Shown here piece after piece: positions 1-64,000 of a stretch of 64,000 bases of DNA (the stretch's first letter is position 1; each line of letters opens with the position of its first letter). Under the pieces are notes generated by a model that had not been told where the DNA came from, ran no database searches, and saw nothing but the letters and a program-made list of their open reading frames with translations. A program made the translations under genes and the position numbers. The stretch is taken from NCBI GenBank assembly GCA_944472135.2, contig OX235262.1, positions 165,477,509 to 165,541,508 on the forward strand, given 5' to 3'. The stretch comes from Trichobilharzia regenti (Eukaryota > Platyhelminthes > Trematoda > Strigeidida > Schistosomatidae).

Positions 1-203
1 GCTTAAACCACACGTCAGTGGCGACAGTGATTTAAGCTTTTCACTTTGCAATAGCTAAGTTTTCATGAGTAAATCAATCATTACTTGTTTATAGATTTCT
101 TATAGCTAGTTTATTCAATCTGAAGGGTAATTTTTTCGTCAACAGGCTGATCATGTTATCCTCCAATTTAAATATGAATAGAATATTTTTGTTTCTGTTA
201 CAG

Positions 204-289
204 ATGACTGGATTTCATTTGGATGGACACAAATACAATGTTTCACTGAAAAAGAAAACTCCAAATCTGCCACAGAGACTGATACAAAG
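204..289 (+). CDS. Gene 1 exon 1 (of those visible)
   Basis: Acceptor ttacag before 204 and donor gtaaga at 290. The first two bases complete a codon from an exon outside the window; the rest reads DWISFGWTQIQCF and on to ETDTK, ending in phase 0. Confidence 0.75.
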
Positions 290-3200
290 GTAAGATGGAA
301 TTCTTCACTGAACATCTTGGTAGTTCTACTTTCAGACACAAGGATAACTAGTCGGTCACTATCGTCGGTGGCACAGTGTTTACGACTCTCGCTGACCATG
401 CCCATGGTCCGGGGTTCGAACCCTCGCCGACGCACACCTGATATCTATGGTTGGCCTGCGAATTTCGGGCTACCGATATCCACGCTGAAAATTCCGTACT
501 TGTACCAAAAATACGGTGTGGAATCAAGCTGTAATCAAAAATATAAAAAAATATAAATGCTTAAGATTATGATCTTTAGGCAATCGAATCGGTTATCAAA
601 ATACCAACCATTGTATACTGAACTTTGAAACTGGAAGATTCAGGGATAAAAATGTCAGGCGCTCAATTAATATTCTTCTTAAAGTAAAAGATCCCAAAAG
701 CCAATATTTCAAATAGATTCGAAGTAGACACTTCAGGTTGATGTAGATCAAATAATTGAAACATGAAATTCTATTTCCGGTAGAATAACAGTTTGCTGCA
801 GTTGATGTGTTTGTATATGGCTTCTGTATGTATCAGGCATGGACACGTTATGACTCAAGTTTCCTTTTTTTTATTATTCAGGTGTTCACTTTTTGACTCA
901 AGTGAAGTAAGACGATAGTTGATCACGGATGACATGAAATGGCGGTTGAGCAACATGTATAAGAAATGGAAGAAGTTAGAATTAATGGGCCATTAGATCC
1001 GGTCTCAGTGACTGAATGGTCTAAGAGCTCGCCCTGCAAGTTGACGGTCTTGGTTTCAAACCTCGGTGGGTGCGAACTGATGAAGAGCTCCAGGCTAAGA
1101 CGAGGCAACGGTCTATTAGTTCCTCGTTTACCAGTTGTTATCCAAGTGATGTCAGCACGTGATAAAACTTCTAACAAAGGTATACCATGTAATTAGATGA
1201 GATCATGTTCAATAGTATTGTGCGTCCGTGGCACAGCGGTTAGGACGCACGCCCACCATGCACTTGGTCCGGGATTCGATCCCCGGCCGACGAAATCCTT
1301 TACCTCGCTAAGCCAGAAATAATTCTGGTAAAGAGGAAAGATTGGGCATGAAGCTACCAACCCCATCCTGTAAAAAATAAACACTGCTACAAAAACTTCA
1401 AGATACAAGCTTGGAGCCCTATGTTCCACTGGGAACGTGAAGGAAAAAAATGTTCGATAGTATTAGACTTTCAGTGCAGCATATAGTATGCGAATGTCGT
1501 CTTTTTGTATGATGCGTCTTTGATCATTAAAACGATCATTTTTGAAAGTGCGTTTTAGAAACTTGAAACCCGTTTGGAAATCTTCTGTACTCAGCATAAG
1601 AAACAATATTCGGATTTTCATCACAAATGTGAAGTCGATCAGTCGTTTCTTTTATACGGGTCAGAAACTTGGCGTGTAACGAAGAGGATTTCCAACAGGG
1701 TGCGGCAAACTTTTATCAACAGCTGCCACCTTCTGTGGCTCCATACTGAAGATCGAATGGCCAAAAATAATTAGCTACATGAAACTGTGGGAACCAACCA
1801 ACCAATAGCTGATCGCTCGCAAATATGTAGGAGCAAATGGAGATAGATAGGGCATACATTGAGGAAATTTTCAAATGAAGTAGCGCTCACTGAAGACCAT
1901 CACTCAAGTGGAATGCCAATGGGGAGCGGCGAGTGAGGCGTTGGTTGGAAAGTGACATAGAGGAGATCATGTGGCGTGGAGGAGATAAGAGATTATGGTT
2001 ACTTGTGGACTCAGCTGAAAGAGGAAAGCAGAAAATAGGAGAAAGTGGAGATGTGCTGTTGAAGCCCCGTGTTCCACACGGAACCCAATGGAATAATAAT
2101 ATTCTGTAATAGGAAGATCAGGTGTTAAATTCTGAATATACGTAAAATACAGATTTTGCAACACACGCATCTAATATAGAATGTAGTCAGAGACAGAAAA
2201 GAGTATGATTCCAACCAGTGAACTAAAGATTAATCTTAAAATATTTTTTGTAAATCATTAGTTATTTTTAAATTATTTTACCAAAATGTTTTTATTACAA
2301 TATTTTTTATCTAGATTTATCCTTATAACTTATGGGCAAGAGAAGTAATAAATCCAGTGGAACAAGGTTTATGCCCAGAACCATTACCTGATCCTACATG
2401 GACACTCACCTACCTTCTGATACCTTTTAATCACTTATTTTACTACTTTTTTCCAACTTCTCTACCGCAGACTGATAAACATGAGTGTAAGTAGAACCAA
2501 AAATTGAATTGCTGTCGTTTATTACTTGTAAAATTTGAAATATCGGAATGATTCATTAACAGTTTTCATGAACATCATAAATATTCTCGGAAGTAAATAA
2601 TTTGACTGAGCTACCAAACTATTTTTGAAGTTTACCGTCATTAAAGTGAAGTGCACTGATTGCATAAGCCAGTCGTTCGTTGTGACAGTCTAGTGTTTAT
2701 CGCTTAAAAGGAACCAGTCTAAGTATTTCAAATGTTTATCTCATGCTTTTCATTCGATTAGACTTTTGGAGAAATTATTTGAAGTAAGTAAAAGCGGAAA
2801 ATGAAGTGTAAATGACTGTGGGCGTGTCATCCGATCGCCTTTTTTTCTTAACGATTATTATTATTATTACATCCTTTAATTCCTACAGGAACATAGGGCT
2901 TCAGCTGCGCATCTCCATGGCGTTTGGTTTTCTGCCAACTTTTTCACCCCGCTCCAAGTCTGCCCACATGCTTTCATCTCCTATTCACATGACCTCCTCC
3001 AAGTCACCCTCACACTGACGACCAACTCGCCGCTTCCCTTTCGGGTTCCACTTGAGCGATGGCTTGTCTAGTGATGTCACTTGATGGTTGGTTTTATCAG
3101 AGTATGGCCAATCCATCTCCATTTCTTCCTGACTATTTGTTTCACAATCGGCTCCTGGTTGGTTAGCTCACTGCTAGATCTTTTCTGGCCATTTGATCTT

Positions 3201-6200
3201 GAGTATTGAGCGAAGACAACTATTGGTGAATGTCTGTAGTTTGTTTGAGATGCTATTTATGACGCGCCGAGTCTCTGATGCGTATAGTAGCACTGACTGA
3301 CTTCACATCGGATTTGAAAATCCGGATCTTATATTTGATTCTGAGTGCTGTAGACCTCCACACAGACTTGATGAGAGTAATGAAAGCTTGTCTTGCTTTT
3401 CCGATTCTGTCTTTGATATCCTCGTCAGTTGTGTCTGTCTGTAGTTGAAACGCTGCTTCCCAGATGGGTAGGTGAAGGAGGTTGTTTCTTTCAGGTTCCT
3501 CCCATTTATGCTGGCTAATTGTTGTCTGTTGTTGTTGGTATTGCTGTTGCTGCTGACCAGGAATCTTCATCACCTCTGTTTTATCTATGTCCACCTGAAG
3601 TCCCTCCTATCTTTGATGCTTCTTCTGCCAGCCTATTGCTTTTCACTTGCATATCTTCCAGTTTGTGTGAAATCAGACATATATCATCGGCGAAGTCTAT
3701 ACCCTCCAAGTTGTTTTTTGTGTGAGTCCATTTTATGCCTGTTCCCTCATTGCCCGTTTTCTGTCGCATTATCTAATCTACTGCAATCAGGAAGATAATT
3801 GGCGATAGTAGACAGCCTTGCCTCACTCCCGTCCTCACTTCGACGGCTTCCATAAGTTTCCCGTTGTGGATTACTGGGCAAGCAGCATTGTCGTATAACT
3901 GTTGGATGAGATGTATAATTGTCGATGGGACCCCACTGTAGTAGCGAAATAGTTGTCAAATCACCTCTCGATCGACGCTGTCTGGTGAAGGCCTTTTCAA
4001 AATCGATGAAGTTGAGTGAGGTGGAGAGGTGACTGCCATTCCAAGCTTTGTTCAACGATGATCCGTAGAGTGGCGATTTGATCAATTCATGACTTGTTTT
4101 TCCTCATACCAGCTTGTTCCGGTAGACGTTTTTCATCCAGGTTGGTTTGTTTGATTCTCTCCAGGTTTTATAAGAAGCCAATTACTTCATTACATTGCTG
4201 CATGCTAACAAAATAATATTTGGCTTAATAAAATGGTACCGTAGCAGAGAAGATTTGTAGCCCAGGAGGATTTTGTTCCGATGCGTCAGACACATCGAAA
4301 ATATGAGGCTGAACAGTACTAGATGTAAAGACAAAACCGACTTGTTTTGGTACGAAAGTAGAGAACCCATCTCTGAGTCCCACTGTATAACTAACTTTCC
4401 TTGAGAGACGTATAGTCAAAAAACTATTCAAACTCAGCATAAAGAAGACTGTCCTTGGTTAGATCCTTTTGTCTATGCAACAATAAAAACACGAAAATCT
4501 TGAAATTACCTCAACAGTGCTGTTAGGCAGCTGTGTAGACAAGAGAAGGCTTTAAATACAAAACACGCACTGTAGAACAAAATTAGCTGGCCTAAATTCA
4601 ACTGTACGAAGTACCTTAGAATCAACCAGGATATTCCTAACAAGATGGGATCGAAAACTATGTTCACAAGAATCATAAATCAAATAACTCTTGAAGGCAG
4701 TTCATTGTCAAAATGAATTTGATTCACTCAGACAAAATCACATAGTAAAACAACACATAATCAATACCATCACAAAACCCCAAAGAGACACGTGAAAACA
4801 CCAGAACAATGATAGACAGTGTAGGGAAAAAGGGACAATGATTACAAAGTTGGTTGCCTATAATCTCTCATCTCCTCCACGCCACACGATCTCCTCCATG
4901 TCACTGTAGGACCATCCACTCGTTGCTTCCCATTTGGATTCTACTCAAGGGCTTGGAGCACGATGTCATTCGACGGCCTCCTCAACACAGATACCCGTGA
5001 TCAAAGATAGCTAGTCTTTTCATGTCTTCTACTTTCAATTGCCATGCCTCACAGCCATAAAGGAGCACAGGGTGAAATGATGGGCAGTGCATACGCCCTT
5101 TGGTCGACATCCAGCTGGATATCACGCCTTCGCTAGAGGTGGATTAATTTAGCGTATGCTAAACAAGCCTTCTGTATCCGTGCTGAGATTTCATCAGCGA
5201 TCAACTCGCTGCCGTTGGCTGATTCAACTCCCCAAATAAGTGAAGTGGTCCACACGCTCTACCACTTTATTCCTTATCTCTAAGTTAGGCGTAAGTCAGT
5301 ATAGTCTAATCCTGTAGCATCATCTTACATTTGACAGAAGGAGCGAATTGGATGCTGAACATTCGAAGGCTGCTGCTCAAGGTGTTTAGAAGATTCTGCA
5401 CTTTGTCAGAGTCTTAGCATAGAAGGATTATATCATCTGTATGTTCTAAGTCAACGCGAGTTTTCCCCGGTAACAGTTCAGTACCTAAGTCACTGAAGTC
5501 AGTTAGGGTTAAGTCCATTAGTACATCTGTGATGAAATTAAACAGAAATAAGGACAGTGGACATCTCTTCTGACGGAAACCACTGGTTGTCACCACTTCA
5601 GATGACAATTTTCCTGTGTGTCATACATATATGGAGATATACATACATATTTCCCTGTATATATGACGTATGATCACCATCATGGTGATATTTATGTAGT
5701 TGCTGCACAGTATCTCTCTATGGACTACTTTCCAACTTAGCAGGGATAATATCCGATCAAATTGGTCAGAGCTGACCAAAACGCTAAAGGAGATAAACTT
5801 TTGTGTAGATTTACTGACATACTTCCATCAACAGCTTTTATTTTTGAAGCAGAAAATCAAAATATTTTGCGAACTTTAGAAATCCCTTTCAACAAAGCAG
5901 AAAATATGAATATGAAAATATCTTATGCAGTAGTTATTGTGTATTTCTTCAGATTTTGTGGCTGTTCGACGCTAAACTGACTTAGTCAACCGCATCACAA
6001 GTAAAATTAGAAGACGCCCTAGTTATTCCATAAAAAATTCACATTATGGATAAAAACACTGATTAGTGAATAAATGTCAAAATTTTCGGTTAATTGTTGA
6101 AGAATATTATCAGACAATTGATTCCCTCTAGTTTTAGATACAATTACTGAAAGCATTGACTTCCACGGTGTACAAAACAAACCTGTTTAGGGGTAATCCT

Positions 6201-9200
6201 ATATTTCAATGTAAATATGTGTTTGTCTTATTACTATTATTATAATGCTTTGAAGGCGTAAACAATTGAATCTCTATGATTTAACTTTCCAGCACCCCAA
6301 CTTTTACAAGGATCTCGAATCTCTCTACGTATTTATAATCCAAAGATTGAGACAGTACCAAAAGCTGTTGATAAACCTTTAATCTACATAACTAGACGAA
6401 TTCAAGTCAAAGAAGCGGTTCATGAAACTTTGGCTGATATGATAGATGGGGAATATCTTGAAGACGAAGAAAATGAAGAACAAGACGTCAGGTAAATCTA
6501 AGGTCTTATTTATCTAATAAGTTTTAAGTGGAAAATTAGCAATTAGAAAAGACTATGAATTCAGTGAACAAAGTTCTGTATATTTAAAAATACTTAAAGT
6601 TGAAAAAACCGTCATCTGATGTGCTTATTATGGAAGAAGGTTTCTGAAAACATGCATGTGTCTTCAAATAAAGCGAGAACATCAGAGGTTTGTGCAGAAT
6701 AATATTTCTTCGGCTTCTCATCAGCTGCTTGCAGCCTAGGCAAATTATGAGGTTTATGTACAGGAAATTTTTAACATACTTGCGAATTTTACATTATGTC
6801 AGTTGACAGAAAGTTCCACAATTAGTAAACAGTGCTCAGAGAAATGTGTTTATATAGTTCTACCCCAGCAGTTAGAGTTTAAACAAAATAAATGTAGGCA
6901 CACAATGGTAAAGGAGTTACGTAATAAAGATGAGAGATGCGAAAGAATGAAGAGTGACTACTAAATTAGGTAACAATGTACTTTAATGTATCTTTAATGC
7001 ATCAAGTGAAAACATCTGAGTATCATTTGAACGAAATGAACGAACTTTATGGATGGTATCAAGAGTAAACTCCGCATGACGAAACAAGCTAGAGGGCTGT
7101 TGAAATCTCCCTTGTGTATCCTGTAAACGTTCCAGAATAAATTATTTTAAATATCACTGAAGACAAATAAGGAAATACTCATTCAGTATTCAGGGAGAGA
7201 CTAAATAAAGGAAACAATGACAACCGATCAGTTATTTTCCAAAAAAACTTTTCTTCAGCGAGCTTTTATTGCTCTCAAGTCTGTGTGGAGGTCAACAGCA
7301 CTCAGCCTGAAAATGAAAATGTTAAACAAATAGGCAGGAAGAAATGGAGATGGATTGGCCATACTCTGATAAAACCAACCATCAAGTGACATCACTAGAC
7401 AAGCCATCGCTCGAATGGAACCCGAAAAAGAAGCGGCGAGTTGGTCGTCAGTGTGAGGGTGACTTGGAGGAGGTCATTTGAATAGGATATGAAAGCATGT
7501 GGGCAGACTTGGAACCAGGTGAAAACTCTAGCAGAGAACCGAACGCAATGGAGACGTGTGGCTGAAGCCCTATGTTCCTGTAGGAATTAGGGGGGGGGAA
7601 GTAATAAATGTCTTTTAGTAGTAGTAATTAGCGATTGTGTATCACTGATTGAATTATATAGTTTATTGTTTTACCATGAACTTTTCACAATCACGATCGA
7701 CAATGTCTTTCTCACTTTCATTCTGAATTAGTAACTACTTTTATTTCAGAGACTGACAGTTGTCTACGTTAATTTCTATCCCCTCAAGCAGTCACTCTCT
7801 GTCAGTCTTATCCGTCTTTTTTTCTATTTTCTTATTATTCCCTTGGGTTCCGAGTGCAGTATAGGGCTTTAGAAGCACACCCACAATTTGCCCTGTTCTC
7901 TGCGGCCCTCTTGAGCTGACCCCATGGTTGCTTACAGGCTCTCACATCCTCTACCTGGACACACACTTGACTTGCTGTCTCCCAGTTGGTTTCCACTTGA
8001 GCTATGACCTGCCCGGCGATATCATTCGACAGTCTCCTCAAAGTTTGTCTGATTCATTTCTGTTTTCTTTGTTATGTTTCCTCGGCAGTAGGTTGTTAAC
8101 TGGTTCATCTTCAGAGCTGCTTGTTGCTAATCCTTTCTCGCTGGCCATCTGATATTCAGTATGCAGCTAGTGAAGGCAGCTGTTGATACTAGTTTGCACT
8201 AGCTGATTAGAAGTGCTGTTGGTAACCCTAAGACCAAGTCTCTGACCCAAATAGAAGAACTAACTGACTTAGCATTAGTCTTAAGAATCCAAATTACATT
8301 TTTTATGCTGAGCTGAGAAAACTTCCGAACTGATTTCATTGGGATATCTCTATTGCTTTTTTATGATTCTTGTTTTAACATCCTCATCCGCACAGACCGC
8401 CTATACTTGAAAGGATGTTACCTAGATGAATGGAGGTGGTGACTTCTTTCAAATTTTCCACATCAACCATGATTACGGCTTATTGCTGCTGTTTTTGTTC
8501 GGTTGTCTTAATCACCTCCATCTTCCCTAAGTTCGCGTGAATTCTTGTCTTTGCTGCATGCCTCTTCTTCTTCCAATTTGCTGGTTCTTGCCTGTATGTC
8601 TTCGAATTTTCGTGGCACTAGGCATACATCATCGGCAAGATCCACATCTTCTACAGTGCTCTTATTAGTCTAATATATTCTTGGCCTCTTGCTCCTCCAC
8701 ACACGGTCTCCTGCATGATCCAGTCCACCACTATCATCAATATCATCAGTGATGGTAGTCAGCCTTGTCTTGCTCCTGACTTCACTTTAAAGGTTTCTCT
8801 GAGTTTTCCGTTGTGGATCACCTAACTTGTGGTATTGTCATATAGCCAGTTGTTGAATGAGGTTGATAAAGATTTTCTCAGTGTGCTCTATAGTATTGAA
8901 GCAGTTTCCAAATTACTTCGCGGTCAACATCGTCGATGAAGTTGAGATTTGGCTGTCATTATATGCTCTATTCGTTGATGATGCGTAGAGTTGCTACTTG
9001 ATTCACAGATGATTTGACTATCCTGATACCAGCTTGTTGCAAGTGGAATCCTGGATCGAGTGCGGTTTTATTCCCTCCAGGATGGCGTAACTTAGTATTA
9101 TACTTGGCATGGACAAGAGTATGATTCCGCATCAGTTCTAACAGAAACCTAAGTCGCCCTTCTTTAGTAATTTGACAAGATAGCTCTTATTCCGGTCACT

Positions 9201-12200
9201 AGGTACCTTCCCTTCCTTCCAGCGGTTCGGCAGTAGTGGCTTGGGAAAATGAGCAGTAGTTTCTGGACCCGTTTTTAGTGTTTCATGGGAAACCCCGTCT
9301 GTCTTCTGTCCTTTAATTAACTGACTCATATTATAAATTTAACTTGCAGAAATCATTAAAGACGTCTGGCAGTTCAAACTTAAACAGTACATTTACACAA
9401 ACCGATTTGGCAATAAAAAGGCGGTATTCTTAATAATTAATTATATAATAATAAACATTCCGCTTCGATTCAACCTGAAGATATTCAAACTTAATGTATT
9501 CGGGATACGCCACTACAAATGTTCCTGAAAAGAAGTACATTAGTTATTACAGAAGCCACTTACATAAAGTCGTCTGGCAGGGAAAATGCATTTGACAGTA
9601 ATGCTGACGTCAGATCATTTATTTGTTTGGTACATTCTATTAAGACTTGCTTAGGATAGTTTTTAAGTCCACATTATTTATATCCTTCATCACAGTATGA
9701 TTTGTGCTATTGTAAAGAATTATAAGTAGTATATAGATGGAGATATAAATATGTATATCAGAGTCAAGAATATCAAATGGCGGAGAGAGGGATTTAATGA
9801 AGGATGCTTGAGAAACAATATGGAAAACGACAGGCAGACAAAAAAGAACACTACAGATGAAAAAGCAGAACAATACCAAATATACATGCAAACTGTGATT
9901 CTGCTTTAAGGCAGACGTCTTTTGCCCATATCTGTGTATCAAATTGCCAATAATCCCGTTACCGTTTCTCTTATCTTCTACCGTAATAACGGTTTTCTTT
10001 TTCATACATCTCTGTAATACTCATGTTTCCTTTTATGTATCGTATATAAATATGTTGAAAGCTCTTCAATAAATGAACATCATTTGATAGTCTGGTAGAT
10101 TTGATCTGGAAATATCAGTCTGTCTATATCTTAGTTGGGTCGTCTTCATTTATTCTACCTTTGTTTATCCGAACAAGGCTATCTGCTTGGGATTATTCAA
10201 ACATTATTACTCACTCGTAGCTTTACTTTAATTGTGATTAATATTTTTTTTCCTAGGGTTATTGAAGAGGTAAGTCCACCAGCTACTCCACTTGATGATC
10301 CATGGGTCGCCTTCAAAAAACCTGCACCCTATGAGAGACAAATGAAGCCTTCATCAACATCTGAGACTTTTTGTATCTACATAGATCAACTACGCTTCAT
10401 GCCAGATGATTCTACTATTTTTAAGGTAAATTAAGTTTTACAAATTTTATGAGTCTCAAGAATGAAATGTATTTAATTTATCCACAGTATTACTACGCAG
10501 GGTACACGCTTCCCTAGTAATAAGAGTATAGGACAGTTTACAAATGATTAACAGATAATGAGTTTGATAAGTATTTCACTTCTTGTGTGACTTTCGGCTT
10601 ATTTGTTCTCCGTATATATTGTAGGCTTTGTCTCTTTGATTAGCTTGAACTTTACTCATAAGAAGCGGCTAAATGTACTAATCAATATTTTGAGCTACTG
10701 TCTGCAGAATTCATCTTGTGCATTGGACGAAGTTTGACGTCACTGTAAAATCCCATCGTTTTTCTTTTTAACCTTTTTCTGAGACCAGACCATCAGATTT
10801 GTTTATTTTTGGCTTCAATTCCTGAGGTTATAAAATCCATACATACCACATATATTTCTTCTAATGAATGATAGTTGTACTAGTTCAATTTATTGTCATC
10901 CTTGTTATCGCCACCAGTCGGCCGTTCGTATACTAACAGTAACAGGCCAGTCTCTGTCTTTTGATATTTAAGAGGCTCATTGAAGAAGAAGTTTATACGG
11001 ACGAATAACCGTATCTAGCACTCAAGTTGAGTTGTCTAATGCGTTTAATATTATTATACTCACATGTAAGTCAACTCGGTCATATCAGCCGTCGACGACA
11101 TTGGATCGGTTGGCGGCATATTCATATCAGCTATGTAACCCTGTAAGTTTAAGTTACTTACTTTTTATTTAGGTATTTTATACTGTTTCCGCACAGCTCT
11201 CAAACATATTGCTTTAAAAAAAGTACACATTGAAGAAGATTTTTAGTTACCTGTAGTGACGTTTATTCCTTCAACAATTCAAATTTCCTAGTTTATTTGA
11301 CTTTATGAGTTTCCGCCTTAACATTTTATGATAAAACGTCTTTGATTGAACGCGTCTAGTAACTTGTGTTAGTACAGACTGAATTCTATCAATCAAGCTA
11401 GTAAGGTGACCACCATGATGGCTAGGTTGCCATTACAGTGCAGCCTGAATTCTTGTTATTGGATGGTTGGAGGCAATCTGCTAGACATGGGTTTCCTGCA
11501 TGTTAGCACTTGTCAACAAGAAGTATCTCCATTCTTGAAGGAACTCATGTCCCTTCTGAGATCCTGAACTGTTTCAATTAGTGCAGCAGTCACAAGTGTT
11601 ACCACTGAGCTATTTAGGGTCGCGATTGACCCCCGACTATGCGATAACAAGAATTCAGGATGCCAATGGATGGTGAACCAACTAGCATGGTGGCCGCCAC
11701 ATTGAAAACTTGACGGATGGAATTCAATCTGCACCAACAAAAAGACTAGATGCACTAGTTACTAACTAATTTCCAGTGAAAGTATCAGTACTACAGTAGG
11801 TCATTGGCTAAGCTAAACAACTTATTGGTAACTCCTCTGACGGCACCACTTGGTGATACAGTTTCGAATCTCAAAAGAGACATGAGTTCTTTCGAGGTTG
11901 CAGATACGCCTTGTTGACTGGTGAGTGACAACTGCCACGAAACCTAGATCCAAAGATTCCTGCCGATTGCCTCCAACCATCCATTATTATGAAATCAATG
12001 TGCACCGTGAGGATGAGCTATGTAGAACGGTGGTCACATTGCGAATCTGACTGATAGAATTCAGTCTGCACCAAAGAAAGGACTAGACACATCACACTAT
12101 TTACTAGTGTCCAATCAAGTTATTATTCCGCGTTTATTGATGCGTAAAGCTTACTAGTTTTAACACTATTTGCCCGAGGAACCACCTACCGGAAATCAGA

Positions 12201-15200
12201 AAAATGACATGAGAACTGATTTATGAGTTATAGTAAATATGTACACTACTTTTACATACCGTTATCCACCTATTTTACACCTGACTATGAATTCTTGAGC
12301 TGAAAAGTACATTGATTTTATGTGTTATTATTTAGGTTACTGGTAGGTTACTAAACACAAATTACGATGAAGAATTGATTGATATTCTAAGTGTACCTGA
12401 AGAATTGCCCAACAATCATGAAAACAGTAGATCGCCAGTGTTTTCATCAAATCAACGTTTGATAGTTAATCTTGGAAAAAATAAAAATTTGGCGCGTAAC
12501 TCTCTACTATTTCTTAGGGTATATACTCTGACACTGAGAGATCTTAATTATGTTGTTGTGGGTAATTCTTTGTTAAAAATCTTCAATTCAGATGTAAGTC
12601 AGTGTTTAAACAGATTTGAATAGATTATGTGTTATTTAAAGTACATTTTAAATATTATTTCTAGTGTGATTGTGTTCACTAAGCTGGGTAATTTGTTTGC
12701 AAAGCTTTCATTGTTCTGCTAAAATACATTTTCAGAACTTAATTCAATTTGGAGTAAGTAGTTTGGAAATCTCAATGAATGATGTAATTATCTCTCTTAT
12801 TGACCTTGGCTACGAATGGTTCTCTTCATAGGTTTGACTGTGAAATTGTGAAAAGTTTAAACAGAGGAAATACTGAAAATGCCATGGGATTTCTAGAAGT
12901 CTGGTACTCAGATCGATCTCTGCTCAACTGACATACTAGCACAGATCAAATTAACCAACCAATGACGAACAAGTCATACAGGAAAAATGGTGAAATGGTC
13001 AGATTGATGATGATAATAATAATAATAGCTTTATTCCGAACGGTACTTCTGTTGAATATCCAGATCGCTGTAATCCTGGACCCATCACTAGTTTCAGAAG
13101 ACTAAGCTTAATACGTAGAAGACTATGCACTTTAACTGATGCAGAACAACAGAAAACGGTTGGGCAACACGATTATGTGTTCCTCTAGCGATAACGAAAC
13201 AGATTTACAGCGGTTAATCAGTGCTACAGTTTGTAAATAAACGTTAATATAATATACAGTGATACTTTTGATCGTATTTCTCCAATCTTCTGCCAACCAG
13301 TTTACGATTAAACAATGGCAGCCTTCTTGTCTCCCACCAATATGGAGACCAGTTCAAATAAACAAACTATTCAATGTTCACGAACATTGAAAACTTCTAA
13401 TACAAATATGGAATTTTTAGCATGTTTACAATACTGCATCTAATATTCTTATTACAGGAGTAATAATTAAACAAGTCATTGACATTGATAATATTGTTAA
13501 ATACGAATACGAATATAAGACTGCATTAGATGAATACATTACCAACAATGTAATAACAATAAAAGAGGAAAATACAGAGATCTGTCAAATAAGTGTTTCG
13601 CAGTAGGTTAACAGTATTATCGTAAAATTGGTGCCTGCCAAACAAGTTATTGTAGAGTTTGTATACATAGTTGTCCGAGCCAAAAGTCTTCGATAGTTGC
13701 TTCTAGTTCTACCTGATGAGAAAGGTCCAAGGAGAGACAGAGAGAGTTATGTATAGAAAGGATGCTTAGGGTCTAACAAGATAATATTTTCTAATCTCTT
13801 GCATGAGTTCAAGAGTCTATCCACAACAGTATTGACAAATTTGTTTAGCGATACCCCACTAGCTAGCCCTACTGACAACCTTTAGTGTCTGAAGTGTGAC
13901 AAAGTCTTCCTTAGGTAGCGCAGGAAAGATTAAGGGGGAGTGATTGGGAAGAGTAGGTGGAATGCAAAAATTAGCAAGCTGTAACAGTAGGGACTGAATG
14001 ATTACAGATTGTCTTAAGTTCTTTAAATAGAAAGTTAGATGAGGTCTCCTTCTAGAAACTTACATGATATGGGAAGACCAAGAAAAATCAGAGGAACCAC
14101 ACAATCCAAGGTATTTAACAGTTAACTTAGTTTCAAATTTCCTGACTTCTGTAATACAAGAATCATGATAACGAACTAATTCATGTAGGCTGCACTTGCA
14201 TCTTTAAGTGAAATTAATCACCTGACACTTGGAGGGATTTAGTTCAAGACCATTTAACAAGGACCATTGACTAATTTCGAGTAAAAAGTTGTTCATTTCG
14301 TAACATTCTGACTGCAAGGTAATGGGAAGAGAAACAGTTAAATTATCGGCATAATTGAGAAAATAAGCTTCATCAGAATGCAGTAAGTCATCAACTAGAA
14401 TAAGCAAAGAAGTGGTGGATTTCCCATTATATATGATATACTACATCCTCTCAGAAAAGTAAGAAAGCAACCACTAATTAACCCAGCACCCTGCTTGTAT
14501 CACAGCAAGCTTGTTTAACAAAAGGGACCCAGGTATGAAGTCAAAGGCAGATGTTTAATCAAGGAAGGCACACCGAACATAACTGCCACCTCTGTCTAAA
14601 TGATAGAAATGATCGGCTGTAATACAAATTAACTTAAGGAGAAGAAATCCTCTGAAGACAACCATTCGTAGGTAAACTCATCAGGAGAGTCAGCTTTATT
14701 GCTGATAAAGTAAGTCCTAAAGATCTTATCTAGACAAGTAATAAAATCTTTGTGATTACATCCCTTGGATTCATGAACAGAATCACACCTAAAGCATCTG
14801 CTCGCGTTACAAACTATCTTCATTATTTCACATTTTTAATATCTCATTGAAAAAACGTAAGTTAAAACATCCTCAGTCATTTGACAATGATAGTAACTCA
14901 ATGCACCCACAAGTCACTAGCGTCAGATGTATTCTAAGCGCCTACCGGTTTATTGTACGAATGTATTGCACTCAGCCTCTGACCTGATGATGTAATGTAA
15001 GTTTTCAAGTGTAAAAAAGCAGACGAATCAGTGCATATGATCCATGTGCAAAGTCGAACACACATTTTTATTAAGATGACGTATCAGTGTTCGGTGGGTA
15101 TGGAGTTTATTGATGACTAAAACAATTAATTACTTCTTATTTTTTGAATGATTGTTCATCATATGTTAAGTAATGATGAAAATCTAGTTCCGAATCTGAA

Positions 15201-18200
15201 TTGCAAGCGTTATCATAGACTGTGCGACACAGAACTCTAGTCAGCTATTTTGACATCTCATAGCATGATATATCCTTTGGTGTTTAAGTTGCAATAATTT
15301 GACTCTAAGATGAAAAATACGAGGAAAATACGACGACACTTGATTACTGCAAATAGAAGCAAAGATCGGTGCACTGCATCAACGTATCACTTATCCAGGA
15401 TGCACCGCTGGGGACCTCCGTATCAAATGACATGCTAAGTATTCCACAATGCCATTCCGTGTCCAAATTACCAAGAGTTTTTGTATTATAATACTACGAA
15501 AACGAAACAATCATTAAGCAAACTGGAGCAACTCAGGTGTCTTAGGTAATGCAACTGAAATACAAACTGATTATGAAATTTATTACGATAACTAAACGTT
15601 ACAATGAGTGCGAACTTTTTGACTTAACCTGATATATGTGTATTAATTTCATAGGGTTTGCTTAACATAGGCGGACATCAACTACGGCTAAGATGTGAAG
15701 TACCAGCACCTGTTTCCAAAAATGGTAATGAATACATTTATGGAGAAAAAGCGTTGGATAATATACCCTACATTCATTGCGCAACAATACTTGTTCGTCT
15801 TTTACCATACACAGAGGTAAGTAATAAACTGTTAGACTTTCTTTGCAAACTTTCGCGTGTTTTGAAACAAATTCATTATGACATTAAAAAGTTTACGATG
15901 AAATCCCGATTCTCATTAAAAAAATGAGTTAAGCTTCCACCTCAATAAACACTTTTCGAAATCAATTTCTAGGAACCAATACCAGCACCAGATTACAAAC
16001 TGAGATCGTATCATTCACAGGAATCTACACCTACAGAATTTGAATGGATTGTATACCGTCAGTTTCAAACTCATGAAAAAAGGAAAATAGATATACGTTC
16101 AATAGTGAAGATGATATTACGACGTGAAAAAGAGTTTGAAGCTTCTAAGGGTAAGTATGATATATTTGTTGCCTTGACGTTTGTATCATTTTTATTATTA
16201 TTAATGCTCCCTTGGGTTCCTAGTGGAACATAGGGCTTCAACTGCACGTCTCCATTTGCTTCTGTCTTCTGCTGTACTTTAGCCTGCATCCATGTTAGTC
16301 CATATTCTTTCAACTCCTCTTCACACGATCTCCTCCATGTCACCCTTGGACGTCCCTCACGCCGCTTCCCTTTCGGGTTCCACTCGAGGGCTTGACGCGC
16401 GATGTTACCCAGTGGTCTACTCAGAGAACGAGTGTCCAATCCATCCATCTCCACTTTCTCCTGCATATTTGTTGGGCGATTGGTTCCTGTTTTGTTTCTT
16501 CGCATAGTTTCTTGTTGGTGATTCTCTCCGGCCCGGTCATCTGATCTTCAGTATAGAGCGAAGACAGTTAGTTGTTGATAAAGGTCTGCAACAGGCTATT
16601 GGAGATATTCTTTGTGACCCGCCCGCCAAGTTTCTGATCCGTATAGAAGAGCTGACTGACTTGACGTTCGTATTGAAAATCCAGCCGAATTTTGTTGTTG
16701 ATTCTGGATGAATGACGAAGATGTCCAGATTGTTTGTTTCAGGTTGATGAATGTGTTTCTCGCCTTCCCGATTCTCTCTCGATTTGACATCCTCGTCCGT
16801 TCCGACTGTAGTTGAGACAATGCTCTCTAGCTAGATAAGTGAATGAAGTAACCTCTTTCAAATCCCTCCCGTTGATGGTGATTGACGTTGGGTGTTGCTG
16901 TTGTTGTTGTTGTTGGTTGGTTATTTTCATAACCTCCGTCTTGTCTATGTTCACCTGGAGTCCTGTCTTCGCTGGGTGCTTCTTCGACCAGTTTGTCGGT
17001 TTTCGCTTGTAAGTCTTCGATTTTGTGTGACATCAAACATAAATCATCCACGCGCGAAATCCAGGTCTTCTAGGTTCTTCACGTCGCTCGTTCCAGGATA
17101 TCCCTGTCTTCTCGTTTCCCACTCAACATCTGACGCATAATCCAGTCAGTCCACCACAATTAGGAATATCATCGCTGGTGATAATAAGCACCCTTGTCTG
17201 ACTCCTGTGTTTACTCCAAACGCCTCGCTGAGTTTTCCGTTGTGGATCACTTGACATGTGCCGTTGTCGTACAGCTGTTGAATAAGGTTGATGAATATTT
17301 GGGGTACGCCATAGTACTCGAGTAATTTCCAAATTACTTCGCGGTCAACGCTGTCGAAGGCCTTCTCAAAGTCTATAAAGTTGAGGTAGAGGTTTGATTG
17401 CCATTCCATGCTTTGTTTTGTGATGATGATGCGTAGAGTTGCAATTTGGTCAGTACATGATTTGCCTTTCCTGAATCCAGCTTGTTCTGGTCGGAGTTCT
17501 GTCTCCAGTGCGTCCTTTAATCTCTCCAGGATGATGCGACTCAGGATTTTACTTGGCGTCGATAGGAGCATGATTCCTCGCCAGTTCTTGCAGAGTGAGG
17601 CGTAAGTCGCCCTTCTTTGGTAGTTTCACGAGGTAACCTTTCCTCCAGTCAGTAGGCACCTTTCCCTCCTTCCAGACCTTTTGCAATAATGGAGTCAGCA
17701 TGTCTGCTGTAGTCTCTGGGTCCGCTTTCAGTGCTTCAGGGGGTATTCCATCTGGTCCGGCTGCTTTTCCAGCTTTCAGAAGCTTGATTGCATTCAAGAC
17801 TTCAGCTCTCGTTGGAGGATTGGTGTCAACTTGCAGTTGTGTGCGCGCTGTTGTTGGTATTTCTGGACGGGTTGCAGGTGATGGTCGGTTCAAGAGTCCT
17901 TTGAAGTGATCCGCCCATTGTTTAATCTGTTTTTCTTCCTTGGTAATTGGGTTCCCTTGGCTGTCTTTTATAGGTTTCGCTTGTGTTGGTCTCTTCCCGG
18001 ATAGAGATTTGGTTATCTGATATAGTGTCCTCAGGTCCCTTTTGCCTGCTGCCTTTTCAGCTTCAGTAGCTAGATTGTCGTAGAATCGTCTTTTGTCCTT
18101 CCTAGCACTTTTCTTCACTTCTTTGTCCAATGCTTTGTAAGTTGAGCTCATCGTCTCCTTCTCCTGTCCGTCCTTGCATTGAATCATTTTCTCTTTCACC

Positions 18201-21200
18201 ATTCTCCTCTCTTCTATTAATTTCCAAGTGTCCGTTGAGAGCCATTCCTTGTCTTGTCTCTTCTTTCTTCCTAGAACCGTTGAACACGTTTCGTTGAGAA
18301 TCGCCTTCAGAGACTTCCAATGTTCTTCCACGCATGATTCTTCAGTGATGTCGCGTAGTGTTTCCTGCTTTGCTCTGACAGTTGCAGTGAAGGTGTCTTT
18401 TGTGGTTGTGTCCTTCAGTAATTGAGTGTTGAACTTGCATTGTGGCCTATCCCCAGCTATCCTCGAGGCTTTTAGTTTCACCTTGAAAGTCCCTTCTACT
18501 AGATAGTGGTCTGAACCCACATCTGCTCCTCTCCTTGACCTTGTGTCCAGTAGGCTCCGTCTCCACTTTCTTGAAATTGAGATGAAGTCTATTTGGTTCT
18601 TGGTGTTTCCATCTGGTGAAATCCATGTCGTCTTGTGTATATCCTTGTGTTTGAACACACTACCACCAATCACCAAATCATTGAAGGCGCAGAAGTCTGA
18701 GAAGAGTTCACCATTGTCGTTCATTTCACCGAGGGCCTCACGACCCATGGTGAGTTCTCTTCCTGTGTTGTCTCCTCCCAGCTTCGCATTCATGTCGCCC
18801 ATCAGGATTTTGATATCGCCATTTGGGACGTTGTCCATTATTGCTTGTAGTTGTCTGTAGAACGCCTCCTTCTTCTCTTGTTCTGAGACGTTTGTAGGCG
18901 CATAGCATTGAATGACTGTAACTTTCCTTCCTTTTGAGTTGAACCTGGCTGTCATTATCCTGGAGGAGATTGGTTCCCACTGCATGAGAGCTTTGGTTGC
19001 TGTTGGTGACATCATGATGGCCACTCCCTCGGTGTGCTCATGGTTGTCCTCTGGGTGGCCGGAAAGATTACTGTCTCTCCAGTAGGTAGTTGGCACCTTC
19101 CAGTTCCGTTCCATCTGCTCTCGCAGATTCCCAACACTTCTATTCTGTACCTTCTCATTTCAGCGGCTATCTGGGCAGCCTTTCCAGTTTCGTACATTGT
19201 ACGAACATTCCAGGTACCCATCCTTACTTTTGCTTTCATCGAAAGAAGGCACATCGGCTGACTGGCTTCCCGAAGGCTTTCACCAGCCTGCGTCATTTCA
19301 CTTCCCCGATTCCAGCGAAAAGTAAGGCTATTGCTTATGTTTTTAGAATTTTTAATATATTTATTCGTTGAAGTTTCTGTAGCGATTTGGTTGTTTTACA
19401 GGGGTGGAGTTGCTAGCACCACGCCCCAACCCTCCCTCTTTACCCGGGCTTGGGACCGGCGAGAAAACTAGTAAGCTAGTAGCCTAGCAAGCTAGTATCT
19501 GTCGAGGTTTTTGAGCCAGAATAGCTCAGTGATAACGTCTCTGGCTGCAGCACTGGGTGACGCGGGTTCGAATTTCAGAAGGGACATGAGTTCCTTCAAG
19601 GTTGCAGATACGCCTTGCTGACGAGTGCCAACTAGCACGAAACCTAGGTCCAAGGCTTCCTTTGTATCATTAATGAACGCAAAATAAAACATGGCTGTTT
19701 TTCTAGATTTTTCATTGAGAGTCTGGATGGCTGTTTTGAAACCAGTGTATATATATATATATATATGGCCAGCCAGTTAAGGCTCTTCAATATTGATGAT
19801 TCTAAATTACCAGTGAGTTGAAGTGTACGCTGAAGACGTTCATAGTGATAATCAAGGCTTTCCAAATGAACCAATCAGCTCGAAAAACACAGTCACACCA
19901 ATACAAGTAGTATTATTCAATTTGTTTTGAATAAACGAGTATACCTGGCTTCATAGAATTGGATAAGCAAATCCAAACACTTGAAACAGATCAAACGCGA
20001 AAAATCGTCCCTAACTTTACTGTAAAATAACAGACGATTGAGAAATACCAACTACCGGGGCCGATGACAAAACAATCTTGATTAGTGGCTTTGTAATCTT
20101 CATCTTTAGAATGTTTGAAGCGTAATCACTTTTGAAGACGAAGTTCAGTAGTCAAGATGGATACGCTTTTTTTGCTTTCATTGATGAATTTGAGAGAAGT
20201 TGTGAAAACGTTTTCTGTCGAACAGATAAATAACAAAATTTTAATAAGGAGTTAATCTACGTGATAAATGACTGTAAACACTGATCTGCATCAAGTTTGT
20301 TGTAGTGGATGAGTTATGGATAGTATATATAGTCCACAGTATACATGTTGAAGCAGAGGAGTTCTGCAAAGTGGTTATACGGAATGTAGAGATTTTATTG
20401 TCATCCTAGGCATTGCCGATTGTCCACTTTAGTGGTACCACCTACCTGACGTCAGCGGCAGATTGTGATGGTTAAGTACGTGAGTACTTTTGTTAGCCTT
20501 AATGTCAGCAAGAAGGGAAATCCACTGAATAGGTTTACGTAAACCTACGTTCAGATAAACATGTCTTCTCTGCAGAGGTTGAAATAGGTTTCGCACTTGC
20601 ATTCTGTAAGTTGAAGGTAGGTTCTTTCTGGTGATCTTCCTCTATTACAGAGAGAACTTTGACTTCGGCAGTTGTGTCAACCAAGTATTGAATTTTACTA
20701 ATGGTAGCTTCAGTACTGAGTAGGCGGCTAATTTCACTGGCTAACGCGTGCCGGATGGATAGCTTCTCATAGTCTTACAGTCATTGCTAGAAAAGCATGT
20801 TTTTAGGCAACCTTTAGCTTCCTGGCCATAGGCATTGTGACGCTTACACCATCTCAATTTCGTGGTTAAATTTGGTTTAGATTTCGTCTGCTGTTTCAAA
20901 GAATGCGGGGACTGCCTGACCTAACAAGTACCGTAATAAAGCTACAGAGTCAACAGCCAAACGTTGTTAACCAATCAAGCAAACGTCAGTGACTGCTGCG
21001 ACATTCCTAGGATTCTATCAGCCTAAGTGGCTAAGTCAGATATTGAAGCACAGTCTGTACTGGCTGTTGTAGTTTGGATAAAAAAATAGCTCCTTAAAGA
21101 GTTCCTGATCTAAGTGCCATTGACCCGTTTTCCCAGGAACTCGAGAAAGCACAATTATTAAGAACTTATCAAGATGTCGACAACTTCAGAGATTGTTTCT

Positions 21201-24200
21201 CTTAAGAGGGGCTACATTAAGCGTCATGTACGGATTACTTACTTCTAGAGTGAACATTTGAGTGACAGATCAGGAACTATGAGCGTGGATCAGTTGCCGC
21301 ATGTTCATGGAAATCAGCTTCAGCTCACAGAAACCAAGCTATTTCACTATCTGTCCTAATATGAAAGTATTTCTGGAAAACGTCTCTGCCTAGTATCAAT
21401 TATTGTTAATACAACTTAACAAGTTGTGTATATTATGAGGTAATGATATTTTTCTATGATGAAGACAGATGTAATTATCTACTGAATTTTCAACATTCAG
21501 TAGTGAATCATGTTTAGGATTTTTTAAACTTATTCGGCTGAAATACCACATACTTATCAATCAACAGAAAAAGACTCAATATTCATGAGATTAGCAGTGT
21601 CTTCTATACTTCATTTTTCTTCATTTTCAATTTTAGATCAAGCTGATTTTTTAAATCCTGATTATTTACATCGTTATACACTAAAACGACTCTCTGTGAG
21701 ACGAAATTTGACGGGAATCAATATACCAAATCAAATGGCTTCAATCTTTCCATTTTTCTATCGTATTAACGAAGGCTTTCTGTTGAGTTTAAAAAGTGCA
21801 AGGGGATTAGTGGCAAATAGTAAGAAACATATTTACATAACTTTTTTCCAACTATTTTTAGCATTATTTCTTAAGCTTTGAGAATTATTTAAAGTGAACT
21901 ATGTTTTTGAATGTGTTCCAACGATTCTGGTGCATAGTTTAGCCTGTAAATTTCAATCTTCAAGAGTTAGCGTGTAGGGATTTGATTCTTATCAAGTTTG
22001 CTCACGGATTGATGTCGGTTGAAGAACCACTGAAAACCAGCCGGAAGTACTGGACAGCTGTTTCGTCCTAATCCGGGAATCATCATCAGTATTTACACAC
22101 TAGATTTTGAGCCGAGGACCTCCTGGTAACAAGGTAAGCTTGCAGACCATTCAGTCGATAGGACCAAACTCAACGGCCCTTGAATTCTAACTCCTACCAA
22201 ACGTGATTTTAGGGCGAATTGCACACTCCCGAAGGAGTGTATGACTTAACCCCTTACAGTGAAACATCAAGTTGTATGTCAGGTGGATACTGCATCTTTG
22301 TGTGCTTATGAACATGAATGACTGTACTCATATGCATATAGTACCAATTGGCCAAATCACTTCATATGATGGTTACGTCATACTACGACTTACTTAGTTC
22401 TTAGGGTCAACGTATACATCAGAGACTCTTTTCAAAACAGTGAAAGTACAAAGTGCTATTTTAAAAGTGAAGAAGTATTTAGTTACTTCTTTGAATGAGC
22501 ATATGTTACTGTCGTTCTACAGAAAAAAATAGCTTTATAACATCTCTATACATTACAATAACTCTATTAAAGGTGTATGCACATATCTCAGTTAACGTAG
22601 AAGTTTTATAAGCCTAGTAAAAGTGAGAAACATTGCTTCAAAGGTGCTTATTTATGTGTAGAGGTTTCTATGAGGCGGAAGATAGCATTCTATGTGTTTC
22701 TAGTGCATATTATATTAGTCTAAACTTGCGTCAGTGGCACAGTGGTAGAAGGCTCGTCGACCATGCATGTGGCCAGGTGCTCAATCCTCGGCCGACTCAC
22801 TCCTCCACCTCGCTAAGCCACTAATAAGACTGGTAAAGAGGGGGAAGCTGGGTATGCGGCTAGCAACCCCATTCTGTAAAAATAAACACCACTGCTACCG
22901 AAACTTCAAGTCTCTAGCTTGAAGCCTTATTTTTCACTGGGAACATAAAGGAATAAAAAAACTTCGGAAATTTTTTTGATATAATACCAAGAATAACATT
23001 TTCGAAATGCTCAAAACCGGTAAACAAAGCCTCCTTCAGTCTAGTTAGGAGAAACGCTATAGATCGAAATCTAGAGTTTAGAGAAGTAAGCTGACAAGTG
23101 ACCAGCAGAGGTGGGATAAAGAAAAATAAACAGACTTAGATTATAATTAATACCAGAACCAGTGTTTTACAAGGACGAATGGTGTGTGTAGGAATTGTCA
23201 AAAGGTACTGATGATAGCTAGGTTGTTTCGACACAGACACAGGCATACAATGATGGACGAACTTGTAAGAGTAGTACTGACTTAAGGTAGACCTCAAAAA
23301 TAAACGCTCTTACAAAACCTTCACCGTTTTACGCCCTTAGTGGTACTCCACCTAACGTGCAAATATTGACGAACGAAATCGGAGTAAGAAGGCTTGATAT
23401 GATAAGTGTGTCTAGACAGAGTTATATTTTGTACAAATGAGATATGAAACTTGATAAATAAGGATTTTCTACAAATTATCCGGTGCTTTGCTTGGCGTCA
23501 AGCTCGGAGAGTGTACTGAATGAAAGCACAACAGGAGAGAAAACCAGATGTGTCCAGCAGAGTTAAAACTCAAAAGATGCAGAAGTGCCAAACAAGTGGG
23601 TGAGTCAGTTCAAACAAAAGTTCAAGGGTTCAATGTGCCCTACAAACTGACTCAATTAACCTTATCATCATACTGAATTACAATTTTTTAATCATAATGA
23701 CTATGATGATGGAGATTAGATAACTGGGGGGGGGGTAAACTTTCCCCTACTTTGAGTGAACTTTTAGCATACAAATCACTGTCTTGACAGCAAAATACAG
23801 AACGGGCTTCTTTGTTATCTAGCTTACATATATCTTTATGAAAATAAAACCGTACTCATTCTATAGTACTATCTAGAACAGAAGGTGTGGAATGGTCGGT
23901 ACTACTAAATTAGTCGAACTCCTCATGAAATCGCACTTTTCCACCATATTAAATAGCACGTGTAATTAATACCGACATCCTAGGCATCCTCATCCGGATA
24001 ATTATCATCTCATTTCGATCTAAAAATATTTACAATCACTTCTAATCTTTTATATATTTCCAAATATCTGTAAGTTCATCAAGTCGATTCTGATAATGAC
24101 ATGTTTTCTTATTTTATTTAGGAGGTGACTTTATTTTTGCCCTAGCTAAAGTCATACGTGGTTCTGAGACTAATTCACTACCTGTGAATAAATTCTATGG

Positions 24201-27200
24201 TTATGGAAATGATGATGACTTGTTGTTCGTTAAAGTGAACACTAAATCTTATCTTGGAAATCCTGTATGGGAAGATGAACCGAATGTAGGTTATCCAGCC
24301 TTTCCTTTATATTTTAAATCTTTGTGAAAGCCTGAGAACTGATGCTTAAGTGCTTAAAGCGTATTTTTATTCAGAGTGAAGTGAAATACTCATTTTTTTA
24401 GTTGTTTTGTAAGTCATCACAGTACATGAAAGAATTAATCACCGTAGATGTAAATTCTTTTTATCCAATCAATCAGTATAGACCTAACTATCTGAAAATA
24501 GTTGACAGTGAAATGCATCATTGACTGACTTCAATCGGTGAACATCACCTGCAATTTATCCAAAAATACCAACAACAACAACCAAGATAAATATTAAGCC
24601 GCATGATTCTGGGGTGGTAGTGGGGGGTTAAAAGATTCACTCGATGCAAAACAACGACGGCAACAAACTGGATTCAGGAAACGCATCACATGTGCAAGCT
24701 AAATAACCGCTCTACACATCATCGTCGTCGAATAGAACATAGAATGGCAGTCAAATCTCTACCTCAACTTCATGCAATTTGAAAAGGTTTTTGTCAGCGT
24801 TGGCTGTGAAGTAATTTGAAAACAGTTTCAGCGCTTTGGAGTGTTCCAAATCTTTATCAACCTCATTCAACAGATAAATGATAATTCCATTTTTATCAAG
24901 TGATCCACAACGGGACACAGGGAAGAGTTTGAAATGAGGACAGGAGTTACACAAAGCTGACTAGAATCACCGGTGATATTCCTAATTTTACTGAAGTGGA
25001 TTGTGTGTCAGAGAGGAATACAGCACGAGTGAGTATGCCAAGACGAAGATCGAAGAGGAAAGACAAACCCTTATATCTCTGAAATCAGTTTAGAAATTTT
25101 CCGCACTCATCATAAACAACAAAATTAGAATTTTCACTACAAGTGTTTAGTCAGTTGTCCTATATGCGTCAGAGGCTTGATGCGTCACAGACTTTTACCA
25201 ACAACTGTCTTCTCTGACTCCATAATGAAGACCACATGATCAGAAGGGATTAGCAACAAAGAACTCTGGACACGAACCAGTCAAGAACTTGTCATTGAGC
25301 AAATGTTGCGAAGACAGTGGTGGATTGAGTTCACCCTTATAATACCGCACTCCAGGCCGTTACTCAAATGGAAGGCGAATGGGCGTGTGTTTGAGGGCTA
25401 CATGGAGAGGATTGTGTGAGCAGGGGATGAAAAGTTATCGGCAATTGTGGAGCCAGATGAACAGGACTGCAGAGATCAAAACAAAATGGAGACGTTCTGT
25501 TGTAGCCCTGTGTTTTATTTGGTACCCAGGGGAATAATAATACAGTAATTACAAACGTGAATAGCACTATAAACTAAATGCACAACATTAATTATTTCTT
25601 ACTGGCCGGTCAGGGTATCCATTAAAGCAACCGGAATAGCTCACTGGTGACGTCAGGGATTGCTACTCTGGGTGACATGGATCTGAATCTTCGAAGTGAC
25701 ATCAGTTTCTTCGACATTGCAGATATACGTTACTGCTGAGTGCCAGTAAGCATAGAATCTGGGTGTAGATAACCCTGAACCTAGGCTTGTTTGACCGAAA
25801 CCAATTAGATGTGGTCTGAACTCAGGGAACCCACCTCTGTGTCCTACTGTATACCTGCCCGAAATTTCCTTGAGACATTCACAGTCTCAGTACGTTCCAA
25901 AGATAGCAAAAAGACGGATATTCGTCAATAAATCTGTATGGTTCTGTTGAACAAAAATCACGTCAAAAACTCAAAATTACGTCAACAGTGCCTTTGGTCC
26001 TCTATACAGATACGGTAAATTTCTAAGAAAAAAGCACGTACTGTAGAACAAAGTAGGTCAACAAAAATTCAACTGAAAGGAGTATCTGAGAATCAGGTAG
26101 AATATTCCCAACAAGTTGGGATTAAGATACCTGTCAGAAAGAACCAAACAGCAAACAACTGAAGGCAGTCCAATCTCAGAGTTATCTTGATTCACTAAAA
26201 CAAAATCATATTGTAAAACAACACATTATCGGTGTATCGCATAACCACAAAGAGAAGCATTAAAGTTGACGGGTGAATAGTGACAAAGACAAATAATAAG
26301 GATCAAGTCAATTTATGATCTGCAAATGTCAGAACAATGATATATAGTCTAGGAGAAAAAAAGAACAATAATTACGAAGTTAGTTGAAACAACATCCAAG
26401 CAGGTGTCATTATTGTGATTAGATCGTTCAGAAGGGATTTTGCAAAGAATTAATGCTTTACAAAAATAGAAAATGTTTGTTTGCCGGACTCCAACAATCA
26501 TTCTTACTTAAATATAGGAAAAAGTAACTAAACCGATATTTTTAAAATCAGAGTTGCTAGGTGAATTTTGGTAAGTGCACAAGTGATTATGCCACATCCC
26601 ACACTATTTATCAATTTTCGTGTGTGTGGACACACATACATAGGGAGGAGTAATCGTGCTTTGCAAGTGAGACAGTGGAACAGCTTATCCCGAAATAGTT
26701 GGAAAGACAAATGGATTGTAGAAAACTAATAGACGTGAGTGGCAGACTACCAACTTCGTCTAAATCCAAATATCTGATCGAGATGAACCATAAGATTAAT
26801 GTTAACACTGCCTTTAAGTTCATCTATAAAAATGGTCAAAGGCGCTTATTGAAATATGCTGAAGCTATAACTGTTCATAAACTTAAGCCCCCCACCCCTC
26901 GTTTGTTCAAAAACAGTTTATTATTACTCTTAACCTACTTTGGTAATCCTTATTTGGTTGGATAACCAAAAGTTGTGTTAATTATTCTTAAATCTTTTTT
27001 GTCACTTTCTTTAATTTAATTGCCCTCAATTGTTTTCATATATACTGACTTGACAAGTAAATGTGTAATTAGACTGTTCGAAATGTATAGCGCAAATACA
27101 TCGCATTTTTCGGATAATCCCCGTCTTCTAATAACACTATCCAAAGTTTCTCTTACATAATTTTTGTTATAGAGTCTTTTTTTGTATGTGATTCATTGGC

Positions 27201-30200
27201 GATGAACTGGCTTTCCTTATATTTTCACTAAGTTTTTCTCTGAATGAGCGACGCTGCATTCATCACTACCTCTTAAGATCATTGATTTGCTCCTCCATGT
27301 CGTTTACCTGAGTTCATTGTACATTGCACTGAATAAAAAAGTGAAGAAGAGTGCTAGGAAAGATAAAAGACAATTGTCCAACACACTGGAAACTCAAGCA
27401 GTACAAGCCGCATATAAAAGAGACCTCAGAGCATTATATCAGATAACCAGGTCTCCATCCGGGAAGAGATCAACACTGGAGAAACTTACAAAAGATGGTC
27501 AAGGGAATCTAATTATCAAAGTGGAGTGACAAAGGAAACAATGGGCCAATCAAACCAAAAGACTCTTGAACCGATCACCACCTACTAGTCGTCAAGAAAT
27601 ACCACCAACAACCACACAACTGTCAGTAAACCCCACTTCTCCAGTAAAAGCAGAAATCATAGATGCAAACAAGTTACTGAAGTCCGACTGGGAAGGCAGC
27701 AAGATCAGACGGAATTTTTGCGTAGCTACCAAAAGCTAATGCAAAATGAGAAATGCAAGCCAGACGTTCATCACAATGAAATCAGTTTGGAAATTTGCCC
27801 CACTCAGTATGAGGAACAAAATTTGGATTTTTAACACCATTGTTATATCAATCACCGCTTTTATATGGGTCAGAAACTTGGTGCGACATCAAAGCATTTC
27901 TAACAGGCGGCTTCAGACGTTTTCCAGCAGCTGCTTTGACAGGCTCAACTCCTAAGACTAGATGTCTGGACAGAAAGAATTGGCAGCAAGAAAGTCTAGA
28001 AATAAACCAACCAGGAACCTTTTGCTCAACAAATATAACGTATGGATATGAAAATAGATCTGACACACGCTGTGGAAACTTTCGAATGACATCGCTCGAG
28101 TGGAATGTGAATGTGAAACGACGAGTTGGATAAGTGTCACAAGGTGACGTAGAGGAGATCGTGTGAGGAGGAGATGTGGGACTATAGGCAATCTCTGAGC
28201 CAGCTAAAGAGAACAGCACAGAAAAGGACGAAGTGGAGATGTGCTGCTGAAGCCCTGCATTTCACTCATAATCCAGGGGAACAATAATATAATGATAATA
28301 ATATCGTTACTAACCTGACTTATTTCAGAGAATATATAAATTAAGATGAAAGGAGTGGAGAGTTTCTATTGGGTTTTAGTTATTTTTAACTAATATTACC
28401 CCATTATATAAGTCCCATTTTACATTTTTATGCTTCTTTTCCACACCTCTTCTGTTTTCTAGCTCACTAAACCATACTATGATTCCAATGCTTTACTAGT
28501 GATACAAATATTTCGAGTACCTCTCATATTCACAATAGGTGGTTCAATAAATATAAGTAAAACAGATAATTGGTTCACTGCACAATTAGCTTCCGATATG
28601 AAGAGTAAACGACGATCTTCGAAATTACGAAAGACACATCTAATTGGTTGGTCATTTGTGCGTCTCTTCGAATGGTAAATTCTTTATATTGCTTATATAC
28701 TGTTGTAATAACTACTGCATATTCTTCCATTCTTTCAGTTTAGTTTGTTCGTTTTGCCAGTAGAGCAACCATTTTTAAATGTCAAATGTATATTGTTGCT
28801 TTACTTATAACAACTGATAAACCACTGCACTGTTTGTACAGTTGGAGTTCAGCTGGCAACAGAATAGGTGACTATTTTGACTCAAAGATTGTCACATTTA
28901 ATTGAAGACGATTTTGTAATTTACGCCCGATTATTGTAATTATTTGCCTTTCGAACACTGAATCTGTGGATATAATCTTGTTGACAGATAATACCTATAA
29001 CTATCTGTTTGCTACTTTGTGCTTGTCTAACACTAACTAATATCTATAATTGTATATATTGACGGATTTACATGTTCCAGTTGTCTCAAGTCAGTGAGTC
29101 TATGATTTTGGTATCATTTTGGTTAACTGTGCCTAACTGTGATATTATTATAATTGTTGTCTCCTTTTGCCCTTCTTGCCGTGAATTAATTTCCTTTGGG
29201 TGGTGTTGTTCTGACTGTTTTATTCCTGGTTTTCCGGTTTTAAGGGGAGCAACCCACAAGGTCGCTTCTCTCTAAACTACATCTTAATGTAACAATTCCT
29301 TTCTCAGGTGTGAGACTAGCAACCCCACTCTGTAAACAAAACTGCTACAGAAACTTCAGCGCGATGAATATCTTTGCGCAAAAAGAAAAAGTCTGTGCGG
29401 GGACATGGATTGTCCGCACCGTGTACGAGATTAGAAAAGTTGCCCAGATCACAAACGAAATGGAAAGATACGGAATTCAAGTACTGGAGATATGTGACAG
29501 CAGATGGAACGGGAATGGACTCACCAATTTGTCAACGGGTGAGTCAGTGATCTACTCCGGTCACCCAGAAGATAACCACACGCACACCGAAGACGTGGCT
29601 ATCATGATGTCGCCAACGGCGACGAAGGCGTTGATGCAATGGGAGGCGATCTCGTCCAGGATAATGACACACCGACAGATTCAACTCCAAAGGAAGGAAA
29701 GTGTCAATCATACAGTGTTATGCACCCACAAAAAACGCAGACCTCGAAAAGAAAGAAGAATTCTACAGACCACTACAAGCAACAATGGACAATAGTCCAG
29801 CTGATGACATTAAAATACTAGTGGGAGACATGAACGCCAAACTTGGACCAGACAACACAGGAAGGGAACTCGTCATGGGTAGAGAAGCTCTTGAAGAAAT
29901 GAATGAAAATGGAGAACTCTTCTCCGACTTCTGCGCCTTCAACGAACTACTGATTGGTGGCAGCGTATACAAACACAAAGATATCCACAAGACTACATGG
30001 GTGTCACCAGATGGGCAAACCAAAAACCAAATTGACTTCATCTCAATGTTGCTCGAGGAAGTGAAAACGCAGCCCACATGACACAAAAGTAGGAAGAGGA
30101 GTAGACGGTGGCTCAGACCAGTATCTCGTACGAGGGATAATCCAAATCAAATTGAAAACTTTCAAGGAAACAGGAGCTACAGGTTTACCACAAGCCAAGT

Positions 30201-33200
30201 TCATTACTCAAAAACTGAAAGACCAAGATACAAAGGACATCTTCACTGCAAGCATCAGGGACAAAGCCGAGACACAAATCAACACCAGCGAAGAGGTCGG
30301 TGTCGAAAAGCGCTGGAACAACTTGAAAACGGTGTGGAGTCCATGCAAGTTCTAGGCAGAAAGAAGAGGCAGGACAAACAATGGCTCACTATGGACACTT
30401 GCAGACTAATAGAAGACAGAAGGATGGTTACACAAAAGATTATCCAGTGCATCGATGAGCAACATAAACAACAGTTGAATGCAAGCTACTAAACACTGAA
30501 CAAAAGAGTAAAGAAAAGTGCCAGGGAAGAAAAAAGAAAATATTATGAAGCCATGGTGAGTGAAGCAGAACAATCCGCAGTGCAGGCAAAGGAGACCTCA
30601 CCACAATCTACCGAACAACTAGGCACCTATCGGGCAAAGGTTCGACACAGATTAAGCCAGTAATGGATGACAATAGAAAGTCAATCACCAAAGAAGTGGA
30701 GTAAGGAAAACCCTGGGCTGAACACTTCAAAAGACTTCTAAATCGACCGCCACCTACAACGCGCTCAACAATATCAACAACGGAAGCAAAACTACCAGTG
30801 AACATCAACCCCTTGACGAGAACAGAAGTCCTGAATGCAATCAAGATGCTAAAAGCTCTAAAAGTAGCAGGACCAGATGGAATCCCAGCAGAAGCTCTAA
30901 AAATGGACCCAGAGACAACAGCGGACTTGATGACACCATTGCTGGAGAAGATGTGGAAGGAGGGCAAAGTATCTAAGGATTGGAAGAAAGGATACTTATT
31001 CAAACTACCAAAGAAAGGAGACTTAAGTCAATGCAAAAACTGGCGCGGAATTATGCTCTTGTCCATCCCAAGCAAAATACAAAGCCGCATCACCCTGGAG
31101 AGAATCAAACAAGCCCTAGATGAAAAACTTCGTCCGGAACAGGCCGAATTCAGGAGAAACAAATCATGTATTGATCAAATCGCCACACTACGGATCATCA
31201 TTGAACAAAGCTTGGAATGGCAGTCAGTCACCTCTCTATCTCAACTTCATCGACTTTGAAAAGGCCTTCGACAGCGTCGATCAAGAGGTGATTTGAAAAC
31301 TACTTCGCTACTACGGGGTTCCATCGACAATTATACATCTCATGCAACAGTCGTAAAACAATGCTGCATGCATTCCAAGTAATCCACAACGGGAAACTTA
31401 CGGAAGTCTTCGAAGTGAGGACGGGAGTGAAGCAAGGCTGTCTATTTTCGCCAATGATTCTCCTGATTGCAGTAGATTGGATAATGCAACAGAAAACGGG
31501 CGATGAGGAAGGAGGCATGAAATGGACTTGGAGGATCTGGACCTCGCCGATGATATATGTCTAATTTCCCACAAACTGTAAGATATCCAAGTGAAAAGCA
31601 ACAAGCTGACAGAAGAAGCATCAAAGATAAGACTCCAAGTTAACATAGATAACACAGAGGTGATGAAGATTCCTGGTCAACATCAACAGCAATACCAACA
31701 ACAACAGACAACAATCAGCATAAATGGGAGGTACCTGAAAGAAACAACCTCCTTTACTTACCCATCTGAGAAGCATCGTTTCAACTACAGACAGACAGAA
31801 CTGACGAGGATATCAATGCAAGGATCGGAAAAGCAAGACAAGCTTTCATTACTCTCATCAAGTCTGTGTGGAGGTCAACAGCACTCAGCATGACAATGAA
31901 AATAAGAATTGGATTTTCAACTCCAATGTGAAGTCAGTGCGATTCACTATACGGATCAGAGACTTGGCCAGCGCGTCATAAAGAGCATCTCCAACAAACT
32001 TCAGACATTCATACTGAGTTGTCTTCGCTCAATACTCAAGATCAGATGACCAGTCAGAAAAGATTAGCAACAGGGATCTCTAGTAATGTGCGAACCAACC
32101 AGTGACCGATTATGCAACAAATAAGCAGAAAGAAATGGAGATGGATTGGCCATACTCTGAGGAAACCATCAAGTGACATCACTAGAAAAAGTTTTGAGTG
32201 GAACCCGAAAGGGAAGCGGCGAGTTTTTCATCGGTGCGATGGTGACTTGGAGGAGGTCATGTGAAGAGGAGAGGAAAGCGTGTAGGGAGACTTGGAGCGG
32301 GTTGAAAAAGTTGGCAGAAAGCAGAAGGCAATGGAGACGTGCGGCTGAAGCTCTATGTTCCTATAGGAATCAAAAGAAATAATAATATAATAATAATTGC
32401 ATTAAAATACAGTTTTCATATACAGTAACAAATAAAGTGAGGAGCAATCAATTTGAGTCCTCGATAAACCCAGCAAACCAAGCAAATTTTTACAAACTGT
32501 TTATTTAATGGTTTTTTATCATAGTTCAGCAGAGAAATGGAACCACTTGCTGAAGGTTCATCGTTTTCAAAACAATCTCCTTTTATTTCAAAAAAACTGC
32601 TGAATATATCTATACTAAAAAGTGATGAGTATTCGTATTAGATAATCACAGCTCTCAGTGTTATTGTTTCTTTATCCTTTTTAGTGTAGTAAGGCTATTC
32701 AACAAGTTGTCGAGTTATGAGAATTGTAGAATCTTAAAACAATTTAAGTCATGAATAGGAATCTTTTCATCATTTTTACTAAATTTCCGTTTGGAGAACA
32801 TAATTCCTTCTACTCCAGATGTGAAAGTTAAACTGTGAAAACCTAAATTCATACCACTTGACACACTTTTCTGAACGATTAAGTTGAAAATGCTAAATAG
32901 CACTTATTTCAAGTCGGACCACTGACTGACATCGCTCAGGGAAACACTGAGAACCAGGGAGTATCAGAGAGCTGTTTCGTCTTAGTTTGAAACTCATCAT
33001 CATAACGCAACCACTGGGATTCGAACCCAGGACCTCACAGTTACAAGGCATGCTCGTAGACTACTGACCAACTGGGACTCGACTCCATGATACACGAATT
33101 CTAATCCCAGTGGGTGCGTGCTAGCTATGCGTCTCAACCTGGGGAGGAACAGCTGTCCAGTACTCCCTGATGGTTTTCAATAGTTCTCTAACTGATATCA

Positions 33201-36200
33201 ATCTGTTGTCAAACTGGAAACAAATCAAATCCTTACAAAATAACCCTTGAAAATGCTGTTTGTTTTTATTATTCATCTAATTACTGTTCAGATATTGTTG
33301 ACAAAGAACAGTTTTCCTACAATTATTATGCAATTTTTTATGCACAATATCTTTCTAAAACTAGCATTTCTTAATTTTAGGGGATTTCTGAGGAATGGAA
33401 CTCATGAACTATGTGTACTGAAACCACCAATTCGTTCACGCACATTGAGTAAAATCCAGAATGATGATGGAAAAGCTGCAGCGCTATGGAGGACGGATAG
33501 TCTTTTAGTAAGTTTTCTACCTAATTCATGTCTAAATCTCAGAGCTATATATATATATATATATATATGGGTACGCATCTTTACTTGTAAATCAACTGTG
33601 AGTTTTTGGAATTAACGTTTCCGTCTATTGGTTATTTTTGAATTGTTCTGACAATATAGAGGCTAGGCTGACGAAATATAGACGATTTTTTCAATGTGAG
33701 ATTTTCAGTTATTATGTATCGTTCATAAAGTGTTAGTTAATCTCACATCATGTCAAGTTTAGTTCATCACTGTATCTAAATGAAATTTCAGATTATTCAA
33801 TACTTACTACCATGTAAGATTCATCAAAGTAATACATCACTTCAGATTTAAACCTGAAATACTGAAAACCATTGAATGAGCTAATTATCACTGCTGCATT
33901 CGCCTAAGGACCAGTGGTAGTTGTGAAATGGTGTGCACCTCTGATTCCCTATGGAACATAAGGATTCACGATCAAATTTTCATCATTGGATTTCGTTATG
34001 TGTGTTCGTGTTTGTCTGCTTCCACAATTTCCCATAGGTCTTCGCTTTCTGCCTCATTGCAACCTCGGAACCCTGAATGATCACTCTCAATTCGGGTTAC
34101 ATCCGTAAACATCAGTCGAATCTTTAGGCAAAGCAATAAGAAGACGTAATTTGTCTGAATCGTGTAATGTATTAACGCAACACATTTCGAACAATCTGAT
34201 CACACACCGACTTGTCATAGGAATATACATATGAAATTAATAAAGAGTTAAGAGGTGAGAAAATAAATTTAGGACGACTTAAAAAGACATATTGAGGGAA
34301 AAACTAGCAACGAAGATGACTAAACCAAATAAGAGGGGTAATAGTACATCTACCCTGATTTCAAAAGAAAGTTTACCAAGGGCCACTTAGTGTGATGATG
34401 AATTGTTTTTGAATGCATAAAGGAGATTTAAACTTTCTAATTACTAGGGCTTCCACAAACTTTAGGATACGCCCCAAACACGTTCTGTAGACAGGTTTAA
34501 ATGACGTGTAAACATTAATTTTATGTCCTGTCTCTATAATATATATTTCACCATTAATGAGTTCTGGGAATTTCATTTGCTTCTGAAGGCATTCAGAAAT
34601 ATACTTTTAAGTTATTACTTGCAGAGATCGATGAGTCCTCCGCATGTTTGTGTGGAACACGCACATTCAAATTAGTAAATACAGTGGGATGTGAAATAAT
34701 TTTTCGCATGTTCGAAGGCTTAGATGGATATATTGGCTTCGCATTCCCTATTATTATCTTAGCTGCATAAAAGGTATTTTTAACCACAGCTTTCGACCTT
34801 TCTTTGCAAACTTTGTTTTGATACCAGCCAGGGTAGATATCCTATTACCCCTCTTATTTGGTTTAGTCATCTTCATTGTTAGTTTGACCCTCACTATGTC
34901 CTTTTAACTCGACCCAAAATTTATTTTCACACCTCTTAACTCTTTATTAGTTTCACATACCTGTGTGTGATTAGATTTTTTGAAATGTGTTGCGCAAATA
35001 CTACATTAAACAATTCAGATAAATTACTTCTTCTTATTGCGTTGTCTAAATTCTTAAAGGGAGCTAATTGTTTTAAATCCATCTTTTGCCGAATTCCTTT
35101 AATTCTGCAAAGTGGACAATCTACTTATATATGTAACAATAGAAGAAAAGGGCCAGGCAACAGATCGTTTTATTACGAAAACCAACAGGTATTTATATAA
35201 GTTTCACATACATTATTATAGCCTAGTCAAACGCAGGCTTCTGATTGGTTGTTTTTGAGTTCCTCGGAAAGTGGAGCCATCTATCTGCGAATCATATTTG
35301 CCCACGTTTAAGTTTGCTGTGAATGGTTGTTGAAACGGCCTTGTTCATATTTTCTCACGGCCCATGTTAGTGACCTAGACACTGACGTAAATTAATGTCA
35401 ACCAGTTGGCTAGCAGGCTGCTCTCACCATATATATATATATTATATGTACATAAGTAAATTGCAGATTATATAGTACTGTCATACTCACTGTACACTTT
35501 TGTATGGTTTCACCACTAATACGTCAAATTCCAGAAAAAAAATTCTGGGAAATCGTTCCTTAGATTTATTAGAGTCTTTAACATATGCAACTACTGTCTG
35601 GTAATATTCTTGACATTTCGATAAATTCGTCATTAGGTTCTACATTCATATGACAATAATAATCCAAGTATTATTGTTTTATATTATACTGAATCGATAG
35701 CGTCGACAGATTACATTTCAAAAGCATCGATAAGAGATAATATACATTAACTCCCATGAATTTCAACTTCCACCAATCCGTGATTTCAGCATGACTACAA
35801 GCCAGTATCAGCCGCACTTATTTTTCCCACTTCTGACCAGGTGGAACCCACTAGTCATGACTTCTTACTAGAAGTATGGGTGACGCTGTACTGTAGCTAC
35901 TAACTAGGGAGCGTCAAATTAATTTCGTGGATGAATGGTATACGATCTTGCCTTGTAACCGTAGGATCCTGGGTTCAAACCATGGTCAGTGCGTACTACT
36001 GAAGAATCCCAAACTAAGCTGTGCAGTACCCCCTGATGGTTTTCAATTTTAAGACTCTTCGCTGAATGACTGAATACTCAAGAGAAGATTAGTGTTTAGT
36101 CACTCACGAAGGATGAACAAAATTATGAAATGCATACTTGTTCTTAGCGTGGGATTCGCAACTCGTGTTTTCACTACAGCTATTCTACTGTGCTCACACA

Positions 36201-36818
36201 GAGGGACTAGACAGACTAATTCAGTCCAATTAAATTACAATTTAATTTTCTTTGCTAATTTATGAAAGTTAATGGAATAGCAGTTACTCTGTAAAGTTAT
36301 TTATCAGAGACTGTTTCTGATAAATCACATTGTCATCATAGCTGTCAATTCAGTACTAAATGTGACAAATTTGATACCTGTTATTTTTATAAACCTTTTA
36401 AATGAATATCACTTATGCTTACATCTAATTAAATTTTCAGCAAAATACAGTTTTAACCATTCATCTGCAAAATGCACGTTTTCTTGATTATGTTGAAGAA
36501 AGGAAACCAGAACCACAGGCAAGTTACACTAAAGTTTTTTTTCGTAACGTTGACTGTCTTTTCGACATAATGGATTGCACAAAATCTCTGGTAATATTCT
36601 CAAAAATTATGTAATTTACGATGTTAGCAGATAATCACGTATTTACAGTTATTTGATTTTTTTTGCAGAATAAAATGGTACCATCATTGTTTATTTCGTT
36701 GGCTTCTCATCATACGCTTACAGGTCAAAGTTATTATTAAATATATCTACAGAAACAATTTTAACAAACTTGCACAGAGTTCATTTTAAACAAAAATCAA
36801 TCAATATATATATACAGT

Positions 36819-36853
<35 letters not shown>

Positions 36854-39800
36854 GATAAACACTATGCGTCGGTGGCATAGCGGTTAGGAGGCTCGCCAAC
36901 CATGCACACTATCCGGGGTTCCATCCCCGACCGACGACTCACTCCTTTACCTTGCTAAGCCAGAAATAATGCTGGTAAAGTGGAAAGGTTGGGCATGAGG
37001 TTAGCAACCCCATCCTGTAAAAATAAACACTGCTACAGAAACTTCAAGCCTCCAGCTTGAAGCCCTATGTTCCACTGGGAGCGTGAAATAAAAAAAAAGA
37101 CAAATACTATTCTAAACAATAATGCTCATCAACAATGGAAACTCCCGTCATTACGTATTCAGATGAAAGAGAGATGAAAATTTCCAGTTACCAGGGCAAG
37201 GAAAGACTGATAACTGTTACTTTCTGAACGCACAAATCAAGTTTCAGGCGCATGATGGAAATGACTTCAGCGAACTTGAGGAGAATTGAGCTCATTTGCC
37301 TATTGATAACTTTGAACGGTTTCACAACGTTTACCTTATGACCCCTGTCAAGGAGATGCCTAACGATGGCACTGTTTAAATCATTTGTTCCCTTTAGACA
37401 TAGGCTTTTTGGTGCATGTTCAGAAAATCGTAGATATGCCCTTCTTTCTGTCTTTCCAATGTAACTGCTCCCGCAGATACATGTAAATTTGCACATACAG
37501 TTGGAGTTAGCATCAGGGTACCACTTTATTCTGCAAAAACTGTAGTTCTTGCTTGAGTGGATACGTTTTACTGCTATTCTGTAATGTTTCATGGGATATT
37601 TCTCAAAGAATTTGAGGACGTAATGTGCACTATAAAACTATGAGATGCTTTCTAATACAAAACACTTTTCATAAAGAGGCCTTCGGCTAGCTGTGTTCCT
37701 GAAAATCAATCTCTAAGGCCTCTGCAGTACAAAGTAGACAGAAACTCACTGTTTTCAGGAGGCTTCTTTTTTAACTTTGTAGATAACTTTGAATAAATTC
37801 TCCTTGCGTAGTGAGAGACCAGTGTTGAATATATGTTTAGTAAAGATAAACTGGAAGAAGGGAAAGGTGCCTATTGACTGGAGGAAAGGTTACCTCGTGA
37901 AACTACCAAAGAAGGGCGACTTAGGACTCTGCAAGAACTGGCGAGGAATCATGCTCCTATCGACGCCAAGTAAAATCCTGAGTCGCATCATCCTGGAGAG
38001 ATTAAAGGACGCACTGGAGACAGAACTCCGACCACAACAAGCTGGATTCAGGAAAGGCGAATCATGTACTGACCGAATTGCAACTCTACGCATCATCATC
38101 ACAGAACAAAGCATGGAATGGCAATCAAACCTCCACCTCAACTTTATAGACTTTGAGAAGGCCTTCGACAGCGTTGATCGTGAAGTAATTTGGAAAGTAC
38201 TCGAGTACTATGGCGTACCCCAAATATTAATCAACCTTATTCAACAGCTGTATGACAATGGCACCTGCCAAGTGATCCACAACGGAAGACTCAGCGAGGC
38301 GTTTGGAGTAAACACAGAAGTCAAACAAGGGTGCTTACTATCACCAACGATGATATTCCTAATTGTGGTGGACTGGATTATACGTCAGACTGTGGGAAAC
38401 GAGAAGACAGGAATATCCTGGACCGACGTGAAGAACCTAGAAGACCTGGATTTCGCGGATGACTTATGTTTGATGTCACACAAAATCGAAGACTTACAAA
38501 CGAAAACCGACAAACTGGTCGAAGAAGCAGCAAAGACAGGACTCCAGGTAAACATAGACAAGACGGAGGTTATGAAAATAACCAACCAGCAACAACAACA
38601 GCAGCAACATCCGACGTCAATCACCATCAACGGGAGGGATTTGAAAGAGGCTACTTCATTCATTTATCTAGGGAGCATTGTCTCAACTACAGGAGGATTT
38701 TTTTTTTATTACAGCTTGATTCCACACCGCATTTTCGGTACAAGTATGGAATTTCAGCATGTGATATCGGTAGCCCAAATTTTGCAGGCCGACCATAGAT
38801 ATCAGGTATGAGTCGGCGTGGGCTCGAACCCCGGACCATGTGCATGGTCGACGAGAGTCCTAACCACTGTGCCACCGACGCACAGACGAGAACATCAAAT
38901 CGAGAATCGGGAAGGCAGGCGAGAAACACATTCATCAGCCTGAGATCAATCTGGAAATCTTCGTCACTCAGCCACCATCAACAACAAAATTCGGATTTTC
39001 AATACAAACGTCAAGTCAGTCAGTTCTTCTATACGGATCAGAAACTTGACGGGCGGGTCACAAAGAATATTTCCAAAAGGCTGCAGACCTTTATTAACAA
39101 CTGTCTTCGCTCAATACTGAAGATCAGATGGCCGGAAAGAATCACCAACAAGGAATTATGGGAACAAACAAAGCAAGAACCAATCGCCCAACAAATATGC
39201 AGGAGAAAGTGGAGATGGATCGGACACTCGCTGAGGAGACCGCTGGGTGACATCGCGCGCCAAGCCCTCGAGTGCAACCCGAAAGGGAAGCGGCGTGTGG
39301 GACGTCCAAGGGTGACATGGAGGAGATTGTGTGAAGAGGAGTTGAAAGAATATGGATTAACATGGATGCAGGCGAAAAGTATAGCAGAAGACAGAAGAAA
39401 ATGGAGACGTGCAGTTGAAGCCCTATGTTCCACTAGGAACCCGAGGGAGCAATAGTAATATAAATAATAATAATAAAGATAAACTATCGCATCTGAACAC
39501 TTCTGTGCGCACCTATCAATTCACTTGCTCATGTGGAGTGAGATTTGCAAGTGGTTCAACTCACATTTTACCTAAAAAGAGTCAAAGAACATTATGCTGC
39601 TTGACTTTGAAAGGGTAACAGTGGGTCAATAAGCAGTGCTACTATAGCTGTGTTTACAAAATAAACAAATCTACCGAGAATATTGATATGGAAGACAAAC
39701 AACTTTAGAGGAAAGTAATATATATGGTTAAATTAGAGGAAATTTCTTAAAAATAAACTTCAGTGGAATATATTTTATGCTTCTACAGAATATCTTCATA

Positions 39801-42800
39801 TGAACTTGAACTTGCATTTAAATAACACAACTAGGATTTAACAGTAAATTCAGACATAAGCGAGGATGGTTACGTAATCATATTGTAACAACAGAAGACA
39901 AGGGCTAGGCAACAGATCCTTTATTAGGGAAATCAACACATATTTATACATTTTCATGTACATTATGATAGATTATTGTTAGCAGAAAAATACAGTCTTC
40001 TGATTGGTTGTTTCTCACTGAAAGTTAACCTTGCATCTCTTTGTGGCTGTTTCTTGAATGTCAGAACATCTAAATGCTAACTGTATCCGCCCACGCAAAA
40101 TCTGCTGTGGTTGGCTGTTGAATCCGTCTTTGTTTATATTTCTCTCACGACCAACATTGGGGACATAAACAATGACGTAAAATACTGTCTAGGCTAGTAG
40201 CCAGCTCTCATGACAACATGAAGGAATTTTCCAACGAACAATCGAAAAGGTCAGTAGTAAAATAAAGATGTAAATAAAGCATGAAAATAGATGGTTGCAA
40301 ATGCAAAGTTACATCACAAAATATCAAATGCATTTTAGATGAATTATATTCAAGACACCAGATCAACATATCAGAATCTCTGAAGGTGGTAAGCAGACAA
40401 AATACTTCAAGACCACTTCACATTACTAAAGCTGTCATCACCGGAAGAGTGAAGTCAAAATTGGGTGTTGGAAAAGAAATTGTCACTAACTTATTACTAC
40501 CTTCCGAATTTGACCACGAACTGACATCAGTTAGAGAACCATTAAAAACCAGGGAATACTGAACAGCTGTTTCATCCTAGTTTGGGACTGATCGGCAGTA
40601 CGTACCCACTGGGTTACAGCATTGATCAAACAATGTAAAAGTCATTATCTTGTATCTTGACTATTATTATTATTCCCCTGGTTCCCAGTGGAACATAGGG
40701 ATTCAACAGAACGTTCCAACTTTGTCCTATTGTCTACAGTCCTCTTCAACTGGCTCCTTGGATCGCCCATAAGCTCTCCCCTGTTCCTTCCCACACGATC
40801 ACCTCCATATCACCCTCGAACACGCACCCAACTCATCGTTTCTCATTCAGGTTCCACTGTAACAACAGAAGACAAGGACCAGGCAACCGATCGTTTATTA
40901 AGGAAATCAGCACGTATTTGTATGTATTTCATGTACATTATTATAGCTTATTCAAGCAGACAAACACAGTCTTCTGATTGGTTGTTTCTTGCTCAAGCTT
41001 ACTCTGTACTGCTTGTGACTGATTTTTCAGAAAGTTAAGCCATATATCTGCGGATCGTATTTGCCCACGTTAAGTCTGCTAAGACTGGTTGTTGAATCAG
41101 TCTTGTTCATATTTTCTCATTGCCAATATTAGTAACCTAGACATTGACGCAAATTAATCTCTACCATTTAGCCAGCAGCCTACTCTCACCACCACGTGAG
41201 AGCTGCTCTGGCGTGCGGTGTCACTCAACGGCCTTCTCAGTGTGTGTTCGATCCATCTCTATTTTATCCTACATATTTCTTGGTCGGTAGGCTCTTGATC
41301 GGTTTGTTACCAGAGTTTCTTGTTGCTAATTCCATTCAACTGGCCATCTGATCTTTAATATTGAGAAAACAAAGGCAGATGTTGATAAAAGTCTCCAGCG
41401 AACTGTTTGCAAAACTGTTTGGGATGCCAAAGACAAGATTCCGGTCCTTGTAGAAGAAGTGAATGAATAACACTGGTGTTGAAAATTCGAATTTTCTTCA
41501 TTATGCTGAGTGCAGTGGATTTTCACAATGGCTTCAGGGTGATGAATATTTGTCTTGCTTTCCTGATTCTGGTTTTGACATTCTCATCCGCGCCACTGAC
41601 TTTAGTTGAAATGTTGATGCCTAGATAGGCGGAGGAATCGACTTCATTCAGGTTTTCCCCATTAATGGTGACTGGCGTTGTTTTTATTGTTGTTTTTGGT
41701 CAGTTATCTTCATTATCTCTGTCTTCTCTGTATTCTCTTGAAGTTGTGTGTTCGTCGCCTGACTCTTCTGCAAACCTGTCGGTTTCCCGCTGTAAATCTT
41801 CGAATTTTTGTAACAATAAAAGTAAATTATCCGCGAAGTTCAGATCTCCTCTAGTCTCCTTATCGATCCAATGTATTCCTGTCTTTTTGCTCCCAATGCA
41901 CAAGCAGTGGAATAATCATTTTCACCACGATTAGGAATATCACTGGTGATAGTATGCAGCCTTGTCTTACCCTTGTTTTTACTGCAAAGGCTTTGCTGTG
42001 TTTCATATTACGGATTACTCGACATTTATCAATAACATAGAGATTCTGAACGAGGTTGGTAGACATTTGTGCCACTTTGGTTACTTTTTTCTAATTATAG
42101 CTATAATCTTCACCAAATGAGAACTTTTGCGGACCTAAGTTATTCCTAAAATAATATGTATTATTATTATATCCTTTAATTCCTATAGGAACATAGGGCT
42201 TCAGCTGCGCACCTCCATTGCCTTCGGTCCTCTGCCAAGGTTTTCACCCCGCTCCAAGTCTGCTTACATGCTTTCCTCTCTTCTTCACATGACCTCCTCC
42301 AAGTCACCATCGCACTGATGAACAACTCGCCGCTTCCCTTTCGGGTTCCACTCAAAAATTTGTCTAGTGGTGTCACTTTATGGTTTTCTCAGAGTATGGC
42401 CAATCCATCTCCATTTCTTTCTGCTTATTTGTTGCATAATCGGTCACTGGTTGGTTCGCACATTACTAGAGATCCCTGTTGCTTATCTTTTCTGGCCGGC
42501 CATCTGATCTTGAGTATTAAGCGAAGACAACTGTTAATGAAGGTCTGAAGTTTGTTGGAGATGCTCTTTATGACGCGGTGGCCAAGTCTCTGATCCGTAT
42601 AGCGAGTAGCACTGACTGACTTCACATTGGAGTTGAAAATCCAATTCTTATTTTCATTCTCATGCTGAGTGCTGTTGACCTCCACACAGACTTGATGAGA
42701 GTAATGAAAGCTTGTCTTGCTTTTCCGATCCTTGCACTGATATCCTCGTCAGTTCTGTCTGTCTGTAGTTGAAACGATGCTTCCCAGATGGGTAAGTAAA

Positions 42801-44970
42801 GGAGGTTGATTCTTTCAGGTTCCTCTCCATTTATGCTGAAATAATAATGACTGCATTATCAAATTTACTGCACAATATTAGAAAATGAAGCAAAATATAT
42901 TCTCCTTAATTAAAAGTGTGTTTTTCACAACCATACAGCCCAATTATTCTCAACTTCAAACTGATCAACTTGAGAAAATAAACGAATTTAATGAATCCGA
43001 TGAAAAAGTGAAACAGTTGAATGAAATAAATTTAGATTCAATGGTGAAGCATAGAGCTAAAAATGATGTTAACTGGCTGGAGGATAATCAAGATGCAGCC
43101 GAAAAGCTTTTAACAGAGATACACGAACTTCTTAAAACACAAGTGGTAAGTTGAAAGAGTGTGTGAGTAACTCAAAGAAATAATCACCAGCTTGGAAGAG
43201 TACATCAAAGTTTATCATGTAAAGGCAAAGGCTGTGAAAGGGCTAATATTATCATGAAAAGAATGTACAAAAGTTAATCTATTCTATAAGTTTAGAGAAG
43301 CAGCATTATATTCATTAGCTGAATGAGTAGAATAAAGCACATATCTAATTCCGTTGATTGGAAGTTTTGGATGACTAGATTTTAACTTTGGTATAATTAT
43401 TAGATCGTGGAAAACACCCATATTGACATTAGAAAGAAGAGAACACAAAGTGCAGTAAAGATATCTTTTCGGCGACTTCATTCTGAAAAGCTGTACAATT
43501 GCATTTAAATACATAATTTTACTAGGATCCAATTCATGTTTGATTCCACATAATTACGATGGCGAATAAAAGGTGATAATTATTTTCAACTAGATATAGT
43601 TTTTACGAAAGGCTTAGAAACAAAATTACACAGGATTAGAACGGATATCAAGTGTGTAAAAAGTGAGCATGGAAACAAAAATTGAAATAGTAATTTTAAC
43701 TTGTAATGGAAGTTAGGAGGTTTAAATGTAGATTACAAGAGCCTTAGAAAAACAAAAATTGCACAGGATTAAGATACAATTGTAAAATAGTTAATTTTTA
43801 AACGAATTATTAATATGGACAGAAAAAGCATGGATACAAATTTAAAATAACTGTTTTAATAACCGGAAAAAATGGGGTGAATCGAATGGACTGAGGGGGT
43901 AAGAATCACGCACACAGAGAACAAAAAAAATTAAAAAGAAAAAGAAAACGAAAGAAGAAATTATTAGACGCCTTCTGCTTAAATAAAACAAGAACAGTGA
44001 AAAATCAGCTTATCAGCCAGATCTTTTGAAGATGGAAGGATGTTGATGTTCATGGAATGCAAGTCCTATTCTCCAACTTCTATAGTACTTGTTCTGTTTA
44101 GACAGAATGCCAGACGGAATGAATGTTTGATTAAGAATCCTAAGCTTAACAAGTCGACTAAAACAGTGAAGGTCAGCTTCAAATCTTAAGTGCAGAGTTG
44201 TTGTACATTATATTAAAGGTTTTTGTATTTCCCAATGAATAAAAAACAAAACGATACTGTTGTTGTCCTTACTGACGTTTCGCTATTTAATGCTTTTAAT
44301 AGCTTTATCAAAGTAGCTATATTAAACCAGAATTTACAAAATCTCAGCATATTTATAACAAAGAGTTAAGGGGTGAGAAAATAGATAAGTTAGGCCAAGT
44401 TACAAAGGACCTATTGAAAGTCAAAATAACAATGGAGATCACTAAACCAAATAACAAAGGTAACAGTACATCTGTTATGATATCAAAATAAAGTTTACTT
44501 ACTTGATCATCGTTCGTCTGTCAGGGATCATCTTTCGTTATCAAGTTGATCAACTGGTAGAGATAACAAAACGAAGTGTAGATTGTTGGATTTGATCATT
44601 CATTGGGAAATACAAAAACCTTTATTATAATGAATATCATATACCCAATGCCCAAGTTTTTTTAAACTGTTAAAAGTGAACTTGGTTTGGACACATATAG
44701 AGTCTGTTTTAGTCTAATAATTTTTGGGAATTAATTCCGACAGCAGATCTCTAAGCCCTAAAAAGCTAATTTTGATGATAATACTCAAGTTGGCATTGTT
44801 TATCATAGCCAATAAATATTTGACTAACTGTTCACTTCATCTGTATTGAAAATACGAAGTTTCCTTATTTTTTCTGACGTCATTATTATTATTTTCATTT
44901 CATATATTTTCAACAGGAAGACTGTCCATCTAAACAAGAATACATGCCATTATTTGTTACAAGGTTATAA
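204..44970 (+). CDS. Gene 1: multi-exon host gene, CCDC17-like/C2-repeat protein (5' end missing)
   Basis: Sixteen exons can be joined: 204-289, 2315-2486, 6293-6491, 10257-10425, 12336-12593, 15655-15816, 15973-16150, 21638-21829, 24122-24285, 28463-28674, 33381-33507, 36441-36518, 36669-36723, 40339-40388, 42939-43145 and 44917-44970. Every junction is AG/GT (one GC donor) and every phase matches, giving about 787 codons and a TAA stop. The start lies upstream of the window. Recurrent short patterns such as GWTQIQCF, IGWSFVRLF followed by a G-x-L-x-N-G-T turn, and IYIDQLRFMPDD remind me of the C2-like repeats of CCDC17-type coiled-coil proteins of ciliated cells; this is memory, not a search. 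Exon 15 is rich in Glu, Lys and Asn and could be coiled coil. No signal peptide or clear membrane span is visible in the part present. Introns hold most of the window's mobile DNA. The gene model is firm; the family name is not. Confidence 0.75.
345..557 (+). repeat. SINE-B, tRNA-headed
   Basis: Pol III-like A box in cgtcggtggcacag and B box at ggggttcgaaccc (~413-425), then a non-tRNA body (cacctgatatctatgg ... tgtggaatcaagctgtaat) and an A-rich tail. A second copy, reversed, is inside the LINE at 38697-38881. The tRNA-like part cannot form a normal cloverleaf, so it is a SINE and not a tRNA gene. Confidence 0.75.
920..1165 (+). repeat. FB1 foldback element, degraded
   Basis: The core matches the FB1 copy at 46 kb (cagaagttagaatt-like lead, tgaatggtctaagagctcgcc A-box region, B-box-like ggtttcaaacctc). 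A hammerhead-like ctgatga occurs at ~1077 but the rest of the ribozyme core is lost. Confidence 0.6.
1220..1449 (+). repeat. SINE-A with 15-bp target duplication
   Basis: tRNA-like head with A box (gtggcacagcggttag) and B box (gggattcgatccc), a middle block ending in ctgctacaaaaacttcaag, and a tail gagccctatgttccactggg followed by A's. Flanked by ATGTTCAATAGTATT (1205-1219) and ATGTTCGATAGTATT (1450-1464), a 15-bp target-site duplication with one mismatch. See findings for its LINE-derived body. Confidence 0.85.
1554..2105 (+). mobile_element. RTE-a LINE, 3' fragment
   Basis: 5'-truncated copy covering the C-terminal region after the reverse transcriptase: FLLYGSETWRVTKR, then the region encoding the WIGH / GRRRV-type C-terminus with frameshifts, ending gttccacacggaacccaatgg and a TAA-type tail. 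Inactive. Confidence 0.8.
2315..2486 (+). CDS. Gene 1 exon 2
   Basis: Acceptor atctag, donor gtaagt. Begins IYPYNLWAREVINPVEQG, contains a hydrophobic aromatic stretch (LLIPFNHLFYYFFP) and leaves one base for the next codon. The aromatic stretch is too short and Pro-bounded for a confident membrane span. Confidence 0.75.
2845..4145 (-). mobile_element. RTE-a LINE, RT and C-terminal part
   Basis: Minus-strand copy with its TAA-type tail at 2845-2870. Frames show SLNFIDFEKAFTR (RT motif FEKAFDS, altered), IDFADDICLISHKLEDMQ (FADD box, 3645-3700), CRNx-type C-terminus and the gaa(c)atagggcttca tail. Several frameshifts. Belongs to the subfamily whose last residues read CSYRN, as at 32 and 42 kb. 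Confidence 0.8.
4175..4855. repeat. Unclassified dispersed repeat R1, copy 1
   Basis: About 600 bp of non-coding sequence that recurs at 25790-26395 with clear similarity throughout (e.g. actgtagaacaaa, gattcactcagacaaaatca, taaaacaacacat, aacaatgatag). No coding potential, LTR ends or SINE head seen. Both copies are next to RTE-a sequence. Confidence 0.65.
4855..4990 (-). mobile_element. RTE-a LINE 3' scrap
   Basis: Short reverse-strand stretch of the RTE-a C-terminal region (ctcctccacgccacacgatc, tcgacggcctcctca). It is joined directly to SR2-like RTE-b sequence at about 4990. Confidence 0.55.
4990..5630 (-). mobile_element. RTE-b (SR2-like) LINE fragment
   Basis: Minus strand encodes VTTSGFRQKRCPLSLFLFNF (altered RQGCPLSPFLFN box), then LEHTDDIILLC (YADD box changed to HTDD), and further on ISPCALLYGCEAWQLKVED. 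This is the RT and post-RT region of the second, SR2-like RTE type, also found at 47-49 kb. Degraded. Confidence 0.7.
6293..6491 (+). CDS. Gene 1 exon 3
   Basis: Acceptor tttccag, donor gtaaat. Completes a Ser codon, then reads PQLLQGSRISLRIYNPK and ends in an acidic run (LEDEENEEQDV). Two bases carry over to the next exon. Confidence 0.8.
7255..7590 (+). mobile_element. RTE-a LINE 3' fragment
   Basis: Post-RT region (FIALKSVWRSTALS) jumping to RRNGDGLAIL-like and IARQAIARMEPEK-like segments, then gctgaagccctatgttcc and a degenerate tail. Internally deleted and frameshifted. Confidence 0.75.
7830..9330 (-). mobile_element. RTE-a LINE, RT to 3' end
   Basis: Reverse-strand copy, tail at about 7830-7845. 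From 9329 downward it encodes RWKEGKVPSDRNKSYLVKLL-like sequence (start of RT), then degraded fingers, a FADD-like box near 8630 and the C-terminal QAGQVIAQVE region. Many indels; dead. Confidence 0.75.
9331..10256. other. Intron sequence, nothing recognised
   Basis: AT-rich intron of gene 1. The open frame at 9640-10005 (-) is low-complexity and matches nothing I know; no repeat family seen. Confidence 0.5.
10257..10425 (+). CDS. Gene 1 exon 4
   Basis: Acceptor ttcctag, donor gtaaat. Reads VIEEVSPPATPLDDPW and ends with IYIDQLRFMPDDSTIFK, a beta-rich segment resembling the first strand of a C2-like repeat. Ends in phase 0. Confidence 0.8.
11360..12115. repeat. FB2 foldback elements, nested pair
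   Basis: Two FB2 units. Arms near 11370-11462 and 11640-11745 are inverted copies (shared tgaattct, gaccaccatgatggcta / tagcatggtggccgcc, cctgaattcttgttat) around a minus-strand tRNA-like core. A second, plus-strand core with hammerhead remnants follows at 11850-11990, and the right flank at 12020-12085 inverts the left outer arm (tgatagaattcagtctg). The hammerheads here carry core changes. Confidence 0.65.
12336..12593 (+). CDS. Gene 1 exon 5
   Basis: Acceptor tatttag, donor gtaagt, 86 codons in phase 0. Begins VTGRLLNTNYDEELIDIL, directly continuing the IYIDQLRF strand of exon 4; ends LRDLNYVVVGNSLLKIF. Confidence 0.8.
12594..13009. other. Intron sequence, nothing recognised
   Basis: Between exon 5 and the 3' end of a minus-strand LINE. 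No feature supported. Confidence 0.4.
13010..14830 (-). mobile_element. CR1/jockey-like LINE relic
   Basis: Minus strand encodes FLNYADNLTVSLPITLQSEC followed by NGLELNPSKCQVINFT (14204-14407), the RT active-site region and the LNxxKC motif typical of CR1/jockey RTs; the catalytic YADD reads YADN. Upstream 14629-14823 encodes more of the same protein (HKDFITCLDKIFRTYF). The 3' end lies at a TAA-type run at ~13010-13030. Distinct from the RTE copies. Confidence 0.65.
14831..15654. other. Intron sequence, nothing recognised
   Basis: Intron of gene 1 between the LINE relic and exon 6. No repeat family or coding segment recognised. Confidence 0.4.
15655..15816 (+). CDS. Gene 1 exon 6
   Basis: Acceptor ttcatag, donor gtaagt, 54 codons in phase 0. 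Reads GLLNIGGHQLRLRCEVP and ends ATILVRLLPYTE; alternating hydrophobic residues suggest beta strands. Confidence 0.8.
15973..16150 (+). CDS. Gene 1 exon 7
   Basis: Acceptor tttctag, donor gtaagt. The intron before it is only 156 bp. Reads EPIPAPDYKLRSYHSQ and ends in a basic helix-like segment (KMILRREKEFEAS). Confidence 0.8.
16195..19400 (-). mobile_element. RTE-a LINE, near full length
   Basis: About 3.2 kb. From 19296 down: an APE-type endonuclease (MGTWNVRTMYETGK, GICESRW, GDMNAKLG at ~18795, GSDHYLVEG), a Lys-rich linker, then reverse transcriptase (AAGPDGIPPEALK, NFIDFEKAFDSVDRE, RQGCLLSP) and a C-terminal domain (ARQALEWNPKGKRR, GRPRVTWRRSCEEE). The 3' end is agccctatgttccactagga plus a TAA repeat, as usual for RTE-clade elements. 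Frameshifts separate endonuclease start, RT and the FADD box (a small insertion at ~17050), so it cannot make one protein. Close to the copy at 37.8 kb. Confidence 0.9.
17549..19114 (-). pseudogene. RTE-a endonuclease-RT open frame (521 codons)
   Basis: Longest retroelement frame in the window. It starts within the endonuclease, lacking the first ~60 residues, which are in another frame (19296-19012). It contains endonuclease motifs GDMNAKLG and SDHYLV, then the RT start (AGPDGIPPEALKADP, VPTDWRKGYLVKLPKKGD), and goes out of frame before the NWRGI motif. RT continues in the frame 17571-17146. Confidence 0.85.
19495..19675 (+). repeat. FB2 core: Pol III-type repeat with hammerhead
   Basis: A box in atagctcagtgataacg (19521-19537), B box ggttcgaattt (19565-19575), then the hammerhead at 19612-19656. 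The element abuts the 5' end of the LINE at 16.2-19.4 kb head to head. Other copies at 11.4-12.1, 25.6 and 61.1 kb (the last reversed). Confidence 0.8.
19612..19656 (+). ncRNA. Type I hammerhead ribozyme (complete core)
   Basis: Stem I GCCTTG (19612-19617) with CAAGGC (19651-19656); core CTGACGA (19618-19624); stem II GTGC (19625-19628) with GCAC (19635-19638) and loop CAACTA; GAAA (19639-19642); a two-pair stem III (A19642-T19649, C19643-G19648) with loop CTAG; cleavage triplet GTC (19648-19650). All residues of the consensus CUGANGA...GAAA...UH are present. The minimal stem III is the form known from schistosome SM-alpha repeats. Activity is inferred. Confidence 0.88.
19747..19766. repeat. 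AT microsatellite
   Basis: Run of TA dinucleotides. Similar runs at ~33547-33568, 35428-35452, 36822-36852, 49987-50008 and 54368-54389. Confidence 0.9.
20380..21355 (-). mobile_element. CsRn1-type Gypsy gag-protease relic
   Basis: Minus strand encodes CKRHNAYGQEAKGCLKTC (~20800-20853), spacing C-x2-H-x9-C-x3-C: the unusual CHCC gag motif of CsRn1-clade Gypsy elements (Boudicca and Saci types in schistosomes). Next come YLVDTTAEVKVL (~20655-20695), an aspartic protease site whose DTG reads DTT, then PTFNLQNASAKP and, in another frame, LNVGLRKPIQWISLLADIK and LNHHNLPL, the usual protease-to-RT spacer. Upstream gag remnants include ETADEI. No RT, integrase or flanking LTR seen. Frameshifted and dead. 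Confidence 0.7.
21638..21829 (+). CDS. Gene 1 exon 8
   Basis: Acceptor attttag, donor gtaaga. Reads QADFLNPDYLHRYTLKRL through NQMASIFPFFYRINEGF. The 5.5-kb intron before it holds RTE-a, an FB2 element with a complete hammerhead, and a Gypsy relic. Confidence 0.8.
21960..22190 (-). repeat. FB1 foldback fragment
   Basis: Left-arm sequence (gaagaaccactgaaaacc, agtactggacagctgtttcgtcc) and a tRNA-like core on the minus strand. The hammerhead region keeps ctgatga and cgaaac but stem I and stem II are disrupted. Confidence 0.65.
22732..22958 (+). repeat. SINE-A copy
   Basis: tRNA-like head (gcgtcagtggcacagtgg), middle block gctagcaaccccattctgta, ctgctaccgaaacttcaag, and LINE-like tail cttgaagcct...cactgggaac with an A-rich end. 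The B box is decayed (gtgctcaatcctc). Confidence 0.8.
22960..24121. other. Intron sequence, nothing recognised
   Basis: No repeat or gene signal recognised apart from a short G run near 23727. Confidence 0.4.
24122..24285 (+). CDS. Gene 1 exon 9
   Basis: Acceptor tatttag, donor gtaggt. Completes an Arg codon, then reads GDFIFALAKVIRGSETN and ends GNPVWEDEPN in phase 0. Confidence 0.8.
24640..25545 (+). mobile_element. RTE-a LINE, RT fragment and 3' end
   Basis: Plus strand keeps EWQSNLYLNFMQFEKVF (altered FIDFEKAFDS) near 24740, a degraded palm, then the post-RT and C-terminal region from 25080 ending tagccctgtgttttatttgg and a TAA-like tail near 25540. Many stops. Confidence 0.7.
25620..25790 (+). 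repeat. FB2 copy, decayed hammerhead
   Basis: A box aatagctcactggtgacgtc, decayed B box (ggatctgaatc), and a hammerhead-like region at ~25730-25775 with lost core residues (ctgagtgcc, agaatct). Confidence 0.65.
25790..26395. repeat. Unclassified dispersed repeat R1, copy 2
   Basis: Matches 4175-4855 over about 550 bp (cgtactgtagaacaaag, ttgattcactaaaacaaaat, gtaaaacaacacattatc). Contains a ~50-bp segment absent from copy 1. Confidence 0.65.
26690..27200 (+). mobile_element. Penelope-like element, 3' fragment
   Basis: Encodes NHKINVNTAFKFIYKNGQ, then LKYAEAITVHKLKPP, matching the extreme C-terminus shared by the PLE copies at 34 and 37 kb. Followed by sequence (agactgttcgaaatgtatagcgc, 27090-27115) that is also in the terminal arms of the 34-35 kb copy. 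5'-truncated. Confidence 0.65.
27310..28290 (+). mobile_element. RTE-a LINE with internal deletion
   Basis: Linker region (KKVKKSARKDKRQLSNT, RDLRALYQITRSPSGKR) continues to about 27715 near the start of RT, then jumps to the post-RT region (ASQTFITMKSVWKFAP, 27745 on) and the C-terminus. The whole RT core is missing, so the deletion removed roughly 1 kb. Ends in a TAA-type tail at ~28285. Confidence 0.75.
28463..28674 (+). CDS. Gene 1 exon 10
   Basis: Acceptor ttttctag, donor gtaaat. Reads LTKPYYDSNALLVIQIF and ends KTHLIGWSFVRLFE. This KPY..LLVIQIF..IGWSxxxLF spacing is the main reason for proposing a CCDC17-like C2 repeat. Confidence 0.8.
28675..29302. other. Intron sequence before LINE 5' end
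   Basis: No feature recognised; open frame 29072-29275 matches nothing known to me. Confidence 0.35.
29303..32395 (+). mobile_element. RTE-a LINE, near full length, subfamily 2
   Basis: Begins with the leader block gactagcaaccccactctgta ... gctacagaaacttcagc. Then endonuclease (TWIVRTVYEIRKVAQI, EICDSRWNG, VGDMNAKLGPDNTG), linker, RT (VAGPDGIPAEALKMDP, NWRGIMLLSIPSK, AEFRRNKSCIDQIATLR, VKQGCLFSP; FADD region damaged near 31545) and C-terminus (RIGHTLRK-like at 32140, GDLEEVM). Tail TAA-type at 32380-32395. At least eight frameshifts or stops. Same subfamily as 2.8 and 42.2 kb. Confidence 0.88.
32905..33215 (-). repeat. FB1 foldback element, both arms
   Basis: Left arm (gctcagggaaacactgagaaccaggg, agctgtttcg) and inverted right arm (cagctgtccagtactccctg, tagttctctaactgatatc) flank a minus-strand tRNA-like core with B box ggattcgaaccc. 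Hammerhead remnants on the minus strand near 32970-33005 have at least two core changes (ctc for gtc; atgatga). Confidence 0.7.
33381..33507 (+). CDS. Gene 1 exon 11
   Basis: Acceptor aattttag, donor gtaagt. Completes the Trp codon of exon 10, then reads GFLRNGTHELCVLKPPIR, the continuation of the putative C2-like repeat. Confidence 0.8.
33508..34117. other. Intron sequence with AT microsatellite
   Basis: TA run at ~33547-33568; otherwise nothing recognised. Confidence 0.4.
34118..35053 (-). mobile_element. 5'-truncated Penelope-like element with inverted arms
   Basis: Centre (34373-34576, -) encodes ETGHKINVYTSFKPVYRT and FVEALVIRKFKSPLCIQKQF, the end of the GIY-YIG region of PLEs. It is bracketed by arms 34118-34357 and 34829-35053 that are inverted copies (e.g. 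aataagaggggtaatag / ctattacccctcttatt, cacacctcttaactctttat / ataaagagttaagaggtg). Inverted terminal repeats around 5'-truncated copies are a known habit of Penelope elements. Confidence 0.75.
35132..35429 (-). mobile_element. Solo LTR, copy 1
   Basis: TGTAACAATAG...CTCTCACCA on the plus strand, flanked by TATA on both sides (ambiguous because of AT-rich context). Same family as 39.9, 40.9 and 51.8 kb. The 51.8-kb copy shows aataaa near one end only when read from the TGTGGTGAG side, so this copy is taken as reversed. Confidence 0.75.
35925..36055 (+). repeat. FB1 fragment
   Basis: Core gccttgtaaccgtaggatcctgg, then actgaagaatcccaaacta and a right arm (gcagtaccccctgatggtt). The cgaaac segment of the hammerhead is deleted. 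Confidence 0.65.
36441..36518 (+). CDS. Gene 1 exon 12, GC donor
   Basis: Acceptor ttttcag; the donor is CAG followed by gcaagt, a GC-AG intron whose other positions match consensus. 26 codons: QNTVLTIHLQNARFLDYVEE and on. The next intron is 150 bp. Confidence 0.75.
36669..36723 (+). CDS. Gene 1 exon 13 (short)
   Basis: Acceptor ttttgcag, donor gtcaaa (weak). Reads NKMVPSLFISLASHHTLT and leaves one base, so the next exon must start with two bases of a codon. Confidence 0.65.
36866..37099 (+). repeat. SINE-A copy with target duplication
   Basis: Head gcgtcggtggcatagcgg, B box ggggttccatcccc, body ctggtaaagtggaaaggttg and ggttagcaaccccatcctgt, tail ttgaagccctatgttccact then A's. Flanks ATAAACACTAT (36855-36865) and ACAAATACTAT (37100-37110) form an 11-bp duplication with two mismatches. 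Confidence 0.85.
37150..37800 (-). mobile_element. Penelope-like element, GIY-YIG part
   Basis: Frame 37592-37188 encodes CKFTCICGSSYIGKTERRAY (the two Cys pairs and SYIGKT of the PLE GIY-YIG nuclease), RFSEHAP, HLLDRGHKVNVVKPFKVI and the family C-terminus LKFAEVISIMRLKLDLCVQK. Upstream sequence to ~37800 may be more of the element. No RT seen. Confidence 0.75.
37845..39462 (+). mobile_element. RTE-a LINE, young-looking RT copy split by a SINE
   Basis: 5'-truncated at the RT start. An open frame runs from 37789 through WRKGYLVKLPKKGDLGLCKN, NFIDFEKAFDSVDREV, VKQGCLLSP, LDFADDLCLMSHKIED (catalytic FADD intact) to GSIVSTTGG at 38697. There SINE-B is inserted (38697-38881), and the LINE resumes in the same frame (TDENIKSRIGK...) through GRPRVTWRRLCEEE to the TAA tail at 39455-39475. 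Apart from the SINE, few lesions are visible. Confidence 0.88.
38697..38881 (-). repeat. SINE-B inserted in the LINE
   Basis: Reverse orientation: T-rich run at 38698-38707 (its A tail), body, B box (ggctcgaaccccgg) and A box (actgtgccaccgacgc) at the right end. Same family as 345-557. Confidence 0.85.
39470..39620 (+). mobile_element. Penelope-like GIY-YIG scrap
   Basis: Encodes KDKLSHLNTSVRTYQFTCSC, the start of the PLE nuclease domain, but the YxG motif is lost (RFASGST). Sits directly against the LINE tail at 39470. Confidence 0.6.
39894..40215 (-). mobile_element. Solo LTR, copy 2
   Basis: Starts TGTAACAACAGAAGACAAGG and ends in CTCTCATGACA-type sequence; right end and target duplication unclear. 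Same family as 40858-41191. Confidence 0.7.
40339..40388 (+). CDS. Gene 1 exon 14 (predicted by phase)
   Basis: Acceptor cattttag, donor gtaagc. Reads DELYSRHQINISESLKV. It is the one small segment I found in the 6-kb gap between exons 13 and 15 that has good splice sites and converts phase 1 to phase 0, as both neighbours require. A donor three bases earlier (gtggta) would also keep phase. Confidence 0.45.
40515..40625 (-). repeat. FB1 fragment
   Basis: Arm (actgacatcagttagagaacc, ccagggaatactgaacagctg) and a minus-strand hammerhead region (~40545-40605). Stem II is intact (tcccaaactagga), but the core reads ccgatcag in place of ctgangag and tgaaac in place of cgaaac. Confidence 0.7.
40665..42090 (-). 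mobile_element. RTE-a LINE interrupted by a solo LTR
   Basis: 3' tail at 40665-40680 (cctggttcccagtggaac). Sequence continues to 40857, is interrupted by the LTR (40858-41191), and resumes at 41196 (gctctggcgtgcggtgtcac). RT remnants on the minus strand: LNFADNLLLLLQKFEDLQ (FADD to FADN, ~41780-41850) and VKTRVRQGCILSPVIF (~41935-41990). 5' end about 42090. Confidence 0.8.
40858..41191 (-). mobile_element. Solo LTR, copy 3, with CCAC target duplication
   Basis: 334 bp, TGTAACAACAG...CTCTCACCA, flanked by CCAC at 40854-40857 and 41192-41195. The LINE reads through on both sides. Confidence 0.8.
42155..42850 (-). mobile_element. RTE-a LINE 3' fragment, subfamily 2
   Basis: Tail at 42158-42175 (TAA-type), C-terminus WRRSCEEERKACKQTWSG, then SLKIRW and GHRVIKSISNKLQTFINSC. 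Ends at ~42850, less than 100 bp before gene 1 exon 15. Confidence 0.8.
42939..43145 (+). CDS. Gene 1 exon 15 (coiled-coil-like)
   Basis: Acceptor catacag, donor gtaagt, 69 codons in phase 0. Starts PNYSQLQTDQLEKINEF and is rich in Glu, Lys, Asn and Leu, ending TEIHELLKTQV: amphipathic and likely helical or coiled coil. An alternative acceptor at 42880/42881 is also phase 0 but weaker. Confidence 0.75.
43575..43870. repeat. Imperfect tandem duplication
   Basis: Segments ~43611-43690 and ~43738-43862 are similar (aggcttagaaacaaaatta / agccttagaaaaacaaaaat, cacaggatta, gcatggaaacaaa / gcatggatacaaa, aatagtaattttaact / aataactgttttaata). AT-rich intron; no function assigned. Confidence 0.5.
44206..44632 (-). 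mobile_element. PLE-like terminal arms with decayed hammerhead
   Basis: 34-bp inverted arms 44206-44239 and 44599-44632 (two differences: cattatattaaagg / cattataataaagg). Between them: ttaaggggtgagaaaatag and actaaaccaaataacaaagg, shared with the 34-kb PLE arms. The minus strand at ~44262-44317 has a hammerhead layout, see findings. Confidence 0.55.
44917..44970 (+). CDS. Gene 1 last exon with stop
   Basis: Acceptor ttcaacag in phase 0. Reads EDCPSKQEYMPLFVTRL then TAA (44968-44970). I see no strong polyadenylation signal in the next 60 bases. Confidence 0.75.
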   Translation, partial: EDCPSKQEYMPLFVTRL

Positions 44971-45953
44971 TTAAACTTACGAATTGAACATATCAATAGA
45001 CAATTCGGTGTCCTATTGTTATCTTCGGGTCGAAGTATAAATACACATTTTTATGTTTAAAATGTAATAACTGCCTTACTGTTGCTTTGACTACATATGG
45101 TTGTGATTTAAGCGTTGTAAAGGGAGAAGACATCAAACTTGGTGAGAGAATCTGATATGCTCATACAGGGAAATTAAGCATACCAGTATATTAAAACCGT
45201 CATTTGCACAGATCTTCGATGTTTTACCACTTCTAACCTTCATATTATGTCTTTTTGTCTTCTTTTTGTAGTATTCATGTTTCGACACAATACTGCTTCG
45301 TTTCCCCCTTTGTACGTCAAGTATATCTCTCCTTTATTCGATATTTTTATGTCAATGGACGTCTCTTTATATACTGCTGATAAATCTTGTCAGTAGCACA
45401 CCATAAAGTATCGATAAAAAGGCAAGATATAAAGTCTGCTCTACAGATAAAAAGGCCATTTAAAGGGACTCTTATTTGTCAGACACTTTCGCTTCAGACA
45501 TTTACGGTAGTTATTTAAACGAATGATTAATAGGATTTCGAAAGATTGTATGATTTCAGGTTCCCATTGAAAAAATTAAGCTGTGTAATGATACTGGGTT
45601 AGCGGTAATCTCTTGCATATTACAAATATTTGATAAGACTAGTTAATTCGTCTATATTTTAACTCTATATTATCAAATAATAGTGACTGAACATTGCAAG
45701 GTTGAAAGTCAGTTGACCGTTATCACCTTATTACTGTAGTATGTTTAATGCGAAACGGATTATAGGAGGGATATGGAATTGGTTAATACAAAGAGAAATA
45801 TACAGATTTATATAGAATCTAAAATAAAGGTGTGTCGCTCCAAGTTACCATACTTAACAACCATAAATAATAAATAGGGAAGTCAAGAGAAATAAAGTAT
45901 TGTTACAGTTCACAGATTCGAAACTGTGAGAAGGCAAAATTAATAAAGCATTT
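44971..45953. other. Downstream flank of gene 1, nothing recognised
   Basis: Expected to hold the 3' UTR of gene 1. No repeat family or gene seen. Confidence 0.4.
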
Positions 45954-46259
45954 CATGGAGGATTTAATCATGAGCTGACATCAGTTAGAGAACCACTGGA
46001 AAACCTGGGAGTACTGGACAGCTGTTTCGTTTGGCGCTATGTCGTGAATTGGCAGAAGTTAGAATTCAAGAACCATTGGATCGGGTCCCAGTGGCTCAAT
46101 GGTCTACGAGCTCGCCTTGTAACCAGAAGGTCCTGGGTTCGAATCCCGGTGGGTGGGTACTGCTGAGGAGTCCCAAACTAGGACGAAACGGCTGTCCAGT
46201 ACTCCCAGGTTTTCCAGTGGTTCTCTAACTGATGTCAGCTCATGATTAAATCCTCCATG
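45954..46259 (+). mobile_element. FB1 foldback element, intact
   Basis: 77-bp terminal inverted repeats, 45954-46030 and 46183-46259, differing at one base, around a 152-bp centre. The centre holds a Pol III-type A box (tggctcaatgg, 46092-46102) and B box (gggttcgaatccc, 46135-46147). A complete hammerhead spans 46157-46202 and runs into the right arm. No clear target duplication and no coding capacity. Other, older copies lie at 0.9, 22, 32.9, 35.9, 40.5, 56.6, 60.2 and 63.6 kb. Confidence 0.85.
46157..46202 (+). ncRNA. Type I hammerhead ribozyme (complete core)
   Basis: Stem I GTACTG (46157-46162) with CAGTAC (46197-46202), extendable by flanking GGG and CCC across a bulge; core CTGAGGA (46163-46169); stem II GTCC (46170-46173) with GGAC (46181-46184), loop CAAACTA; GAAA (46185-46188); minimal stem III (A46188-T46195, C46189-G46194) with loop GGCT; triplet GTC (46194-46196), cleavage expected after 46196. 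The stem II sequence is very close to what I recall of SM-alpha hammerheads. Confidence 0.88.
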
Positions 46260-47200
46260 CAATCAAACAAAATCCCTACAAAAACCAATACTTGATAATA
46301 AAGCATTTGTTTGAAGATGCTAAAATGAGGACCATTTCGCCTAAAGAATGACCAACAGCTGATTTTAAACACGTCGGGAATTTCGATTAGGCTTAGACCA
46401 ACAGCAAACGAATTAGCCTAATGACATATTGGATATTTAATTGCAGTTTTGACCAGTAACTAGGAATAAACAGTAAAGGTGAAGACTATCCGGCAACCTG
46501 TTCGAATCAATATTCCAGTTTTGCAATGATTGATGAGACCCAAACTAATTGGGAGTGATGATTGATGCAGTTTTCATTCCTGAGATTTGTGTTTTCCCAG
46601 GGTTGCATACAAGACTTTCTAATGAGTTTTATCAGTCACGAAGACCAAGTTAAAATCATATTCTGCTGAGCCTGCTTAATATCTCGTAGCTGAAAGCCAC
46701 AATATTGGGTGTCATCTTTTCCCTGTCTACCTATAAATTTGTTCCCATTTCAGTTTGATTTCCAGCTATCACTGCTATTTCAGAGAGGTAACTATGTACG
46801 CATGATACATATCCCAGCCTTAGTGAATAATTTTAGTTTCATTAAGACTGAGCAGCGTTACGGAAATATTAATAATCGAAGCCAAGTAACGTCTTTCTAT
46901 TGTGTGTTTCAAGTGACTATGCTCCGCGGTCATGAAGTAAGACACAAAGGACTGCTACAAAAGTACATACATAGAACTACAGTAACTGAGACACACTTAT
47001 GTGTCCAGACTTTTGATGAAAATATATGGTTGGCATTTAGAAGCAGATAACTAAGTGCATATTTGAGTATGAAAACGAAATATATTTCGAGGAGGCTTGA
47101 TATTACATCCGTTCTTATGCAGAAAGAGTATTGAAGGACAGCCTGCAGTCAAAGTCTAGTAAATGCTTGTGGACTTGTTCAGTATCATCTCAACTGATCG
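46260..47200. other. Intergenic; possible decayed RTE-b 5' part
   Basis: Precedes the RTE-b remnant in the same orientation and could be its endonuclease region, but I found no motif I can defend. The frame 46709-47050 matches nothing known to me. Confidence 0.35.
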
Positions 47201-48900
47201 ATACAAGGGAACTGTTCTAACAGGCTTCCTACAGAAAGCGGAGTGAGACCCGCTGAAATGAAAGTTTACCAGGTCTTTGCAACAACTCTGAGCAGTGGAT
47301 GGTGATGAAAGCGAAAGAAATGGAAAAGACGTCAGCATTTAGGTTGATTGGGGTAAACAGAATGATACGTGAAGCGAAATCGCAGAAGGAAGTAACTTCT
47401 TTCTTCTTTCAAAAAGGACGGTTGGAATAATGGAGAGAACAACTAGACTACATCTGTTCAACAATATATCTCTACTTGAAAGATACCAGTCCTTCAGATG
47501 TAGCTGAGGTTACAAAAACTGTATCTATTCTAAAACGATTCAAAGTAACAAGACCTGCCATTATCAATACATTGATGTCTCAGGATGGTGGTACTAGGTT
47601 ATTGGCTAGATTAATTAAATTATTGTCTAGCATATAAGAATGTTACTTGGTTTCATCACATTGGTATGGATCGTTGATTATCTTATGATAACTGCGTGAA
47701 TCAGATTGACTAGCGCACTATCTAAGATTCTAGATTCCATAATTCCGTGTAGTCTGACTGTGACTGGGCTAAAGCATGCCAGATTGAACTAGGTAGGATT
47801 CAGGCTGGAAAGGGGTACACCAATCTTATCTCCTTCTTTCAACAGGTTCTGGGACATAGGCACACTTACTAGCGTCCAACATTTGGAGCATTTCTCGATT
47901 TTAAAGATATCATTTGACTCCATCGATCTTGGGGTGTTGTGACATTGTAGAGGTAGTGATAAGGAAATGCCTCATGTTAATCAGGGTACTCCGCTCGAAT
48001 CCAAGCATTATTGCAAAAGTTTCGAGACATTGTCTGGAGCGGCAATAACCTTTGCCATCTATCCCAAACAGAGAGTGTCACGGTTACCAGTTAACATGAT
48101 AGAATTAATGATGGATCCGGTTCTTTTTGGTGACTACCTCCTATTATTTTGATCATTCATGGGGGAACGTTTTGTCAGCCTAGATAACACTGACGGCATT
48201 TTCCTTATGAGTGATGACTCTGGCAAAATACAGTGTTTTCAACATCCTGAGTAGTAATCTATGTTTCATATGCTGTTCACTTCCTTAAGATACAAGATGG
48301 TGTCGCAGGATTTCTCTGGATTGACTTTTAGTTTAAGGATAGGTGGTGATGAGGTTTAAGGTATTGTCCATTTCACTTATTAGGGGATTCGCAATAGCCG
48401 TAATGAACTTGTTGTTATGGATACAGTGGGCTCGTGTATCCATCACATAAGTCCACCCTATCGGTCTACATGAGTATGAGACATGATCGGTGAAAGATAA
48501 TAAAAGCATTTTAATCTTAAATTGTAGGTGTCCGCATCCTATTTCTCGTGTTATGTGATATGATATAGAACCCAACACTATGATTTAGAGTAGATTGCTA
48601 AGTAGGAAGGGAAGTCAGACGATCAGGTTTTGAAGATATCTCGACTGAAATGGTTGGGATGTATGTTATGCAAGCCTAACCACGGCCTTTCTCAAAGACT
48701 GATCTCAGACAAAACACGATTGTATGGGAGAAGCATTAGAGTTGGTCAGACGAAAACATAGCACAAATCCTTAAAGTTTTGATTGTTGGTTTGTGGCATG
48801 TAGTGAGGTGTATAGATATCTTGGCTATGACTTTTGTGAGCCTAAAAATTAATGATCAGCGATGGTGCCCATACATTCACACGTTATCATCTAGATTCTG
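47200..48900 (+). mobile_element. RTE-b (SR2-like) LINE relic
   Basis: Plus-strand frames in order: EQWMVMKAKEMEKT (linker, ~47280-47325), VSILKRFKVTRPAI (RT start, ~47525-47565), a GFRPGRGCxDQI-like stretch near 47790-47830, FLDFK / DSIDLGVL-like (altered AAFDSVDREVLW) near 47890-47935, C-terminal GQTKT (~48750) and NDQRWCPYIHTLSS (~48852-48893), the RSQWRRCIHSL end of SR2-type elements. Heavily mutated. Confidence 0.6.
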
Positions 48901-49634
48901 TAAACTACCACTAAACGTGACTCACATGTTCTTTCTCCCCTGTATCTTCGTCCATTGTAAACTCATTACAACTCATTTATCTAATTCCACGTCTTATTCT
49001 TCAGTATAGTGAATTGGGATGCTATACTTTTGTATAAAGTTCAACGATCGTGGGTCAGTCAGTCTCTACAGCTTAGTTGCTTGAAAATAGGTAATTAGAT
49101 ACCTTCCAGATTTCAATGAAGATGCGAGATAGTGAACAGTATGTCTTATTTATCCACATCACCAACTTGTCTATTTGAACATATGCAGCTGTCTTGGTAA
49201 CAAAAGTAGTCAACCTATTCAGTGGTGTCAATTTATACCCTTAAATAGAAGAGGGAGGGGAGACTAACACGTTAGCATTCAACTGAAGTGAAACTCATCA
49301 AAAATGCGTAGATTGTTACTCAAAGAGTTATTTATGAGTCCGTATATTTCTAATGTCTTTGTACAGCAGTATCGGATTCAGATTTACAATTACCATTAGA
49401 AACTAACAGTTTTAGTGATTATAAAGAGGTTATATTGAAATCATTAGTATGAAGTAAGTAATTAAATGATACTTGCTTTTACATTCAATTAAAGTTCGCG
49501 TTCGAATGGATCTTCTACAGAATCAATTCTGTGGGGATTTATCAATCTTTTATCGGAAATTATTATTATTATGTAGTTGGGCATTCAGGTAGCTACACAA
49601 ACCAATTAATGTCCTCTTGTTTATCGAAAAGTGA
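48901..49634. other. Intergenic, nothing recognised
   Basis: May include the 3' UTR of RTE-b. No other feature supported. Confidence 0.35.
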
Positions 49635-50815
49635 AAAGAATGCAAGTCAAATGTCTACCTCAACTTCATTGAGTTTGAAAAGGCCTTCGGTAGCATTGAC
49701 CGAGAAGTAATTTGGAAACTACTTCAGTAGTTTACGGTGTGCCCCAAATTCTTATCCAGCTTATTCAACAGCTAAATGAAAGTGCCACATGTCAGGTGAT
49801 CCACAACGGTACACTCAGCAAACAGCATTTGATGTGAAGTCAGGAGTAGGATAAAGCTGTCTATTATCACCGATAATATTCCAAATTGTGGTGGACTGGA
49901 TTGTATGGCACACTGAAAGTAGGAACTGAGAGAACAGGAATACGTTGGACAGATAGGAAGACTACAAGATCTGGATTTCGCAGATGATATATATATATAT
50001 ATATATATCTAATGTCACACAGACTCGAAGACTTGCAGGCAAAAACCAACAAACTGACAGAAGATGGAGGTAGCAAATACAGCACTCAAGATGAACATAG
50101 AAAAGACGGAGGTGAAAGAGGATAACCAACCGGCAGCAACAATAAACAGCACCAGTCATTATCAACGAGTGAAATTTGAAAAATCCTCGTTTCTCTCACT
50201 TATCTAGCAAACATCCTTTCAACTGCAGGTGACATCACAGATGTACATGTCAAAACTAGAATCGGGAAGGTAAAACAGACATTCATCAGTTCAAAATCAA
50301 TATGGAGATCTTCTGAACTCAGCATATACAACAAAATTCGGGCTTTCAGCACTAGTGTTAATTAACTTCTTCTTTATGGATCAGAGACTAGACACATGCA
50401 ACACCGAAAGTATTTCTGACAGGCTAGTGTGAACTTTTATCAACAGCTGTCTTCTCTGGCTCTATACTGAAGATCAGAACAAAATCAGCAACAAAGAAAT
50501 TTACTGACGAACCGATCAAGAACTAGTTGCTGATTAAATGTCTCCTAGAAAAATGGAGATGGAACAGACATACGTTAAGGAGGCAGTCGGGTGACATCGC
50601 AAGCTTGACATTAATGTCGAGTGGAACCTAAATGGGGAACGGTGAATTGGGCGTGGTTCGTGATATATATAGGAGATCTTGTAAGGAGAAGATGCGGGTT
50701 TATGTGCAATCATGGCACCAGTTGAAGATGACTGTAGAGAATATGACACAGTGAAGATTTTTGTTGAAGCCCTATGTTGCATTCGGAACCAAAGGGAATA
50801 ATAATAATAATAATA
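49635..50815 (+). mobile_element. RTE-a LINE, RT to 3' end
   Basis: Begins at the FEKAFDS motif region (aaggccttcggtagcattgac), RQGC box damaged, FADD region at ~49975 interrupted by a TA microsatellite, then post-RT region, C-terminus (GDIAS, GVVRDIYRRSCKEK-like) and a TAA tail at 50797-50815. Confidence 0.8.
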
Positions 50816-51544
50816 AAACTTAGTATGGGTTCAAGAATTCTTGCAATATACCACAAACTAATTCACACCAAGCAAGGTGTCTAGAATTAGCAGAATCATA
50901 GAAAGCTTACAAATGACGATTAGCTTACTTGACAGCTAACATTATAATGAGATAGAGTACTATTAAAATCCAGCAGGATATAGGCATTAAAATTATTGTC
51001 TACTAAGTTCACCTTTGTTTTTAGTGAGACAACGACAAATAGTCGATTTCGATCATGTTAATAAATAAACCATACATTCTGAAACAGACAGGTATAATCG
51101 CTTTCATTCATAATGATGCAATTTAAAGTCAACTCAGCTTCACTAGAAATGTAGAAAGAAATTTGACAGTAGTTAGCTGTGAAACCTAAGACTAACATTC
51201 CATACCCCTTAGTGCTTATGGACAGAAATTATTTCGTTGTTCCGCAAAGGTTTAAACTCAACACCAAACACTTAATATTTACAGCATTATACTAAAGCTT
51301 TCCAAGTTCTTTTGAAGGTCGGAGCCTAAATACTGATGCGAATAATTGGCTCATTACAATTATGTAATGGGTAACGATTTCGTGTGAAACAAAAATATGC
51401 ACTACGACGGGATTTGAACCCGTGGACTTTGAACCACTAGTTCGTTCTCATTGTTATGTGAATAAATGATGATTGCCCGTCTATCACCACAGTTTCCTTA
51501 TATCAAACTGTTCGTATCAAACTAGTCTAATTTGCATACTGCTA
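50816..51544. other. Intergenic, small tRNA-like piece
   Basis: At 51405-51450 the minus strand has gggttcaaatcccgtcgtag, like the T-arm and acceptor end of a tRNA or a SINE. No matching 5' half found. Otherwise nothing. Confidence 0.4.
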
Positions 51545-51804
51545 CGGGCCTAATAATTTTCACCTGGAGATGTTATCCCTAGGTCCCAAATTTAGTGACT
51601 ATAATCCTAAAGTTAACCAATTAGACACTGACATACAGTTTGCAAATTTATATTCTCAAATGTCAGACCTTACCCCATCATCGGATGATGAACGAACTAG
51701 GTTCAATACGACACTAGTTGACAGCTGCCAACAATACAAAAATAATAGACATTGAGTAAATAGTCTGTTAACTAAGCAACACAGAGAAGCTCTAAGAGAA
51801 CTAA

Positions 51805-52156
51805 TGTGGTGAGAGCAGGCTGCTAGCCGATTGGTTGGCACTAATCTACGTTAATGTCTAGGTCACTAATATGGGCCCTGAGAAAATATGAACAAGGCTG
51901 TTTCAACAACCAATCACAGCAAACTTAAACGTGGACAAATATGATTCGCAGATAGATGGCTCTACTTTCCGAGAAATATCGAAAACAACCAATCATAAGA
52001 CTGTGTTTGTCTGCTTAACTTCCGAGAAACAACCAATCAGAAGACTGCCTTTTTCTGCTTGCATAAGCCTTATTAATGCACATAAAATATATATAAATAC
52101 GTGTTGATTTTCGTAATAAAACGATCTGTTGCCAGCCCTTGTCTTCTGTTGTTACA
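51805..52156 (+). mobile_element. Solo LTR, copy 4, with CTAA target duplication
   Basis: 352 bp, TGTGGTGAGAG...TTGTTACA, flanked by CTAA at 51801-51804 and 52157-52160. Contains tataaata and, about 55 bp before the end, aataaaacg: promoter- and polyA-like signals that set its orientation. The PLE frame is in register on both sides. Confidence 0.85.
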
Positions 52157-52270
52157 CTAAGAAGTAACGATAGATTAATTATTAGCAAGCCGGATAAAGG
52201 TGACGGCATAGTTTTACTAGACAAAAGCGATTATGTTGAGAAAATGGAACGTATTTTTAGTGATCGAACT

Positions 52271-52462
52271 TGATATATATATATCCATATAATATGTGTG
52301 TTTGTTTGACAGTCTGTTCTTGGTGATATATATCCATATAATATGTGTGTTTGTTTGACAGTCTGTTCTTGGTGATATATATCCATATAATATGTGTGTT
52401 TGTTTGACAGTCTGTTCTTGGTGATATATATCCATATAATATGTGTGTTTGTTTGACAGTCT
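52271..52462. repeat. 49-bp minisatellite, about four units
   Basis: Units start near 52271 (longer first unit), 52325, 52374 and 52423, containing ccatataatatgtgtgtttg and ttgacagtctgttcttggt. Nearly identical, so recently expanded. Lies in an insert within the PLE. Confidence 0.9.
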
Positions 52463-52740
52463 GATATATTTTGCTATGTATATATGGATCGGTATTCCAT
52501 TATAATTAGCCAATCATGTTAAGACTGTCTATTGATTTGTTCATTTTGAATATTCACTCACACACCTGTTCGGACATTCTTATATATATTTTGCTCTCAC
52601 ACTCTTGTGTGACTTGGATTCTCCTGGTGTTTTGGAAAATAGAAGTATCATCGCAAACCTAGTGGTCTTCTGATTTCCGTCTTTCTTACGTCAGGACTAT
52701 TAAATTCTCAACCAGTACATAACGATAATTTGGCGACGAG
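52463..52740 (+). other. Possible LTR end with primer-binding-like site
   Basis: Non-PLE sequence ending ataatttggcgacgag (~52724-52739), which resembles the start of the primer-binding/leader region of LTR retrotransposons. Could be a fragment of a different LTR element carrying the minisatellite. Termini not defined. Confidence 0.4.
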
Positions 52741-54270
52741 TACATAATAAAACTAAATTCTAATCTCTTGTTGTTTCCAAAGACCTCAGTGTAAGAGAGG
52801 AGAAACTAATGACGGACTCCTCAAAAAACTGAACGTAAAAGAAGTATTATCATCAGCTATGTGTGAGTCTATCAAACCAACGGGCACCAACACTGTGTCT
52901 TTACGGTCTACCCAAATTTCGCAAACTGGATCTTCCTCTTCGCCCAGTTCCAAACATGTATAACTCTCCAGCAAAGTGATTAGTGAAGATTCTGGGACCT
53001 TCGCACGAAGAAATTGTATGGCATACAATTAGTTATTTCTCCGACTTCATTTCCAAAATATCCGAAACTAATGTGAGGTATAAACGCATGTTATCTATGG
53101 ATGTATCATCTCTATTCACTAACATACCGCTTATGGAAACAGTAGATTACATTTGTCAAGAAATCACCAAAAGGCAATTGGAATTAGGAATTCCCTTGTG
53201 TAGCCTCAAAGAATTACTTCTCAAATGTACAATGAATGTTCACTTTGTCTTCAATAATTCCTACTACCGACAGGTAGATGGAATAGCTATAAGTTCACCA
53301 TTAGGCCTTATGTTACCTAACTTTTTTCTCGCAAAACTTGAAAACGGGAAAGTGAAAGACATCATCAAGGAGTTTGATATGCATTACCGATATGTCGATG
53401 ATACATGTATCTTAGCTGATGAGAATGTTAACATAGACGAATTGTTGCTGAAGTTCAACAGCGTTCACCCTTGCTCACCCTTACTTGTGAAGAGCATCAG
53501 GAGAATAAACTACATTTTCTGGATGTCTTGCTAAGTAGGCGAGAAGATGGGTCACTTGGAGAAGCGTGTATAGAAAAAGCACATTCACAGGACAATACAC
53601 ACACTTCCTTAGTTACGTGCCCATTAAATATAAAAGAAATGTTGTAAAATCTCTCGCGAGCAGAGCAAGAAAGATACATACAGATGACCTCTCACAAAAG
53701 GAATTTGAATATATTCACGATTCCTTGACGGAGATGGGGTATCCGAGTAGTTTAATAAAGAAACATATGAAAACATCGGAGAAAAAACCTGAAACTCTGA
53801 CTGCAAGTAAAAAGCCTCTATTTATTAAGTTGCAATTTAATGGTGACTAATCAAGTGAGACTTTATTCCAAAGACTTTCAAGGAGTATACGAAGAACACT
53901 TTACGCAGCACACCTATGTTTGTCATTCTCTAGTCGACGAATGATTGGGACGCAAACAAAGGATAAGCTAGATGGCTTTGCCACATCTATGTGCATTTAT
54001 CAATTCAGCTGCACCTGTGGTGACAGTTATGTTGGGCGTAATACTAGACAGCCTAGACAACGTGTTAGTGAACATCTCCCATCGTGATTTGGCAAAGGAC
54101 AGGCAAAAGCAATCTGTATCTCAATTTTGTCACATTTAATTGATAGGGGTCATGTAGTCGAGAAAACGAGAGCTTTCAAAGTAGTTCGTCGTATCCCACT
54201 GAATCTCTCTAATAGACTTCGTATTCGCCTACTGCACACAGCTGATTATTTATTATTACTGTGATTACTA

Positions 54271-55128
54271 CTATTATGACTAATTGCACAATTAATATTC
54301 ACCATCGTATTATCCTGTAGACAAAACACCATAAATGGTTCATATTTGAATTTTTATTTATAAACTTATATATATATATATATATATATTAGAGTTAAAC
54401 CTGATGAGATCTAATTGAAAAAAATATTTTTCGCTTAAATGTGTTGTTTTAAGTTATACTGTTATGTGACATTCAATGAACAAAACTATTGGGATAAAAA
54501 TGACAAAAATTACAGAAATTCAATGTGTTATGTTCGTTGGGAATTGATGAGTAACACTAATATGGTGTTGTGATGTTTCTCAGGACCACAGCATTGCATG
54601 CCAACAAGTTAATGAGAGTAAACCAACAGGCGGCAGACTCGCATGTGACCAGCTTGTCATCAAGTCATCATTAGTAAGAAAACCTCCAAAGGCCCATAAC
54701 CTTATTTGTCAGTTTCTGTCAACTTGCAACAAGGTACTACTCGCATTCTATGATATCCAAACGAGATGAACACAAGGTGTAACGGGGTACTGAGATATTT
54801 CGCACATTCTATTTTAGGATGTATAAACATGGGTAGTAGGGTTCAGCTATTCACAGCCTTTATTCTGATATAGAAATCATAAACATAATGAGAATATTTA
54901 CCAAATAAGCAGTAAATAGTAACAAATTCTGGTGAAATTTAGCTAAGCTATCCAAAAAATGAAGATAAAAGGTACATATTACTCAGCACTTTACATTAGA
55001 GTCAAAAAGCGTAGTCACCGTTCGTATTTTTAACAAATTAGATGAATTATAAAGATATACTCCAAGGAAAAAAAATTAACAAAATTAAGAATAGAAAAAA
55101 GTAATTTCTACAAGTTATATAAATTTTT
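54271..55128. other. Intergenic, TA microsatellite
   Basis: TA run at ~54368-54389. Should contain the 3' UTR of gene 2 just below 55129. Nothing else recognised. Confidence 0.4.
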
Positions 55129-55223
55129 TCAATTAATCACTGAGGTTCCATCTTCATTAACTCTGGAATTCAACGCTACAGCACCAAGCATTGGACAATA
55201 GGCACCTTGGCAAATCGACTGAT
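55129..55223 (-). CDS. Gene 2 last exon
   Basis: Acceptor tgttttag. Completes a Tyr codon, then QSICQGAYCPMLGAVALNSR and a short tail, TGA. The same two-Cys tail position is common at the end of lachesins. Confidence 0.75.
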
Positions 55224-58200
55224 CTAAAACAAAAAGAGTAGAGATTGAAATGGGTGTTGTGATTATTTGAGATTTCCTTGGATTCTTTTAATTTAGAAAG
55301 TCTCTTGAAAAGCAGTTACCTCTGGAAACTTTACGTCAAATATATTGATTTCTTCCAACAGAAGAATGCCATTATTTCTATTTAGACTAGGGAAATTATT
55401 CATGGAATTGATTTGTAGACACTAAGTGATAAGATCAGGTTGATAAGTCTTCAATGAGAAACTATGCAACTCAGTTTGAAACGACCGTTTAGCCTGAAAC
55501 GAGAGTTTACACCATAGCGGCTTATTACGCTAAAAGTGATGCGGAGTTCCATGACGCAAGTTAAGTCATGAAAATACGGTTGACTTATAAAGGGTCAAAA
55601 GTCTTACAAACAGATATTGTCAAGTATGGCAGGTTGGATCTTAATTTACTAAAACGTTTTGTAGTAATTACGAAGGAGGCAGTTGGCTTTAGTCGTACCG
55701 CTGTTGTACATTGACAACATATTGCATGGAATATCTGGAACCCTAGGTAAGAGTCTTAACAAAGCAGGAATTAGAGTGGCATTTAAACCTACATACTCAT
55801 TCAGGGACAAGCTTTGTAGGTTAAAGGACCCTATTGACCCAATCAGGCGAACTGATATGATATACAAAATACCTTGTAATGATGGTGAGGTCCACCACAT
55901 AAGTGAAACCGGTAAATAGGGGGTATTCACATCATCAGAATGTAAGAATTTAGGTAATGTTAAAGTGACTGATCCCGTGAAGATAAGTAATTTAGATTGC
56001 ACTGCACACATTAAGAGAGTTACAATTCTACAAGAGTCATCGAATCTATACCCAACATATAGAATAGCGATAACTCATCACTAATACCAAAGATATGAAA
56101 AATATTACTAGCGATCAAGTAGAGAGACAAGAAATAGTGGAATTATTTAAATGAAGTCGGGAAGTTTTGTAAGTACCTTGATATGATTATGAGTAATAAA
56201 TTGTCCTCAAAATGTCACCAGTAAATAATACTGTATAACACTGTAAGACTTTGTTAAATAAATTTACTCTATGGCGGAATTATACTCTCTCCCAGTGTGT
56301 CCAAGTTCAGTTCTTATATCTACGCCCTTTTAACTTTGAAGGATGTTAAACGTCATTGTCTTCTGCGCAATCTTGAAGGAAATTATAATATTCATTAAAT
56401 ACTGTATAAGGATAAAAAAAATTCTGTTGGACTAATATGAAGATCAGCTCTTCAACAACTGATATTCCACCTCCACGAGCTGTACCTTCGGCAGATGAAA
56501 GTCGAATGATGCAGGCAACGCCATTCTTAATAACTTAGTCACTTAGTGTACCTCAGATATATTTTTACAAAAAAGAAACAGGATTTTTTAGCCGAGGACA
56601 TTGGCTAGCGGTCGCACTATGTCACGAATTGGCAGAAGTTAGAATTTATGGGCTAGCCATTGTATCGGATCTCAGTGGCTGAATGGCCTACGAGCTCACT
56701 CGCCTTGTAACCAGAAGGTCCTGGATTCGGACCCTGGCAGTGGGTGTGTACTTATGAAGAGTCCCGAATTGGGACGAAACATCTGTCCAGTTTAAGCAAG
56801 CAGATACGTATATTCGGTAAATTCTCGTCAAGCCTTACAATTAAATAACAAAATATCAGTCACAGACATTTGAAACAACACCGACCAAATAGAATCAGGT
56901 AGAATTTAATTCGAATAATCATAACAATAAATTGTGAAACTAAGATTAAAATATCCAACTACACCACAGTACAAATAAAAATAATGTTTACAGCTATGCA
57001 GTGTCACCCAGATAACTATTTTATTCTGAAGTTGTGGGCTGTGCGAGGAAGAAGGATTGGACAAACTATCTCTGAGAGCGAAAATTAAGCGCTGGAAATT
57101 TTTAGGGCGACCCCCCACCCCCCCCACTCCCACCATCAGCTATGCTTAGCAGTCGAAGGCGTACAAACTTAGGGAATTGAAGTAGCACATTGCATAGAAT
57201 TGTAAAGGCTGAATATTCATTAATCTTATCATCCGTATCCACAAGGTGTACACCAATCTGGAACTCCTGACTGACTTTATGACTGCTGGCTTCACCTAAC
57301 CACGTTGGATAATGCTTTGTCAATGATTTTAGGGACTAGCATGACATTATACACTTACACTCAATATATGGAGATATTGATTCGCAGAAGGATGTTTAAA
57401 TAGCCAGTGGGAATCGACCTTTTAGGCTTCACAATAATACTAATTCACAATTTTTTTCACAGTAAAAATTAAACTCTAAGTCTTTAAACTACTAATTGTT
57501 ACAATCTCAGGCAATTTGTTAGATGAATAATAATCATAACAATGGTATGGTATAGGTAAATTTTGTTTATTGAACTTACAAAATAGATTAAGTACAACAA
57601 AATTTGAACCATATTTGTTTTCAGCTCGACAAGAGTAATTACCATAGTCACCCACTCGAACATTACGAATAAGCAGGGTAGAAAAGACATCAGTTATCTA
57701 AAATGAATAGAATTCCATGAGAAATTAGGTGAAAAAATATAGGTAACAATTTCTGATACACATCAATACTATATCAGTTCAAATTTAGTACATTCTATTT
57801 CATTTATGCCTGTAGAATATACTGGTATACTTCAAAATTAACTGATTGGTGCATATTTAGTCAATGATTATTCATATCTTAGAAAAACAACCAGTCCCAT
57901 CCATAACATCTACTTCGCGATCTGTGAAAGAATGCTCATCTGAGAAACATGTCGACCTCACAGTTTCATAGGGATTTCTGAAAAGAGAGCATATTAGCCA
58001 GTGTCTCATTATTACCTATTATTATTCCTTTTGGTTCCCAATGGAATATAGGGCTCCAACAGAACATCTCCACTTTGTCCTGTTACCCGCATTCCCTGTC
58101 CCCACGATTGACTATAGACTCTCATCTCCTCCTCCGCCTTCTCACACGATCTCTTCCATGTCACCTTCAAAAACAACCCTGACTAGCTGTTTCTCACTTG

Positions 58201-61200
58201 AGTTCCACTCGAGAGTATACCAGGCGTGCGATGTCACCCAACTGCCTCCTCAGTGTATGTGTGTCCACTCCATCTTCATTTTCTTCCGGATATTTATTGA
58301 ACATTAGGTTCTGAATCGGTTCGTTCATAAAGTTTCTTGTTGCTAATTCTTTCTGGCTGGCATTCTTTCCATCAGTTTGGATCCAGCAAAGGTGGTAGCT
58401 GTTGATAAAAGTCTGCAGTAAACTGCTGGAAATGCTTTTGGTGCCGCATGTGCGTAGTTTCTTATCCAGATAGAAAAAGTGAATTTACACTGGTGTTGGA
58501 AGCCTGAATCTCGATGCATATGCTGAGTGCATAAAATCTCTGCACCGATTCAGGAGTGGTGAATGTCTATTTCACCTCCCTCTTTCTGGTTTAGACATCT
58601 TCATCTGTGATGACGGTATTTGAAACGACTTGCCTGAATAAGTGAATGCAGTGACCTATTTCAAACTTATTCCGTTGACTGTGATTGATGCTGGTTGTTG
58701 TTGCTTTTGTTTGGTTATCTTCATCACTTCCATCGTCTCTACGTTCACTTGAAGTCCTGCCCTCGCTGACTGTCTCCTCCACAAGTTTGTTGGTTTTCAC
58801 TTTTACATCTTCGAATTATTGTGACACTATACATAAATCGTCCACGAAGTCCACATCTCCTGGATTCTTCGTAACTGTCTGACTTATTGCTGTCTTACCG
58901 CCAACCCCCCGCAAATAAAGTATGCTATATCATCCAGTCCACCATAACTAGAAATGTCATCGGTGGCAGTAGTCAGCCTTGTCTAACTCCTGGCTTCTCA
59001 TCAAAGGCTCTTTGCTGAGTGACCCTTTTAGGACCACCTAAGATACGGCATTTTCAAAAGCTGTTCAGTGAGGTTGATAAGGATTTGGGGCACCCCATAG
59101 TGTTGAAGTAGTTTCCAAATTATTACTTACTACACTTGGTAAACTATTCCTCCGCTAATGATAGATTCAGTATAATAATTATTTCTGACAACACAAAACA
59201 TCTAAGAACACTTAGTTAAATTTTTAATGATTACAGATGTTTTTCCGAGAAATGAGCAGAGGTAGTTTGAAATCGACTGGTGAACAATGGTAAACAAAAG
59301 ATAAACTACTTACTGTTATTAAGTAGTATAAAGTTATACACAAAGAAAGCCCAACAAAGGATGTAATAAAAGAATTATCATCAGAAGGTATGTACACAAT
59401 AGTCCTTCTAAAGAATAACAGTTACTTATGAATACTTCTCTCCATGTTCTTTAGAACATTCTGGAATTTATGAATATAGAGTCTGAATAAGTTCTTCCAA
59501 GGTATTATTTACCGATGTATGTTTTATTCTTAATCTTTACGACGAAATTAATTAACGATACTTTCATAATCCAATCTCTGAATAAATGTTTATAAGATCT
59601 ACACGCAAACTTTTGTAAAACACTTGACTGACTGACGTACAATGAATTTTAAGAAGTAACACAGGACTTACATTTGTACCAGCTGCTCCGTAACTATGAG
59701 CTTTTTCAAGTTCATAACGATTGTTATCATATAAGGGAATATTATTTGTTATAGGATCATAAATTCCAGTATACCATAGTAAATCGGGATCAGGATAGCC
59801 ATTTACAATACACTCTAGCGTCATATCATAATTTCCATCTGGTGCCTTAGGAGAAAAAAGACATTATTCAATGCATATGCTGTTTCTTTGTGAGATTTAT
59901 GAAGAATAGTCAAAACGTTCCCTTTTTTTCTCAAAAATCATGTTTACAGAGGAAGGGACCTAAATAGTCCTAAAACGCCCGATGATTCGAATCCCTTGGG
60001 TACATGTAAGAGAGTAGTCCACTGAATACTGAATCCTGACGAAAATGAATATATTAGGCATGCAATGTGACTTCGAAACTAGACGATGTGACACTACTTT
60101 GCATTTTAGTACTGTATGCGTGAGGTTGACTAATAGGAAACTCCGAAACAAATTCTATAATCTGAAGTAACCATTTAGAGTCGATTGCTTATAATGGCAT
60201 TCAAACAGATATGACACTTTGAATCGGCTGGAATTTTAGGGAAAAAATGAAACCAAGGCGTACTGGGTGGCTGTTTCGTCCGAGTTCAGGACACTTCAAT
60301 AGTACGCGCCCTTGACCCAACTGAGTATCAAACTCAAGACCTCCAAGATACGAGGTGAGCTCGTTGACCATTTAGCCACTGGGACGGACTCCAATAGCCC
60401 ATAAATCCTAACTTTTGTTAGTTCGCGATTTAAGCGCGACTACCACACAGTGTCATAGGTGAGCATTTGTTCTCACACTCCACCTGGGTGTCTAACTGAT
60501 ATCAATCCGTGATCAAACTTGAAAGGAAACAGTTTGTTGAATAATGCTAGGGAAACTCTAGATCCATTTAATTCTTATAACTTTCTTTCACACAGAAGTG
60601 AAGGTTTAACCCAATAAAAATGAATGAATGATCGGCTGAAGTATATTTTTCAAATAAAAGGGATCGAGGAGGTAGATTACTACGAAGCTAATGTTTCATT
60701 TCAGTGAAAATGTATCCTACCGAAAAACTATTGGTGAAAAAGTTTAAATAAGATAAATAAAAATGAGTAGCTTGAAGTGAACTGTAAATTTATGTAGCCT
60801 AAATCAAATGGCAGAAACGCAAGGCGATTGATCCACAGATCAGCGTGTAGTTCCTGCCTATTCACTGGTATAGCCTTTTATTTCGTGAAATTTCTGTCAC
60901 AGTTCAAACTAATTTATGATCCTAGATAAGCTTTCTCCAATTTATATTATGATGACCTCACTGGTAAACAGTTTAAAGTCCACATCTAGTGTAGCGTGTC
61001 TAATGCTATCTTTCGTGTAGAGTGAATACTGCCAGTCGAGTTTGCAATGTGGCCACTGTGCTAGGTGGCTCGCCATCACAATGCGCATTTATGTGATGAT
61101 ATCAGATGGTTGGAGGCAATCCTCAGGAAGCCTTGAACCTAGATTTCGTGCTAGTTGACACTCATCAGAATGGCGTATACGAAATCCTCATGGAACTGAT

Positions 61201-62223
61201 GTCCCCTCTGAGATTCGAACCCGCTGTCAGATACCTTACCACTGAGCTATTCGAACTCCCGCCGACAGCTTCCAACTAACAGTTTAAAGTCCTTTCATTT
61301 CTGAAAAATACAGGTCGTGAACGCTTCAAGCAAACTAAAGATTGACTGTCTATCTGAAGAAATTCGCTGAATTGGCTTATGTGATGATTATATCGACAGG
61401 TCTTCAGCTTCTTTAGTACGTGCCTTATCATTGCTTCTTTGTCGCACATATCCTTCGCTTAATTTTTTGTAGCGATAATATAATACAGCATTCAACATAG
61501 ATCTGTACTTATTTCTTCCATACATTCATTTCTTTGATCTCAAATTTAACAGTACGATGAACACCTAAAATTTCCTCACAAACTGAGACGTCAACATGTC
61601 GAAAGGAAATGAAGGTGCATTTTTAGCTGAAAGTATGGTTTACAAATGACTGATTTTTCAGTCTAGCACTAACTGTACTTGAACCATATGTGAAATATTT
61701 TTGGTGAACTCAAGTCATCCTACTGGTGTAGTTTTGTTCTCTGAGATGGACAGTTTAACTGTTTTTCTATACAGCATCTTCAGCGTTGACTCCATTAGGA
61801 AGTCATTCAGCTTGTAGAACACAACTACACGACAGTTACAAATTTTCTTCATTATTTCTAAATCCTCTACCCCTTGTTGTCAGTTTGAGAGATTTTCGTG
61901 CAGAAAATTTCCAGACGCACAAAGAGCAGTCATGATATGTCAGCAATCTAATGATTTTCAGGACATTAACAGGTTAAAAATACTCATTTACTCAAAACAA
62001 ACTCATTCCTGTGTTCTTACATCTTATCCATAAAAATATTACCATAGATTGTAGTATTTACCTGTCCATAAGCTCCTTTATATCGAGCTACGCGAACATG
62101 CGGTGCGTAGTTTACTTCAACCATCACGTCATATTCTGCAGAACCAGCTACATTGTTAACTGCATAGCATCGATAAACACCACGATCATAACGGTCAACA
62201 CGAGGAATAAACAGTGTCGAATT
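55129..62223 (-). CDS. Gene 2: lachesin/IgLON-like Ig-superfamily protein (5' end missing)
   Basis: Four coding exons read downward: 62223-62062, 59845-59672, 57697-57580 and 55223-55129, with consistent phases (0, 0, 1) and a TGA stop at 55131-55129. The first ends an Ig domain (DRYDRGVYRCYAVNNVAG, the D-x-G-x-Y-x-C motif) and gives the linker NYAPHVRVARYKGAYGQ, very like the FAPxIxVPRPRLGQ linker of lachesins. The second opens the next Ig domain (MTLECIVNGYPDPDLLWY, Cys and Trp). The third closes it (VGDYGNYSCRAENKYGSN). The tail (QSICQGAYCPMLG) has two Cys and no membrane helix, so this isoform could be secreted. Lachesin-type proteins act in cell adhesion. The start, signal peptide and first Ig domain lie beyond 64000 or in unseen exons. 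Confidence 0.85.
55680..56010 (+). mobile_element. Penelope-like element remnant
   Basis: Encodes LLYIDNILHGISGTLGKSLN, GIRVAFKPTYSFRDKLCRLK and MIYKIPCNDGE, the stretch that leads into the GIY-YIG domain of PLEs. The nuclease motif itself is decayed (VHHISETGK). In an intron of gene 2, opposite strand. Confidence 0.65.
56595..56800 (+). repeat. FB1 fragment
   Basis: Core cgaattggcagaagttagaa, A-box and B-box remnants, ccttgtaaccagaaggtcct, then a hammerhead region with intact gtcccgaattgggac stem II and gaaac, but cttatgaagag in place of the core. Right arm lost. Confidence 0.65.
57060..57330 (-). mobile_element. Penelope-like GIY-YIG C-terminal remnant
   Basis: Encodes MTKHYPTWLGEASSHKVSQE, then HLVDTDDKINEYSAF and FVRLRLLSIAD, the post-catalytic part of a PLE nuclease of the same type as at 62.8 kb. 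A C-rich run at 57110-57125 interrupts it. Confidence 0.65.
57580..57697 (-). CDS. Gene 2 exon, end of the Ig domain
   Basis: Acceptor cattttag, donor gtaagt; 39 codons plus one base. ITDVFSTLLIRNVRVGDYGN, then YSCRAENKYGSN and a final strand. Confidence 0.85.
58015..59120 (-). mobile_element. RTE-a LINE, RT part to 3' end
   Basis: Tail at 58013-58025. C-terminal region, then kinship to KTNKLVEETVSEGRTSSE (58800-58745), a FADD-equivalent region near 58840, an RQGC-like stretch near 58985 and a truncated 5' end near 59120. In an intron of gene 2. Dead. Confidence 0.75.
59672..59845 (-). CDS. Gene 2 exon, start of the next Ig domain
   Basis: Acceptor tcctaag, donor gtaagt; 58 codons in phase 0. 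APDGNYDMTLECIVNGYPDP, then LLWYTGIYDP: conserved Cys and Trp of the Ig fold. Confidence 0.85.
60230..60510 (-). repeat. FB1 foldback element, old
   Basis: Minus-strand core (ccatttagccactggga and B-box region) between arm remnants (gcgtactgggtggctgtttcg; tgtctaactgatatcaatccg). Hammerhead remnant on the minus strand at ~60270-60320: cgaaac present, ctganga reads attgaag. Confidence 0.65.
61020..61270 (-). repeat. FB2 copy with nearly complete hammerhead
   Basis: Minus strand: A box gaatagctcagtggtaaggt, B box ggttcgaatctc, then at ~61191-61145 ctgatgag, stem II gtgt/gcac, gaaa, short stem III and triplet gtt. Stem I is weakened (ccatt against caagg). Arm sequence gcaatgtggccactgtgcta matches the arms at 11.6 kb. 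Confidence 0.7.
62062..62223 (-). CDS. Gene 2 exon, end of an Ig domain
   Basis: Acceptor tcttacag above 62223, donor gtaaat below 62062; 54 codons in phase 0. Starts NSTLFIPRVDRYDRGVYRCY and ends in the inter-domain linker. Confidence 0.85.
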
Positions 62224-62379
62224 CTGTAAGACAGCGGAAGATTATTTTTTTATGAAAAAAAACAACATATCCGTTAGACAGAAATAGCAAAATTCGATAT
62301 CAGTGCAAACTAGGGATTAGTAACTTGAAGCACCAAGTGATTCTGGAATAAAGCTTTGCTTCTTCACGAATTTGATGGC

Positions 62380-63435
62380 CATGAAGAAAATGAAAGAAAA
62401 ATTCAGTGAAAAAATTTTCTTTATCGACGAAATCATCTTCAGAGTCGGCTGTACAGTCGTATTCAAACTTACCAAAAAAATATATAGTGGTATATTATTG
62501 AGTAGTAGAAGGTGACATAATTGATATAATTACTCAGAAGTGGCTTTAGAAGTTAAAACTAAAAGTTGTAAATTGCGTGATACTCAACGGCACAAAGACA
62601 GAAATTTGATAAGGTTAAAATTGCTATTGAGTGAGAATAAAGGTGGTAGGTGAGTGTCCATTCAACAAGTGTGAAGAGGGTGTGAAAATGTACAAAAGGA
62701 ACATATGAAAGTGATAATAGTGAATTAATTATTAAAGCAAAAGTAAACTAAAAGTAAAATTGAAAATAAAGAAAAAATCAAAATTTTTTACTGAGAACGA
62801 CTAATGAAGAGGTTAAGACCAAGGTAGAATAAGGGACTGGACAAAATTTTTCTGTTTACGGAGTTCAGGGTTGTATTGACGAACCGCCAGCGTCTCCGCC
62901 ATACACAAAAGCCGAAACCTGACGCCCTTTGTACCATTTGGCTTCACCTTGTAGATGATTTTGAAAGACGACTGTGGTGGAGCTACGTGGCTTGACTTCG
63001 CCAAGTGCTTGAGAACTGAGCTTGTAATTGGCTTGCATTGTCCCTTTGCTAACCATACCGGATAATGTTTACAGATGCGTTTGGAAAGTGTACGATCGCT
63101 TTGTGCGGCCAATATAACTAACTCCACACGAGCAGGTGAATTGATAAACACAAATTGAGGTGGCCTAAAGCAAAACTCACTCAATAGCAATTTTAACCTT
63201 ATCAAATTTCTGTCTTTGTGTCGTTGAGTATCACGCAATTTACAACTTTTAGTTTTAACTTCTAAAGTCACTTTTGAGTAATTATATTAATTATGTCACC
63301 CCCTATTACTCAATAATAGGCCACTACATATATTTTTTTTGGTAAGTATGAATACGACTGTACAGCCGACTCTGAAGATGATTTCGTCGATAAAGAAAAT
63401 TTTCTTCACTGAATTTTTCTTTTATTCTCTTCATG
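62380..63435 (-). mobile_element. 5'-truncated Penelope-like element with 260-bp inverted arms
   Basis: Arms 62380-62635 and 63176-63435 are inverted copies of ~90% or better by eye. Between them the minus strand encodes ICVYQFTCSCGVSYIGRTKR (~63160-63100), then after a frameshift DRTLSKRICKHYPVWLAKGQ and FRLLCMAETLAVRQYNPEL: the GIY-YIG nuclease and C-terminus of a PLE. Lies upstream of the first visible exon of gene 2. Confidence 0.8.
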
Positions 63436-63634
63436 ACTCAATGGATGTTTTCGGTATTTTGACAGTCAGTAATTTTTACTAAGTTTAGATTTCTGATATT
63501 TCACTTTGGTGAATTTCACTTCACATTTTACACTTGAGATCAAGTAATTCGCTAAAACTTAAACTCAAGAATTAGAGAAACACAATAAATCATATCACCA
63601 AGTGTTGCTTTGCATGGATTTGATTGGCTACAGG

Positions 63635-63960
63635 TTTGATCATGAGTTGACACTAACTAGAGAACCACTGGAAAACCTGGGAGTACTGGACAGCGGGGGC
63701 CACCAAGTCTGATACGAGGACAGTTACTAGCCTATGATATTGGCTGGTGGTTGCGTTATATACTTCAGGAATTGACGGGGCATAGGGTCAGGTCCCGCTA
63801 GCTAAATGCTTTCAAATCCCACCTAGTAATGGAAAAGTCATGGTTTCGAACTCCAGTGGGTCCGCACTGCTGGGGAGTCCTAAACTAGGATGGGGTGGTT
63901 GTCCAAGACACCCAGATTTCCCAATGGTTCTAACTGATACCAACTAGTGTTTAGACCGGT
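63635..63960 (+). repeat. FB1 foldback element, partly decayed
   Basis: Left arm gatcatgagttgacactaac, gagaaccactggaaaacctg, ggagtactggacagc; right arm cccagatttcccaatggttc. The hammerhead region at ~63866-63910 keeps tcctaaactagga stem II, but the core is ctgggga and gaaac is ggggt. Confidence 0.7.
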
Positions 63961-64000
63961 AAGTCATAGGTCGTACAGTAAAACTAATTCTGTGCACCAC

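Follow-up and report, generated by a model that had tools for sequence, protein, structure and literature searches.

How a hammerhead ribozyme came to lie within a long inverted repeat is the question raised by the segment at 45954-46295 of the window, by which we mean the whole 64,000-nt stretch of Trichobilharzia regenti DNA that was analysed. The segment belongs to an abundant SINE-like family, labelled F2 here, with a tRNA-like head judged from box A-like and box B-like stretches. On the best reading its inverted repeat arose when two cDNA copies of one element were joined head to head as they were inserted. We consider it likely that the segment is a hammerhead SINE inserted by the two-site, two-strand, target-primed reverse transcription that is typical of Penelope-type elements (PLEs).

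A complete type I hammerhead had been described at 46157-46202 (plus strand) from the letters alone, and a covariance search, the verification suggested at that time, agrees with the description: Rfam model RF00163 matches this region from end to end with 52.5 bits against a gathering score of 34. The corresponding E-value of 8.6e-11, for 64 kb searched with 4227 families, is far beyond chance. The conserved core and the three stems of RF00163, open at stem I, can all be read directly. Stem I is GTACTG/CAGTAC, the core comprises CTGAGGA (46163-46169) and GAAA (46185-46188), stem II is GTCC/GGAC with a loop of 7 nt, and stem III is made up of an A-U and a C-G pair that close a GGCT loop. The 6-bp stem I, the 4-bp stem II and the minimal stem III of the preliminary description are all present, and cleavage is predicted where it had been placed, after 46196 (GTC^CAGT). 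The hammerhead probably cuts transcripts of the element. Other matches above the Rfam cut-off in the window are found at 19612-19656 (45.3 bits) and 40601-40556 (34.7 bits), and two further F2 hammerheads fall below it (27.6 and 27.3 bits). The locus had been taken for the intact member of an abundant family; the family is indeed abundant, but this is not its sole good copy, since the hammerheads of two F2 loci outside the window, L084 and L086, score 53.3 and 53.5 bits. The ribozyme at 46157-46202 is ordinary for its group, and the new part is the architecture of the insertion.

The arms of the inverted repeat occupy 45950-46030 and 46183-46263 (81 nt, 98% complementary). A 13-nt direct repeat, TAATAAAGCATTT, is present at 45941-45953 and again at 46296-46308 (both plus strand), where it encloses the whole composite as a target site duplication. 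Because four bases of the left arm (45950-45953) belong to this direct repeat, the short arm ends at either 46259 or 46263 and the tail measures 32-36 nt. The short arm (45954-46030, minus strand) is an antisense copy of approximately 46183-46259, as mapped on the F2 reference, and its outer end lies at a site that we call S. The long arm (46031-46295, plus strand) is a sense copy with 89% identity to the reference copy L031 over 46034-46293, and its outer end lies at a second site, T. There is one unit per arm. The tail (46260-46295, plus strand) extends from S (46259, or 46263 with the ambiguous bases) to T (46295) and is found on one end alone. Mapped on L031, the composite ends at S (46259-46263) and T (46293-46295), and each of these outer ends is a 3' end of the element. 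The term foldback element used for this locus calls for correction: with a direct repeat outside it and a one-sided tail, the inverted repeat is better not read as a terminal repeat of the element.

The tRNA-like head of the long arm contains stretches at 46092-46102 and 46136-46146 (both plus strand) that are box A-like and box B-like by comparison with the consensus; with these boxes, the order of a tRNA-like head followed by a type I hammerhead is that of the SM-alpha family. No tRNA was called by ARAGORN at any place in the window. No ORF of 110 aa overlaps 45941-46308, and F2 is not itself a PLE because it has no ORF with reverse transcriptase and GIY-YIG domains. Two features of PLE-type insertion are present at 45941-46308, namely head-to-head copies with a tail at one end and a target site duplication, here of 13 nt, around the whole composite.

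At least eight decayed relatives had been noticed in the window, and blastn likewise identifies eight other F2 places. Decayed members lie at 963-1167 (plus strand), 22015-22200 (minus strand, hammerhead 27.6 bits), 35927-36016 (plus strand), 56614-56791 (plus strand, hammerhead 27.3 bits) and 60250-60428 (minus strand), and the member at 40508-40613 (minus strand) has the 34.7-bit hammerhead, with changes in the core. Two other decayed members have inverted arms: that at 32926-33252 (minus strand) has a tail on one end and an 11-nt direct repeat, and that at 63600-63938 (plus strand; blastn match 63619-63938) has a left-hand tail and no exact repeat of 8 nt. By self-comparison, 3 of the 9 F2 places in the window have an inverted partner. 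Forty-five F2 pieces, most of them single and decayed, were compared with L031 as reference; after the extension of some loci they yielded ten composites with readable ends. Eight of these pair S with T (45954-46295, L079, L083/L071, L084, L086, L037 and two copies in the window, one near 33 kb and one near 63.6 kb, whose S ends are decayed and were judged by eye), and two, L080 and L023, pair S with S. Exact direct repeats measure 13 nt at 45954-46295, 13 nt in L084, 12 nt in L086, 11 nt in the 33-kb copy and 8 nt in L083/L071; in 5 of the 10 composites the exact repeat is shorter than 8 nt. Three of 110 mismatched F2 flank pairs reach 8 nt in the control. At L071 (281-5166, taken with L083) an F2 copy is interrupted by a PLE composite that has a direct repeat of 12 nt.

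The assembly surveyed comprises 954 Mb in 548 contigs. A genome search with RF00163 gave 304034 first-look candidates, of which 74 were scored, all above the cut-off, and the scored loci that were fetched belong mostly to a second hammerhead family, F1. Its hammerhead core is CTGACGAGTCCCAAATAGGACGAAA and, with 69.1-69.5 bits, is nearer to the Rfam type I consensus than that of F2. The F1 unit measures 329 nt, and tandem units also occur. The 48 F1 loci consist of 8 that were returned and 40 regions picked from the 74 listed matches, including all five visible close minus/plus pairs; two of them, L014 and L015, are one duplicated insertion. A minus copy abuts a plus copy in 39 of the 48 loci, by an automatic rule that accepts minus-then-plus neighbours alone, and 9 loci have no composite by this rule. 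The preliminary description had treated the inverted repeats as a contrast to SM-alpha; because F1 shares the layout, it does not set F2 apart from SM-alpha-like elements in this genome.

In the F1 composites the outer ends lie in two narrow intervals, S at u ~207-224 and T at the end of the unit. Thirty-seven of the 39 are S/T, one is S/S (L008) and one is u199/T; T is the left-hand end in 22 composites and the right-hand end in 16. Direct repeats were counted in 37 hand-listed composites, 25 of which have an exact repeat of at least 8 nt, most often of 13 nt, and 12 of which have no exact repeat of 8 nt; among mismatched flank pairs the proportion is 1.2%. The inner junction is not constant among copies, and the longer arm may be either of the two. 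The inner ends of the T arms form a cluster at u193-205, a short way past S (12 of 38; 11 of 37 once the duplicate is dropped; P = 4e-5 after correction for 329 positions). The tail is about 115 nt long. Since 10 of 77 arms exceed one unit, some F1 templates must have been multimeric or circular.

Three ORFs of the window, at 37188-37637 (minus strand), 62813-63286 (minus strand) and 52980-53534 (plus strand), are presumably PLE fragments, as judged from their motifs and, for the first two, from matches to repeated genomic families; Pfam gave no match in any of the three. The family of 37188-37637 has open frames of up to 819 aa among 150 scored matches, is the only one of the two in which many 815-aa frames were seen, and is arranged in tandem in places with a period of 2842. 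A hammerhead-like minimal core, CTGATGAGAAGCCAACGAAA, lies just before the PLE ATG (L069, minus strand, near 931 and 3773); Rfam did not report this core in L069. From 30 loci (L049-L078), several of them chosen because their matches lay in inverted pairs, we took the ten head-to-head copies with both outer ends readable (L050, L056, L059, L070-L075 and L077, mapped on the tandem stretch L069). Excluded were L049, which is decayed, L055, which coincides with L073, and L060, one end of which lies outside; L054, which is not head to head, is part of the direct-repeat set. All ten are S/T composites, with one end at P3835-3850 and the other at P3868-3878, or at the equivalent positions one period earlier, and the tail between the end sites is about 27 nt. 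Direct repeats of 9-14 nt, with a mode of 12, are present in 9 of the 10, and 1 of 110 mismatched PLE flank pairs reaches 8 nt. The PLEs of this genome thus have the same layout as its hammerhead SINEs.

Some PLE loci show further peculiarities. About 900 unaligned bases separate the arms of L075. The inner junction of the head-to-head copy L070 (1355-1438) is a long palindrome with microRNA-like Rfam scores below the cut-off on both strands; sub-threshold matches to microRNA and tmRNA models were taken as chance or palindrome effects. In L078 (3421-3557) an older F1 tail and a young PLE copy meet head to head and overlap by 7 nt, the arrangement being either a mixed composite or a PLE beside an old F1. 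This locus was not used as evidence because no direct repeat encloses it and its F1 piece is older (86% against 96-100%).

Neighbouring copies are strongly biased in orientation, with minus-then-plus to plus-then-minus ratios of 45:4 for F1, 10:0 for F2 and 13:1 for PLEs, in loci that were partly picked and some of which overlap. No head-to-head neighbour was found in small samples of ten pieces each of a tRNA-derived SINE without a hammerhead (the control, at 1206-1387, plus strand, in the window) and of an RTE-like segment. A third tRNA-headed hammerhead family, present at 19500-19680 (plus strand) with the 45.3-bit RF00163 match, has one head-to-head pair in a small sample of 14 pieces. Nearby, at 19426-19482 (minus strand), a Twister-P1-like match of 35.1 bits (cut-off 67.2) immediately precedes an RTE-like ORF of the same strand and is possibly the 5'-end ribozyme of that retroelement.

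In the mechanism that we propose, a SINE-like element that is tRNA-headed, non-coding and equipped with a type I hammerhead would have been inserted once to give 45954-46295. The enzyme, supplied in trans, would be of the Penelope type, with a telomerase-like reverse transcriptase and a GIY-YIG nuclease, and would cleave the two target strands at positions some 13 nt from each other. The 3' ends released in this way would then prime cDNA synthesis at two fixed places inside the element RNA, S (~46259) for one strand and T (~46295) for the other. The two antisense cDNAs, presumably made on a single RNA from the tRNA-like promoter, would be joined at their far ends into a head-to-head foldback with a variable inner junction, and the product would have one S end, one T end with the tail, and a target site duplication. 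This two-site, two-strand scheme accounts for the head-to-head order, the fixed ends, the one-sided tail and the direct repeat that are seen. Synthesis of both cDNAs on one RNA would require two different starts, and it fits with the stop of the T arms near S. Both arms of 45954-46295 cross the cut site, so the inserted RNA had not been cut at the hammerhead; a cut template was also rejected for F1, where of 77 inner ends a single one comes within 2 nt of the cut, against 1.2 expected; placing the cut one base later leaves the count at 1.

Much of this scheme has a counterpart in studied PLEs. The purified lizard PLE of PMC11167929 cleaves the two target strands and extends each of them. Its reverse transcription begins at two neighbouring sites within the RNA, and the segment that separates them is the genomic tail; in vitro, hammerhead mutants are inserted as well as wild type. 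In that work the strands did not differ in start site, whereas here the two ends of one insertion nearly always differ. Rotifer Penelope elements have inverted pLTRs, a 31-bp tail on one of them and short target site duplications (PMC3846280, in part). Several observations count against the mechanism. F1 and F2 sequences have no match to the ends of the two sampled PLE groups (30 and 4 loci); the matches seen near PLEs were rejected as shared PLE ends, since they are F1, F2 or F3 copies. L008, L080 and L023 are S/S, and Pol III could terminate at the TTTT at 46210, ahead of both sites. The F1 and F2 composites with no exact repeat of 8 nt, the 9 F1 loci with no composite, the many single F2 pieces and the uniform start sites of the lizard enzyme also weigh against it. 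We consider the chances even that the hammerhead SINEs of this genome are, more generally, tRNA-headed parasites of the PLE machinery, with two enzyme units starting at two fixed sites on one RNA, one per strand.

The same head-to-head order would also be produced if a single minus-strand cDNA had folded back and copied itself into an inverted arm, and self-priming of this type is argued for rotifer Penelope in the part of the PMC3846280 Discussion that we cite. It also accords with the slightly closer similarity of the F1 arms within a composite (4.1% divergence) than between composites (5.9%; 23 composites), a modest difference. The outer end of a copied arm should, however, be arbitrary or reach the T end, and instead one S and one T are found in 37 of 39 F1, 8 of 10 F2 and 10 of 10 PLE composites; we regard self-copying as improbable.

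Still less credible is that the foldback is a fixed terminal repeat, copied from a parent that was already palindromic. Such inheritance would explain why several copies in the window and the genome have the layout in common, but the inner junctions differ among copies, the long arm may be either one, and the window holds copies with no detectable partner. Two separate insertions, or a later inverted duplication, could also have brought the copies together, given that the families are abundant and that nested insertions are known (the PLE inside the F2 copy of L071/L083); yet a single direct repeat encloses the whole composite at 45941-46308 and at many other loci, the orientation is strongly one-sided, and neither control family has such pairs in its ten pieces. 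We give this explanation the least weight of all, and retain PLE-type insertion of two cDNAs.

The foldback itself has predicted consequences for the ribozyme. A transcript of the whole composite has a predicted fold of -204.7 kcal/mol with no ribozyme pairing, so that in such a transcript the ribozyme would be expected to lie buried in the foldback. For 46031-46295 alone the predicted probability is about 0.67 for stem II and 0.09 for stem I; for 46085-46295 the values are 0.25 and at most 0.09, with tertiary contacts outside the model, and we count the latter against the mechanism. We take the foldback to be a by-product of insertion; it is a possible source of double-stranded RNA.

The SM-alpha and Sj-alpha elements of schistosomes are SINE-like, tRNA-derived, of high copy number and equipped with a type I hammerhead (passages of PMC2770079 and PMC8490949), and the elements described here share their SINE-like nature, tRNA-derived head, abundance and ribozyme type. 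The representative SMalpha measures 335 bp and the F1 unit 329 nt. The F2 hammerhead differs from that of SM-alpha in stem I and the stem III loop, as had been pointed out. The passages of these two papers contain no head-to-head S/T composites, and we do not claim that SM-alpha lacks them. Metazoan retrozymes are likewise non-coding, with a type I hammerhead and tandem copies, as in the F1 units, but 45954-46295 has one unit per arm and the copies here are mainly head-to-head composites with direct repeats; retrozymes also seem to be without promoters (PMC7761336, in part), in contrast to the tRNA-like head found here. With PLEs the elements share head-to-head copies, a tail at one end and direct repeats (passages of PMC11167929 and PMC3846280, and the PLEs of this genome), as well as a hammerhead close upstream of the sites where reverse transcription starts. 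Unlike PLEs, F1 and F2 encode no protein; the tail of F1, at about 115 nt, is a further difference, as is the lack of sequence shared with the sampled PLE ends.

PLEs have been suggested, on indirect grounds, as the movers of metazoan retrozymes (a passage in the Discussion of PMC7229834), and the enzyme that spreads animal hammerhead elements is stated to be unknown in section 9 of PMC7761336, as far as that passage goes. In the portions of the open-access literature consulted we found no paper linking hammerhead SINEs to PLE insertion footprints, and priority is not certain. The S and T ends, the one-sided tail and the direct repeats of 12-13 nt are common to the hammerhead SINEs and the PLEs of one genome. 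These insertion footprints can be read directly, so that the question of the mobilizing enzyme becomes testable. They also bear on the origin of head-to-head Penelope copies, which is left open in the cited part of PMC3846280. If the hammerhead SINEs of this genome are indeed parasites of the PLE machinery, the near-strict S/T rule and the stop of the T arms a short way past S would show that PLEs integrate by twin priming at fixed sites and not by self-priming, and the hammerhead would have its role before copying or after it, but not in its course.
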